Under the pieces are notes generated by a model, which was not told the origin of the DNA, searched no databases, and saw nothing but the letters and a program-made list of their open reading frames with translations. The position numbers were made by a program, and so were the translations under genes. From Tubulanus polymorphus (taxonomy: Eukaryota; Nemertea; Palaeonemertea; Tubulaniformes; Tubulanidae): DNA of 64,000 bases. The DNA is taken from positions 10,845,414 to 10,909,413 of the forward strand of contig NC_134034.1 in NCBI RefSeq assembly GCF_964204645.1, given 5' to 3'. Numbering within the stretch: the first letter of the stretch is position 1; each line of letters starts with the position of its first letter. Of the stretch, positions 1-64,000 are shown one piece after another.

Positions 1-285
1 AAAACGGACGAAATTAGCCTTCACATTATTGAGTTATGTAACGAAGTTGAAGCTATTATCTAACTGCTCCAAGTTGGAGAGAGGCGCCGATGAACAGTAT
101 CTTGAACTGGGGTCAGAATGATGAGATCCGGAATTTTCACAATTTCTCGCATCTATACAACTGACTTTTTATATGCGACCAGAGCCTGATTTTATAGACT
201 GGGTAAAATTCATATTCATAAAATTCACATTTTACACAATTTTCTCAGCAGACGTTGTCACTATTTCACATTTTTCAGATGTGCA

Positions 286-427
286 TGCAAGAGTTGACCT
301 ACATGTAAGAGTTGACCTATATGTAAGAGTTGACCTATATGTAACAGTTGACCTACATGTAGGACCTATATGTAATAGTTGATCTACATGTTAGCGTTGA
401 CCTACACGTAGTAGTTGACCTACTTAC
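286..427. repeat. About 18-bp minisatellite abutting a TRRAP donor
   Basis: Copies of GTTGACCTA[CT]ATGTAA run up to the 5' splice site of the last visible TRRAP exon; the donor's own intronic bases (GTAAGTAGGTCAAC on the minus strand) are part of the repeat. Confidence 0.7.
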
Positions 428-3400
428 CTGGTCGTTAGCCGCGTGTGAATCGTAATGATTAACGATGAACTGATAATGATGTTGTCTCCACGTGAATATA
501 TCGCTCCAATGAGATAGATTATCGGATATCATCGGCAGACGGTTTCTCCACGTTTTAACGATCGCTTTCATGTCGTGTAAACTCGACTGACGGCCGATGT
601 TCGCCGGTTGTAACCCGAGATTTATCTGCGACGCTTCCTGCAGTTCCATTATCTGTTGAGCTGCCTGCATATGAAAATCGGTAGGTCTGTAAAACTGGTA
701 CTACGCGGTTAAAACTATGAACTACCTCAAGGGACTTTAGTTAAAGCTTAGCTTTAACACTAGAGTTATGGCTGCAGGTTGGGGGTTTGAGGGGTTGGTT
801 GTTAAATTCCACCCTGATGCGGCCTTAAGAAAATTTGAGCAATGATTTCAAAAGATTCACTCATTAGTAACACTTTTTCATTTCTTTTTGTTTAAACTTT
901 GCACACACTACTAATCTTTGTTGAAAAACCAAAACCCCCAAAAACATGGCCGGCTAAGGGCCTGATATCTCACCTGTAACAGCGGTATATGTATATGCGA
1001 GACGACGCTCGGCAGACGACGCCATTCTTTAATCGCTAGGTTACTTGATACTTCCACCAGACGTTCGATCATATTCAAATGAGTTTCGTCCGGGTGACAG
1101 ATAGCGATGTAACCTCGATACAAATTCACTTTCCACGCCAACTCCTTCGGGCAACTCTGTTCAACCTGTACAATAAACAACACACGTCAAATCTTTGGCA
1201 ATCAGAAGTGATGTGGTCAAGTTTAAGCAATAAAAATTAAAGCCATTTGGTCTTTCACACGTCTCAAAGTGTTTGAATCCTGGTTGTAGCAGTCAGTCAG
1301 TCTTTCACTGGTCTCTCATCAATCCAGGGTTCATGTGTTTGAATCCTGGTGGTAGCAGTCAGTCAGTCTTTCGCTGGTCTCTCGTCAATCCAGGATTCAT
1401 GTGTTTGAATCCTGGTGGTAGCAGTCAGTCAGTCAGTCTTTCACTGGTCTCTCATCAATCCAGGGTTCATGTGTTTGAATCCTGGTGGTAGCAGTCAGTC
1501 AGTCTTTCGCTGGTCTCTCGTCAATCCAGGATTCATGTGTTTGAATCCTGGTGGTAGCAGTCAGTCAGTCAGTCTTTCACTGATCTCTCATCAATCCAGG
1601 GTTCATGTGTTTGAATCCTGGTGGTAGCAGTCAGTCAGTCTTTCGCTGGTCTCTCGTCAATCCAGGATTCATGTGTTTGAATCCTGGAGATAGCAGTCAG
1701 TCAGTCAGTCTTTCACTGGCCTCTCATCAATCCAGGGTTCATGTGTTTGAATCCTGGTGGTAGCAGTCAGTCAGTCTTTCACTGGTCTCTCATCAATCCA
1801 GGGTTCATGTGTTTGAATCCTGGTGGTAGCAGTCAGTCAGTCTTTCACTGGTCCCTCATCAATCCAGGGTTCATGGGTTTGAATCCTGGTGGTAGCAGTC
1901 AGTCAGTCTTTCACTGGTCTCTCATCAATCCTGGACTCATGTGTTTGAATCCTGGTGGTAGCAGTCAGTCAGTCTTTCACTGGTCTCTCATCAATTCAGG
2001 GTACATGCGCTAAAACTACTAATGATATCCTAAATGGCGCTCAATTAGTTCAGAGATGAAAGAAATTTCCAGGAAATCTTTCGAGAAATATACCGTTCAA
2101 AGAGGTTTGTACATACCTGCGCTAATGCTTCTTTCATGAGCGACCATTTCGGGACCCTCCACGCGCTCTCTAACACCAGATGAGGGTTTGTAATACCCTT
2201 CGTGTTACTGTACTCTAACAGTAAATCCCATTGATTCAACTCCTTACACGTTCGCGCCCAGTGATCCTCCCACAGTTTATACTCGACGATTATCGTCGGC
2301 GACGCGGTCGTCGTGTTGTGTTCGCTGCGAGCTTTAGACATCGCCTGAAACAATCAACAAATCATGTCGTTATCGCGCAGCTTGATAATAGCAGACGTGA
2401 CTGTATTTCCATTTATAGTTATTTTTACTACAAATGAGAGTAATGTCAGAGGAATATATCAATTGAAAATGAACTTGAAATAATTCTGATTTTGAGAGTA
2501 TGTTGATAATTTTTGGGAGCAGTTGTGTTCTTAAAAGAGTAGGAACTGCTCTCAAATTGTGATCTTGAGTTCTTAGACTGGCTATAGAACTAATGTGGTC
2601 ATAGCCTGGTCTTAAATTGTCAGATTGTCTATAGAACCAAATGAGATTAACTATGAAACATGAGCTTTGAGTTTTTAGGTGTTTGATTGGCTAATAGAAA
2701 GAAATAAGATGGTCTTAGACTGGTCCTCAGTTGTTAGATTGGCTATAGAACTAAAATGAGCTTAGACTGGTCTAAGTTGTTCGATTGGCCATAGAACTGA
2801 AATGAGCTTGGACTGGTCTTAAGTTGTTAGATTGGCTATACAACCAAAATGAGTTTAGACTGATCTTAAGTTGTTAGATTGGCTATAGAACCAAGATGAG
2901 CTTGGACTAATCTTAAGTTGTTAGATTGGCTATAGAACCAAGATGAGCTTAGGTGATTAGCATGATGGTGATTGTGCTGTGTGTCATGCACTGACCTGTT
3001 CATATTGAGCCTGTGCCTGCTCGTAGAACCCGTGTTGCTCGTACGCGAGCGCCGTGTTCGTTTCCGAATACTTCGCTCGTTTCATCCACAGTCCGACCAA
3101 CATGTCTTCCTCGCGTAGCAACGAGTACAACTCGGACAGCGCGTCGAGAGTTTCCTGCTGCGGCGAGTTCGCCGGTTCGAACTCGTACTCGCTAACCGGT
3201 TTCGGTTTGATGTGCGTCTGCGGCATGCTCTCCAGCGCCATCTGTTCGAGCAATAGCGTACCGCGGTGCCACAGGTTGTGACTCTTTGCGAGGTATTTCA
3301 GGACGCATTTCCGGATCGGCACCGGCGGTACCGACACCGATAACGCCTCGGTGAACGTGTGGATCGCGCTCGGCTGACAATCTTTCTGTATCACGTGACT

Positions 3401-6400
3401 TCCGCTTGATAAAAACGGAATCATTTCGACTTCCAACGACTGAAAAAAATAAAACACATATTTCAGACAGAATTCATTCATGTATCGGTACTTCATTGGG
3501 CAGCCGACTTTTCTGGAAGTGCGTGTATCAGTACACATAATTCAATGATGTCACAGGGGAATTCATGAAGGCGGTCATCTTTCTTCTGGAAGCGTGTACC
3601 AGTATACACAAAATTTGATGATAATAGGGAGATTTTTAATGATGTCAGGGGAATTTATGAAGGCGGTCATCTTCTGGAAGTGCGTATACACTTAATTCGA
3701 TGATGTCATAGGAGTATTCATGAAGGCAGTCATCTTTCTTCAGGAAGCATCTATACACGTAATTCGATGATGTCATAGGGTGTAAAGACTCACGTGTTGT
3801 TGTCGTTCGGTCAGTATTTTCCAGATTCTCGGGAATAATTCCAGCCAGACGTTGTGCGCGAGCGGCGTCGAACTGTGACACAATTGCGCGACCGCGTTCA
3901 GAAACGACACCGTTTTCAACTGTCTCATGTTCTCGATGAATTTCGCCTGACGTTGAAGTAGAACTTGTAGATTTTGTTTCGGGTCGGACGACGAGTCGCC
4001 GTGTTTCGGCGGCTCTTTAACGCTCGCTCCGTCGTCGCTCCCATTGTTCAACTCGATATCAATTTCATCCTGGAAATAAATTCAAAAAAAAAATTCAAAA
4101 AAACTTTTTTCCCAAGAACTTTCGAATATTCGTAATAATAATATGATCATAATTTTGGAAAAGTAAAATTTTGTAATTTCGGTATCGACGCGTCTGCTCT
4201 GACCTCCTCTTTGTTGCTGTCCAACGATTCGACGTCCATCGGTTCCTCTTTCATTTTCGTAACCATAGCGAACGCCGCGCGGTCGTGACTCTCGGCGAGA
4301 CTGACGACGGACGTCGCCGCCGGCAACAGATTCGATACGGTCATATTCTGCATCGGGAATCCGGACATCGCGCACGCCATTATCAACTACAACACAAAAT
4401 AAAACATTTGAGATCATTTTTATGGGTCAAAAAATCTAACGGTAAAAAATGCCTTAGATTATCATGAAAGGCTTTTATAAAGTCTCTCAGATTGTCACCA
4501 GATGGCGTTTCTAATGTGTCTCAGATTGCCACCAGATGGCATTTCTAAACAGACTCAGATTGTCACCAGATGGCGTTTCTAAGAGATTGCCACTAGACAG
4601 CGTTTTTGGAACGCCTCATTTTGTCACTAGATGGCGTTGTAAATACTGACCTCGATACATTGTTTAATCCAGAAATGTCCGGCCATCGTTTCCCAGTTCT
4701 GACTGCAGCAGATGTACAACAATCGTTCGTTCACGCGGCGTTTGATGCTGTTATCGAAAACCTCGAAGAATTTCTGTCGAATCGTCGGTTGATTGCAGCG
4801 TAAACCGGCGAGGAACGCCTGCTCTAGTTTGGACGTCAATTCGCTACCGGTCAAACCTTCATCTCTACACGAAAATAAACCACATTCAAAATAGCTTTTG
4901 ATAATCTTTAAAACCTGGGCTCGGTTTGGAAAATGTTAAACGCAAACTTTCTGTTTAATCCCTTTTATTTTCGAGGAGTACTTCAAACTTAAATCTTCGA
5001 AACTTTAACATTTTCGTGAGCATTCTTTTTAGTTGACTTAGTGTATATTCGTAGAGTAGCCGTGTTAACCAGGTTTAAAATAAGTAACGAGACGAGTAGT
5101 GCTGTATAGGTTAACTATTTATTTGATGCACAAGCTTTCGCTTTTGCTTCTAATGAATAGAAGCTTGATCAGGTGAATGAGTGGCTGTATGCGATCTAAC
5201 AGTAACTTTTAAGACTGACTTTCAAAACAACTCTGAACCTCGTCTAAACCAAACCACGACTGTGCAATTGGTTTTTGGTTTTCATACGGAGCCATTTCGG
5301 AAAAATTGCCTCCTTAACCGACAGAATTTAAAATCCTTCCGAGGAACCAGGCAATGTATTTGATGAAATATTTCGTTTCAGCATAATAATTTTGAAAATA
5401 CCTGTAAATATAGTTGACTAACTCGAGGAACTGAGCGTTCAGATCGGTGTCTGTCGAGAATCGCTTCTCGACGTTCTGCATCAGTTTCACGAGTAAAATC
5501 GCTTTCTCTCTCAGAGACGGCGATTGATTTATAGCGATCGGCGTCTGAAAATAAACAATCAATATACTCAACAATTCAAGACCGTAGCAATAATAGAAAC
5601 AGGGGTTGGTTTCGGGGTCGCCCGTTTCGTCAAGAGAGAGATCGTTAAAACCTGACACTTATTCTTTCGGAAATTGCAACCTTTCAGATGTATATTTCTT
5701 CAAAAATATCTAAAACTGAGAGCACAACCAGAAGGAATGACTTCTTCTGGGCACCGGCCTTCAAATTTTCACAGTTCCACCCCCGATAGAAACCAGTTCT
5801 CTATAGTTTTCAAGATTGAAATCCGACTCCAATATTGATAAACTGAAACTGAACTAATTCTAATGCCAGTGGTTTTAACGGTTACCTTCGTTTTAACCCA
5901 ATCTTCGACCATTTTCGTGATCGCCTTCAACACTTTATTGTCGCTAGTTTTTTCGATTAATCCGCAGAGAATCGTACCGATGAAACCCTTCCTCATTTCC
6001 ATACTCATTACTCCGACTCGGTTCTTCACTAGATCTAAACTTAGTATCAGCAACTCACTGGCGACTACAACATACAATATACAACATACAATATACAACA
6101 TACAATATACAACATACCATTTACAACATACCATTTACAACTAAATAGGACCAGGTTTCGCAACATTGAAGAAATCAATATCAACACACAGAAATTCAAG
6201 GCCCACTCAGCCAGATTGGAGTGAAACCGGATACAAGGGCTCATTTCTGAGGCAGTTGGAGCGATAGTCCCTTACCAGGGCTAGTTTTTGAGGAGGTTAG
6301 ACTTACCAGGGATAGTTTTTGAGGAGGTTAGACTAACCAGGGCTAGTTTCTGAGAAGGTAAGAGTGATAGTTTCTTACCAGTGCTAGTTTCTGAGGCAGT

Positions 6401-9400
6401 TGGAGCGATATTCCCTTACCAGGGCTAGTTTTTGAGGAGGTTAGACTTACCAGGGCTAGTTTCTGAGAAGGTAAGAGTGATAGTCTCTTACCAGGGCTCG
6501 TTTTTGAGGAGGTTAGACTTACCAGGGCTAGATTCTGAGATGGTAAGAGTGATAGTCTCTCACTAGTGCCAGTTTTTGAGGAGTTTGGAGTGACAGACAC
6601 TTACCAGGGCTACTTTTAGAGCAGTTTGGAGTAAGACTCTTAACAGGGCTATATAGTTTCTGAGGAGGTTGGAGTAACACTCTTACCAGTGATAGTTACA
6701 GAGGAGGTCAGATTGACAGTCGTTTACCAGGGATAGTTTTGGATGAAGCCATAGTGATAGACCCTTTTTCAGAGCTGGTTGGAATGATATATACTTACCA
6801 GGGCTGGTTTCGGATGAAGTCGGAGTAAGATGTTCTCGCGCCATGCGATGTAAAACCCTCATGAACGTTGTAATTAGACGGTCGATGTAACACGGATTGT
6901 GTAAACACGCCGCTTTCAGGATCATCAACGTTCCGAATAACTGAGGGGGTAACGCCGCCGGTGACCTGTTGCAACAATCAATTCAGTTAGATTTTGAATA
7001 ATTTTTCGATGTACCGATATTTCTCACGATTAGTCAGGCTGGAACCTCAATATAATAATTTATCGGTTATCTAGAATTTCGTCCAAAATATGACGATCTT
7101 TATAGCTTCATGCTGGTTATGACAAACAGGGGCCAGTCGCTGAAAAGTTGGTTAAAGATAACTGGCTGATGCCATAGTAAAAATGCTATTTCAGTTGTCA
7201 CTATGTCACCTATCCAATAGTTAACTCTAACAACTTTTGAGCAACTGGCCCCAAATTTTCAGGTCCCCTGAAGTTCAGTGAGGTTCACCTGTATTTAGAC
7301 GGTGCAAAATGAGAAGTGAACAATTTTCTTTTTCTCAGGCCAGAAATAACCGAATTCCCTTAAACATACTCTTAATTTTCATTTTCAATGAATGAACTTC
7401 GGAACCAGCCTTTAACTCAGAACTTTGATACAACTTCTTGAAATGATGGTTTGAAATGGCAAATGAAGAAATCTATTTTTTTTCAAATTCAAATTTCGTA
7501 GATTTTCATCTTACTTGTCGTAATTAGTGAGTCCCTCGTAGACGACCTTACTGACGCAGGCGTACAGACATTCGAGTTCCTCGTATTTCGACGCGACGTT
7601 CGACGTGGCCGGCTCCGTCGGGAATATACTCATCAGCCGCGACAGTAAACTATGAACGGAGCGTATGACTTTCGAGTTCGGACACGTCATACACGCAGCT
7701 ATACCGCGTTGTAACGGCTTAAAACTCGGCAGGACCGCCTCTTTTCTCTGAAAGTCAGAATATATTTCACCGATCAAAATAAAAGAATGAAACAGCAATT
7801 CAGACTTAAATTTAAATGAACAGTAACTATCTACAGTAACTGTACTCATGTGAAAGCATACAGATTTCTCATGGTTCCCACAATTAGGCTACATGGATTC
7901 AAAATTCCCAAGTTTCTAATGAGTACCGGTATTTCATGCGAGATTTTCCTTTTTCTCCGATGGAAATCAGGCTCTCGTAAAAAATATAAACAAATACCAT
8001 CGTATTACTAAAAGGATGTTAATATTTTAGCGGTGTTTGGTTGATAAAGGAGATAAGGTGATTTTTGAAGAAAAATTGACATCTTAGAACTATGCTATGA
8101 ACTACCCAGTATGCTAAGATGAATTTCCCAAATATTTCCCTGGATTAGAGGAAAATCTATCGAATTCCCAAATAATTCTTTTCCAACTGTGAAAAATTCC
8201 CAACTTTTTCCCAATTTCCCAGTCCTTCCGGTAACGATTGTCTACTCACCAGTATCGTCAGCAGGAAGCTCAGCAACTCGAGCGCCGTGCAAATATTCGG
8301 GAAATTCGGCTGATGACTTTCTACGGTCATCAAAACCTTATCGAACCACGCCAACTTCAGTTCGGTGCTCGGCCAGATATCCGGTCGCAGCGCCATCTTC
8401 AACAGCGTAACGCATCGTCGCGACAACAGTTCGCCCGGCGAGTTCACCGTCGACGTCGATTCGTTCACCTTGTTGCCGCCGACTTGACACGCGATTCGTA
8501 ACAGGAAGTTGACGACCGCGTCGCAGTATTGTTTGTCGAGAGGTTTGTTCGATTCGGCGGTGCTTCGAGACGCCTGCAAACGATCGTAGCGACTCGAGTA
8601 TTACTTTCGATAATTGAAAATATCGTTAAAAGTTCGATGACTTTAGCAGACGTTTCACTGTTGAACTGTTCGAGTAGAACCCGGTGAATTGATAAAACTT
8701 TATAAGTTAAACCCGATCACCAAAAACCTGAACGACCCCATTAAACAAAAACATGCTAGAAGAGACCAGAGGGATGGCAGTTGTGAAGTCATTGCTTGGA
8801 TTTAAGACCAGTCTAAGCTCATTTTAGTTCTATAACCAATCTAACAACTTAAAATTACAATTTTCGGCCATTGGCGATCAATCCAAATTTAGAAAATATT
8901 GGCAAAAACCATAGGAAAGGGTACAGTACTCGACGGAAAGACCAGTCTAAGCTCATTTTGGTTCTATAACCAATCTAACAACTTAAGACCAGTGTAAACT
9001 CATTTTGGTTCTATAACCAATCTAACAACTTATGCCCAGTCTAAGTTCATTTTGGTTCTATAACCAATATAACAACTGAAGACCAGTCTAAACTTATTTT
9101 GGTTTTATAACCAATCTAACAACTCAAGACCAGTCTAAGCTCATTTTGGTTCTATAGCCAATCTAACAACTCAAGACCAGTCTAAGCTCATCTTAGTTCT
9201 ATAACCAATCTTACAACTTAAAAACAGTCCAAGTTAATTTCAGTTCTATAATCAATCTAACAACTTCAGACCAGTCTCAAACGATCGAAGACCACTTTTG
9301 GACTTGAGTCACAACTGCAACCAGGCCCAGTTTTATGAAAGAGTTAAAATCAAATTTTTGAAAAGTTACATCTTCGTTTTGAATATCTCCGATATCTACA

Positions 9401-12400
9401 ACAACAATCGAAACCGTTTTAATAAGCTTCAATTCTTTCATGAAACCGGATGTAGCAGGACCAAGTTTTATAGACCAGCCGGAGCGCCGTCTATAAAACC
9501 TGTTCCGCTGAGAGAGACCAACAATCACCGATAGTTACCATCATCCGAGCGGAGGAAGAAGCGTTTGATGCGTCTGCCGCCGATGAGTTTATAAGCTGTT
9601 GAGTTCCGGTCGGCGAAGCGAGGTTATAAGAACTCACGAGATTTGAGGACGAGTGACGAGCTCGTTTTGGATCCTGCGGCGATTCGACCGACGCTTGACG
9701 TTTTATACCGATTGTCGTCGTCGGCGTCGCAACGACAGGCGCGGGCGGTTCCGTGTTCGTTACCTAACACAAAATATAGATGGCGTTATTTCTGTTATTT
9801 CGAGAACGATCCTTTGATGCAAGAAATTTCTAACAAGGGCTCTTTGCGGTTCTATAGAAAATCTAACAACTTCAGATCAGTCTAAGCTCATTGTGATTCT
9901 ATAACCAATCTAACAACTTAAGACCAGTCTAAGCTCATTTTAGTCCTATAGCCAATCTAACAACTTAAGACCAGTCTAAGCTCATTTTGGTTCTATAGCC
10001 AATCTAACAACTAACGACTTCAGATCAGTCTAAGCTCATTGTGATTCTATAACCAATCAAACAACTTAAGACCAGTCCAAGCTCATTTTAGTTCTATAGC
10101 CAATCTAACAACTTAAGATCAGTCTAAGCTCATTTTGGTTCTAAAGCCAATCTTACAACTTAACATTAGTCTTCAGATTTAAGACCACTCAATTTAAGAA
10201 AATTCAGTCTTGACTCTCAAACCTGTTGGAGGTTAGAATCTTTACTGAACTCAGGGGTCAAATGGTTTTTTAAGACATCTTAATTCGTAGCGACGGTTTT
10301 TCTTACCTCTACTGGTTCAGCGCTTTCGTCTTTAATTCTCTGCATTTCCCATTTGATGATGACCTCGGCGAGATCGACGGCAAGCTTACGATGTTCAACT
10401 GTCCCCTGAAAATATAAACAAAACTCATTCAATAAATCTACAGAAAGATTTTAGACCGTGAGAGTGGTGAGGGTCAGGTAGGGGAAATGGACTTACATTG
10501 GGAGTGAATCCTAAGCGTTGTATCGAGCTGACTATGTGTTGTATCAGGTGATGCCGGACCGGATAATAAACTTTGTGATGTCGCACTAACAGTTGTCTGA
10601 AAAAAGAAATCACCCAGAAATTCTCATCGAGCCATTCGGAAATTTTCTTTTCTTCATCTCGATTTTCTCGAACATTTTCACTACTCACAGTATGTGCACG
10701 AGTTGGGCTAAAAGATGGCCTTCTTCGACGATGATTTTCTTCGTCCAATGAGTCAACATACCCTAAAACAAACAAATGAGAAGATTCTTTGTAACAGCAG
10801 ATTACAGCAAAATGAATAGTAGTCTCTTTGTTCTGAATTGTAGGCTATATAAACCATATTAAATCATAATTTTGTTTTAACTTTAGAATGCCTGAAGATG
10901 ACTATCAGGATACAGTCGAAACAGAAATAAATAATCAACTCAACAAAACTTTTTCAGACTTGTCCTTAGTGTTGTATATCAATGTTACATCACTGAATCA
11001 ATGGTTAACACCGCAAATCGATCATTACTCACATTTCCATCTTCCATACGTCCAGGCATCGCAGGTGTCAATATCTCTAACGCTTGTCTGATGACACTCT
11101 TAGCTTCCACGGCGTGCGCTTTCAACAAACTATGAAACACCTGAAAATAGGAGCAGAGAAAACGTCATCGAAAATTCAGAACAAAAGGGAAAGAAATAAT
11201 TTCAAGAAATGATTAATTCTACCTGTAAGACGATGCGTTTGTGGATGGCAAACTTCGCGATGATGTGAGCGAGCAGAAGATGGCCGTGATATTTGGTCGC
11301 CGGGTCGACGCAGGTTTTCGCGAGTAAACACGGCCAGGCGAACGTCATCAGGCGTCGTAATTTATTTCCTTGTTTCCTGAAATTTATCGAATGGAATTGT
11401 GATTTGTTTGATCCGAAGAGCAGACGGATTTGTAGAAAGAGAAAAACATGAGAATGAGTAATTAGGGGGTTGGTAAAGAACTCATTCTGACAAACATGAT
11501 AATCATTTTAAGTCTTGACCACAATGATTTTTTCAGTTAAAACGAATATTCAAATTTTGAATTCAACCGTCTGCTTACTTGTTTCCGGCGTCGTGTATAT
11601 GTGGCGCCGCTTGTTCGACGAGTAACGACGAGAATTGTAACAACAGAATCCGGACGGCGTCGGACGTCCCGAACGGATTATCCGGGTCGATGACTTTATT
11701 GACGAACACGCTGATCACGTTGTCAGCGTTATCCTGCTCGGGCGCTGGAGCGCCACCTATCAGTTTCTCGCCTTCGTTCTTCTCGAACGAAACGGCGAAC
11801 GACGGAATCAGAATATACTGTAAAATCTGCAAAACGTAAATCAAGCATCGGTAAACATTCAGGATTCGGGATGGTTAAGTCTTCGACCGGGTCAAAGCCC
11901 AGCTCGAGATGAATTTACCTTCGCCTTGAGATCTTGCGGCCAGTTTTGATCGTGGAAAATATCGACGAATTTGAAGAACGCTTTTCTTTTCCACTCAACA
12001 ACATACGTCTAAATATACAACACGTACTTTTAATAAATCCTAGTTTGAATTTATCCATAATTTTATGGATAATTCTTGTAACATCAAAATCTTTAAGAGT
12101 CAAATTTACATAAACGTCATAACTGTAAAACTGACTCCCATTCGATAGATCGAGGACCCAGTTCGAAAGTTCCATCTTAGATTTTGACTCAAAATTCCAA
12201 GTAAAATTTCAACTCTGACCGAAGAATCAGGTTCTCAAAACTTACGTTCGCGACTGTTTTGTCGATGAAATCCTTGACGAAATGAAATTGCGGAATGAAC
12301 CGATTCGTAAAACATCGCAACAGTTGAAATAATAGTTCGATTTCACTCGGGTGATGTCTGAAATAAACACGCAAAAAAAAGAAACAATTTCGTGAAGAAT

Positions 12401-15400
12401 AGGAAAAAATTCTCAAAATTTCGGTTTCAGAATTTCGGGGGGTTTCTTACTTGAAATAAGCGAGTAAGATCTCAACTAGAAGTCTCGGCTCTTCCCAATG
12501 AGCGTAATCCATTGAATCCTTTTCGAAGAAAAAAAACCATGAAAGAGAAATTCATATTTCATCAAAAACTTAATGAGAGAATTTTCCGAGAACGTTAAAA
12601 AATAATCAAGATATGAAATTTATATTCAAAATTTTTCTGGCAATTGAGAATTTTCGAAGAATTTCTCGAAAAACTTACAATCTTTTTGTGTTTTTCCACG
12701 AATTGGTCGGAAATCCAGATTTTACCGAGGCTTTGCACCTGAAATTAAACAACTAAGACTTTAGAACAAATTCAAAACATGAAACCGGTACAAAGCGACA
12801 AATTTCCGCGGCGAACTTACGACTTGAGGATACTGCGATAACCACGATTCGTCCATTTTCGTCAGAACGTTTATGATATAAATAGCCTGATACTGTAACT
12901 CGGCTTTCATTATCGGGTCGGCGACCGGTGCCGGAGTCGGCTGATTGGTCAGCTGTATCTGAGCATACGCCATATTTATCAACCGGTTCGGATTCGATTC
13001 GAGCACCTCGCGGAACGGTTTGCCGTCTTCGTTCTCCAGCAATTTCTGTTCAGAAAATTACAAAATGAATTAAATCAAAGGGGGTCGCGGCGACTTTAAT
13101 TTGACTATTTTCCCGATTATTCCCTGACACGCACGTTTTCTTTCCCTGACTAGATCTACTAAGAATCCAAACGATTAACACAGTCGAATATGTCGGACAT
13201 AGACGGAACTGATTATATGCACAATCTAGCAATGGTAAACAAAATTCCTGACTTTCTCCTGATTTTTAGCCTTCTTAACCCTTTCAGTGCGTCTACACTG
13301 CAGTGCGGTGTATGAATCGGTGATGGATTTTGCTAATGTCTATTTATTAATTGATGAGACCTGTTTTTCTGGGATATTTTGCTTACTTTTTGGGGTACAT
13401 ACCTAATTTATGTCTTAACAGAATGCTAAAAATCGCGGACAACAACTGAATATCCGATATATTTCCAGTTCTGTACCAATTAGATGGATTGGCAAAAAGA
13501 CTCCTTAAGTCCAGTTGAATGAGAGAGAAAATCCTCCATTTTGTCAAATTTCTTGGATTTGAACATTGTTACCATGCCTACGCCACCCTGATTTAGTTGT
13601 TGAGACCCCACAAGAAAAATAACTTCATTTCGTAGGCATGGTGACAATGTAAAAATTCAAGAAATTTCACAAAATGGAGGATTTTCTCTCTCATTCAACT
13701 GGACTTAAGGAGTCTTTTTGCCAATCCATCTAATTGGTACAGAACTGGAAATATATCGGATATTCAGTTGTTGTCCGCGATTTTTGGCATTCTGTTAAGA
13801 CATAAATGAGGTATGTAACCCAAAAAGTAAGCAAAATATCCAAGAAAAACAGGTCTCATCAATTAATAAATAGACATCAGTACACCGCACTGCAGTGTAT
13901 TGATGCAATTGGTAATTAGTTTTTATCTTTATTGAAAGATGGCAGCACCTGTCGAACATAGTGAAATATTAGTAACTAACGATACACCGCGCCAGAATGT
14001 AGACGCACTATAGTGGTATTCCCGTTATTCAACGCACTAGGGTGGAATTTTTCAAAATTTTCAAATTATCGCCAGCACTATAGGGTATTTATTAGTCTGC
14101 ATTGAAAGGGTTAAAGAAAAGGAATTTCCCTGACTTCCCTGATTGCCAGGTAAGTGGCCACCCTGGTCAAACTGCTGGATCTAGTTCTAGAGTTGTGGGT
14201 TAAATTTGACTCCACCCTTAGAATCAGTTCATTTTCAATGTTACCAACTGTTTAGAGTCAAATTTCCACGGACAACTTCCGAACCGGCTTCCGTCGTTTG
14301 GAAATACGACGTTTGAAATTTCAAATTTCGACTCACCGCGAAGAATCTGTTGAACTGTTGATCGACGATGTTCGTGTCGCTAAGGAACAATTCGACCGTC
14401 TGCTTCGAGTATCGTAGCAGAAATTTCATCAGCGGTTCGTGAAACGGACTGGCCGCCTTAAAAAAATACCCGAGACACCAAGATTAGTTTGAAAGACTCT
14501 CCGATCAGACCTGCTGCGAAATAAAACAGTAACTCTACCTCAATTAGAAGAGATTTTTCTCCTTTCAGAACCTGCGATACGAGAGGGTCGATCATTTTCG
14601 GAGACGCCGCCGGAACCAGGTGAAATATGTTGATTATCGCGGCGCAAATTTTCAAATCCTAGAAAGGAAATTAAGAAGGCTTAAAACAGCGTCCAAGCAG
14701 GGTCCAAGAGCTGAGAAAATGAATGAAAGCTACTCAAGACTCAAGATTAAACTTGACTGGAAACTGTGGAGCTTTTATACAGGTGTTCAACTAGAGAATC
14801 CACTAACCGTAGAAATAACTTGACCATTGATTTTAATTTGTCCGTTTTTCTGCTCGGTAATCGCTTTGTCCATCCATTTCTTCAAATGAGTCTACAAAAA
14901 ACGTGGATAGGTTAGATTCAAATTTCGGCAGTAAACCACTTTGCTTTAGATTCCAAGTTTCTTATCAAGAAAACACAGGAAAGAATTGAATCAAAACATC
15001 ATCATATGGTGAAATAAAGATTTTTTGTTTACTGTTGGGGTCGTTACATCTTAATTTTCAGTATCATCAAATAATCTTCCTACCAAAATCACGTGCTGTA
15101 CTCACCAGTAACTGATCGCACAGACGCTCGCTGAACGTGTTCGGGAACAGTTGAGTCAAATACGACAATCGTTGGATCACGTTCAAATTCAAACTGCGAT
15201 AATCGCCTAACATCAACAACAGAGGCCGCATCGCCGTGTGAACGGTCTCCATTTCCATCGCGTTGCCGTCGATAAACTGTAAACGATACGAGGAGCAGAC
15301 GCGATCTGAGTTAACAGATGTAATTGTTGGAAAGAATGCTGCAGAAACCGTGATTTCAAAACAAAATTTCTAGATAATTCTCTTGTAATCAATATCTGAT

Positions 15401-18400
15401 GTCTATTTCAACCTGACTTGAGAGCATTCCGGGTGGCCTAGCTCAGTCAGTTTTAGTAGTACATACCTGATAAAAGTCTTATTAGGACCACATTGTAAAA
15501 GTTTATTTTTCTCACTGTCTCAAGATTTTAAATCTCATCTTCAGTCTGAATTTCATTACAAGCGAGATCCTAATAAGACTTTTATCAGGTATGTACTACT
15601 AAAACTGACTGAGCTAGGCCACCAGGAATGCTCTCAAGTCAGGTTGAAATAGACATTAGACTTATCTACATAAATGAACAAAAGGAGAAATATTGTTGTG
15701 AAGTAGTTACGCAAAGATGAAGAATCATAAGAAACAAACCTTTTTCATGCATTCGTAAGCGCATTCTTGTAAATCATTGTTATTGCTATTCAACGCTTTA
15801 TAAAGAACGTTGAATATTTTATCCCTGCATTGCGGTATATAATGACAAGCTGCCAGCGCTCCTGAATATCGGAGATGAAAAACAAACACAAGAGACGTTG
15901 TTGTTAATATTCTATATTCAGCTAAAATAGCATTGAAATTCAAGACTCAGTTCCACAGCTCAGGGCCCAGTCAGGATCCAGACTGACGAAAAAGGTTCGA
16001 TTTAAAATGGTTTATACTTCATGTTTTCAATAAGGATAGCAATTCAAACTTTAATGTTTTAAGCTTAGAACTTTTTCATGACACTGAACCCAGGGCCTAA
16101 TTCCAGCCAAATTTAACTAACTGTGGAACCCAGTCATCAGTTGACTTACGTAATCCACTCTTCCTCAGTGGAATGAGGTTAGTAACGGATTTATAGCACG
16201 GTAGTTTCAGTAATACAGTATCCTCCTGTTCGCTGAGCGTCAGTAATTCCTGTACGAACACCTTGTGTTCGACTACGTTCAAATCGATCGTGAACAACCG
16301 CGGTTTCAACGTCGTACAAAACGTATTTCCATCCTAAATTAATAAACAAATTACTTAATTGAATATTCAATTAAATCCTTAATAAAACCCATTCAATAGG
16401 TTACTCAAACTCATTAGCTAATTGATATTTAAATTTTGTTCTCACCATGAGTCCTATCTGAGCGTTTGCTGGTTGATGTCGCAGTAGATGTTTTTTCGGA
16501 GGTATTATATCTTGTAAAACGTCTTTGTGCGGTTCCATGATGTCGGTCACCGATTTCTCCATCACTTTCGCCAGAACTTGTAAACAATGCATCGACTTGA
16601 AATGAGAAAAAATCGTTTTCAGAACTCAATGACTCAGCTGCTCATTTTAAGCGCCTGCTTTGTTGCAATTTTTGGAATTCAAACCATCTGCTGTGTTGCA
16701 ACTTTTGAATTCAAGCCGTCTGCTATGTTGAAACTTTTGAATTCAAACCGTCTGCCATGTTGCAACTTTTGAATTCAAACCGTCTGCCATGTTGCAACTA
16801 CTGAGTTAAAACTGTCTGCTGTATTGCAATATTTGAATTCGAACCGTCTGCTGTGTTGCGAGTATAACTATAGTTACCTGCTCTCTGACTAGTGTATTCG
16901 GAGATGTCACTTGTCTGACGAGTTCGTGGATGACGTCGTGAAGAGATTTCTCGCGAATCGCGTGAAGTTCTTCGTCCTCGTCTTTATTTTTTAGATCTTT
17001 AGCGCACAGAGTTAACATGTGTTCTAGATTCAGTTTAGCCATGTCGACAGCGCCGCTCGATACCTGCAATAATCAGTAGAACTAACTCTTTAGAAACATC
17101 TAGAACCACGAGCAATAGACAAAGCTGGGTTACAGTCTACATCTGAACCCAGCTCTACAGTTAGTTATATCTCAATCTGGAGTCAAAATGAGTTCATTTC
17201 AACGTTGAAAATCTTAACTGAGAACTGTGAAACTGTTTTACAATCTAATCACACTTGAGAAACCTCTCAATCAGTTTGCACCAGAAATTCCAGTTTCTTA
17301 AGAGGGGGTACAGTTATGATATTGAAGACTGACCTCTCCTGTAAGGAGGGGTACATTAATGGGAGACCTCGCCTGTGAGGAGGGGCACAGATATGAGCCG
17401 GGGTAGAGTAAGAGAAGGTATTGGCGACTGACCTCTCCTGTAAGATCCATCATTACGAACAGTAACGCTTTCAGAAACAGGAATTGATGTTCGAGCAACC
17501 AACGAGTCGACATCCGTTCGTACAGAAACTTAATCGCCAAACATCTGAAACGATCATAAAATAAATCGGGTTGAGAACCGAGCGCGACGACTACAGGATT
17601 TCGAAGCAGACGGATTACGTACCCTCCTAGTTTAGCGTACCAAGCGCGATCGTAACATAAAGCGCACATTTTCTCCGACAGATAATCGAACAACGGTAGT
17701 TTACACGCCTGAAATGATTACGATTAAACAAAAAACGCTACTCGCAAGTCTGATCGTTTGACTGGTTTGTTGTTTGATCGGAAATATATGCGATGTATTC
17801 TCTCAGCGTAGAAGATTACGAATAATCCCACGTAATGATGATAATAAAATTGGGCAGCCACTTTTATTTGACTTTCCCCCCCCCCCGACTATTCCCTGTC
17901 ACGCACGTAGTTTCCCTGACTTGATCTGCTAAGAATCCGATCAATTAACGCAATCAAATACGTAAGACATTGACGGAAACTGTTTCATTTTACACTCAAA
18001 CAAATTTCCATGACTTTTCCCTGAAATACTATTCCATGATATTCAAACTATTCCATGTTGTTTCCCCTGACTATTCCCTGAAATGCAAGTTGTTTTCCCT
18101 GACTTGATCTGCTAAGAATCGAATCAATTAACACAGCCAAATACACGTAAGACACAGACAGAACCTGTTTGATTTTACACAAGATCTAACGATCTCAACA
18201 AATTTCCCTCGCTTATTTAAAGAAAAGAAAATTCTCAGACTTTTTCCTGATTTCCAGGTAAGTGGCCACATTGTAAAAGTTTATTTTTCACACTGTCTCA
18301 AGATTTTCTCGAGATTTATCTAAATCTCATCTTCAGTCTGAATTTCATTACTAGCGATATCGTTCATTAGGATTGGCGAGCGAGTACCTTCTCCTTGGAG

Positions 18401-21400
18401 CCGAGTATCGTCGTCGCGATATCGAGTATGAGTACCATCGCTAGATTACCCGGTTTACACAACTCTTTCTCCTCGTGACCCATTATAACGGCGAGCGCGT
18501 CGATCAACACCTGCGGATCCATTCCTGTTAGTTTCGATTGTTTATCCATTACCGGAAACGGACCTGAAATTACGAAATAAATTGAAGAACGAGCTTCGCA
18601 TTCAGGTCAAATTTTTGGTTTAGTTTCACGGCATCTTGGCAATGAGGTCCACAATTAAGTATCATCAGCTTAACCAATTTCATAAAACCAGGAGAAGATT
18701 GAAAATTTGGTCAGTTATCACTACGGTTACACGTACCGGCTTGTTGAGCGATGGCGACCATCGTGTAATGACGAACCATCGAAGCCATAGTCGGCAGAAC
18801 GGCCGGTCGTAATTCTCTGATAGCGGCGGCAACTGTCAATAAATCAATCAAACGTTTATAACGATTTGAGGAATTAAGGGATCTGGAAGAGCGGGTAAAG
18901 CCCACAAAGCACGGAAACAGGGGATAGAAACAAGAGTGTTTTCATATGTCATGTGTGTTTACGAGAAAACATGGTCTCGGGAAACAATGTTTCCCAGTTC
19001 AAACCTGTTTCCTTCAGTGTTCCCTACGTCGTGCCCGTTTACGAGAAACATGATTTCGGGAAACAATGTGCCTGAAATCAAACACGCTCGATTCCATGAT
19101 CCTGTTTCCTTGCGTGGCGTGTGTTGGGTTCTTACACCTGTTCTTCGAGAAGTGTCTACTCACCGAACATGGCGGTTAACGCTTGTTCATGTACGTTACG
19201 CGTGTGCGAATCCTGATTCTTAAACAACAATCCGCAATAAACTGACGATTCTACATCGGCAAAACTATAAAACAATAAATAGTTATTATAGGGTATAATA
19301 TATCCTATAATATATCCTATAATATATATATTATAGGGTATACTATATGGGGTATATTATAGGATATCGTATAGGGTATATTATAGGGTATATTATAGGG
19401 TATATTATAGGATATATTATACCCTATAATATACCCTATAATATAGTGATGATGAATCATTCGAGTTTAGTGAATTATGGTAGTGGCAGACGTTTGTAAC
19501 TCATAGTGGAGGAGGTTAGCTTGTTTAGGGCGGGATAGGTGGTCAAGGGGGAAAAGTTTTGTTAGCAGGTGAGAGCGGTTGAGGGGGGAGGAGGGGGGAT
19601 ACCCGGTTATTCTTACCTCGTGTGACTGAATAAATGAGTAATCGATTGTTTCTCGTCGTCCAACGACATCGCCGACACCAGAAAACATTTTATAATCTCC
19701 CACGCCTGTTTACGATAGAACGGTTCCGTGCTGCTCGACTTCAAAGCGTTCAACGCGGCTTCGATCACCTGTTCGTAACAAACGGACAAATTCAATAAGA
19801 TATCTCGATTTGAATCGCAAATTAAACAGTCCGTATTATTGCGTCTTTTACGTACCTTTTCGACGGGGAAATTGATCGGTGTTTTACAATCCTGGAAGTA
19901 AACGGTCAGACACGGTCCGACCGTCTCTTTATCGTTGAAATTCAACTAAAAATAGTAATAGAGAAATATTGAATCAATTTTGTAATAGGGGGATTTATGG
20001 AGTTAACCATCTTGTTCGCAAGATGGTAGGTCAATTTGATGATGTCATAGGGGGATTTATGGAGGTAACCATCTTGTTCGCAAGAAGGTAGGTCAATTTG
20101 ATGATGTCATAGGGGGATTTATGGAGGTAACCATCTTGTTCGCAAGATGGTAGGTCAATTTGATGATGTCATAGGGGGTTCATGGAGGTAGCCATCGTTT
20201 TCTGATCAAAGGTAAGTCAATTTGATGAAGTTAGGGGATTTATGGAGAAAGCCATCTATTTTGGAAGGGTAGGTGAATATGATAATGTCATAGGGGGATT
20301 TATGGAGGCAGACTTCTTTTCTGAAGTGTCTACATATCAAATCACTAGAAGACAATTTGATAATGTCATAGGGTGACTTGTTGAGGCGGACACCTTTCTT
20401 CAAGAAACTTTTCGAAGGTTCTACCGATTTTACCTTCTGAGGTTCGGCGAGCATTTTCCGATTGCCGCCGCCGAATTTGCCTAAAACGCGGAACGCTACG
20501 TGCGCGATGCTATCAGACGGATTTCTCAACGTTCTCCACAACGCCTGCATCAGTTCGGCTCGAACCGGCTGTATGTGATCGTACAGGAAATCCGGTTGCA
20601 GATTATCGACGCACAGTTCAAGAGTTCGTAATCCCTGAAAAATAGAATTTGTCAGAGGTTGAATTTCAGAGACCAATCGAGCTATCACAACAGAAACACA
20701 AAATGGCAGATGCCCAAAAACAAAATGAAAATGGGTCTACTGAAAACGGAATATATGCTTTTTAGCGAACAGGAACCAGGGCGCCAACGAGTGAATCGAT
20801 GAAATCTTTTCAATTTTCATATTTTTCAATCAGTGACAAATAACCAGGTAAAATATCTACGTAATTCCACAACACCCAGCCGTACAGATCGCAGTTCCAC
20901 AGACGTTGTCGAACTTCGATTCTTAGAGTTAAAACGGTACATTTTCAAGCAGTTTTATCCGAAATTAGATCCACTGGTGGATGTAGAACTACCGTAGAAC
21001 AGCGGAACTGGGTCCATTTCATAAACGGTGTAAACGTCACGTACCTGACTGACGAGCGTCTGCGAACCGTTTAACGCCGATACAAGCGGGTCCATCAACA
21101 TCGGTAGATACGGTAACAGCGAACTCAAACGAACCGGAACCGTTAAACACAACTCGACGAATAGGTCTTTCATATGCTGTTTATGAAGACCGGATTGGAG
21201 ATTGTTCAAACCTGAAATATTACAGATAGCCACTACTGAAATCTGCATCTCTAAAACTAAAGTTTCAATTTAATTCAAATTCATGAGTTCTTTCCAGGAT
21301 ACTTTTCCTTCAAGATGCACTAAACTGGAAACTTTTCCCACCAAGGGGCAGTTATGGCTTGGATTTAAGACCCGTCTCCAAGGCCACCTCCGTTTTTAAG

Positions 21401-24400
21401 TCCATCTAACAACTAAAGACAGTCTTAAGGTTTAAGACCACTTTTGGACTAAGGTCACGACTGTAACTGGAACTAGCTTTCGATCTTAAATCTGAGCTTT
21501 ACATCGTGGCTTTTGACTAAAATGGGCCAAAACTGATCTAAATTCTTAGTCTCTACTGTACAAGCACTTGGAGTCCTTTGTTTTGATGATGCGAGCCCTG
21601 TACAAGCCCTGGGTATCCTTTGAAATATTGTTTCGTAATTCTATCCCTTTAGTTAAATGGACAGAGACTGTTTCTAGATCAAAGTCTTGATGATGCGCGC
21701 CCTGCACGTCCTTTGAAATATTCTTTTACTCTTATCATCTAATAAGTTTATTTATTCTTTCACAGGGCAATCCCCCTATCAGGCAGAGCCCCTTGGGCTT
21801 GTCCTTCTTATTCATGTAGGTACCTATTTACTTAGGAAATGATATCTTAAGAAATTATGTTTACAATGTTGTACGTAAATCATAAGTAAATAAATCATTC
21901 ATTGATCGCTGACCTTGTAGAAGATTTGGCAGCAGCGGTAGGAATTCCTGGTAGAGTTGATCGTGACTTCCTCCGCCGATCGAACGGAACAACGCCCGCA
22001 ACAATAGGAAATAATTATACGGTTCCTTAGCGCTCAACGCCAACTCCATCGACCGATTGACGATCAGGTGCAAGTGAGGCTACAATCGAAGAGCAGACGG
22101 ACATCGTATTAGAAAAGAGCAGGACCCAGTTCCACAATTAGATTTGACTCAAGAGTCAACTCACTGAAAATGAACTAACTTTAAATCTAACTCTAACTCA
22201 CAACCGTGGGACCGGGACCTGATTCATTAGTAACACATTTAAAATGCGATGAATATTCAAATCTGTCGAACTAACCTTCAACATTTGTTCGTTGTCCGCG
22301 GCGAATAACGAAACCGAACCGAAAACCAGTTTGAACAATTTCAAATATAAATTCGACCAATCCATGTTAGCTGAAAAAATTTTAAGAATACCGCTACCAA
22401 ATGTAACAGGGTTTTCAGTGGTGAGGCCAGGATAAAAAGAAGTACTAAGGAGGACTCTTTCGGCATTTTTAGCCCCAAAAAGAGGGACTTTTGGACTTGG
22501 AAAGAAGTACTTTCCAGTAAAATGAGGGTCCACAAGGGAGCATTTTTTCGCAATGCCTTTGCCGGAATACTAGTTTTGAAGACCAATCATACATTTCAGG
22601 GTAATTCCATAACACTTTCCTGTATATTCAATCTTACTGACAATTGAATTTCCAGGTCTGAGTGAGAAAATACTTCAACAATCGAATTCGCGGAAAAATT
22701 GCGCACAAAAAGTACATAAAAATCAAATTTGGAAGGACTTTTTTATCAAGAGGAAGGACTTAGAGTCAAAAAGAAGGACAAAGATGATGTTTGTCCAAAC
22801 TTTTTCCAAAGGATGGACTTGGAAGGACTTGGAAGGACCGCTGGAAACCCTGCGTAATCTCGAATTCATCAAATTTAAAAAACGGGAGTTATCTCTTTCA
22901 TTTTCAACTCACATCCCATTTCCTCGAGTCTCGCGAGTAAATATTCGACTAAAATCGTCGCGAACGTCGGCGACGTCGTCAAATTCGCCAGGAACGAATT
23001 CGCCACGATCTGCAACGCGTAGTTGTTGTGGATACGTTCGACCATGTATTCGATCGTTGTCGAGAATATCTCTTTGAACGTCAGCGGACTCATCATCGTA
23101 AACTGCACATGGAAAGATTAGGAAAAAGATTTACAAATTTTTCATCAGATAGAAATTTCAGAAAATAAGGGTAGATCAACGCCGATTCTAAGCTTTTTGA
23201 ATACTAGTGAATCCAGGATATCGCTTCGTGAGGGTCTATTTTCAAGGAAGGGGGTCTAAGTAGCCCAGCCCTCTATTTTTAGAGGTATAATTTCTTTATG
23301 ATACTAATTATCATCCAAAAGAAACCAGGAAGTATTATCTCTCATTCAAATCTTTCTGGCAGAGGACAAATGGACCTTAGCATTGTTCAGGGAAGATAAG
23401 TTAGTACGTATAATCCTACACCCATTTTAAGTGCAATCCTAGGGCTAGTTCTATAGATTTGTATTAACTTTAACCTATAGCCTAATTCAATCAATTGAAA
23501 ATGAATTGAGTTAGGCCTGAGGTAATGATAATACCAGTCTATCAAACTCACCCCTAAATTAGCCCCCCCCTCCACCTATACAAAATTTCAATACGCGCTC
23601 CTCATAAATTTTGTTCTAGATAAAACTTACAACTCCTGCAAAATGTTCCAAAACCTCTTTTTCTTCTTTCGTTCGAACGGTTTGAACTCTGAAAGTACAA
23701 AACAAACCTTCATTTTGAGCAGACGACTGATAGAATTGTGCTTTTTTACACCGGACTGCGGTGTATAAATCGGTGATGACTTCGCCAGTACACCGCACTG
23801 CGGCGCTAACTCACACGGCAGGACGAACGAACGCCTGTCCGTTTGGTCCGGTGTTGATCGTGTAAATATCCAATGCTTGTAACGCGTAGCGGACCAAACG
23901 CACGAAAACGAGCGTCTCCTTCGACGTAAACTGTTTATTCGTGACCATTGATAAATCTGAAAACAAATAAACAAAATGACGGATTATTCAATTGAACCAA
24001 CAGAAACGTTGTTGTGGTTTCATTTGAATAAAATCAATGGCATTAAATCCTTTTTGTTGGACTTTTCCATCTATCAGAAGATTTTTTTCAGTCTTCAGCC
24101 AGTTACACAGTTCTAGGTTCAGATTTTAATCTTGAGTTGAATCATTTGAAATTTGAAAAAATCTTAACTTCGGAGTTAAACTGAACAGAAATGGCGTAAA
24201 TGGATCCAGATTTTTTAATGTTCCATCTTTTAATGTTCCAATAGAATTACTTTTATTTGGGGAGATTCTAGACTCTATAATTCTATTAATTCTACTAATT
24301 CTATCTAGACTCAATAACTGTCTTGGAAATAATCCCGGCAATAGTGTCTGAATGGAATCACTTGTTGTAAGAAACTGGTAGCAAGTATTGTTAGTGAATA

Positions 24401-27400
24401 GAGACATCAAACCTGACTGGTCACTAGTCACCACACATGACTGGTCACCATAGATGAGCGGTCACCACATTGATCAGACAAACTTACAAAGTATGTCAGT
24501 CACCTAGAGCTCAGTGGTCTAGTGGTTAGGAGGGAGGACTGACAGGCTAGAGGCCCAGGTTCAAATCCCGCCATGGCTCGGTTATAGGGTGGCCTAGGGT
24601 AAGGGTTATTTCCAGGGCTGGGAGGGCTATAGAAGGTGCGACCTTAAGAAGCATATTTATTCTAAATATTTTTATATTCATTTTTTTCTTTTTTTTAAAT
24701 TGTCTTGAACATTCTGCTGGCTCATTTGCCTGCAGTGTCTTCCTCTGCAGAGATATGTCATATCTCCATGAAAAGATGATGAATGAGGGAGATTTCATGG
24801 AGCCATCCTTTCAACCGAGGGTCTATTGATTGCTAAGGGAGTGGACGCACACATTTAAATAAATAAACAGGACTTGAAGCAAATGCGGAAACATAGGAGG
24901 GGAAAGTATGGGTTTGGGGGTATATTCCAAACAATAATAAACCGTAATGACAGGTAAACCGGGTCCTCGAGTTTGAGCCCGTAGACGTCGGGGCTCGTGT
25001 ACCCGCACTCGTTCGCACGTACCGACAGACGGAGATTTACAGGAAGCCGCGCCCCACGTGATCGTTTTAACGCCGCACACGAGGGTTTTCACTAAACCGC
25101 GGCAGTCAGCGACGGAGAAATTCGGCTGAGCTCCGATCGTCGCGCCGATACGATTCTGAAAATATAAAACCACACAAGACGGATCAGGATCAGTAAATAT
25201 GAAGAAGGTGGCAACATTTTTTTTCGGGTAAATTTTCTAAATTCTACCTTTTCTTTCTGTTCGGATTCTTTATCGATCGTGAAAACGGTCGCCGTCGTCG
25301 TTTTGTTTTCGTCTTTTGAGGTGGCGCCACCGTTCAACGCATCGGTCGCGGTCGTCTCTTGACTCTTCGTGCCTCCGCCAGCGCTTGTAGTAGCGCCCCC
25401 TGTTGAACCGGCTTGTTGCGACCGCAGAGCCGCGGCAGCAGTCGTCGGCGCCGATTGTAACGACGTTTGAGACCCGCTCGACGTCGGACTCGACGACGTT
25501 TCCGGCTTTTCTTGAGGTTTGCTGAAATATTTACGACAAAATCCGATTAACCCTTTCAGTGCTGACTAATTAATACCCTAAAGTGCTGGAGATAATCCGA
25601 AAATTCTAAACAATTCCACCCTAGTGTGTTGAACAACGGGAATACCACTATAGTGTGTCTACACCGCGGCGCGATGTATCGTTAGTTACTAGTATTTCAC
25701 AATGTTTGACAGGTGCTGCCATTTTTCAAGAGAGATAATTACTAATTACATCAATACACCGCAGTGCGGTGTACTAGCAACATCTATCACTGATTTATAC
25801 ACCGCACTGAAAGGGTTAAATTACGATCTGAATCTATTTTGATATCGAGACGAATTTCATGAGGTTTTTACGATCCCTGGTCCTTGTGCCACTCTGTGAC
25901 TCATCACCAGCAAGAATCAGACACCAAAAAATTCAAATTCGCTGAATTTTCCCTGATTTCGAAGTAAGAATTCCCTGATTTCAAATAGAGTTTAAATAAA
26001 CGCACCATTTCAACAGCACGGCCGGCAGCTGTAACTCGGCGATAGTTTTAAACTTCAAAACGAACACTTCCAACATCCTCATCAATAACTCGCGACCCTG
26101 AAAATAAACAGTACCGTAGTTAGGAACCCACACAAGTTCAGTTCCAAATTTTCAATCTTCCAGGCTGGCAACTTATATTTCACTTGCTTTTTCCATGACT
26201 ATTCCCAGCATTGATCTGCTTAGAATCTAATCAATTAACACAGTCAAATACGTAAGACATAGATGGAAACTGTTTGATTCTACGCGCGATCTACCAGCAA
26301 TCTTTACTAATTTCCCTAACTTTAAGCTGCAATTTTGCAATATTCTCTGAGACTTTTTAAAAGGAATATCTAGTCTTTTCCCTGATTTCCAGTAAGTGGG
26401 ACCACCACTGATTTTACAATCGATCTAATTCAATCTCAACAAGTTTCCCTAACTTTTAGCAGCATTTTTACATTATTCTCTAACTTATCCCTGACTTTTT
26501 AAAAGGAATATCTAGACTTTTCCCCGATTTCCAGTAAGTGGCGCCACCACTGATTTCACAACCGATCTAATTCAATCTCAACAAGTTTCCCTAACTTTTA
26601 GCAGCATTTTTACATTATTCTCTAACTTATCCCTGACTTTTTAAAAGGAATATCTAAACTTTTCCCCGATTTCCAGGCAAGTGGCGCCACAACTGATTTT
26701 ACAACCGATCTAATTCAAAATTAGTAAACGCCGAACTCACATTTCCATTTTCGGCGTCGCTTTTCTGTCGAATGCACTCGGTGAGATTGAGCAGCAGTTT
26801 ACAGGACATCGTTTGTATACTGGACGGCAACGACTCGTCGTGCACGTTCTTCGAGAACAGATTCACGGCCAGCGACAGGTCGTTCAGCGGTAACGCCGTA
26901 CGTACGTGGTGTACGAGATCGGCTAACGTACTGTACGCCAGGGGGCGCAGCGATTCGTACGTCGTCCAGCCCGGTCCGATCAGTATGTTCTCGTCAAATA
27001 GTTTATCGATCACCGGCACGAATTCTGAAATTTCGAGAAAAAAAAAAAGAAGATTCGGTTTATCTTGACATTTTCATGATACGTTCGTGAATTCTTATCC
27101 AAATTCCCTGAGTTTTTTTTCCCAATCTTTTCTAGATTTTTCTCATTCCCTGATCTTTCAAGGTTTTTGACGATTTATCGAACACCCTGAGTTTTCCCAA
27201 CGTTTTCTAGATTTTTCTGATATCCAGGTTATCCGGGTCAGCGGCGCTGCCCTGTTTCCTAAATTTCTGAAGTAATTCCACTCACTATTTCTGAGATCCG
27301 TTACGAGGATATGCCGAGCGGCGATCAGCAGTTCTTTACGCAGGTGTGCCGCCTCCTGCGGACAAAGGGTTAACAATCCCAGCATGCCTTTAACCATCTG

Positions 27401-30400
27401 CTGAGAATGAGTATTCACATTTTCCTAGACCACGATAGAAAAACAACAGTTTCAAATTAATGAAAATTCGCGCCGATTTTAACCCCCTCTACCCGACTGA
27501 AACTCGAAGCACGCGTACCTGGTAAATACGTATGATATAAGCAAGGAATGAAAGAGTTTTGATTTGAGCCGCGATAAAATCAACGAACACTTCTTTATTA
27601 AACGCCGGGTTCGCTCTGGAAATTAAAAAAAAAAAAAATTATTAACCCTCTCAGTGCTGACTTATCAATATCCTATAGTGCTGGAGATAATCTAAAAATT
27701 TTGGAAGATTCATCCCTAGTTTGTTGAATAATGGGAATACCACTATAGTGCGTCTGCACTGTGGTGGTGTGTATCGTTAGTTACTAATAGTTCACTATGT
27801 TTGACAGGTGCTGCCATCTTTCAAGAGAGATAATTACTAATCACATCAATACACCACAGTGCTGTGTACTAGCAAAATCCGTCACCGATATATACACCGC
27901 ACCGCAGTGTAGACGCACTGAAAGGGTTAAGGAAAATCAAGAATATTCTTTCAGGCTCCCTACAGATCAGTCATTCCTGTATATAAGGAGAACATTTCAG
28001 ATTTCTGCGTCTGCATCAGTTTCATATCCCAATTACAAAAGACTCCTCCTAAATCTGAACTGTCTATCGTGGTAAACCGGTAATTCAGTGGTGCTATAAG
28101 CACATTTTTATGCTTTACGCTACTAAACTTCGATTCTAATTCAGTAACCACCTAATTGGATAAAGAAAAGATCCCGGTGCCAGCTGACCTTAAACAACAA
28201 AAAATTTTCATTTCTGAAACATTGTTTAGAGTCTGAATTGTCAGGACCAGTGCTTAAAACATCCCTTTTCCCCGATTGTAAGAAACAGTCTCAAGTTCAC
28301 TGATGATTAGATATTTTCATAAGATGGAAAGTAAATCGAATGAGAGAGTGTTCGTTTATACCTCTGTTGTGTCGTAGGTTGTAGAACGATAGTATTCATG
28401 ATGAGAGGAATGAACTCAGCGACGTCGCTGTGCACGCTCTGTTTGTACAACTGATACATCAGAACCACGATGATCGGCAACTCGGCCAAAACTTTCAGCG
28501 AGAATACCGCTTTCGGAATAACGTTATACTGAAATATGAACGCAATAGAATTCAGATTAGAACATACACGATTGATGTCGTGATGATGTCATAGGGGGAT
28601 TTATGAAAGCGTATTTTCAATCGCTAGATAGTTCAATGATGTCATAGGGGGATTTATAGAACAGAACTGTTTTAAATCACTAGGCAATTCAATGATGTCT
28701 TAGGGGGATTTATGGAGTCAGCTATATTATTTATCACTAAGAAAATGAATGATGTCATAGGGGGATTTATGGAGTCAGCTATATTATTTATCACTAAGAA
28801 AATGAATGATGTCATAGGGGGATTTATGGAGTCAGCTATATTATTTATCACTAAGAAAATGGATGATGTCATAGGGGGATTTATAGAACAGAACTGTTTT
28901 CAATCACTAGGCAATTCAATGATGTCATAGGGGGAATTAACGGAGGAAACCATGTTTTTCATAACGGTCTATTCATCCGTCTGCTCTGTGTTACTCACGG
29001 TTACGGGTTGATTATCCTGATTTTTTTTCTCCGTCGAAATCGTCGTCACGGTGAATATCTCCTGCAACAATACGTCGACGTTCACCTCGGATATGTCCTT
29101 CACCTTCATCTGAGCGCGCGGCTCGAAGATTCGCGGCAGGTGATTCGGCAGCTCTTTATAGATGTTCTTCACGAACTGGAGAAAACTTTGAATCTGCGAA
29201 ATTAAGACAAAAACTTTTTAAAATTGACTCCTACTCGTCCAGACTGTCTCAATTCTTAACTTCAGACAAAACGTTCTAAAATCGACTCCAAAGACTGTAA
29301 GAGGACTCCAATTTTTCCCGACCGTCTCAGGATTCAGACAGACGTACCTCACTGTTCATCTGCGGTCGGTAGTATTTATGTAATTCGATAATGATACGCA
29401 AACAAACCAAAACGTTGTCTTCGTTTTCAACCTTTAATACGAAAGTTCGAAAAAAAGAATTCAAACGATTTCAAAACGGGGAGTTTGTGTGTTTCAAATC
29501 GAATCGATTAAACCGTGTGTTTACCCCGAGAAGTTTAAACATTAAAGACAGGATCTGTTTGACGTATGGTTTCAGATGATCGTTCGTTGGAATTCTGTGA
29601 ATTATTTCCAGTAGAAGTTTACGCAATTGCTGTAAAAATATGAATCAGTTATAATTAGTTTCTAATGATACCCGACTTTCTGAGAGGCAACTGGCGCGAC
29701 CTTTTAATGCCCGATTTTTAGAGGCGAGTGACAACCACTCAATAATCCACTTTCAGAAGCGACCAGCGACCGAAACTGAAAACAAAACTTGCCATGTCAT
29801 GATATTCAACCGAATAAGCCAATTGACAGCGGGTCAGTTGCACAGCCATGGCTTAGATTTAAAACCACTTTAAGTCCATCTTTATTCTATAACCAATCTT
29901 ACAACGCAAGATCAGTTTCAAGATTTAAAACCCTGAATTATCCATAACAATATGATGATAAATTGTTGCTTCATTTCAATTTGAACTGAAATTTCTGATC
30001 TCGAGATTTAAGAACTTACACAAATCGAGCGAACCGGAAAGAAGCGTTTGTTTGTTTTCTGTAGGAAGTTTGCGCAGTGAACAGCCTTTAACTGATAAAC
30101 TATTCAGCGGTACCTTCCATTTATACACCAGGGGGATGGTGGGTGTGAGAGAATAAACGCGCCGCGGTACAGAGGGGTGGAAGGAGGTGAACTTACGACT
30201 TGACTGTTCTGTTCGCTGATAAACTGCGGTTCCCCTTCTAGGAGAATTTTCAGGAAAACTCTCAACGCTTCCTGTAGGAATTGTGGGTAATGAGCTTGCG
30301 ACGCGACTATCAACTGAACGTAGAAAAAACAGAAATGATGTCATAGGGGGAATTATGAACGCGCGGGTCGTCCGCAGTTCGAGATATTACTGACCTCAAA

Positions 30401-30939
30401 GTTTTCGCTTAGTTCCTGAGCGGCTTTCAATTTCTTCTCAATCACTGAATATTCACACATGGAAAAGAGAAAAATTTCATTAAATCAAGATAAAAATTGA
30501 ATTCATGTGAAAATCAACCCTTTCAGTGCGTCTACACTGCATTGCCGTGTATACAATGGTGATTGTATTCGTTAGTACATCGCATCACGAGGTATTGATG
30601 TTTACCAGTTTTCATCTCTTAAAAGATAGCAGCATCATGGCACTTGTCAAATATTAGTAACTAATGATACGCTGCACCGCAGTGTAGACGCACTAAAGCA
30701 GTATGCCCGTTATTCATAACACCGGGGTGGAAATCGTTTAAATCAATAGTCGGTATCAATTTGTCAGCACTGAAAAGGTTAATTATTCATTCTCTGTTTT
30801 TGACAATTTGTATACCAGGCCCAGTACCTTACCACAAAATACCGCCACTGGGTGCGATGAGACCGATAAACTTACCGGTCGTGGAATCAGCTATCAAAGC
30901 CACGTAGGATTTGTACGTAGATATCTGAGTCGCCGCCAT
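428..30939 (-). CDS. TRRAP: TRRAP, PIKK-family pseudokinase scaffold (59 exons, 3' end off window)
   Basis: TRRAP is the giant HEAT/FAT scaffold that brings activators to the SAGA and NuA4/TIP60 histone acetyltransferase complexes. Its kinase-like domain is inactive. I rebuilt 59 coding exons by matching conserved blocks (for example [52 protein letters not shown]) and by requiring acceptors, donors and phases to agree. The total is 9,141 nt, 3,047 codons; human TRRAP is about 3,860 residues, so roughly 800 (rest of FAT, PI3K-like, FATC) lie off the left edge. Exons: 30939-30876, 30444-30395, 30313-30197, 29629-29525, 29431-29348, 29193-28999, 28528-28362, 27615-27519, 27424-27286, 27024-26741, 26097-26006, 25521-25248, 25155-25023, 23956-23815, 23688-23631, 23102-22913, 22370-22276, 22079-21914, 21211-21045, 20634-20434, 19945-19856, 19768-19617, 19264-19164, 18832-18737, 18563-18388, 17708-17623, 17544-17433, 17063-16878, 16595-16446, 16333-16150, 15861-15740, 15276-15106, 14891-14820, 14658-14539, 14456-14337, 13045-12821, 12738-12679, 12518-12451, 12357-12246, 12008-11919, 11826-11579, 11376-11223, 11140-11033, 10762-10689, 10596-10497, 10405-10307, 9763-9539, 8573-8250, 7747-7515, 6965-6799, 6064-5886, 5544-5402, 4864-4651, 4386-4204, 4069-3794, 3439-2996, 2344-2117, 1165-974, 664-428. 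The start is [11 protein letters not shown]. Exon 25521-25248 is a Ser/Thr/Ala-rich low-complexity insert where human TRRAP has a Pro-rich one. The donor after exon 14891-14820 (GTTATT) is the least certain junction. Confidence 0.96.
1266..2010. repeat. 66-70-bp minisatellite, about 11 copies, TRRAP intron
   Basis: The unit contains TTGAATCCTGGTGGTAGC, a CAGT run (two or three copies, causing the 66/70-bp alternation) and CTCATCAATCCAGG. At 66 bp the unit keeps open frames, which are spurious. Confidence 0.9.
2545..2955. repeat. 47-bp repeat array, TRRAP intron (minus orientation)
   Basis: Repeats of GACTGGTCTTAAGTTGTTAG and TTGGCTATAGAACC. The same unit, inverted, forms the arrays at 8806 and 9836. 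Confidence 0.85.
3541..3780. repeat. ATGTCATAGGGGG-type repeats, TRRAP intron
   Basis: About four units with GATGATGTCATAGG, GAATTCATGAAGGC and GGTCATCTTTCTTC. Relatives lie at 19976, 28575 and 30331. Confidence 0.8.
4485..4640. repeat. Short tandem repeat, about 27 bp
   Basis: Five degenerate copies of CAGATTGTCACCAGATGGCG, next to a TRRAP exon. Confidence 0.75.
6243..6798. repeat. Minisatellite built from the end of a TRRAP exon and its 5' splice site
   Basis: About 13 copies of CTTACCAGGGCTAGTTT[CT]TGAGG (plus strand) precede the real donor at 6798. On the minus strand each reads as exon end plus donor (AGCCCTG then GTAAG), homologous to the last 30 or so bases of exon 6965-6799 and the first bases of its intron. 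Most copies keep GTAAG. Confidence 0.85.
7129..7252. mobile_element. Inverted-repeat MITE (GGGGCCAGT termini)
   Basis: Ends GGGGCCAGTCGCTGAAAAG and its near complement CTTTTGAGCAACTGGCCCC. Relatives are at 36442-36544 and 44353-44536. Confidence 0.65.
8806..9275. repeat. 47-bp repeat array, TRRAP intron
   Basis: About nine copies of AAGACCAGTCTAAGCTCATT followed by TTGGTTCTATAACCAATC. Confidence 0.9.
9836..10175. repeat. 47-bp repeat array, TRRAP intron
   Basis: About seven copies of the unit also found at 8806-9275; the two arrays flank TRRAP exon 9763-9539. Confidence 0.9.
13275..14114. mobile_element. piggyBac-like MITE, split by a nested foldback element
   Basis: TTAA-CCCTTTCAGTGC at the left and GCATTGAAAGGG-TTAA at the right: TTAA target duplication with CCC/GGG ends. 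The body matches the other copies on both sides of an insertion at 13336-13876. Confidence 0.8.
13336..13876. mobile_element. Foldback element, 246-bp arms
   Basis: Arms 13336-13582 and 13631-13876 are near-perfect reverse complements (for example CCATGCCTACG against CGTAGGCATGG) around a 48-bp spacer. It lies inside the piggyBac-like MITE. Confidence 0.88.
15397..15661. mobile_element. Foldback element, about 90-bp arms
   Basis: Arms about 15397-15485 and 15568-15661 are reverse complements (AGTAGTACATACCTGATAAA against its complement). The spacer sequence (CACTGTCTCAAGATTTT, CATCTTCAGTCTGAATTTC) recurs at 18269-18355. Confidence 0.8.
16640..16860. repeat. About 34-bp minisatellite
   Basis: Repeats of GTTGCAACTTTTGAATTCAA and CCGTCTGC[CT]; about six copies in a TRRAP intron. 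Confidence 0.8.
17325..17432. repeat. Copies of a TRRAP exon end with its donor
   Basis: GACCTCTCCTGTAAG at 17331 and GACCTCGCCTGTGAG at 17364 repeat the end of exon 17544-17433 (real donor at 17432); minus-strand reading CTTACAGGAGAG then GTCAGT. Confidence 0.7.
17848..18268. mobile_element. Dispersed TTCCCTGA-rich repeat
   Basis: Begins GGGCAGCCACTT, contains two GATCTGCTAAGAATC blocks, ends TTTCCAGGTAAGTGGCCACA. The family is also at 13082, 26160 and, inverted, 49785. Confidence 0.65.
19270..19445. repeat. AT-rich palindromic repeat
   Basis: Alternating TATAGGGTATATTATA units run in both orientations, so the stretch can fold into long hairpins. In a TRRAP intron next to exon 19264-19164. 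Confidence 0.8.
19976..20400. repeat. ATGTCATAGGGGG-type repeat array
   Basis: About seven copies of GATGATGTCATAGGGGGATT followed by TATGGAGGTAACCATCTTG, roughly 62 bp each. Confidence 0.85.
24507..24800 (+). mobile_element. tRNA-derived SINE
   Basis: The head has a pol III A box (TGGTCTAGTGG, 24515-24525) and B box (GGTTCAAATCC, 24558-24568) with tRNA-like spacing, but no good cloverleaf. A GGGTGGCCTAGGGTAAGGG body follows and the 3' end near 24800 is approximate. Confidence 0.6.
25547..25819. mobile_element. piggyBac-like MITE
   Basis: TTAA-CCCTTTCAGTGCTGACTA to CACTGAAAGGG-TTAA, full length (273 bp). Confidence 0.85.
26160..26700. repeat. TTCCCTGA-rich repeat with partial tandem copies
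   Basis: One copy of the dispersed repeat followed by two more copies of its 3' part (about 147 bp each, ending TTTCC[CA]GATTTCCAGTAAGTG). Confidence 0.7.
27642..27930. mobile_element. piggyBac-like MITE
   Basis: TTAA-CCCTCTCAGTGCTGACT to GCACTGAAAGGG-TTAA, full length (289 bp). Confidence 0.85.
28575..28960. repeat. ATGTCATAGGGGG-type repeat array
   Basis: Seven copies; three are almost identical over 67 bp (GTCAGCTATATTATTTATCA). In the intron after TRRAP exon 29193-28999. Confidence 0.85.
30514..30782. mobile_element. piggyBac-like MITE
   Basis: Starts TCAA-CCCTTTCAGTGCGTC and ends CACTGAAAAGG-TTAA; one target-site base has mutated. Confidence 0.75.
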
Positions 30940-33486
30940 ATCCAAGTGTGATCCTCTCCGGCCTAGTTCTCAGAATATTTTAAATTTTACTTCTTGTTTG
31001 TAATCACTTCTTTCTTCTCCATTCAGAGATATAAAACCTGGATACTGGATAAAATAAAAAGATTTTTAAGGTGGTATTTGCTGCCGGAATTTGCGTAACT
31101 TCAAAGCGCCAACTACAATCCGTCAAGGAGGCCGGGATAGAAAAACTGGAAGGAATAAACGCAGACTACAGAAACAAGTTGCCGGTATTCAAACTGAAAT
31201 ATCTGAATATAGAAATGTTTGGGGCATGAAAAGTTCGGTTACATCGATTCTTCAGTTTATACTCATAATATATTCGTTTGAAATCTTATATAAAAACCTT
31301 TAATTCATTATTTTCTCGTCGTTTTGTTAACAAAATCCTAACAAAGTTCACAATTTTGAACATGTACCCCGTATATGGGGTATTGAGTGGCGCCACCGGC
31401 TGGTGTTTACATTCCTTCGACTCGCTTCCCTGTGTAGGGTTAAACCACGGCGCCACCGGCTGGTCTCCCGACTCGCATCCCTGTGAAAGTGTCGCGACCG
31501 CCACGCTATTGAACCGTAACACCAATGCCAATGATATGGCGAACTCAAATGAACAGAAAAATGTGTACATTTAAAAGGAAAAAGTAGCAATTATAAAATG
31601 ACTTCAAAAGGTTTATTGAACACATACTATAAATATTCGGTGAATTCTACCGCCTGTGACTTCAGTGGCTAAAATTCATCTAATATATTCGAAGATTTGC
31701 TAACTATGAGAATGGCGTGATATTGCCAGGCGTGGCTTTAATACATCAAAATAATTCAAATCAAATAATCACGCTTTTTGTGAGCTGAAAATGATAAATA
31801 ATAGATGATATTTATGGACGAGTCAAAATGATCATCGATCGTTTATTCGCCGAGCGCTCGTCGGGGACTGTGTGTGATCTAATGATATATGATATTTATA
31901 TTGGGTCGTGATATATGAAATGACTCATTGTTTATCTAGGACGAGAGACACTCGACTACCAACAGAGATTAATTAGGAGTTAGACCCTCTGAAAACAACA
32001 CCGTCTCGGTATACTATCGATCAGCGGCCGTCTGTCGAGTGTTGAGTCGGTTTGACTACGCGAATGTCAGCGCGGCTCCTGCTACTGGGAATTATGCGGT
32101 CACGGCATCACCTCACCGCGTGTACAACACCGCGAGATGAAAACAATTCATCACTACAGTAAGTAGGTAAGTCTATTGAATGCTTAAGCAAATATTTATG
32201 GCACTCGCTCTGAGATCGTCAGTACCGGGAGGGGGGAGGGAGGGTTCCTGCTTCTTCATCATCGGAAACTTCTTTCTCGGAATGACGCCGTCAGTATTAA
32301 CGCGCGCACGCTGTAAGGAAAAGAACTGTGCGCCGATCTTTTCAGATAGTTTGCGCACAAAAAATAATATACGAACCGTTTTGTGAAAAACGTGTTTCGT
32401 GTTTTGATAAATTAGACTTTTTGCCGTGCGTGCGTGCGTGTGTACCTGTGTGCGTGTCGGGCTTCACAAACACTCTTTTCACACAGATCGCAACAGATGT
32501 AAGTTTGTAAATGTTGTGCCGCAAATCAAATATTATTTCAAACGTTTATTTCCGATTTTCAGAATTTTTTTTCTTTTGAAATATTTGCACTTTGACCGAG
32601 CGATAGACGTTGTTGACTGGTTGCTAAACACATTGCTAAACAAACGTTTATTTTTGGTCAAAAATGCTCATATACAAACTATGTGGGTGGATCTGTATGT
32701 AGGCATCAGACTCGAATTTATAGGTCGATGCGATGCCCGAACTTGCTCTGTGTCTTTATCAACGATGACATCTCAAATATATCCCGAAAAAGAATCTCAG
32801 TGGCTATTATTGTGTTTCGTTCTCCCAGGACACTTTTTATTACGATTAAATAAATTACATTCAACACTAAATAGAGTCTCTTGTTAAAAAGAGTATTATT
32901 GTCGGTTTAAGACGTGCATGAATTTGTCCCCGAAGGCCAAATAAAAAGTGACTGAACAAAAAAAAACTAGTTCAAACCACGCACGTATACTGTTCTTTTA
33001 TAAATATGAAATTAAAAAGGGTATTATAGTCGTTGTAAGACGTGCATGAATTTAACCCCGGAGGCCAAATAAATAGTGACTGAACAAAAAAAACTAGTTC
33101 AAACCACGTACGTATACTGTTCTTTTGTAAATATGAAATATAAAGAAGTACTTTTGTGGAATTCGGTTTTCCCCGCAAGGGCCCTTCGACGTGTTTGAGC
33201 GCAATTCTACAATGTTTAAATGACAGAAAGTTCTGGTAATTTTTTTCCATTTCCGTGTGTTCTGCAGACGAGATCGCTATTCTGGATTTCGACATTTTTT
33301 TTCCAGCTCTTTGGGGCAATGCATGCGGAGCATATGTTGATAGTATTTTGTATTAGTGTAACATCAACGCTTTCAGGACATTTCGGAATGAACATTCTTC
33401 GCAAAGGAAAACTTTGGCATTAGTACTGACCGATTGGATCATGTGGATCAATTTGTTTTCATTTAGATTGATTTTGAAACTCAACG
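30940..33486. other. Intergenic region between TRRAP and the Toll-like receptor
   Basis: Divergent upstream region of both genes. The TRRAP promoter should lie just above 30940; its start codon sits in ATGGCGGC, which also matches the YY1-type initiator motif. At 31385-31487 a segment with GGCGCCACCGGCTGGT occurs twice. 32160 has tandem donor-like sites (GTAAGTAGGTAAG) that could end a 5' UTR exon of the receptor. A 120-bp tandem duplication lies at 32887-33137, and GTGCGTGC repeats near 32430. I see no convincing coding sequence. Confidence 0.5.
32887..33137. repeat. Tandem duplication, about 120 bp x 2
   Basis: Two near-identical copies, each with AAGACGTGCATGAATTT, GGCCAAATAAA and TATACTGTTCTTTT, lie head to tail upstream of the Toll-like receptor. 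Confidence 0.75.
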
Positions 33487-36386
33487 ATGCGTGAAGAGAA
33501 CCCGAGCAGACGGACGTCCAGGCACTTTTTACAGACGTTACTTTTCGTTACGAATATATTTTTGTGTGTGACAGCTTGGGGCTTTGGACCAAACTGCCCG
33601 GGCCCAATACGGCGGGATGTTATCTGCCCGAAGCCCTGTTTGTGTTGTAGGTAAGTTGTGAATTTAAACATCTGCTTTACTCGTGTACTAAATATTCGAA
33701 TTCGGCGATATCAATTTTCATCTTCGTCTGATTCTATTTCAGAACGTTCCTCAAAAATCAAGTAGAGGATCTTCGCATGACCTGCGTGCGCACCGGCATC
33801 ACTTCCGTGCCCAGGCTGATTCCCGTTGACGTCACATATCTCGATCTCGGCTACAATAACATTTCGACCGTGTCACGTGACGACTTTGCCGGCCTATCGA
33901 ATTTGCGGTCGTTGTATTTGCAAAGTTTAAAATTACTGAAAATTGAAAACCATACATTTTCGGGTCTTAAAAATCTTCGAACTTTGAATTTGGCACACAA
34001 TCCCGACCTTGACATTGAGGTGAACGCTTTCAGCGGTTTAGGTTCGTCGTTATCCTCGCTAGATCTGGAGGGTTCGGCGCCGAATTTCTACTCGGAGAAT
34101 CTGGAATCGTTGGCCAGTTTGACTCAGCTGAAAGACCTCACGATCGGCACTCTACCGTTGCCGTACTTGGACGAGCAAATATTCGTTAACAATACGAATC
34201 TTAAGGACATTCATTATTACGGCATGCCTGCGTTCGTGCGAACCCCGAATCTGACAGCCGACATCACGCTGGTGCTCGTTTACGATCGGTTTCGAACCCT
34301 GGACCTCCGGATTCCGATCAACGCCAACAATTTACGTGTTATCTATCCTTTGAAGGCGGAGCGTATGTTACTGCGGAGATATCTTACCGGATTACGGAAG
34401 GTTACGAATCTATCGATGCAAATCAGACGATCTTGGATTACCGTAATCAATACGGATTTATTTTACGATATCGCAGAAATCGACGCTCTCGATTTAAACT
34501 TCTGTCGTGTGCGAGGTCTGGTCGTCAATCTGATACAGTCGTTGCAGACGACACGTATTCGAGCCTTGTCGCTGCGAGACTGCAGAATTTCCAAGACGCA
34601 TCTCGTCGGAGCGTTATTCAAACCGTTACGCAACAGCTCACTGCGCGAGCTGGATTTATCGCTGAACTATTTCAGCGTTATACCGGAAAACGCGTTCGAA
34701 CACGTACCCGATTTGGAAATTTTAAAAATCGAATCGGCGAAGGTGGCCACTATCGCCATGGACGCGTTCGCGCATTTACACCGTTTGAAAATCGTCAAGT
34801 TAGGAGACAATAAAATATCGACATTTTCGATACCGTTTATATTAAATTCGTGCCCGGATTTGTTAGACTTATCGATCGAAGCGAATCAGATTACGTACGA
34901 CGAATTTTTCCACATGAACCATTCGAAATTGGAGCATTTGACGCTTTCGAGAAATCGAATCACGACATTCGTCGACGTCCGTCACTTGCCACGTTTGAAA
35001 ACGTTGTACGCGTACGCGCTCAATCCCATGAAATTGACCTACTATTTACGCGCGTTTGATTTTCGTGGGAACAAAAATCTCGAACAAATCGATATCGGTT
35101 CGAACAATTTGAGATTTACAAGTAGCGATAATACTCGTTTTGTCGGTTTGGACAAATTGAAGTCGTTAGACCTCAATAGAAACGCTTTAAGCCTCAGCCA
35201 GGAGGGGGCGATGGTGTCGGCATTTAGGAATTTCCCGCCATCGTTACAAGAGATATACCTCGCCGAGAATGACCTTACCGAACTGCCGGCCGGATTATTC
35301 CGTACCCTGAAGCAACTGCGTTACATTCATCTAACTGACAATAAGATAAAAATTATTCCGCGAGGATTTTTCGACGGGTTGAAAAATTTGATGGTGGTTA
35401 AATTGGACAAGAATGTTCTATCGACGCTGAGCGGCGACTCGGGTCTGACGTCATTGCCCAGCCTACGCCAATTGTCATTGGACGAGAATTCGTTCGTCTG
35501 CGATTGTCAGCTGAGATGGTTGTCAAACTGGGTGAACAGATCGGTTACCATCGATGTAGAGGGCGCCGATCAGTTCTGTCGTCTGCCAGAAAACCTGGAG
35601 AACACGACGATCGTCGGGTATCGTCTGCCGTGGATCAAATGCGATCGTAATTTCGAGAAACTAGCCGGCGGGATAGCCACGGCGACTGTGCTCATCAATC
35701 TGATACTGTTCGTGTTGATCATTCAGTACCGCGTCGATATCATGTTCTGGTGGAAGGTGACGCGTTATTGGCGCAATCGTTACGACGTATTCGCCGATTT
35801 GGCGGACGATTGTTACGACGCGTTCGTTAGTTACAACGTTAACGACGCTTTTTTCGCCACCGGATTCATGATCAGACATCTCGAACGTAGCGACGACGTT
35901 CGATTCAGATTGTGCATCGACGGTCGCGATTTCGAGTGCGGAGAGTTTCATAGCGTCAACATCGCCCAGAAAATGGAGAAAAGTCGCTGGGTGATTTTGG
36001 TAGTGTCGAAACACTTTTTGACCAGCGAATGGTGCAAGTATGAATTACACATGGCCGAATTGAAGTGTTTCGACGAAAGACGAAACGTGATTATTTTGAT
36101 ATTTTTGGAGGAGATCGACAGAAAGGCCTTGCCGAAAGGCGTCGTCTTGTTGAAGAAACATTGTCATTCTTTACGTTGGCCGAAAAAACAAAAGCAAGTG
36201 GCCCGGTTTTGGAAGAAGTTGAAATTGATAATGATCGGTCGCAATCGCAAAGAACAAACGACGACGACGGAAGCGAGGTCGGAGCCGACCACTTTTAGCG
36301 AATCGACGCGGGCTTCGATGGAACTGGCAGTCGAGTGCCGGAATAGCGTTGATGATATCAATATCGAGGCATTGGAAAGATTTTAA
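33487..36386 (+). CDS. Toll-like receptor, 935 residues, two coding exons
   Basis: Single-pass receptor with leucine-rich repeats outside and a TIR signalling domain inside the cell. Exon 1 is 33487-33650 and exon 2 is 33743-36386, joined over a 92-bp GT-AG intron (164 + 2644 nt, in frame). Exon 1 supplies the start (the first ATG after an in-frame TGA), a hydrophobic signal stretch (LLFVTNIFLCVTAW) and a Cys cluster of LRRNT type (CPKPCLCCR) that continues into exon 2. Leucine-rich repeats cover about residues 67-635, a single LRRCT begins near residue 641 (CDCQLRWLSNW), a transmembrane helix lies at about 697-719, and the TIR domain at about 746-890 has box 1 YDAFVSY and box 3 FW. Box 2 reads GRDFECGE, with Cys787 where most TLRs have the BB-loop proline. 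A Ser/Thr-rich tail of about 45 residues follows. One LRRCT suggests a single-cysteine-cluster TLR. Which TLR subfamily it is, and its ligand, cannot be told. Confidence 0.95.
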
Positions 36387-38527
36387 TTTCGACAAACATT
36401 TTCTACATAGTTTTTACGCATGAAGGAGACCTACCCGTGGAGGGACCAGTCGCTGGAGAAGTCGGTTTAAGTTAACCATATAGCTGACATGGTTTCTCAC
36501 ATTGACTGATGATTCTTTAACCAACTTTTGAGCGACTCAGTCCCGACGACATAAAGACTCGTTTTCTTTTTACGAAGATAATTTTCTAAAATTCTATTTC
36601 ACAAGTACGAAAATTCTTGAATGTGAAAAAACGGCCATCAAACAACGAATTAAAATTCTACTTTTTAATTCTTGTTTCGTTTTGTTCTTGTTTATTCTAC
36701 TTTAAACATCGCCACGGGATCCGAATGAAGAGTTTTAACACAGACAGATCGAAACAAATCGATAGAATACCCATATGCAAATTACATGCAAATTGCAGAT
36801 CATGACGTAAGTAATCCCTACACTTTATCAGGGAGGTGGGAGTGAACCTCCCATGATACAGGACAGTGGAACTCCCACCTCCCTGGTAGAAGTAAGGATT
36901 AAGCGAAAGTAAGCGCTTCGGGGCTTGAGCACTTTTACAAGTGAGAACTGCGGCCCCGTTCTCACGCCCGAACAGAGTTTTTGCTAAGAAAAATAGAAAC
37001 ATAAGTTGAATATTTACCTAAAAATATGGAAATATTTGAAATTGTGGGTGGATTGTAGTATCATAGGTTATACGACTAAGCCGCTACGATGGTCCGTATC
37101 GTACGTTATAAGGAAATGTAGTAGCTAGTGTCAGACGTGCTATCATTTAATTCACAGAAATTCCGCTATCGTTATTCATAGCCTAGGGGCAGCACTGAAC
37201 GGTTGAGATCCAATACTGCCTCGTTACTCTACTGTGGCATGTGAGGAATACAGATATTTTTCAAAGTCAAAATTTCATTCATCACTCAGCATAAGTTTGC
37301 TTTAAATGAATAAATGTATCAATGTTGAAGCTTTGATTAAGGAGATCTGCCTTTGAATTCGATTTTCAACCCACTTTTAAAGAACTCTTTTTCTCGGCGA
37401 ATGTATTAGCATTCAGTAAAGCGACAGATCCACATGCCAAAGGAAGAATTTATGGCAAATTAAATTATATTTCCCAAGTACTTCCATTGTCGAACCATAA
37501 ATTAATCACTATTTTACTAACATAGTAGTCCGCATTTTCCGCGGATCTCACAGTACCAATAAATTTCACTTAGGTCATTCAATGTAAAAAATGTAACAGC
37601 CCAGTGATGCTTGCTTGGCTCTTGATTTAAAAAAATCCTTTTCGTAATTTGGATTGAACAACTCTCACTTCGGTGATCAGCTTAAAAACAACAAACAATC
37701 GTAAATTTATCTTATAAAAATTCCTTTAATAATGAATACAACTGAATTTACAAACTGATACTAGTAAAGTCTATGTGTATGCAAATCTGGTCAAATTACA
37801 GATCAGTAAGTTAGCCCGATCAGTAAACTAGTCCGACCAGTAAACTAGTCCGATCAGTAAGCTAGTCCGCTGACCTGCATTACAGGGTCATTAACAAAAT
37901 GTGTCTACACCCAGCTTTCTATAAGTTGTTCCAAATGAGACGCTGCCAGCTGCACGGGTTTGAGGGCAGTAAAACTGCAGGCTTTTATCCACCGCTGAAA
38001 TGGTACGAAAGAAATCATCGATTAAACCATGAAAAGAACATCAAGTTAAACCCCTGACGCAGGTTTTATAGACTGGTACTTAATTTTATTGAAAATGAAA
38101 TGATTTAGCCCCCGGTTTAAGATAATACCAGTCTATAAAACCAGTCTCAGACAGTTGAAAAAACATTGAAAATTTTTACCATTTTAGATTGGCTCTTAAA
38201 ACCTATCTTATTTTGTTCAAGCTTATGCTAAGCCACACTTTTACAATCTAACAATATGCCTTAGAACAATATCTTATCGAATAACGCACCAAATATGGTA
38301 AATAAACAAACATATCAAAATGATAGATGCGAGCTTGATAGCTCTGTGTTATGTCTCGGCAGCCAAGAACCAGTTACGCGAATTTGGGTTGAGGAAAGTG
38401 AGCCCTGGACCCAGAGCTCCACGGTTTTCGGTTCAGAAATCTGACTCTTCGGTTAAAGATTAGTAAACACACAACTGGGTCCTGAATCGAAGATGGCCGA
38501 AACATTCGGTGTAAAACTTACGCGAGT
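36387..38527. other. Convergent 3' region of the Toll-like receptor and RGG zinc-finger genes
   Basis: It holds the 3' UTRs of both genes. AATAAA at 37309-37314 and 37558-37563 could end the receptor transcript. It also contains an inverted-repeat MITE at 36442-36544, a 15-bp perfect inverted repeat at 36829-36885, short GATCAGTAA[GA]CTAGTCC repeats at 37800-37870, and an element at 38061-38146 bounded by GGTTTTATAGACTGGTA and its complement. No other gene is seen. Confidence 0.5.
36442..36544. mobile_element. Inverted-repeat MITE (GGGxCCAGT family)
   Basis: GGGACCAGTCGCTGGAGAAG at one end, CTTTTGAGCGACTCAGTCCC at the other. Confidence 0.6.
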
Positions 38528-41500
38528 TTATTGGTACGTAGCTGCAGGTTGGTACGCCGTCGTCGTTTGCTGGTACGTCGTGCCCGGCGGCGTGTACCCC
38601 GCGTACATACCGGCACCGGCTTGGTACGCGGGCGTTGTTTGTCCTTGGTACGTACCGTACGCTCCATACCCGGTGTTACTGTACGGCGCGGCGCCGTACG
38701 CTCCGTAACCCGCGAATTGATTCATCGCGTAACTATTCGGATTCGACGAGTACATATTCGTAGTTTGTTGAACAGGCGGAGTAGCGGCTGCCGTAGCTGC
38801 GGCTGCGGGTGTCGGCGTCGTCGTCGTCGTACCAGGGACGCTGCTACTGCTGGTGGTTTTCGCCGCTATCCGATGCGTCAGAAGAGCTTGAGACAACATA
38901 TTGGAAATCTGTGACGAAAATAGAAATGAAATCAGACCTCAGACACATATTGGTTTCCATAACTAGTGACGATCTATATTTTTTACAATGAAGAAAAACC
39001 ACAATTACAAAGGCAAACTTGATTTGAAAATGGTTCATAGACTTGAGTCTAAACGTCACTACTCTCTTAGTTTTTGAAAGTGGTTCATAGACTTGAGTCT
39101 AAACGTCACTACTCTCTTAGTTTTTGAAAGTGGTTCATAGACTTGAGTCTAAACGTCACTACCCTTAGTTTTGAAAATGGCTCATAGAATTGAGTCTAAA
39201 CGTCACTACTCTCTTAGTTTTTGAAAATGGTTCATAGACTTGAGCCTAGACGTCACTGCTCTCTTAGTTTTGAAAATGGCTCATAGAATTAAGTCTAAAC
39301 GTCACTATTCTCTCAGTTTTGAAAATGGCTCATAGAATTTAGTCTAAACGTCACTACCCTTAGTTTTGAAAATGGCTCATAGAATTGAGTCTAAACGTCA
39401 CTACTCTCTTAGTTTTTAAAAATGGTTCATAGACTTGAATCTAGACGTCACTACTCTCTTAGTTTTGAAAATGGCTCATAGAATTAAGTCTAAACGTCAC
39501 TATTCTCTCAGTTTTGAAAATGGCTCATAGAATTTAGTCTAAACCTCAATACTCTCTTAGTTTTTGAAAATGGTTCATAGACTTGAGTCTAGACGTCACT
39601 ACTCTCTTAGTTTTGAAAATGGCTCATAGAATTAAGTCTAAACGTCACTATTCTCTTAGCTTTGAAAATGGCTCATAGAATTAAGTCTAAACGTCACTAT
39701 TCTCTTAGTTTTGAAAATGGCTCATAGAATTGAGGCTAAACGTCATTACTCTCTTAGTTTTTGAAAATGGTTCATAGAATTCAGTCTAAACGTCACTAAT
39801 TTCTTAGTTTTGAAAATGGCTCATAAGAATTGAGTCTGAAAGTTTCATAGTATCCATCAATAAATACCTGTAAAGCTATTTGCGCATCTTTCTCAGTGAC
39901 AACGATATTCGCGCCTAAACCGACCAAACTATCGCATAGTTTCTGTAACTGTGAAATCCCTTGACCAGCAATCTATAAAATAGTTCACATATTCAATAAA
40001 TGACTAGGGGCGGATCAAGGTTCGGGGGTCTGGACAGCTCGCCTTCTCAATAAATGCTTAAGTTCTTCTTAACGCCAACACAGAGATTGTTAAAATCTGA
40101 CGTTTTCTACAGATATTTTCAGTCAGTCCTTCAGCACCATGGGAGATCATTCGAATAAAATGTCTAAACTTTTAAACATGATCAAACATGATGACAATAC
40201 AAACTTACCTTCTTGTAAGGAGGACCTCCCCTCTGAAAAAATAACCAACATGGGAAGAGTTTAAAAAAAGTGAATCGAATAAGAGAGGATTCACAGTCAA
40301 CAATTTGTAACTGAGATACAGAATGTCACGAGAAATATATCAGGTTTTTTTAGACTGTGTCGTAAAGAGGTCGCTCATTGACATAGGTGATACTCACATG
40401 CTCCTCCATACTACGTTTAGCTAACTGTCTAAAAATACAAAATCAAAACAACTCTCAATTACTGAAATCAAAATCATAAGGCGTCAATTCAAATGTTTCG
40501 GCAAAAATTCTGAAAATAGTTCGTACCTTTTCGCATCTTGTTCTGCTTTCTGGGCAACTGAAAAAAAATTGAATTAAACTGTGAAATTTGGTCCACACCG
40601 AGCCCAACTGATAAAGTCACGCTTGTGCTTATGTTGTCATGGTTATGAAGACGACTTAACTAATGTTACGACTTATCCAAATGATGACTTAAGAAAGTTA
40701 AATTGACTCTATATTAGGGGGAAGAGTATTTTTCAGTCCAAGTGACACATGAGGGGTGGAAGGTAGGGGTATTTTTTTACCTGCCAGTTGCCGCTCGAGT
40801 TTAGCTTTCAACGCTTTCACCTCTTGATCCATATTCGGGTTGTAAAACGCGTCCAATTCGACCTTGACCAAGATAGGTTTACGACCTTCCATCATTTCGA
40901 TTTGTCGAGCCTGCTCGGCGGCCGCCTCCACGTTCTCCGACCTCTTTTTAGTGCTATCCGCGCACCGTTGAGCTCTGAACGGATCTACGATTTTCTGAAA
41001 ATATCGGCATAAAACCCTTTTCAAAGTTTTCTCAATGGATGATTAAAACATACCGTTACACCGAGGGGTCATGTTAGACATACCCTCACACTTCCAGATC
41101 TAAGGGGGTCATGTCTATGGTTACATGCCTCTCTCTTTACCCCACCCCTTAAATCGCCCTACTGATTATAAAAGCTTACCACCAACGATTAACTAACTAG
41201 GTTCAACTAGGACCTGTCTACGTTAGTGCGCTAGGTGGGCTCTTAAAAAATCGTGCGCTTAGAATAATAAAATGCCCTGTATCAAATTTACAGAATCTCC
41301 GAAACAGTTAAGGGGGGGGGGGGGGTGGGTGAAGGGGGTCTTTGTACGTACCATGTATTGATAACGATGTTTAAAACCGATCAAATGGTTCACTAAATTC
41401 CTCGGATCCATTTTACTCTCGCACAGAGAACAGATGTACCTCGCTTCCACTTTAGGGTCTTCCTTCTGATACTCGGTTATATAATCCAACCCTAAAATAT

Positions 41501-44500
41501 GACGACGATTATGACAATATGAATTTCTTCCGGTCGACGAGAAATCTCAGTAAAATATCCCGATTGAATCAAAATGCTGATCAATCCTTTCAGTGCTGAC
41601 TAATTAATACCCGATAGTGCTGGAGATAATTTGAAAATTTTGAAAAATTCCACCCGAGTGTGTAGAATAACGAGAATAGCACTACAGTGCGTCTACACCG
41701 AGGTGCGGTGTATCATTATTTACTAGTATTTCACTATGTTTGACAGGTGCTGCAATCTTTCAATAGAGATAAAAACTAATTACTAATTACACCAATACAC
41801 TGCAGTGCGGTGTACTAGCAAAATCCATCACCGATTTATACACCGCACTGCGGTGTAGACGCGCTGAAAGGGTTTAACCGGTTTCACTGTTGTATCGTTT
41901 TGCTAACCGATTAAAGGCTGTTCCATTTTATCGAGTTCCGACTGAATGCGACAAGCTCTTTTCTCGCGTTTCGTACTTTTAATAGCCGTACCTGAAAATA
42001 GAAATATTTCACGATCTATAAATTCATGCGAACGAGTCTCCGGACCCAGTCGCGTAATCATAATTCCATTTACTCGATCTTCAATGACTGATATTGATCT
42101 CAATATTTCAGAGTTAATGAGCGAAATCCACAGTTGATGATAAAACAATTCATTCTTACACTTTCGATGTTTCAGAAAAAGAGATAACATAATAATGTTG
42201 TTCATATCGATCGTTGATGATTGTCATATCAATTTTATGTTATCTCGGTTTTTCTGATGTTGAAGTTCAGTCAAAAACATCGCAACTGTCAGAAAAGACT
42301 TTCATATCATCAACTGTGGGATCCCCAGCTGTTAAGAATTTAAATGCAACTTTTTCAGTTCAAGATATTGATATCAAAGTAATTTTGACTAATCTTAAGT
42401 GATTGAAAATTTCAAATTTTGAAATCTAATTAGATCTTGACGCTTTAAATCTCTAAGGATGGAACTCGATCTTGGGACGCATATCATCAATTGACATGAA
42501 ACGTCTTTATCTCGATGATACACAATACTAACGCCGCCAATCATCAGTAAAATGGGCCGCTAGTCTTCGAGATTTTTTTTTGACAAGCAAAAAATTCTTC
42601 AATTCAAATTTTGAATGTTATTCATTTCGAATCCGAAGAAAAACATTGGTAATAATATATTTCGATGAGTAAATTTACGATCACGATTACACGACTGAGT
42701 CCTCGTTTTTTCAATCCACATTTCTTTTTAACATGTTTTAAAGTGAAAGATTTTGTAACGATTTTGCGGAATGGTACGTACGTGCGATATGCTTTATGTA
42801 ACATACACTCTTAAAATAGGGTCGTTCGGCTACTGAATTCACAGAGGACAAACTCAAACCGAAACACTAAATTTCACAGATTAAATCAGAAACCAAACTT
42901 CATCAATTCAAGTGACACGAAATCATCGACATGAACCAAGTTTCACGGTCTATGACAATGAAAATGCAGTTTTCACGGTCAAGTAAAACAGGCATTTTAT
43001 AGTCTTTTAATGACCGATACGTTCCTAAGTCTTCAGAACGGATTTCCACTAAGAAGTTTCTTTCTATTGAAATACCTTTCTTGAGGGAACGAGGATCACA
43101 TTTACCACGGTCGCTTTAAAAAATCCTCGCGCATAACCTGTGGTTAATATTTGCCTTGGTTTAATGACAGCTATGTTTTCAAGCTTTACCAAGTTTGATG
43201 ATTATGGGTTTTAATTCGATGGCTCGGGTAAACCACGGTTTGACAATCACTGTGTACAACCAGTGATTAATATATACCATGGTTTGATGGCGGTAATACA
43301 TTTCAACAAATGATTAGCATGTACCAAGTTTGATGATTATTGAGTATGGTTCAAATCAACCATGGTTGATGATGGCATAGCTATTTTCTGTAATGGCTAT
43401 GGTTAACCATGGTTTGAAAATGGTTATTTTCATCCATGGGTTGGGTTAACCATGGTCTGATGTCATGGCTTGTGTTAACCATGGTTTTCTTATTACGACT
43501 GCTTACCCCGATGGGACAATACCACGGTTTAACGATGGTACTGTTAACCCATGGTAAAGGTATATCGTGGAACAACGATGGCTATAAGTAAATTAATCAT
43601 TCATTCATTCATGGCTATTTCTACCCAATGGCTTAAGTTTACCGTGGTCCGACGTACAGATTTACAGATTACCATCTTTTTTCGTAGGACGAATTTAATT
43701 TACAAATCAATGTGTATTTGAATTTGATTGTGGTGTGCGTGTCAAGCGCCCCCTATGTACGGATACATAGGGGGCGCCACACGGTCACTCACCCCCTTCG
43801 CCGATGAGTTCAACGTTCTACAAAGACAAGAACATACGACAAAACAAAATAAAATACAAGTTTAATCATTCTTTTAAAAAAAATCTCATTATCTTAATGG
43901 AAAATTCGGGCTCAGCTGCAAAGTCATGACTTATCTAAAGTGGAGTAGTTATAGAACTAAAATGAGCTTAGACTGGTTGTAATTTGACAGATTTGTTATA
44001 GAACCAAAATGAGCTTAGACCGGTCTTAAGATGCCATTACATTGGTTTAAGAACCAAAAAAGAGCTAAGACTGGTCTCAAGTTGTCAAAGTCTTGTCTGT
44101 GCAACTGACCCAAGGATTCCTCCATTTCATTTAGCGATGATTTGACCGAATTCTTTTGGCAGTTGAAAATTAAATCAATTTATATTTTAAAAGGATTTAT
44201 AAAATGTTCTTCAATCGTCCAGCAAATTCCAGTACCTGCAGTGAACACTTACCGTGGTTTAAAACGACTGAAACGCATCAAAAACAAGTGAAAACCACGG
44301 AAATATCCAAGATCCAGTTCTACAGTTCCAGTCAAATTTCAATCTAGGGACTAGTGGCCGGTTGCTGAAAAGTTGGTTAGAGTTAACCAGTGGATAGTCG
44401 ACATAGTGACAATTAAAACTTCATGGTATTCATCCCACACTGCGGCCCCTGATAAATACCATGGTTACAATTGATTGCTAGTAGTCACTATGTCAACCAA

Positions 44501-47500
44501 CTGGTTAACTTTAACCAACTTTTGACAAACTGGACCCAGGATTCAGTTCCGCAATGTTTAGTTGCAGTTAACTCTAGTTAAATGTGGCATTGCGGATCTT
44601 GAACTTGGGAAACGAGCCCTCGTAAATATCACAGGGGCTTTTTTGTAGAATACAAGATTTCAGAGGACAGCATTGGACAATAACACGGGTGACTTACTTT
44701 GAAAAGATTTGAAGGCACACTTCCAGAATTCGAGGGGTATTTGATGGACCAAGGGCTTAGACTCAGAATTTGACCGTTTGGGCCTTGAGGGTTTTAGATG
44801 GATTCGAAGGGCCGTAGGAAACCTGTTTACTACTATCGTTTACGGAGGCACTTTGGGAAGACTTGGCAAGCGGAAATTTCCCGCTGCTTACAGGAATACG
44901 TCATCAGTTTTTACGGGGGTGAAGCTGACCGACCGTTGGAGAGAGCGATGTTTTCATGTCAACAAAAAGTATAAACGCAGATTGTTCGGCGAAAAAGCAG
45001 ACGGCATATTTCAACGCGTGAAATACCCACGGTCACAAATTCCCCGCTCTACGCTCGCTTTCATTGACAAGGAAACATTTATTACTCGGTTTGACGCAGC
45101 GAAGATGAGCAGGCTTTCACCGAATCCAGATAAAATAGGCTTCCATTTGACGGGCCTACCAAAAACGGAGGCGAGGAAGTCGCCTACGAACATTTTTGAA
45201 AATCGAATACACGGCCATTGGACACAGCTTCTGACACATTCATCGGAGCAATTTTCGTATCGATTTCTTTATGAATCATATAACGAAATTTTCAAGTCAG
45301 ACGGGATAAGTGAACGACTGGGGCTCTACGCGAAATTTTACGGACATGAATTTTTCCCCCAAACCGACCTTGAGATGTTTGCGTCCTTCTTGATGCGTTT
45401 TCAAGGTCGATTCGCTGGTGCAGGCGACGTCGCAGATCTATAATAAATAAACACACTCAACTTTCAGAACAGATTCCGACAACGTACGAGGCGCTTGATT
45501 ATGCTAGTTTGAAATCGTTTATATTATTCTAACGGCCGATTGCTCGTGAGTTGGTTAGATCCTCGAATCGGATATTTGACAGTTGAAGTTAACCGGTCGA
45601 CAAGGCCAGAAAGACCATTAAAACTTTAACCCTTTCAGTGCTGACTAATTAATACCCTATAGTGCTGGAGATAATTTGTGTTGAATAACGGGAATATCAC
45701 TATAGTGCGTCTACACCACGGCGCGGTGTATCGTTAGTTACTAGTTTTTCACTATGTTTGACAGGTGCTGCCATTTTTCAAGAGAGATAATTAATAATTC
45801 GCAAAATCCATCACTGATTTAAACACGGCACTGCAGCGTAGACGCACTGAAAGGGTTAATCATTAATACCCCATTATTTCAGAGGCACAGCAGCTCAAAC
45901 ATTGGGTACAGTTAACTAGCGGATATTTGACATAGTGACGATTATAAAGTTCATTGTTACTATGGTATTTATCCGCCGGTTATCTTTAGCCAACTTTTCA
46001 ACTGCAGCCACAGCTGGTTTTCAAGAATTCAAAACCATTTTTAGGTTATAACTTATGTTCATAGAACCGAACATTAGACCCAGTACCACAGTTCTCATTA
46101 AGAATTTGACTCGAGGGTTTCAAACATTGAAAACGAACTGATTTTGACTCTTTTGAGTCAAAATGAACGGTGAACTGTGGAGCCGAGTCCTGATCGGTCA
46201 ACTTCAACCAACTATTGATCAACCGGCCGTAAACAGTCTGCTATCACATCGTCATAGTAACCGATGATATTGATTATTTACCTCGCATCTGAATTCGTCT
46301 GTTAACCCGGTATAAACCTCGAATACGCTTCGGTTCCGTTCGGCCGGAGTATTCCCGGGTGTCGTGTGCAGCGCTTGAGTCGACGGCAGGAAATTCGAAT
46401 TCCAACCTCCCCTTTCTCCACCGCCTCCTTGACCTCCGTTCCAACCTCCCTGATTTCCATTCCAACCTCCTTGATTTCCATTCCAACCTCCTTGATTTCC
46501 ATTCCAACCTCCTTGATTTCCATTCCAACCTCCTTGATTTCCATTCCAACCTCCTTGATATCCATTCCAACCTCCTTGATTTCCATTCCATCCATTGCCT
46601 TGACCAGTACTGTTACCTCTGCCTCGACCTCCTCCGAACCCGGATCCATCCCCGCCGTGACCTCGCCAACCTCCGCGACCTCCACCTTGTCCTTGACCTC
46701 TATTTGCGTTGGTCGCGGTTCGTTCGAAATTCGCCTCTTTTTTCGTGTTTGCAGAGAATGACATCGGTAACATACTGCGAATATCGGCGTTTATATCGGA
46801 GATATCTTCCTGTAGTTCGATCGCATCCGCATCTGCATCTGCTTTCTTTTCTGCAGCATCGGTATCCACAGCAGCTGCTGATACAGCTGCACCGTGCGAC
46901 GACGTATCGATTGAAAATAAACTCGGAAGTGCCGACGATTTTGGCGCGATGCCATCATTATTGTTTTTCTGACTGGTGGCGCCAACGGGTCCTAGACTGA
47001 AGCCACGGGCTCCTCCAGCTCCTCCACCGCGGGCTCCACCACCACGGGTTCCTACTCCGCGGGTTCCTCCTCCGCGGGCTCCTCTACCACGGGTGCCGCC
47101 GCCGCGACCTTTCGTCGCCGACTGGTCAGAATTCTTCACTTTTTCGCGCGCTTGTTTTTCTTGCGAGTCGGACGTGAACGCCATCGGAAACAGACTGCGG
47201 TCGATTCCTCCTCCGACGACCTCCGGCAAGTCATCTCCACCGGTTCCAGCTCCGGGATCAGCTGCAGCGGTTTCAGCTTCGGCTGCAGGACCTAGAAAAA
47301 TAAATAAAACTCAAGTATAACAGATCCCTCAGTGCTGAAATGAAAAAGTCCAACCCATTCCACCTGATGTCGGTACTGTTAAGAAATCATCGTCAATCGC
47401 AGAAAAATGAGGGTTACATTTTACACTTCAGAGGGGATATTTCTAAGGGTGCAGCCATGGTTACAGAGTCCATAAATGGAAAGCAACAGCTGCAGTTACT

Positions 47501-47835
47501 GAAGTAAGGTTAGCGCATGCGCATTAGAGTAAAATTCTGATTTTAATTCTGATATTGGGATTCGTAGCCCAACGAAAAATATCTGGCAATACCTAACCCC
47601 TTTTCTTTCATGCATGCGCGCGCGTAAATATAGTGCAGGCTCCCCCGTAACCGGAGTATTTTTCACTATCTGAACGGGTGACGATCAGACTACTTTTTAG
47701 AATTTTCTGAGTTTCAAGTGGCAAAAACGACCTACCCTCTACCGCTACTGGCTCATTTTTCTCTTCAGGCGGAGGCGCTATTTCTACTTGAGTCTTTATT
47801 GGTTTGAATGTGATTTTCGAGTTTGATTTGTACAT
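38528..47835 (-). CDS. RGG / matrin-type zinc-finger protein with prion-like tail, 714 residues
   Basis: I rebuilt 11 exons, all in phase, 2,145 nt: 47835-47736, 47291-46282, 43817-43793, 41991-41908, 41491-41352, 40994-40781, 40557-40527, 40428-40398, 40232-40209, 39972-39868, 38908-38528. The product is probably a nuclear RNA-binding protein, by domain content only. In order: a short acidic N-terminus (first ATG after a stop), RGG/GTRGGG-rich segments near residues 75-125, a Gly/Trp/Asn array of GGWNGNQ heptads, a C2H2 finger of matrin/U1 type at about 427-448 (C-x2-C-x11-H-x5-H, preceded by PLIGLDYI), a charged helical stretch (VKALKAKLERQLA), and a Tyr/Gln/Gly/Ala-rich tail (GYGAYGAAPYSNTGYGAYG) like FUS/EWS-type low-complexity domains. 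The motif R-S-[LM]-[FL]-P-M-[AS]-F occurs twice (RSLFPMAF, RSMLPMSF). The long exon and the tail could be modelled as two genes, but phase and the PLIG-LDY junction tie them together. I do not recognise a named orthologue; vertebrate matrin-type finger proteins are the nearest concept. Confidence 0.82.
39027..39838. repeat. 50-bp minisatellite, about 16 copies
   Basis: Unit TGGTTCATAGACTTGAGTCT followed by AAACGTCACTACTCTCTTAG and TTTTTGAAAA; two subtypes (GGTTCATAGACTTG and GGCTCATAGAATT) alternate. Intron of the RGG zinc-finger gene. Confidence 0.9.
41581..41877. mobile_element. piggyBac-like MITE
   Basis: TCAA-TCCTTTCAGTGCTGACT to GCGCTGAAAGGG-TTTAA; ends slightly decayed, body full length. 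Confidence 0.75.
43130..43660. repeat. CCATGG-rich degenerate repeat
   Basis: Many GGTTAACCATGGTTTGATG variants, themselves partly palindromic, about 27 to 40 bp apart. Confidence 0.65.
43746..43777. repeat. Perfect hairpin, 14-bp stem, 4-nt loop
   Basis: GCGCCCCCTATGTA and its exact complement surround CGGA. It lies 15 nt inside the intron after the 25-nt exon 43817-43793. Confidence 0.9.
43930..44095. repeat. 47-bp repeat array (minus orientation)
   Basis: Three copies of GAACTAAAATGAGCTTAGACTGGT-type units related to the TRRAP-intron arrays. Confidence 0.75.
44353..44536. mobile_element. Inverted-repeat MITE (GGxCCAGT family)
   Basis: GGTTGCTGAAAAGTTGGTTA near the left end and its complement-like TTAACCAACTTTTGACAAAC near the right. 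Confidence 0.6.
44745..45443 (+). other. Unrecognised open frame inside an intron
   Basis: A stop-free frame of about 230 codons lies opposite the RGG zinc-finger gene, in its largest intron. No ATG lies near the 5' end (a TTG is at 44778; the first in-frame Met is in MSRLSPNPDK). The protein is basic at the front and aromatic-rich at the end (RFLYESYNEIFKS), with no motif I can name. The stop TAA is followed at once by an AATAAA. It could be an exon of an unmodelled gene, a retrocopy or transposon remnant, or chance. Confidence 0.3.
45626..45859. mobile_element. piggyBac-like MITE inserted in another MITE
   Basis: TTAA-CCCTTTCAGTGCTGACT to GCACTGAAAGGG-TTAA with an internal deletion (234 bp). 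The flanks (GGTTAG... and GACATAGTGACGATTA) belong to the GGxCCAGT MITE family. Confidence 0.8.
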
Positions 47836-48465
47836 AGTTATCGCGTATTTAGTGAAATATATTGAGCTTTTCAAAGCGTCCTCTTCAAGAAAACTTCAAT
47901 CCAATTCAATTATCATTTATTTCACGGTGAAATTCGGAATCCGATTAAATGCAAAATTCATAAATCATATAAAAGACTTATTTTATTATTTTTAGATACT
48001 GACTCATTTCTCTCATTGTCACCGCGGTAAATTTATAAAGTAATATTTCGATCGATGAAGTCAAGGATTCGAACCCGCTATGATATTCAATCAAGTCAAT
48101 GCTATAACAAAAATCTGACACCAAAATGACAAATGGCAAATGTTATATTAATATAGCAAATTGAACAGTTTCAGCAAATTTCTCCGCATAAAAAAATACA
48201 GAAAAATTCATGACATGAAAAAAGCATTTTTGATTAAGGAATTGCATCAAAATTCGATTCAGAATGAAAAATATTCTTTTCGACAGTTCGAATTTTCGTT
48301 TTAATTTTCAACCTGGTGTCAATCAAGTTACAGCTTGTTTCAGTAAGTTGCCTAGGACACGATCAGTACTACTGACAGCACTCTGGTCACTATTATTCAC
48401 TGTCCACTGACCGACACATTACAGACGACGACCTTTTCGCTCCTCCGATAGAAAACAATATTAAG
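47836..48465. promoter_or_regulatory. Divergent promoter region, RGG zinc-finger gene / HSBP1
   Basis: 630 bp separate the two start codons, so both promoters must lie here unless 5' UTR introns intervene. A perfect B-box (GGTTCGAATCC on the minus strand) lies at 48065-48075. No heat-shock element stands out to my eye. Confidence 0.5.
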
Positions 48466-51130
48466 ATGGCAGATTTCGAATACGGTTTACAGCAACCAGC
48501 TGATCCTAAATCAGTTCAAGACTTAACTGCGCACGTAAGTTGTAAAGTCGAAACAATTCTAACCAATTCAAGCTTATATGATCAATGAAGAATTTATTTA
48601 TTGTGAAATATTTCTCTAGTTAAGTTTGAGAAGAAATATCTATTTCCAATTCATTTTACTGAGGCTATAGTCAAGTTTGATTCGTTACCAATGAAACAAT
48701 CGTTCTTAAACTGTGAGTCTGTGTCTGCTTTAAAAGCACAAGTTTGATTCGTTACCAATGAAACGATTGTTCTTAAACTGGGTCTGCTTTAAAAGCACAA
48801 GTTTGACTCGATAATCGTGTTGTACCTGTATTTTAACTATCTGATAGCTTGTTAGATTTGCTGAGGCTGAACAGTAGTTGACTCGTCCATTGATTATCTG
48901 TGTAGATACTGTGGTTTCTTGTCGTATGATTCGGAAAAACAATGCAATAATTTTCACCAAGGAAAAAGTGCTGGGAAAAGTTTTGTGGTTTGGAAGTTAT
49001 AGTCAGTAACCAGTCTGCGGAGGTTTAATTTGACGATTTTCACAAACCACATATTATTATTGGTATAAGCCAATCCGATGAGAAAAGCTTTTACCACCAG
49101 CGATTAGGTACCTGGTAACACTAACTTAGAAGTTATTTGATAGAGAATTTTATAAATGAAAATGTATTTCTGCCACTGCGGTAGGTGTCATCGCAATCAC
49201 CAAATTTTCACATGGCAAAATCGAGTCTGGATCAGTTGAAAAGGTTGGCATTATGAGAGCAGAAAAAATGTTAGTTACTCGTGGTACAAATGGCCATAAA
49301 CCTAACACACTCTTTTTGTAGTTAGTAGGTCTCGCGTTTGTAGTTAGACGGTCTTGCGGCAGTAGGCTACTGAATTTGGTAGCATTAGTACTGAATAAAT
49401 ACATATACATTAGCGCGCATTCATACACTACCCACTACTGTGTGCGAGTTGTAGAAATAGTCAATATTCTAAAAGCATTAATAATGAGCTGTGTTTATTA
49501 TCGAGCTATATATTTATATATTATTTATCGAGGTGTTCTGGTGTCTATTGTCTATAGCATGTTTCACCTCTAGTTCAGCCTTAATGCAAGGTCCGCATAG
49601 TGCAAATATATGTACAGTCTTTTGAAGTGATTATCACCAGTTCGGTGAGAATTCTAATCAAAGTTTCTTTTGTCTTTTATGGTTTTTCATTGCTTAACTG
49701 ATTCTCAGGAACAGACATATTTTCTTGTCTCCTGAAGATTGTCATTGTAACTGAAGGAAAAGTCACAGAATTTGCTTTCCTTTAGATAAGTCAGGGAATT
49801 TAATTTTAAAAAAAAAACGAGAAATCAGGGAAATACGTTGAGATTGCTATAGATCGCGCATAAAATTTAACAGTTTCTGTCTATGTATTGTATTGGATTC
49901 TTAGCAAAACAATTCAGGGAAAACAATGTGCATTTCAGGGAATTGTCAGGGCAAAAGCAAGTCAATTCTTTCCATTAATTTTCTGTTAAGCCTTGATTTT
50001 TGAATCCCTATGAGTTAGTGAAGTGTTTTTCCTATATAATGGACTGCTGCTGCTATATTTTCGATATAAACTACATTGGTTTTTTTCCATCACTCAATCA
50101 TTGAAAATGTCGATAAAATCTAGTTCTCACTGCTTCACCAATTACACAGTTGTGAATAGTTTTTATTGGCTTTGAATAGAATGTCCCTTTCATCGCTATT
50201 ATAACTCAATGCACTAAAGCCTAGATACAACCTGATTTAACCCCTCACTGATTCTAGTTAAATTGCCCTTAGAAACCGGTGTTTTTTATGCTGATTTGTT
50301 TAGGCGTAAATAGATTTCGCCAATTTCAAGTATAGGCGATATATATAGGATTTGGTTAATTAACATTTAAAGATCAATAGACCTAAAGTCTGTCTTGTTT
50401 GAGCAGATCTCTATTTCTGATCTCACTGACTGTCAATGATTGCTCTCACTGATTGCTCTCACTGATTGCTCTCACTGATTGCTCTCAATGATTGCTCTCA
50501 ATGATTGCTCTCACTGATTGCTCTCACTGATTGCTCTCACTGATTGCTCTCACTGATTGCTCTCAATGATTGCTCTCAATGATTGCTCTCAATGATTGCT
50601 CTCACTGATTGCTCTCACTGATTGCTCTCACTGATTGCTCTCTGTTAAATATCGATGTATTTTTTATGTTTTTTAGGTTCAAACTTTGCTCGGAACGATG
50701 CAGGAAAAATTCCAAGGAATGTCGGAGAAAATTATCGGAAGAAATATCCTTTTATTTCGATATACTCACTGATCCTTTTGAGGGCCGTTTCAATTACTTA
50801 CGTAATTTCCAAATTCCTGAGGTGGGTCAATTTGCAGGAGGGAACCAGGGTTATTTGAATTTTTTTTATTTTTCTTTATGTAATTAGGGAATTGTAGTCA
50901 AGGGTCAGGAAAACATCTAAGAACACATCAACCAGTGACAGGGGGTAAAATATTTGGCGCTTTGCTAATTTTCGCCACATAATTTTTCAACGTCTCCTGA
51001 AATTGTTTTTTCGATTGTTGTAAAATCCTTAACCGTTGTTTTACTCGACGAAATGGGCCACAAAATCGACGATCTCGAGAAGAATATCGCGGATCTGATG
51101 ACGCAAGCGAACGCCGACGAAGCCATCTAG
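48466..51130 (+). CDS. HSBP1: Heat shock factor-binding protein 1
   Basis: HSBP1 is a small coiled-coil protein that binds the trimerisation region of HSF1 and damps the heat-shock response. There are three coding exons: 48466-48534, 50677-50743 and 51045-51130 (69 + 67 + 86 nt, 73 residues; human is 76). The product is one continuous heptad-repeat helix. Its core (QDLTAH, VQTLL, EKFQ, IIGRIDEM, DDLEKNIADLMTQA) follows the family almost residue for residue. Intron 1 is GT-AG. Intron 2 starts ATATCCTTTT, contains TCCTTAAC 12 nt from its end and finishes in AC: a U12-type AT-AC intron. Splicing there is needed to join GR to IDEM and cannot be replaced by a nearby GT-AG pair. The gene is transcribed divergently from the RGG zinc-finger gene, with about 630 bp between start codons. 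Confidence 0.95.
48672..48805. repeat. Tandem duplication in HSBP1 intron 1
   Basis: AAGTTTGATTCGTTACCAAT and GTTCTTAAACTG...GTCTGCTTTAAAAGCAC occur twice head to tail. Confidence 0.75.
49000..49110. repeat. Dispersed repeat, first of three copies
   Basis: Shares AGTCAGTAACC, TTTTCACAAACCACAT and AAAGCTT[T]TACCACCA with 51866-51995; a shorter piece is at 41159-41205. Confidence 0.6.
50437..50642. repeat. 13-bp minisatellite, about 16 copies, HSBP1 intron 1
   Basis: TGATTGCTCTCAC and the variant TGATTGCTCTCAA alternate in blocks, ending about 35 bp before exon 2. Confidence 0.92.
50744..51044 (+). other. U12-type AT-AC intron (HSBP1 intron 2, 301 nt)
   Basis: The 5' splice site ATATCCTTTT matches the minor-spliceosome consensus. 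The branch-site motif TCCTTAAC is at 51026-51033, its branch A is 12 nt before the AC at 51043-51044, and there is no long pyrimidine tract. Exon 2 ends in phase 1 (GGA AGA A) and exon 3 resumes with TC GAC GAA, giving Ile-Asp-Glu exactly where HSBP1 proteins have Ile-Asp-Asp. Confidence 0.92.
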
Positions 51131-52614
51131 AAAAAAAAACCGTTGCGTTTACGAAACTTTTTAAAAACTGATTCATATTTGAAAAAAACTGAAACATGGA
51201 GAAATATTAGGGCATGATGATCGTGCTACAGCGTAGTCCAGAGATTGCCGCTACATCACAAAAAAACCCGTCTGCTACGTACCAGATAAACCATCTTCTG
51301 TCGGATATTGGAGAAAAATACCTACTTTTTTACGAGATCTGATTTTAATGTCGATATATTTTCGTCAATGCGACTACGTGAAGCAATGGGGGCAGTGGGA
51401 CAATACCCAACTATGGGTCCTCCACATTATTCTAAAGAAGAAGAAGACAGATTTCCATCAAAACTCGTCGGAAAATTTTATATTTTTGAATTTGCAATAA
51501 AATGAAACAGCCCTTTGAATCGATTCTTCTTTGTTTTCTTGAAACAAATATTCACATTTTCAGTAATGAAGTTTTTTTTATACCTCACTCTATCGTCTGC
51601 AGTAATATATAATTTGGAGTTTAATAGCTATGTATTTAAACGCACTTAAACCTTGTCAGTATATCTTCTATTAGTATTTGAATGTAAATGTTGTTGTGTC
51701 GATAGAATATTGAAATAAAAACTTATATGATACTACATTTTGATGCCTGTTTTAACTTTTTTGGATGACACATTTCTTATCCATTCATGACTTGTCACGG
51801 AAAGTACAGCAAATGATCCCAAATTTTCGAGTTTTGCTTATTGAAAAAGAGGAGTCTACCACGAACTAGTCAGTAACCCGTCTGTGGTTTAGTTTCACGA
51901 TCGGATATTTTCACAAACCACATAAGCCCACATAAGTTGGTATAAGCCCATCCGATTATAAAAAGCTTACCACCAACGATTAGGTAACTAACTAACCACT
52001 ACCAGGCCCAAAGCTGTGTGGCATATGCCCAGCTTGGAATCAACCACCCTTACAAACTGAAGGAAACCATTTATAGCCGCGTGCTGGACAAAGTCCGTCG
52101 TCATTCCTGACTGGTCAACACACATGCCTCAAGAAAGGTGGATCTTTTATTCATAAAGTATTATCCTTTCGAATCGAGCATATAGCTGTTCATTTATTTT
52201 CGAGGATATCGCGGGACTCGAACCTACCGCACGGAAAAGCGAGGTTATCCCTGAAATGACGTCATTACCGCGCGAGGAAGTCAGGATTCCCGGATTGATG
52301 ATAAGAAGTTATATTTAAGATGCGGATGATGAAAACCGCGCCTAGATAGGTAATAACTCTAACCGGGGACGATTAAACTGCTGTCTGAGTTGATTAACGG
52401 GTATATCTAAAAGGGAACTGTAATTTTGATCTTTGATCACGGAATAAACTGCTTTAATTTAAGAGAAACAACTGTTAAAGTAGAGAGTCTTTAATGCTGC
52501 AATGCAATAGTCTGTGTGTAATCCGTACAGACTCTAGTTTCTTGATGCAGAAATGTAATGCTTGGAATGTCATTGTTCTTGCAGTGTTCTAGGCCCGAGG
52601 TAGAGACGGCCAAT
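51131..52614. other. HSBP1 3' UTR and upstream region of the giant zinc-finger gene
   Basis: After the HSBP1 poly(A) signals comes a dispersed repeat at about 51866-51995 (shared with 49000-49110), then the probable promoter and 5' UTR exon(s) of the zinc-finger gene. The acceptor of its first coding exon is at 52583-52584. A minus-strand B-box lies at 52214-52224. Confidence 0.5.
51497..51502 (+). terminator. Poly(A) signal AATAAA, HSBP1
   Basis: AATAAA lies about 370 bp after the HSBP1 stop codon. A second AATAAA at 51714-51719 could be used instead. Confidence 0.5.
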
Positions 52615-55600
52615 ATGGCTGCCGAGGAAGAGAGCCAATCAGAACGCATAATCCGCGAACTTCAAGAAGAAAACAAACGTCTGAAACATTTTCTGTCAAC
52701 TTCGACGAATGCCGGGAAATTCCTACATCACCATAGCGACGGCAGCGGCGGTGATCCGTCCGCGGGGAAATGGCCACAGAATTCATACATCGACCCTACA
52801 ATGATCGACGCTCATCAGTGGCACGTAGCAGCACCCCCTGGTGGTCAGACCGAGCGACCAGTGTTATCGGCGGTCGCCCACTCGGATGGCGCGACCTACG
52901 TGGCGCAGGTCGCCGCGCCGGATTCAACCTGGCAGATAACGACCTCGACCGAAGGCCAGGTGTCCGTCGGCGGCGGTAATTTTCCGTTAGTTTCCGCGAT
53001 GGCGCAGGTTCCTCATTCCGACGGGCAGCTGGCGACGTACTACGCACAGGTGGCAGCACCGTATAAACAACCGATCGATTCTATGGTACAGGTGGCAGCA
53101 CCTGATGGTCACTTATCTGGCTACCCGGTGATATCAGCCGTAGCGCAGGTCGCTGATTGGCCGGTTATTTCCTCTGTTCAACAGTTAAGTTCCACTGATG
53201 GAGAAAACGATTTGACTAAATCAAATTCAGGGTCGGGTAAGTTTGCAGTCCAGTCCAACAATCCCAAGTCCCCTACGACTCCATGATTCCTTTCCCAAAA
53301 CGGAAAATGCTTTTTAAGGTGCTTCTTGAAACTCCTTTTACGCCCGAAACCTTTTCAATTTTGAGAAGTTAGTTAATGCTATTGATATTTTTTGCAGAAT
53401 CGAAGAAATCTAAAATCGCCATGACAACGATGGACTCGCAGCAGACGGCTGTATCGAATCCGTCTGCCATCGCTACGGAAACGTCGAGAAATGGTTACTT
53501 CGACGGAAAAATGCCAGTGAAAATCGACGCGATCAAAACGGAGAACGTCGTCGAAAATTGCGCGGATAAATTCGTTTGCGGAAAATGTGGACAGAATTTC
53601 GTGAATCAGTGGACTTATAATCGGCACATGACGTTCGCGCACGGCGATGCCGGCGTTAAATCTAGCGTCGCTACGGTGACGGAGCAGACGGTTTATAAGT
53701 GCGATCAGTGCGTGCGAACGTTCGCGTACGAGTGGACGCTCAACCGACATAAAGAATTCTATCACGTTAGTACGAATAACGATTCGAAGGGGGCGCCGCC
53801 GTCCTCGTCTGTTGAGTCTTCGTCGAGCGATACGACGACGACGACGAATTACGTCGCGAAAAAAGTGACGAAAGTAAAAACGGAAAAACTGGAAGAATTC
53901 GTTCAGCGTCGGTCGAAATCCGAAGCGTCGGAGAAAATCGTTCTGATCGCCGAGGAGGAAAATAACCCGATGCCTCGCGACGAAGAGGACGGTTACCATA
54001 ACGACGATGAGAAGAGCGACGACGACGACGATGATGATTGTCAGTGGATATCGGGTGAAGTCGAGGTGATGAGCGATTATTGGGACTCGGACGAGTCGGT
54101 CGTCGAAATCGAGATCAACGACGACCGGGATAAAAAACCGGTCACTGTCGTCGAGTTATCTGACGGTGACGGGGAAACGGTGGATTGGGACTCGGACTCG
54201 GAACCGGAGACGGTCGTCGTTAAGACAGAACGAGATGACGATCGCGCGGATGTGTTCCAGGCGTTGAATATAAAAGTCGAGAAAGATGCCGAACCGGTAG
54301 AAGCGGTTACCACAGCAACGGGGGACGCGAAAAAAGGTCGAATCCGATGCGATTTGTGCGTGGGAAAGGACGAATACTTCACGTCGAAACGCTCGCTGGT
54401 CATTCATAAGAACCGCGCGCACACGAAATACCACAAAAACAAGAATAAAATGTACGAGTGCGACGTGTGCCGGCGCGAGTTCACTCGGATCGGTCACTTC
54501 GAACGACATCGGTTCTCCGTTCATAGTTTCTGCTCCGGAAAGAGGGGCATGAAAATGACGAAGAACGACGCGGCATCGGCGGCGAGTTTGAAACGCGTAA
54601 AAATCGAGCCAGCAGACGACGAAGATGTCGGTGGAGCAGACGAAGATGTCGGTGGAGCGGACGGATTAAAAGAACCAGCAGACGGATTAAAAGAACCAGC
54701 GAAAGGATTAAATGAATCAGCGGACGGATTAAATGAACCAGCAGACGGATTAAAAGAACCAGCAGACGGATTAAAAGAACAAGCAGACGGATTAAAAGAA
54801 CCAGCAGACGGATTAAAAGAACCAGCAGACGGATTAAATGAACCTGCAGACAGATTAAATGAACCAGCAGACGGATTAAAACAACCAGCAGACGGATTAC
54901 ATCGATGCGACGTTTGTCAGCTTCGGTTCGCGCGGAAAGAAGCTTTGAACGATCACATGAATTTTGTTCACGAAAAACAACGAAAACTAATGGACGAAAC
55001 AACGACATCACAAAATCATCAGTGTAAAATTTGTCGTAAAACGTTCGACGGACATTCCACACTGAAAGCTCATATTTCGAAAGTGCACGTCAACGGCGAA
55101 CCGCAAAAGTGCGAAATATGTCAGAAGATTTTCAAACTGAAAGGAACGTTACGACTGCACATGACATCGCAGCACGGAGTACCATACACGAACCCGGATC
55201 CTCCGCCGACCGAGCCTGCTGTGTTGACTCCTCCGCGCGTTAAAACGGAGCCGCCCGAACCGGACTCTGAATCTTCCTCCGAGGCTTCGATGGCCGTCGA
55301 TTCATCTGATGTCGAATTCAAGTGCGATTCGTGCGCGAAGGTTTTCCCGACTCATCGCGGTCTCGCCGTTCATCGATACCGCGCTCACGTGATGAAAGCC
55401 GAGGAAGACGACGGCGCGGAACAGGATGCAGACCGTGACCAGGACACGTTGTATCTAACCGGAAATACCGATCCGTCGTTTCGCACGCTAGAGGAACTGT
55501 TTCAATGTCCGTTCTGTCCGAAAAGCTTTCCGACGAAACGCGGACTCACGACGCACAAAACGAAAGCGCATCCGTTGCCGCAACTAGGTGGCGGTGACAA

Positions 55601-58600
55601 ATCGGAAAGTCATTCGCCACCAGATGGCGTTGGTGAATCGGAAAACGAGGCGGGTTTTACGCGGATTAAGCAGGAACCGGTTGAAGCGGACGGGACTAGG
55701 AGCGAGGACGAGTCTTGTCGATCGAGCGTCGATTACGACAAACCGAGTCGCGCCGCCGTAAAAACCGAACCCGGTTCAGAACCGGACGACGAACGAGTTT
55801 GGTCCGACGAAGTCGATCGTAAACCGCGTTTAGCATGCGACATCTGCGGCAAATTGTGCGTGACGAAAATCGGGCTTGCCGTGCACCAACGCCGCGCGCA
55901 TTTCAAACCGCGTCGCCATCGGAGAACGGTTCTGTCATCCGATCGTCTGTTCCGGTGTCGCACGTGCGGACGGAAGTTCGCGCATCGAGCGAACTTGAGT
56001 CGTCACATGTCGACGGTGCACTCGTCGACGCGGTCGTATCCGTGTAAGTTCTGTCAGTCTAGTTTCAAAACGAACTCGTCGTTGCAGACGCATTTGTTGA
56101 CGGTTCACTCGAGCGACCGGCCGTGGGAGTGCTCCGTCTGCCCGCAGACGTTCAAACTGAAGGCGACGTTGAAGTCGCATTATCAGACGATACACGTCGC
56201 GACGCGCGCGTTCAAATGCACGGAATGCGACAAGTGTTTCAAGTCGCTCGACGTGCAACGCAGCCACCAGCGTCGCGTTCACGAGGGCCTGCGCCCGTAC
56301 GCATGCGAACTGTGCGGCAAGCGTTTCAAAACGAAAGTGACGCAGCGCAATCACGTGTCGACCGTACACTTGAATCTGAAACCGTACGAGTGCACGATTT
56401 GCAATCAGAAATTCGGCCTGAAGGCGACGATGACGACGCACATGGCGACCGTTCACGACAACCGGCGACCATTCCGGTGCGAGCAGTGCGACCGCGGCTT
56501 CAAGAGCAACGACGCGTTGCGGTCGCACATGAAAACCGTACATTCGGTCGCGCGGCCGTACGTCTGCCTCGTCTGTCATAAAGGCTTCAAATCGAAGAAC
56601 AGCATGAAAATACACGCGTCGACGGTGCACAGCGATCAACGTTCGTTCGAGTGTAAAATCTGCGCGAAATCGTTCAAGTTGAAAGCGACGTTGACGACGC
56701 ACGTCAATCAGGTGCATCTCGGCACGCGTCCGTACGCGTGCGGCGTCTGCGACAAGCGTTTCTCGATGAAGAACAATCTGACGCGTCACGTCGCCACCGT
56801 TCACGAGGGCGCGCGCACGTACGGTTGCAACGTCTGCCGCAAGATGTTCGCGTCGAAAGGTTCGTTGAACATACACATGTCGTCGGTGCACCTGCAGCTG
56901 AAACCGCACCAGTGCAGCGTTTGTAAGAAGAACTTCAGCGCGAAGGTAACGTTAACGAAACACGTGCAGGCCGTGCATTTGCGCTTGAAACCGTTTCAGT
57001 GTCAGGTTTGCGAGCGTAGCTTCAGTTTGAAAGGCTCGTTGCGCACGCACATGAAAGCCGTACATCTCGGACTGCGACCGCATCAGTGTAAAATCTGTTT
57101 GAAAAGCTTCAAAATGAACGTGACGTTGACGACGCACATGCGCGCCGTTCACGAGGGCCTGCGGCCGCACCAGTGCGCCGTCTGCCAGAAGAGTTTCAAA
57201 TCGAAGATGTGCATGCAGAAGCACGTCGGCGCCGTACACCAACGCCTCAAACCGTTCAAATGCTCGCACTGCGACAAACAGTTCAGTTTCAAGGGCTCGT
57301 TGAACATGCATGTCAAGGCCGTGCACCTCGGATTACGACCGCACGAATGCGACATCTGCCACAAACGCTTCAAGATGAACATGTCGATGCAACGTCACAT
57401 ACGCGACGTACACATCGGACTGCGACCGTACCCGTGCGAACTGTGCGACAAACGTTTCAAGTCGAAAATGACGATGCAACGCCACGTGGCGAGCGTTCAC
57501 TACGGCAAGCGTCCGTTCCACTGTCCGAACTGTCCGAAACGTTTCAGCATCAAGGGCACGTTGACCAATCACGTGAAGGCCGTGCACCTCGGACTGCGGC
57601 CGCACGAGTGCAAAATCTGTCACAAAAGTTTCAAAATGAATTTGACGTTGCAGACGCACATTCGTGGCGTGCATTTAGGAATACGGCCGTACCCGTGCAC
57701 GGACTGCGGCAAGGCTTTCAAATCGAAGATGACGTTGCGCAATCATGTATCGGCCGTGCACCGACGTCTGCGCCCGTACGAGTGTGAAATCTGCAAGAAG
57801 TGTTTCAGTTTCAAGGGCACGTTGACGACGCACGTGTCGTCCGTTCACGTCGGGCTGCGGCCGCACGAATGTCGCGTTTGTCAGAAAAGTTTCAAAAGCG
57901 TCGAAACGTTGAAGAAGCACACGAGCGCCGTGCACTTGGGCTCGCGGCCGCACGAGTGCGAACACTGCGGCAAGAAATTCAGCTTCAAAGGCTCGTTGAA
58001 CGTTCACGTGAAGAGCGTTCATTTAGGAATTCGACCTCACGAGTGCAGCGTCTGCCAGAAACGCTTCAAATTAAAGGTTTGTGACCAGAGACCTTTTAGT
58101 GTAGTTATTACTAGGGTTCTTACAGAGATATCTGGGCTCTTACGGATCAGGGGAATCTGGGTTCTTACGGATCCAGGGAATCTGGGTTCTTACGGATCCA
58201 GGGAATCTGGGTTCTTTCGGATCCAGGGAATGTGGGTTCTTATAGATCAGAGAAATCTGGGTTCTTACGGATCAGGGGAATCTGGGTTCTTATGGATCCG
58301 GAAAATCTGGGTTCTCACGGATCCAGGGGAATCTGGGTTCTTACGGGTCAGGGGAATCAGGCTCAGTTACTGAATTCCATATTAATTTTTTTCATTTGAG
58401 AATTTGAATTTCAGAGTAGACAATTTTGACAATCTACTCTCCATAGATCGAAATAGTCGAATACTTAATTAGGAATTTAAGATAATTTGATCAATGGTCA
58501 ATAATTCTGCTGTTTGAAATATTGCATAATGAACTTATTACAATTGTTTGGTCAAATTCAACTAATGAAGATATTTCTTTTTTTCAAACAGGTGACCTTG

Positions 58601-59578
58601 ACAACGCACATGCAGACGGTTCATTTCGATTATAGGCCGTTTCGATGCGAGGTCTGCGACAAGAGTTTCAAGATGAAGTCGACGTTGACGACTCACATGT
58701 CGACTGTTCACCTCGGCGTACGACCGCACCTGTGCAAGGTCTGTCACAAAAGTTTCAAATTGAAGGCGACGCTGCAGGCGCATCTGTCGTCGGTGCATCT
58801 CGGATTGCGTCCGTACCGATGCGAGATTTGCGACGGGCGTTTCAGCTGCAAGACGAATTTATCGCGTCACATGTCGACCGTCCACCAGGGGGCGAAGCCG
58901 TACCAGTGCGAGATTTGTAAAGCGACATTCGGCTTGAATAGTAACCTACGGCGGCACATGTTCAGCGTACACGCCGGTCTGAGACCGTTTAAATGCGAAC
59001 ACTGCGATAAAACTTTCAGTATGAAAGAAACGTTAAAAATGCACACGTCTGCCGTACATTTGAAATTAAAACCGCACCAGTGCGCCATCTGTCAGAAATG
59101 CTTTTCGATCAAATCTTCGTTGAAAGTGCATTTAGAGACCGTTCATCAAGGCGCGCGTCCGTACAAATGCGAGATCTGTCAGCAGACGTTCGGACAAAAA
59201 AGTAACCTCGATCGCCATGTGATTTCTATTCATGCCTCTGGTGGCGCTAGTCGTCGTTCTAGCGCGGCAGCGGAGACGACGCCGCGAAAACGACATCGGT
59301 GTAAACTGTGTCCGAAACGTTTCGCGAAAAAGAGCCAACTCGATCGCCACGTCGACAACTTTCATCAGTTCGAGGATTCCGAAGTTGAAAAGGAGGAGAC
59401 TGAGGATGAAGAGCAGGACGACGAGGACTTCGCGATCGAGGGGGATGAGGAAAATGAGATTCCGATGAAAAGGATGAAATTCGACGAGCGGCAGACAGAT
59501 TTTTCACCGGCAGCAGACGACAGCGATATGGAACTGATCGTCAAGGTCGAACAAATCGAAGCGGATGATTCCGTTTGA
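52615..59578 (+). CDS. Giant C2H2 zinc-finger protein, about 43 fingers, 2,095 residues
   Basis: Three coding exons, 52615-53236, 53398-58076 and 58592-59578 (622 + 4679 + 987 nt), join in frame. The start is the first ATG after the acceptor at 52584 (MAAEEESQSE); a 5' UTR exon must lie upstream. Residues 5-28 look like a short coiled coil (RIIRELQEENKRLKHFL). An Ala/Val/Gln-rich region with four QVAAP-type repeats follows to about residue 260. Fingers 1-10 are spread out between acidic, Ser-rich linkers; fingers 11-43, from residue 1059, are almost contiguous at a 28-residue period. Nearly every finger is C-x2-C-x12-H-x4-H, usually ending in TVH or AVH, with linkers such as GLRPHEC instead of TGEKP. 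Finger 35 is split by the last intron. The tail is acidic. Nine psi-K-x-E sumoylation motifs lie outside the finger arrays. Probably a sequence-specific nuclear DNA-binding regulator; no target or named orthologue can be given. Confidence 0.92.
58113..58352. repeat. About 27-bp minisatellite in the last intron of the giant zinc-finger gene
   Basis: GGGAATCTGGGTTCTTACGG followed by ATC[AC]AG repeats about nine times. It stays open in the finger frame for about 100 codons, which is not coding. Confidence 0.85.
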
Positions 59579-59604
59579 AACAGACGCTTATAATCAATCA
59601 GATG

Positions 59605-59610
59605 AATAAA
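59605..59610 (+). terminator. Poly(A) signal AATAAA, giant zinc-finger gene
   Basis: AATAAA begins 27 bp after the stop codon. Another at 59657-59662 could also serve. Confidence 0.5.
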
Positions 59611-62432
59611 TATTATCATCAATAATAATAGTAATAATTATTATGATTTTATTTTGAATAAAAGAAAAAGCTAATGTTTTATATTGATTATATAGAAGAA
59701 GAATTGATAGAATTGATAGAAACTTAATCGATTGAATCAATGTAATAATCGGGCAACGAATTAACTGTTGAGATTATGATGAATTGTTATTTAACAATAT
59801 AAAACGAATTCAATGGAATTTAGAAATTCTTATCAGGAATGAAAACAAAAAGAAATAGTTAACAATCAGCATTTTCTAGACTTGTCATCAGGAATCATGA
59901 ATCATGTGTATTTATAGGTTTATATTTGAGATTCGGACTCAAATACAAAAATAGTCACTCTGTGGCATTTTCAGGGTTAGTAAAACAAAACAAAAAAAAC
60001 GGGGTGGGTGAATGTTCGAATTCTGAAGTTTCCAATGAAAATAAATTGCATTTTAACGTTATATGTAAATAATAGTGGCATTGCTCCGTGCGTGTACCGT
60101 GTAAATATGGCTGTAAATCTCGGTAACCATTTTAAATGGGAATTTTTGTTTTATTCCGCCACGGCAAAAATGCTTTGTATTAGATTTTATGTCCTTGTCG
60201 TCGAACGCATTTTCCAAAACCGAAAAATTAGAAAGTTTGAAGAAGACTATATTGGCAGGGGAATAGAAGAGGGGAGGTTTGTATTTCTTGAACGTGTTAT
60301 GTTTGCAGGGTTCTTGCGGGTTTTGGAAAATTGGAATTTTTTCCAAGCCCTTGAAAAGCTATAGGAATTTTTTTTTCTCTATGGCAACCGCAATGGAAAA
60401 AGTATGAAAAATCAGAAAATAGTTTCAAAAGAAGGTTTTTCTTCTATTTTGTATTTTAGGCTATATATGCCTAAATGTCATACTACACATTTGATAACAA
60501 ACTTAATGAAAATACTTATGTCGATGGTATTGATAATTGGCTCTTATTTACTTTGAATGGGCCTATGTTGCCTGTTCTAGGTTTGCGATAGTAACTTGGT
60601 GGTCTGGAAAATTTATAATCTAGCTATGGAAAAGTTATAAGAATTGAAATTGGGAAACTCGCAAGAACCCCGTAAGAATTTCCCCTTGGAAATACCTTTT
60701 AACCACCTTTAACATAAAACCTGGTAACAAGCTAAAGCTAGTTCTGTTGAACTAGAGTAGTTTTTTTAAACTGATAATTTTTACCAGGAATATTGATTGA
60801 TTGAATGACTTCGTAGATTACAACGAAAATTATGTTATAGATTTATTTGTTTTAGCGCGTGATAAAAAATATGTGTCTCTTCACTGAAAACTCAATTCGT
60901 ACTTAAATATGTAAAAAATTGTGATCCCTTTCTCTGCATTTTTCTCGATAATCAAATGTTGTCTTTTTTCAACGACTCAATATTTTGCTCTTGTCCGTAA
61001 CTAGATTATAGGAATAAGATTTTCCATTTCTTTTGAAAAATGAACTGCTCTGTAGATGAGAAAGTATTAATACATTATTTCACGGTGTGTTGTATATGTC
61101 GTCTGCTGTATTCCTCATTTTCTACATGAAATAAAAACATATGACTTAGAACTCAATTCAATTATTGTTTTCTATGATGATTGTTGTTGTGGCGGTGAAG
61201 AATCTCTGGGGGTAATTACCACACGAGTAAATTTCGCAGAGAACTTGTCACCAATATCAATAACCAGCCCCAATATCCCTGTATATGGACATTTTTTATA
61301 CTGGACCAAGTTCCACAGGTCTGTGTAAAGATCTGAGTTAACTAATTGGAAATGAACTAATTTTGACTCGAGAGTTAACCCTAACCTGACTGGAACTGGG
61401 TCCAGGGAAGGGGGTTTCGAAGTCAGTAAACTAGTCAAATCCCTGTGGTTGTTGCGGTCCAATAAACTTTATATTCTACACACGTGTAATAATACTTGTT
61501 CCGTCCTAGACTCTATTACTGCAGAAACCAATCGTTTGCTATAGCCAAGAACTATAACAAAACTATTCCGTTATAGTTCTACATTTAAGGTGTGATAAAA
61601 TGTCGGGACTCGAACCCATATTGATGAGTTGCTCCAATCTGACATTTAGGTCAATGGTGCTGCTGCTGAGTCTGGGAATGTTGGTAATTTCTCCCTTAGA
61701 TTTGGTGCCCTTTTCTTCTTGTCATTAAGTTGAGCGGATCCTTCTATAAGACAAGTCATTCCCCAAGCAAGGAAGGAAGGCACGCAAGTGAAACATCGAC
61801 ACCATCGATTTACTGCTCTCACACACTGTCTAATTCAGCGCAGGTAAAAGACGTTAGTGAACCGATCCTCGATACAAAATGGCGGCTTTTTCAACCGTAG
61901 TAGAAAATAGATCTCATCTACGACTACGGGTCCTAAAAATGAGGCTGGTCCAAAGGGTTAAGTTTAGGGTCTAGAGGGTAGGGTTAGGATTAGGTGCGAT
62001 TCAAGAATAGGGGACTATAGCAATAGGGCCTATATATGTAGTGATAGTAATCAATTAAGTAATAATATTAGTAATTGATAATGATGATATATAATGATAG
62101 TAATGTATATAGTAATTAATGATGATTAGGGAACTAAACCTAACCCTAACCCTAATCCTAACTTCTAGTCCCCTATTCTTGAATCTTGATTAGAGTAAAG
62201 GGTTAAAAAAATCGATATATTCAATTCGTTCCGGCTGGATGGCTGGATCGGCTAGAATGTTGTGCTATCACTCGCGTGTTTACGAACCTTGATTTTTGCA
62301 AAAATTACTTAGAAATTTTATAAGTTCAGCAAAATTGCGCATGCGCAGTGGAGAAGCGCCGACTGGTTATTGTAAGTAACATCAACTGTCACTCTACGGT
62401 GAAATCCTTCCATTCTCTCTGACGATTCTAGG

Positions 62433-62809
62433 ACAATTGCCCCCCGGACAATTGCCTCCCGAATAAAATCCTTTTTGATTTGGATTAACACCACCTAAAT
62501 ACTTAACTGAGAAATTCATTTGAATATAGATTTATAAGATATAGAATTACTGATGCTGTGTGCAGATCAAAAACTTTAAATCAGTCCTTGTGTAATTACC
62601 AAATTAAAGGAAACTTAATAAGTCCACTTAGTGCATTAGTTAACGTTGGCTGATTTATTGGAATTAGTTTTAGTGTTACTTTAGCCAATCAAAAACTCTA
62701 AAGCAGTCCTAGAGTAAATAGCTAGAATTAGTTCACTTTGTCTAGTTAATTTGAAGTAAATATCTGTGTTACTTTAAGATTAAAAAGATTTAATTTGGGG
62801 GGCAATTGT
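62433..62809. mobile_element. MITE-like element with ACAATTGCCCCCC termini
   Basis: ACAATTGCCCCCC at 62433 and GGGGGGCAATTGT at 62797 are complementary and enclose AT-rich DNA that itself carries a duplicated segment (ATCAAAAACT[TC]TAAA). Confidence 0.55.
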
Positions 62810-63043
62810 GCTGATTCCCTCTCTGACGACACCACAGATTGCAAATCTTTTATAATTCTGTTTATTTTCTATAGGTTGATTGAACAGCGCGTTGGATTAC
62901 CGGTAACCTGTTTGTCGAATGTCCACCAGCAGGGGTCGAAGGTGGAGATCACCAGTTGGCTCCAGCAGCAGTATACCTTGTACACCGTGATTTGAGTCCG
63001 TTCAAAGCAATCATCGCGATCAAACCTGTCATTGACGTTAAAC

Positions 63044-64000
63044 ATGTCTGCCACATATTTAGAATTCAAGCCGTATCAGTGTGCCATCTGTCAGGGTGAC
63101 TTCCTATCGAAATCAGATTTGAAACAACACGTAGACACCGCACATGAAGGCGCTCAACTTCATGTATGTGAATACTGTTGGCAGACGTTTAAAGAAAAGA
63201 TTGATCTGAATACGCACTTGTCGATCATGCACCAGGGCCACGGAGAGAAGCCGTTCCCGTGCGAGGTCTGTGGAAAGAGATACAATCTGAATTCTAACCT
63301 ACAGCGACACATGTCACTTGGACACCCGAATCTATCAGGATTTAAGTGTGATCATTGCTATAAAACATTTCGTTTGAAACCATACTTAAAACAGCACGTG
63401 GCTCGTGTTCATTCTAATTCCAAGCTGCACCAATGCGCCATCTGTCAGAGAACATTCAAACTAAGGCTTAGTCTAACTCGCCACATGATTGCCGTCCACC
63501 AGGGGGCGAATTTGTTTCAGAGTGAGGACTGTGAAAATAATCCACAGCAGCAGACGCCTGTTGAATGCCCCATTCTACATCCGTTGAAATGTGATCACTG
63601 CAATAAAGCTTTTAGCCAGAAAAGATATTTAAAACAGCACGTGGCTCGTGTTCATTCGAATTCCAAGCTGCACCAATGCGCCATCTGTCAGAAAACATTC
63701 AAACTAAGGCGTAGTCTAACTCGGCACATGATTTCTGTCCACCAGGGGACGAATTTGTTTCAGAGTGACGACTGCGAAAATAATCTACAGCAGGAGGCGC
63801 CAGTTGAACAGCCCGGTCAGGACTGGGAAAATAATCCACAGCAGCCGACGCCCGTTGAACAGCCCGGTCAGGACTGGGAAAATAATCCACGACAGCAGAC
63901 GCCCATTGAACAGCCCGGTCCACATCCATTGAAATGTGATCATTGCGATAAAACTTTTAGCCAGAAAAGATATTTAAAACAGCACGTGGCTCGTGTTCAT
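63044..64000 (+). CDS. C2H2 zinc-finger protein, N-terminal part (runs off the right edge)
   Basis: The frame is open from ATG 63044 (an in-frame TGA lies about 50 bp upstream) to the end of the window: 319 codons without a stop or intron. Eight C2H2 fingers are visible, all C-x2-C-x12-H-x4-H: YQCAIC, HVCEYC, FPCEVC, FKCDHC, HQCAIC, LKCDHC, HQCAIC, LKCDHC. The first linker between fingers 2 and 3 is of TGEKP type (HGEKPF); the others are not. Fingers 4-5, 6-7 and 8 onward are successive copies of a two-finger module separated by Gln/Pro/Glu-rich spacers containing PGQDWENNP. Probably a DNA-binding nuclear protein. The YQCAIC and HQCAIC fingers resemble those of the preceding giant gene, so the two may be distant tandem paralogues. 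A 5' UTR exon probably starts at the acceptor near 62875. Confidence 0.88.
   Translation, partial: MSATYLEFKPYQCAICQGDFLSKSDLKQHVDTAHEGAQLHVCEYCWQTFKEKIDLNTHLSIMHQGHGEKPFPCEVCGKRYNLNSNLQRHMSLGHPNLSGFKCDHCYKTFRLKPYLKQHVARVHSNSKLHQCAICQRTFKLRLSLTRHMIAVHQGANLFQSEDCENNPQQQTPVECPILHPLKCDHCNKAFSQKRYLKQHVARVHSNSKLHQCAICQKTFKLRRSLTRHMISVHQGTNLFQSDDCENNLQQEAPVEQPGQDWENNPQQPTPVEQPGQDWENNPRQQTPIEQPGPHPLKCDHCDKTFSQKRYLKQHVARVH

Follow-up and report, generated by a model that had tools for sequence, protein, structure and literature searches.

The window analysed here is a stretch of 64,000 nucleotides of DNA from Tubulanus polymorphus (contig NC_134034.1), and positions given without a contig name are counted from its first letter. 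On its + strand lies an HSBP1 gene of three exons and two introns, whose features are collected in the table. We found that the joined exons translate into a protein of 73 amino acids that covers positions 1-51 of the 51 in the Pfam HSBP1 profile (PF06825; E 2.9e-26), with a score of 91.5 bits that passes the gathering score of 28.6. The human HSBP1 chain 3ci9 also matches the joined product (E 6.1e-16), and this alignment is ungapped at the junction of exons 2 and 3 (...IIGR-ID...). Viral and prokaryote contigs scanned for HSBP1 relatives gave 6 and 60 pattern matches, respectively, of which 0 were confirmed.

Several other features share the window. A TRRAP/Tra1-type gene, recognised by the Pfam models Tra1_ring and Tra1_central, has exons at approximately 8160-20736 on the - strand. 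A stop-to-stop open frame of 884 amino acids at 33732-36386 (+) contains leucine-rich repeats as well as a TIR domain and is a Toll-like receptor candidate. An open frame at 46252-47310 (-) is rich in RG and NQGGWNG repeats and has no Pfam match. Downstream, at 53373-59578 (+), lies a large C2H2 zinc-finger gene with an open frame of 1666 codons, in a region that also holds long frames in other frames and on the other strand.

Table. Features of the HSBP1 gene, by position in the window
Feature	Position	Strand	Description
HSBP1 exon 1	48466..48534	+	coding, 23 codons; ATG start; ends GCGCAC, followed by GTAAGT; phase 0 end, in frame with exon 2
HSBP1 intron 1	48535..50676	+	ordinary GT-AG, U2-like, phase 0; GTAAGTTGTA...TTTTTTATGTTTTTTAG; contrast to intron 2
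HSBP1 exon 2	50677..50743	+	VQTLLGTMQEKFQGMSEKIIGR plus first base of Ile codon; 3' end ...GGA AGA A at 50743
HSBP1 intron 2	50744..51044	+	probable U12-type AT-AC, 301 nt, phase 1, GC 0.35
U12-type 5' splice site ATATCCTTTT	50744..50753	+	8/8 to consensus ATATCCTT at +1 to +8
In-frame TGA on retention of intron 2	50770..50772	+	54-aa product
Branch site TCCTTAAC	51026..51033	+	8/8 positions; 12 nt 3' of branch A, 11 nt 3' of the 8-mer
3' splice site AC (TTTTAC)	51043..51044	+	no AG in scan after 50941 and before 51078
HSBP1 exon 3	51045..51130	+	begins TC GAC GAA ATG; codes ...DEMGHKIDDLEKNIADLMTQANADEAI, stop TAG

The first intron begins with GTAAGT and ends with TTTTTTAG. The second, in contrast, reads ATATCCTTTTAT...AAAATCCTTAACCGTTGTTTTAC; its final letters are CGTTGTTTTAC, and it falls within an Ile codon, between the first base and the second. 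A preliminary description of this DNA had placed a minor-spliceosome AT-AC intron in HSBP1 at precisely these coordinates, and our analysis bears out both its boundaries and its class: the 5' splice site agrees with the U12-type consensus ATATCCTT at all eight positions, and so does the branch site, which is followed by the AC end 12 nt after the branch A. The consensus is that of PMC2831892, of which part of the text is drawn on throughout. The fly and human U12 AT-AC introns of KCMF1, STX6, SLC9A7 and PHB2, in the portion of Table 2 of that paper used here, have ATATCCTT, TCCTTAAC and the AC end in common with HSBP1 intron 2. A bias against phase 0 is reported for U12 introns in the cited part of PMC7367187, and the phase 1 position of HSBP1 intron 2 fits it, although the KCMF1 control intron described below is in phase 0. 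We conclude that HSBP1 intron 2 is very probably a U12-type AT-AC intron, a reading to which we assign a probability of about 0.96.

Terminal dinucleotides by themselves do not settle the splicing pathway, according to the text of PMC2831892 cited here, and some sodium-channel introns with AT-AC ends are removed by the major (U2) spliceosome. SCN4A intron 21, a U2-type AT-AC intron in the same source, has these ends in common with HSBP1 intron 2. The sodium-channel introns of this type, as that part of the paper describes them, carry a G at +5; in HSBP1 intron 2, however, the base at +5 is C, as part of a full ATATCCTT, and the intron also has a perfect TCCTTAAC. Removal of HSBP1 intron 2 by the major spliceosome is, in our judgement, very improbable.

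The junction itself is fixed by the protein. Among removals that give products of equal length (donors 50678-50799, acceptors up to 51119), the pair 50744/51044 was the only one to yield the HSBP1 protein, which upholds, for the range tested, the earlier claim that HSBP1 is restored only with these ends. A broader scan, over donors 50678-50899 and acceptors up to 51117, returned 4725 removals with any ends that leave the frame open as far as the stop; of these, 36 were AT-AC, 12 AT-AG and none GT-AG or GC-AG. The sequence around the intron does offer GT dinucleotides (at 50721, 50787, 50802, 50822 and 50826) and AG dinucleotides (ending at 50941, 51079 and 51082), from which one could suppose that the real intron has GT-AG ends and that the gene codes for a diverged HSBP1. 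Yet rescue of the frame by a GT-AG or GC-AG pair was dismissed, given that the scanned range contains no such pair, whereas the AT-AC product covers 51 of 51 Pfam positions; an intron with GT-AG ends is accordingly exceedingly unlikely. A gene finder restricted to GT-AG and GC-AG ends would be unable to make the right HSBP1 junction, so the earlier remark that a standard gene finder would miss intron 2 is plausible, and annotation limited in this way would get the C-terminal part of HSBP1 wrong.

We also weighed whether the locus could be a pseudogene or dead copy in which the motif match has no function. One point in favour of this is that the assembly may hold gaps. Nevertheless, each of the three exons has an open reading frame, the donor of exon 1 is canonical and the protein is conserved. 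Furthermore, of the seven HSBP1-family matches listed in the genome, only two exceed the Pfam cut-off, namely exon 2 and exon 3 of this same gene; no other match among those listed lies above the cut-off. We regard a dead copy as hardly credible.

How much the motifs themselves contribute depends on where they stand. Either motif taken singly is unremarkable, with about one expected per window: RTATCCTTT was seen 2 times in the window against 1.46 expected, and TCCTTAAC together with a 3' end was seen once against 0.62 expected. When 5' and branch sites were paired loosely (spans of up to 3 kb, the 5' 8-mer exact and at most one mismatch in the branch site), the window yielded 6 rows versus 3 to 24 in 20 Markov-simulated windows, and thus no excess; by demanding an exact 5' 8-mer, this pairing scan would miss weaker minor introns in the window. 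Under strict conditions (AT-AC ends, the branch 8-mer exact, at most 600 nt), the window had 2 rows, both of which start from the HSBP1 5' site; among the 20 simulated windows, a single one had any rows, and it had 2. At one given site, the chance expected from composition only is about 2.3e-6 for ATATCCTTTT and about 0.06 for AC; for TCCTTAAC, allowed at any of six spacings (an assumed number), it is about 1.1e-4. The weight of the motif evidence comes from its position, because protein homology independently fixes the junction.

One further site in the window, GTATCCTTT at 21613, has branch partners with one mismatch and was not taken as an intron. This site is probably antisense within a Tra1/TRRAP gene, because the Pfam-supported Tra1/TRRAP exons at 8160-20736 lie on the opposite strand, as does an open frame at 26699-27073 that we take to be TRRAP-like.

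Two genes served as controls in the same genome. KCMF1 has a U12 AT-AC intron in both fly and human, according to section 8 of PMC2831892 in the part cited, and we found that the KCMF1 gene of this genome (G000:C2, locus L025) likewise contains an AT-AC intron. Like HSBP1 intron 2, it starts with ATATCCTTTT and ends with AC. Unlike HSBP1 intron 2, with its 301 nt and phase 1, the KCMF1 intron is 214 nt long, lies in phase 0 and has an imperfect branch site, GCCTTGAC, which departs from the 8-mer by one mismatch, is followed by 11 nt 3' of the branch A and was missed by a 9-mer scan. AT-AC is the sensible choice of ends for this intron, because moving it to either neighbouring offset, which leaves the protein unchanged, would call for CA-TA or TA-CG ends. 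The comparison with fly and human KCMF1 is by gene and intron type, as given in the cited part of PMC2831892.

PHB2 is listed with an AT-AC U12 intron in the same table of that paper, in the portion used here. None of the six introns in the stretch of PHB2 read was AT-AC, all being GT-AG by eye, and a motif scan of the PHB2 loci (L018 and L019) that allowed one mismatch gave GT-form U12 sites, all with one mismatch, and none of the AT form. The orthologous AT-AC intron may have been lost, may have switched type or may lie further 3' than the stretch read. One of the two controls, KCMF1, supports the HSBP1 reading, and PHB2 gives it no support.

The preliminary description had gone on to propose that the organism has a working minor spliceosome and that the genome be searched for U12, U11, U4atac and U6atac snRNAs. 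In our Rfam search of the genome, all four scored above their gathering scores: U12 with 111.8 bits, U11 with 98.1, U4atac with 73.0 and U6atac with three copies at 96.5, 93.5 and 40.5 bits. The Rfam models gave 0 matches to the window itself. The U6atac-like copies are located at C8:14138292-14138410, C6:5269837-5269953 and C8:15260197-15260307; the 96.5- and 93.5-bit copies are near identical and lie on different contigs, and the 40.5-bit copy looks diverged.

The snRNAs of this genome can pair with the HSBP1 intron. The 5' end of U11 and the HSBP1 5' splice site form 8 bp at -7.0 kcal/mol; when the splice site was shuffled 2000 times, 16 shuffles equalled this energy. The duplex includes the first base of U11, which is U in this genome where the Rfam consensus has A. 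U6atac with the same 5' splice site gave -7.3 (equalled by 128 of 2000 shuffles), and U12 with the HSBP1 branch site gave -6.5 (107 of 2000), so that these two energies are only mildly unusual in comparison with the shuffles. Within the branch site, the letters TCCTTA are able to base-pair with the UAAGGA of U12 from this genome. Nucleotides 1-20 of U4atac and 29-60 of U6atac form a duplex of -32.2 kcal/mol, computed without a shuffle control. In that stem, CCGUC of U4atac stands opposite GACGG of U6atac (L003 and L004), and one pair differs on both sides from the Rfam consensus and forms G-C; a single G-G mismatch adjoins it.

Three of the four minor-spliceosome-specific proteins sought were present in the genome. 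SNRNP35 was matched with E 1.5e-56, its top PDB match being the U11/U12 35 kDa protein, and PDCD7 with E 7.1e-66 (PDB match 5e-46). The CENATAC zinc finger was found as a single match of 43 positions (E 1.5e-7), with the PDB entry 'Centrosomal AT-AC splicing factor' at E 2.8e-4. U11-48K was not found in the genome with profile PF05253, both matches resembling GTSF1. One of these (L015, C8:12185195) was dismissed on its match to PDB 6x46, which is GTSF1-like, and the other (L014, C8:16438272) by its likeness to the first, so that L014 is probably GTSF1-like too. GTSF1 is a piRNA-pathway factor. The snRNAs U11, U12, U4atac and U6atac, together with SNRNP35, PDCD7, the CENATAC zinc finger and the KCMF1 AT-AC intron, support the proposal of a minor spliceosome in this organism.

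By the established mechanism, U11 would pair with AUAUCCUUUU of HSBP1 intron 2, and U12 with UCCUUAAC, leaving the branch A bulged. U4atac/U6atac would then join, and U6atac would replace U11 at the 5' splice site. The intron would leave as a lariat with an AC 3' end, presumably with the assistance of CENATAC, which promotes the splicing of AT-AN introns in human cells, as reported in the portion of PMC8280824 cited here. The coiled-coil chain of HSBP1 would be complete only after this removal. If the intron were kept, translation would run into the stop at 50770, and the truncated product of 54 amino acids would consist of the first 45 HSBP1 residues and 9 foreign ones, with a Pfam match that ends at position 28 of 51. 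That whole HSBP1 would depend on the splicing of intron 2, as had been suggested, follows from this stop and from the absence of a GT-AG or GC-AG rescue in the scanned range. A stress regulator of 73 amino acids would, judged by sequence, need the minor spliceosome for its whole product in Tubulanus polymorphus.

No further intron was found between coding exons after intron 2, and an mRNA that retains intron 2 would thus have no downstream exon junction in its coding part. Junction-dependent decay therefore need not remove such an mRNA, and we infer, considering the coding part only, that HSBP1 mRNA that keeps intron 2 may escape this decay. It is possible that the splicing of intron 2 is a regulatory step. 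U6atac is stabilised under p38 stress signalling in human cells, according to the cited part of PMC3728624, and one could imagine a stress valve in which, through U6atac, the minor intron would hold back HSBP1 mRNA while cells are calm and let it through under stress. We consider such a valve distinctly unlikely; if true, it would mean that the brake on HSF1 is made from stored pre-mRNA when the response must end.

HSBP1 intron 2, as judged from its motifs, is one very clear example in a known class of hundreds of introns; in human cells, for instance, 179 A-type minor introns were compared with 441 G-type ones (PMC8280824, in the portion used). What appears to be new is the host gene. A literature search of article full texts returned no report of HSBP1 with a minor, U12-type, U12-dependent or AT-AC intron; the single paper listed with both HSBP1 and the minor spliceosome deals with expression in brain haemorrhage. 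A count of the string 'hsbp' in the main text gave 0 for each of PMC2831892, PMC7367187, PMC10639083, PMC8280824, PMC6717393 and PMC3728624, and HSBP1 is absent from the 19 fly U12 introns in Table 2 of PMC2831892. The HSBP1 gene-structure literature examined gives a target exon and the places of SNPs and does not give intron class. A human HSBP1 intron may well be catalogued in U12 lists already. If the position of the intron were common to other animals, HSBP1 would stand among the deeply conserved minor-intron genes, and minor splicing would be tied to the control of HSF1.

The U2-like intron 1 of HSBP1 contains a 13-bp tandem array, TCACTGATTGCTC, at 50433-50642, with 16.2 copies and 97% matches, whose end lies 34 nt from exon 2. 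The units of the array contain ACTGAT or ATGAT, which we take to be branch-site-like.
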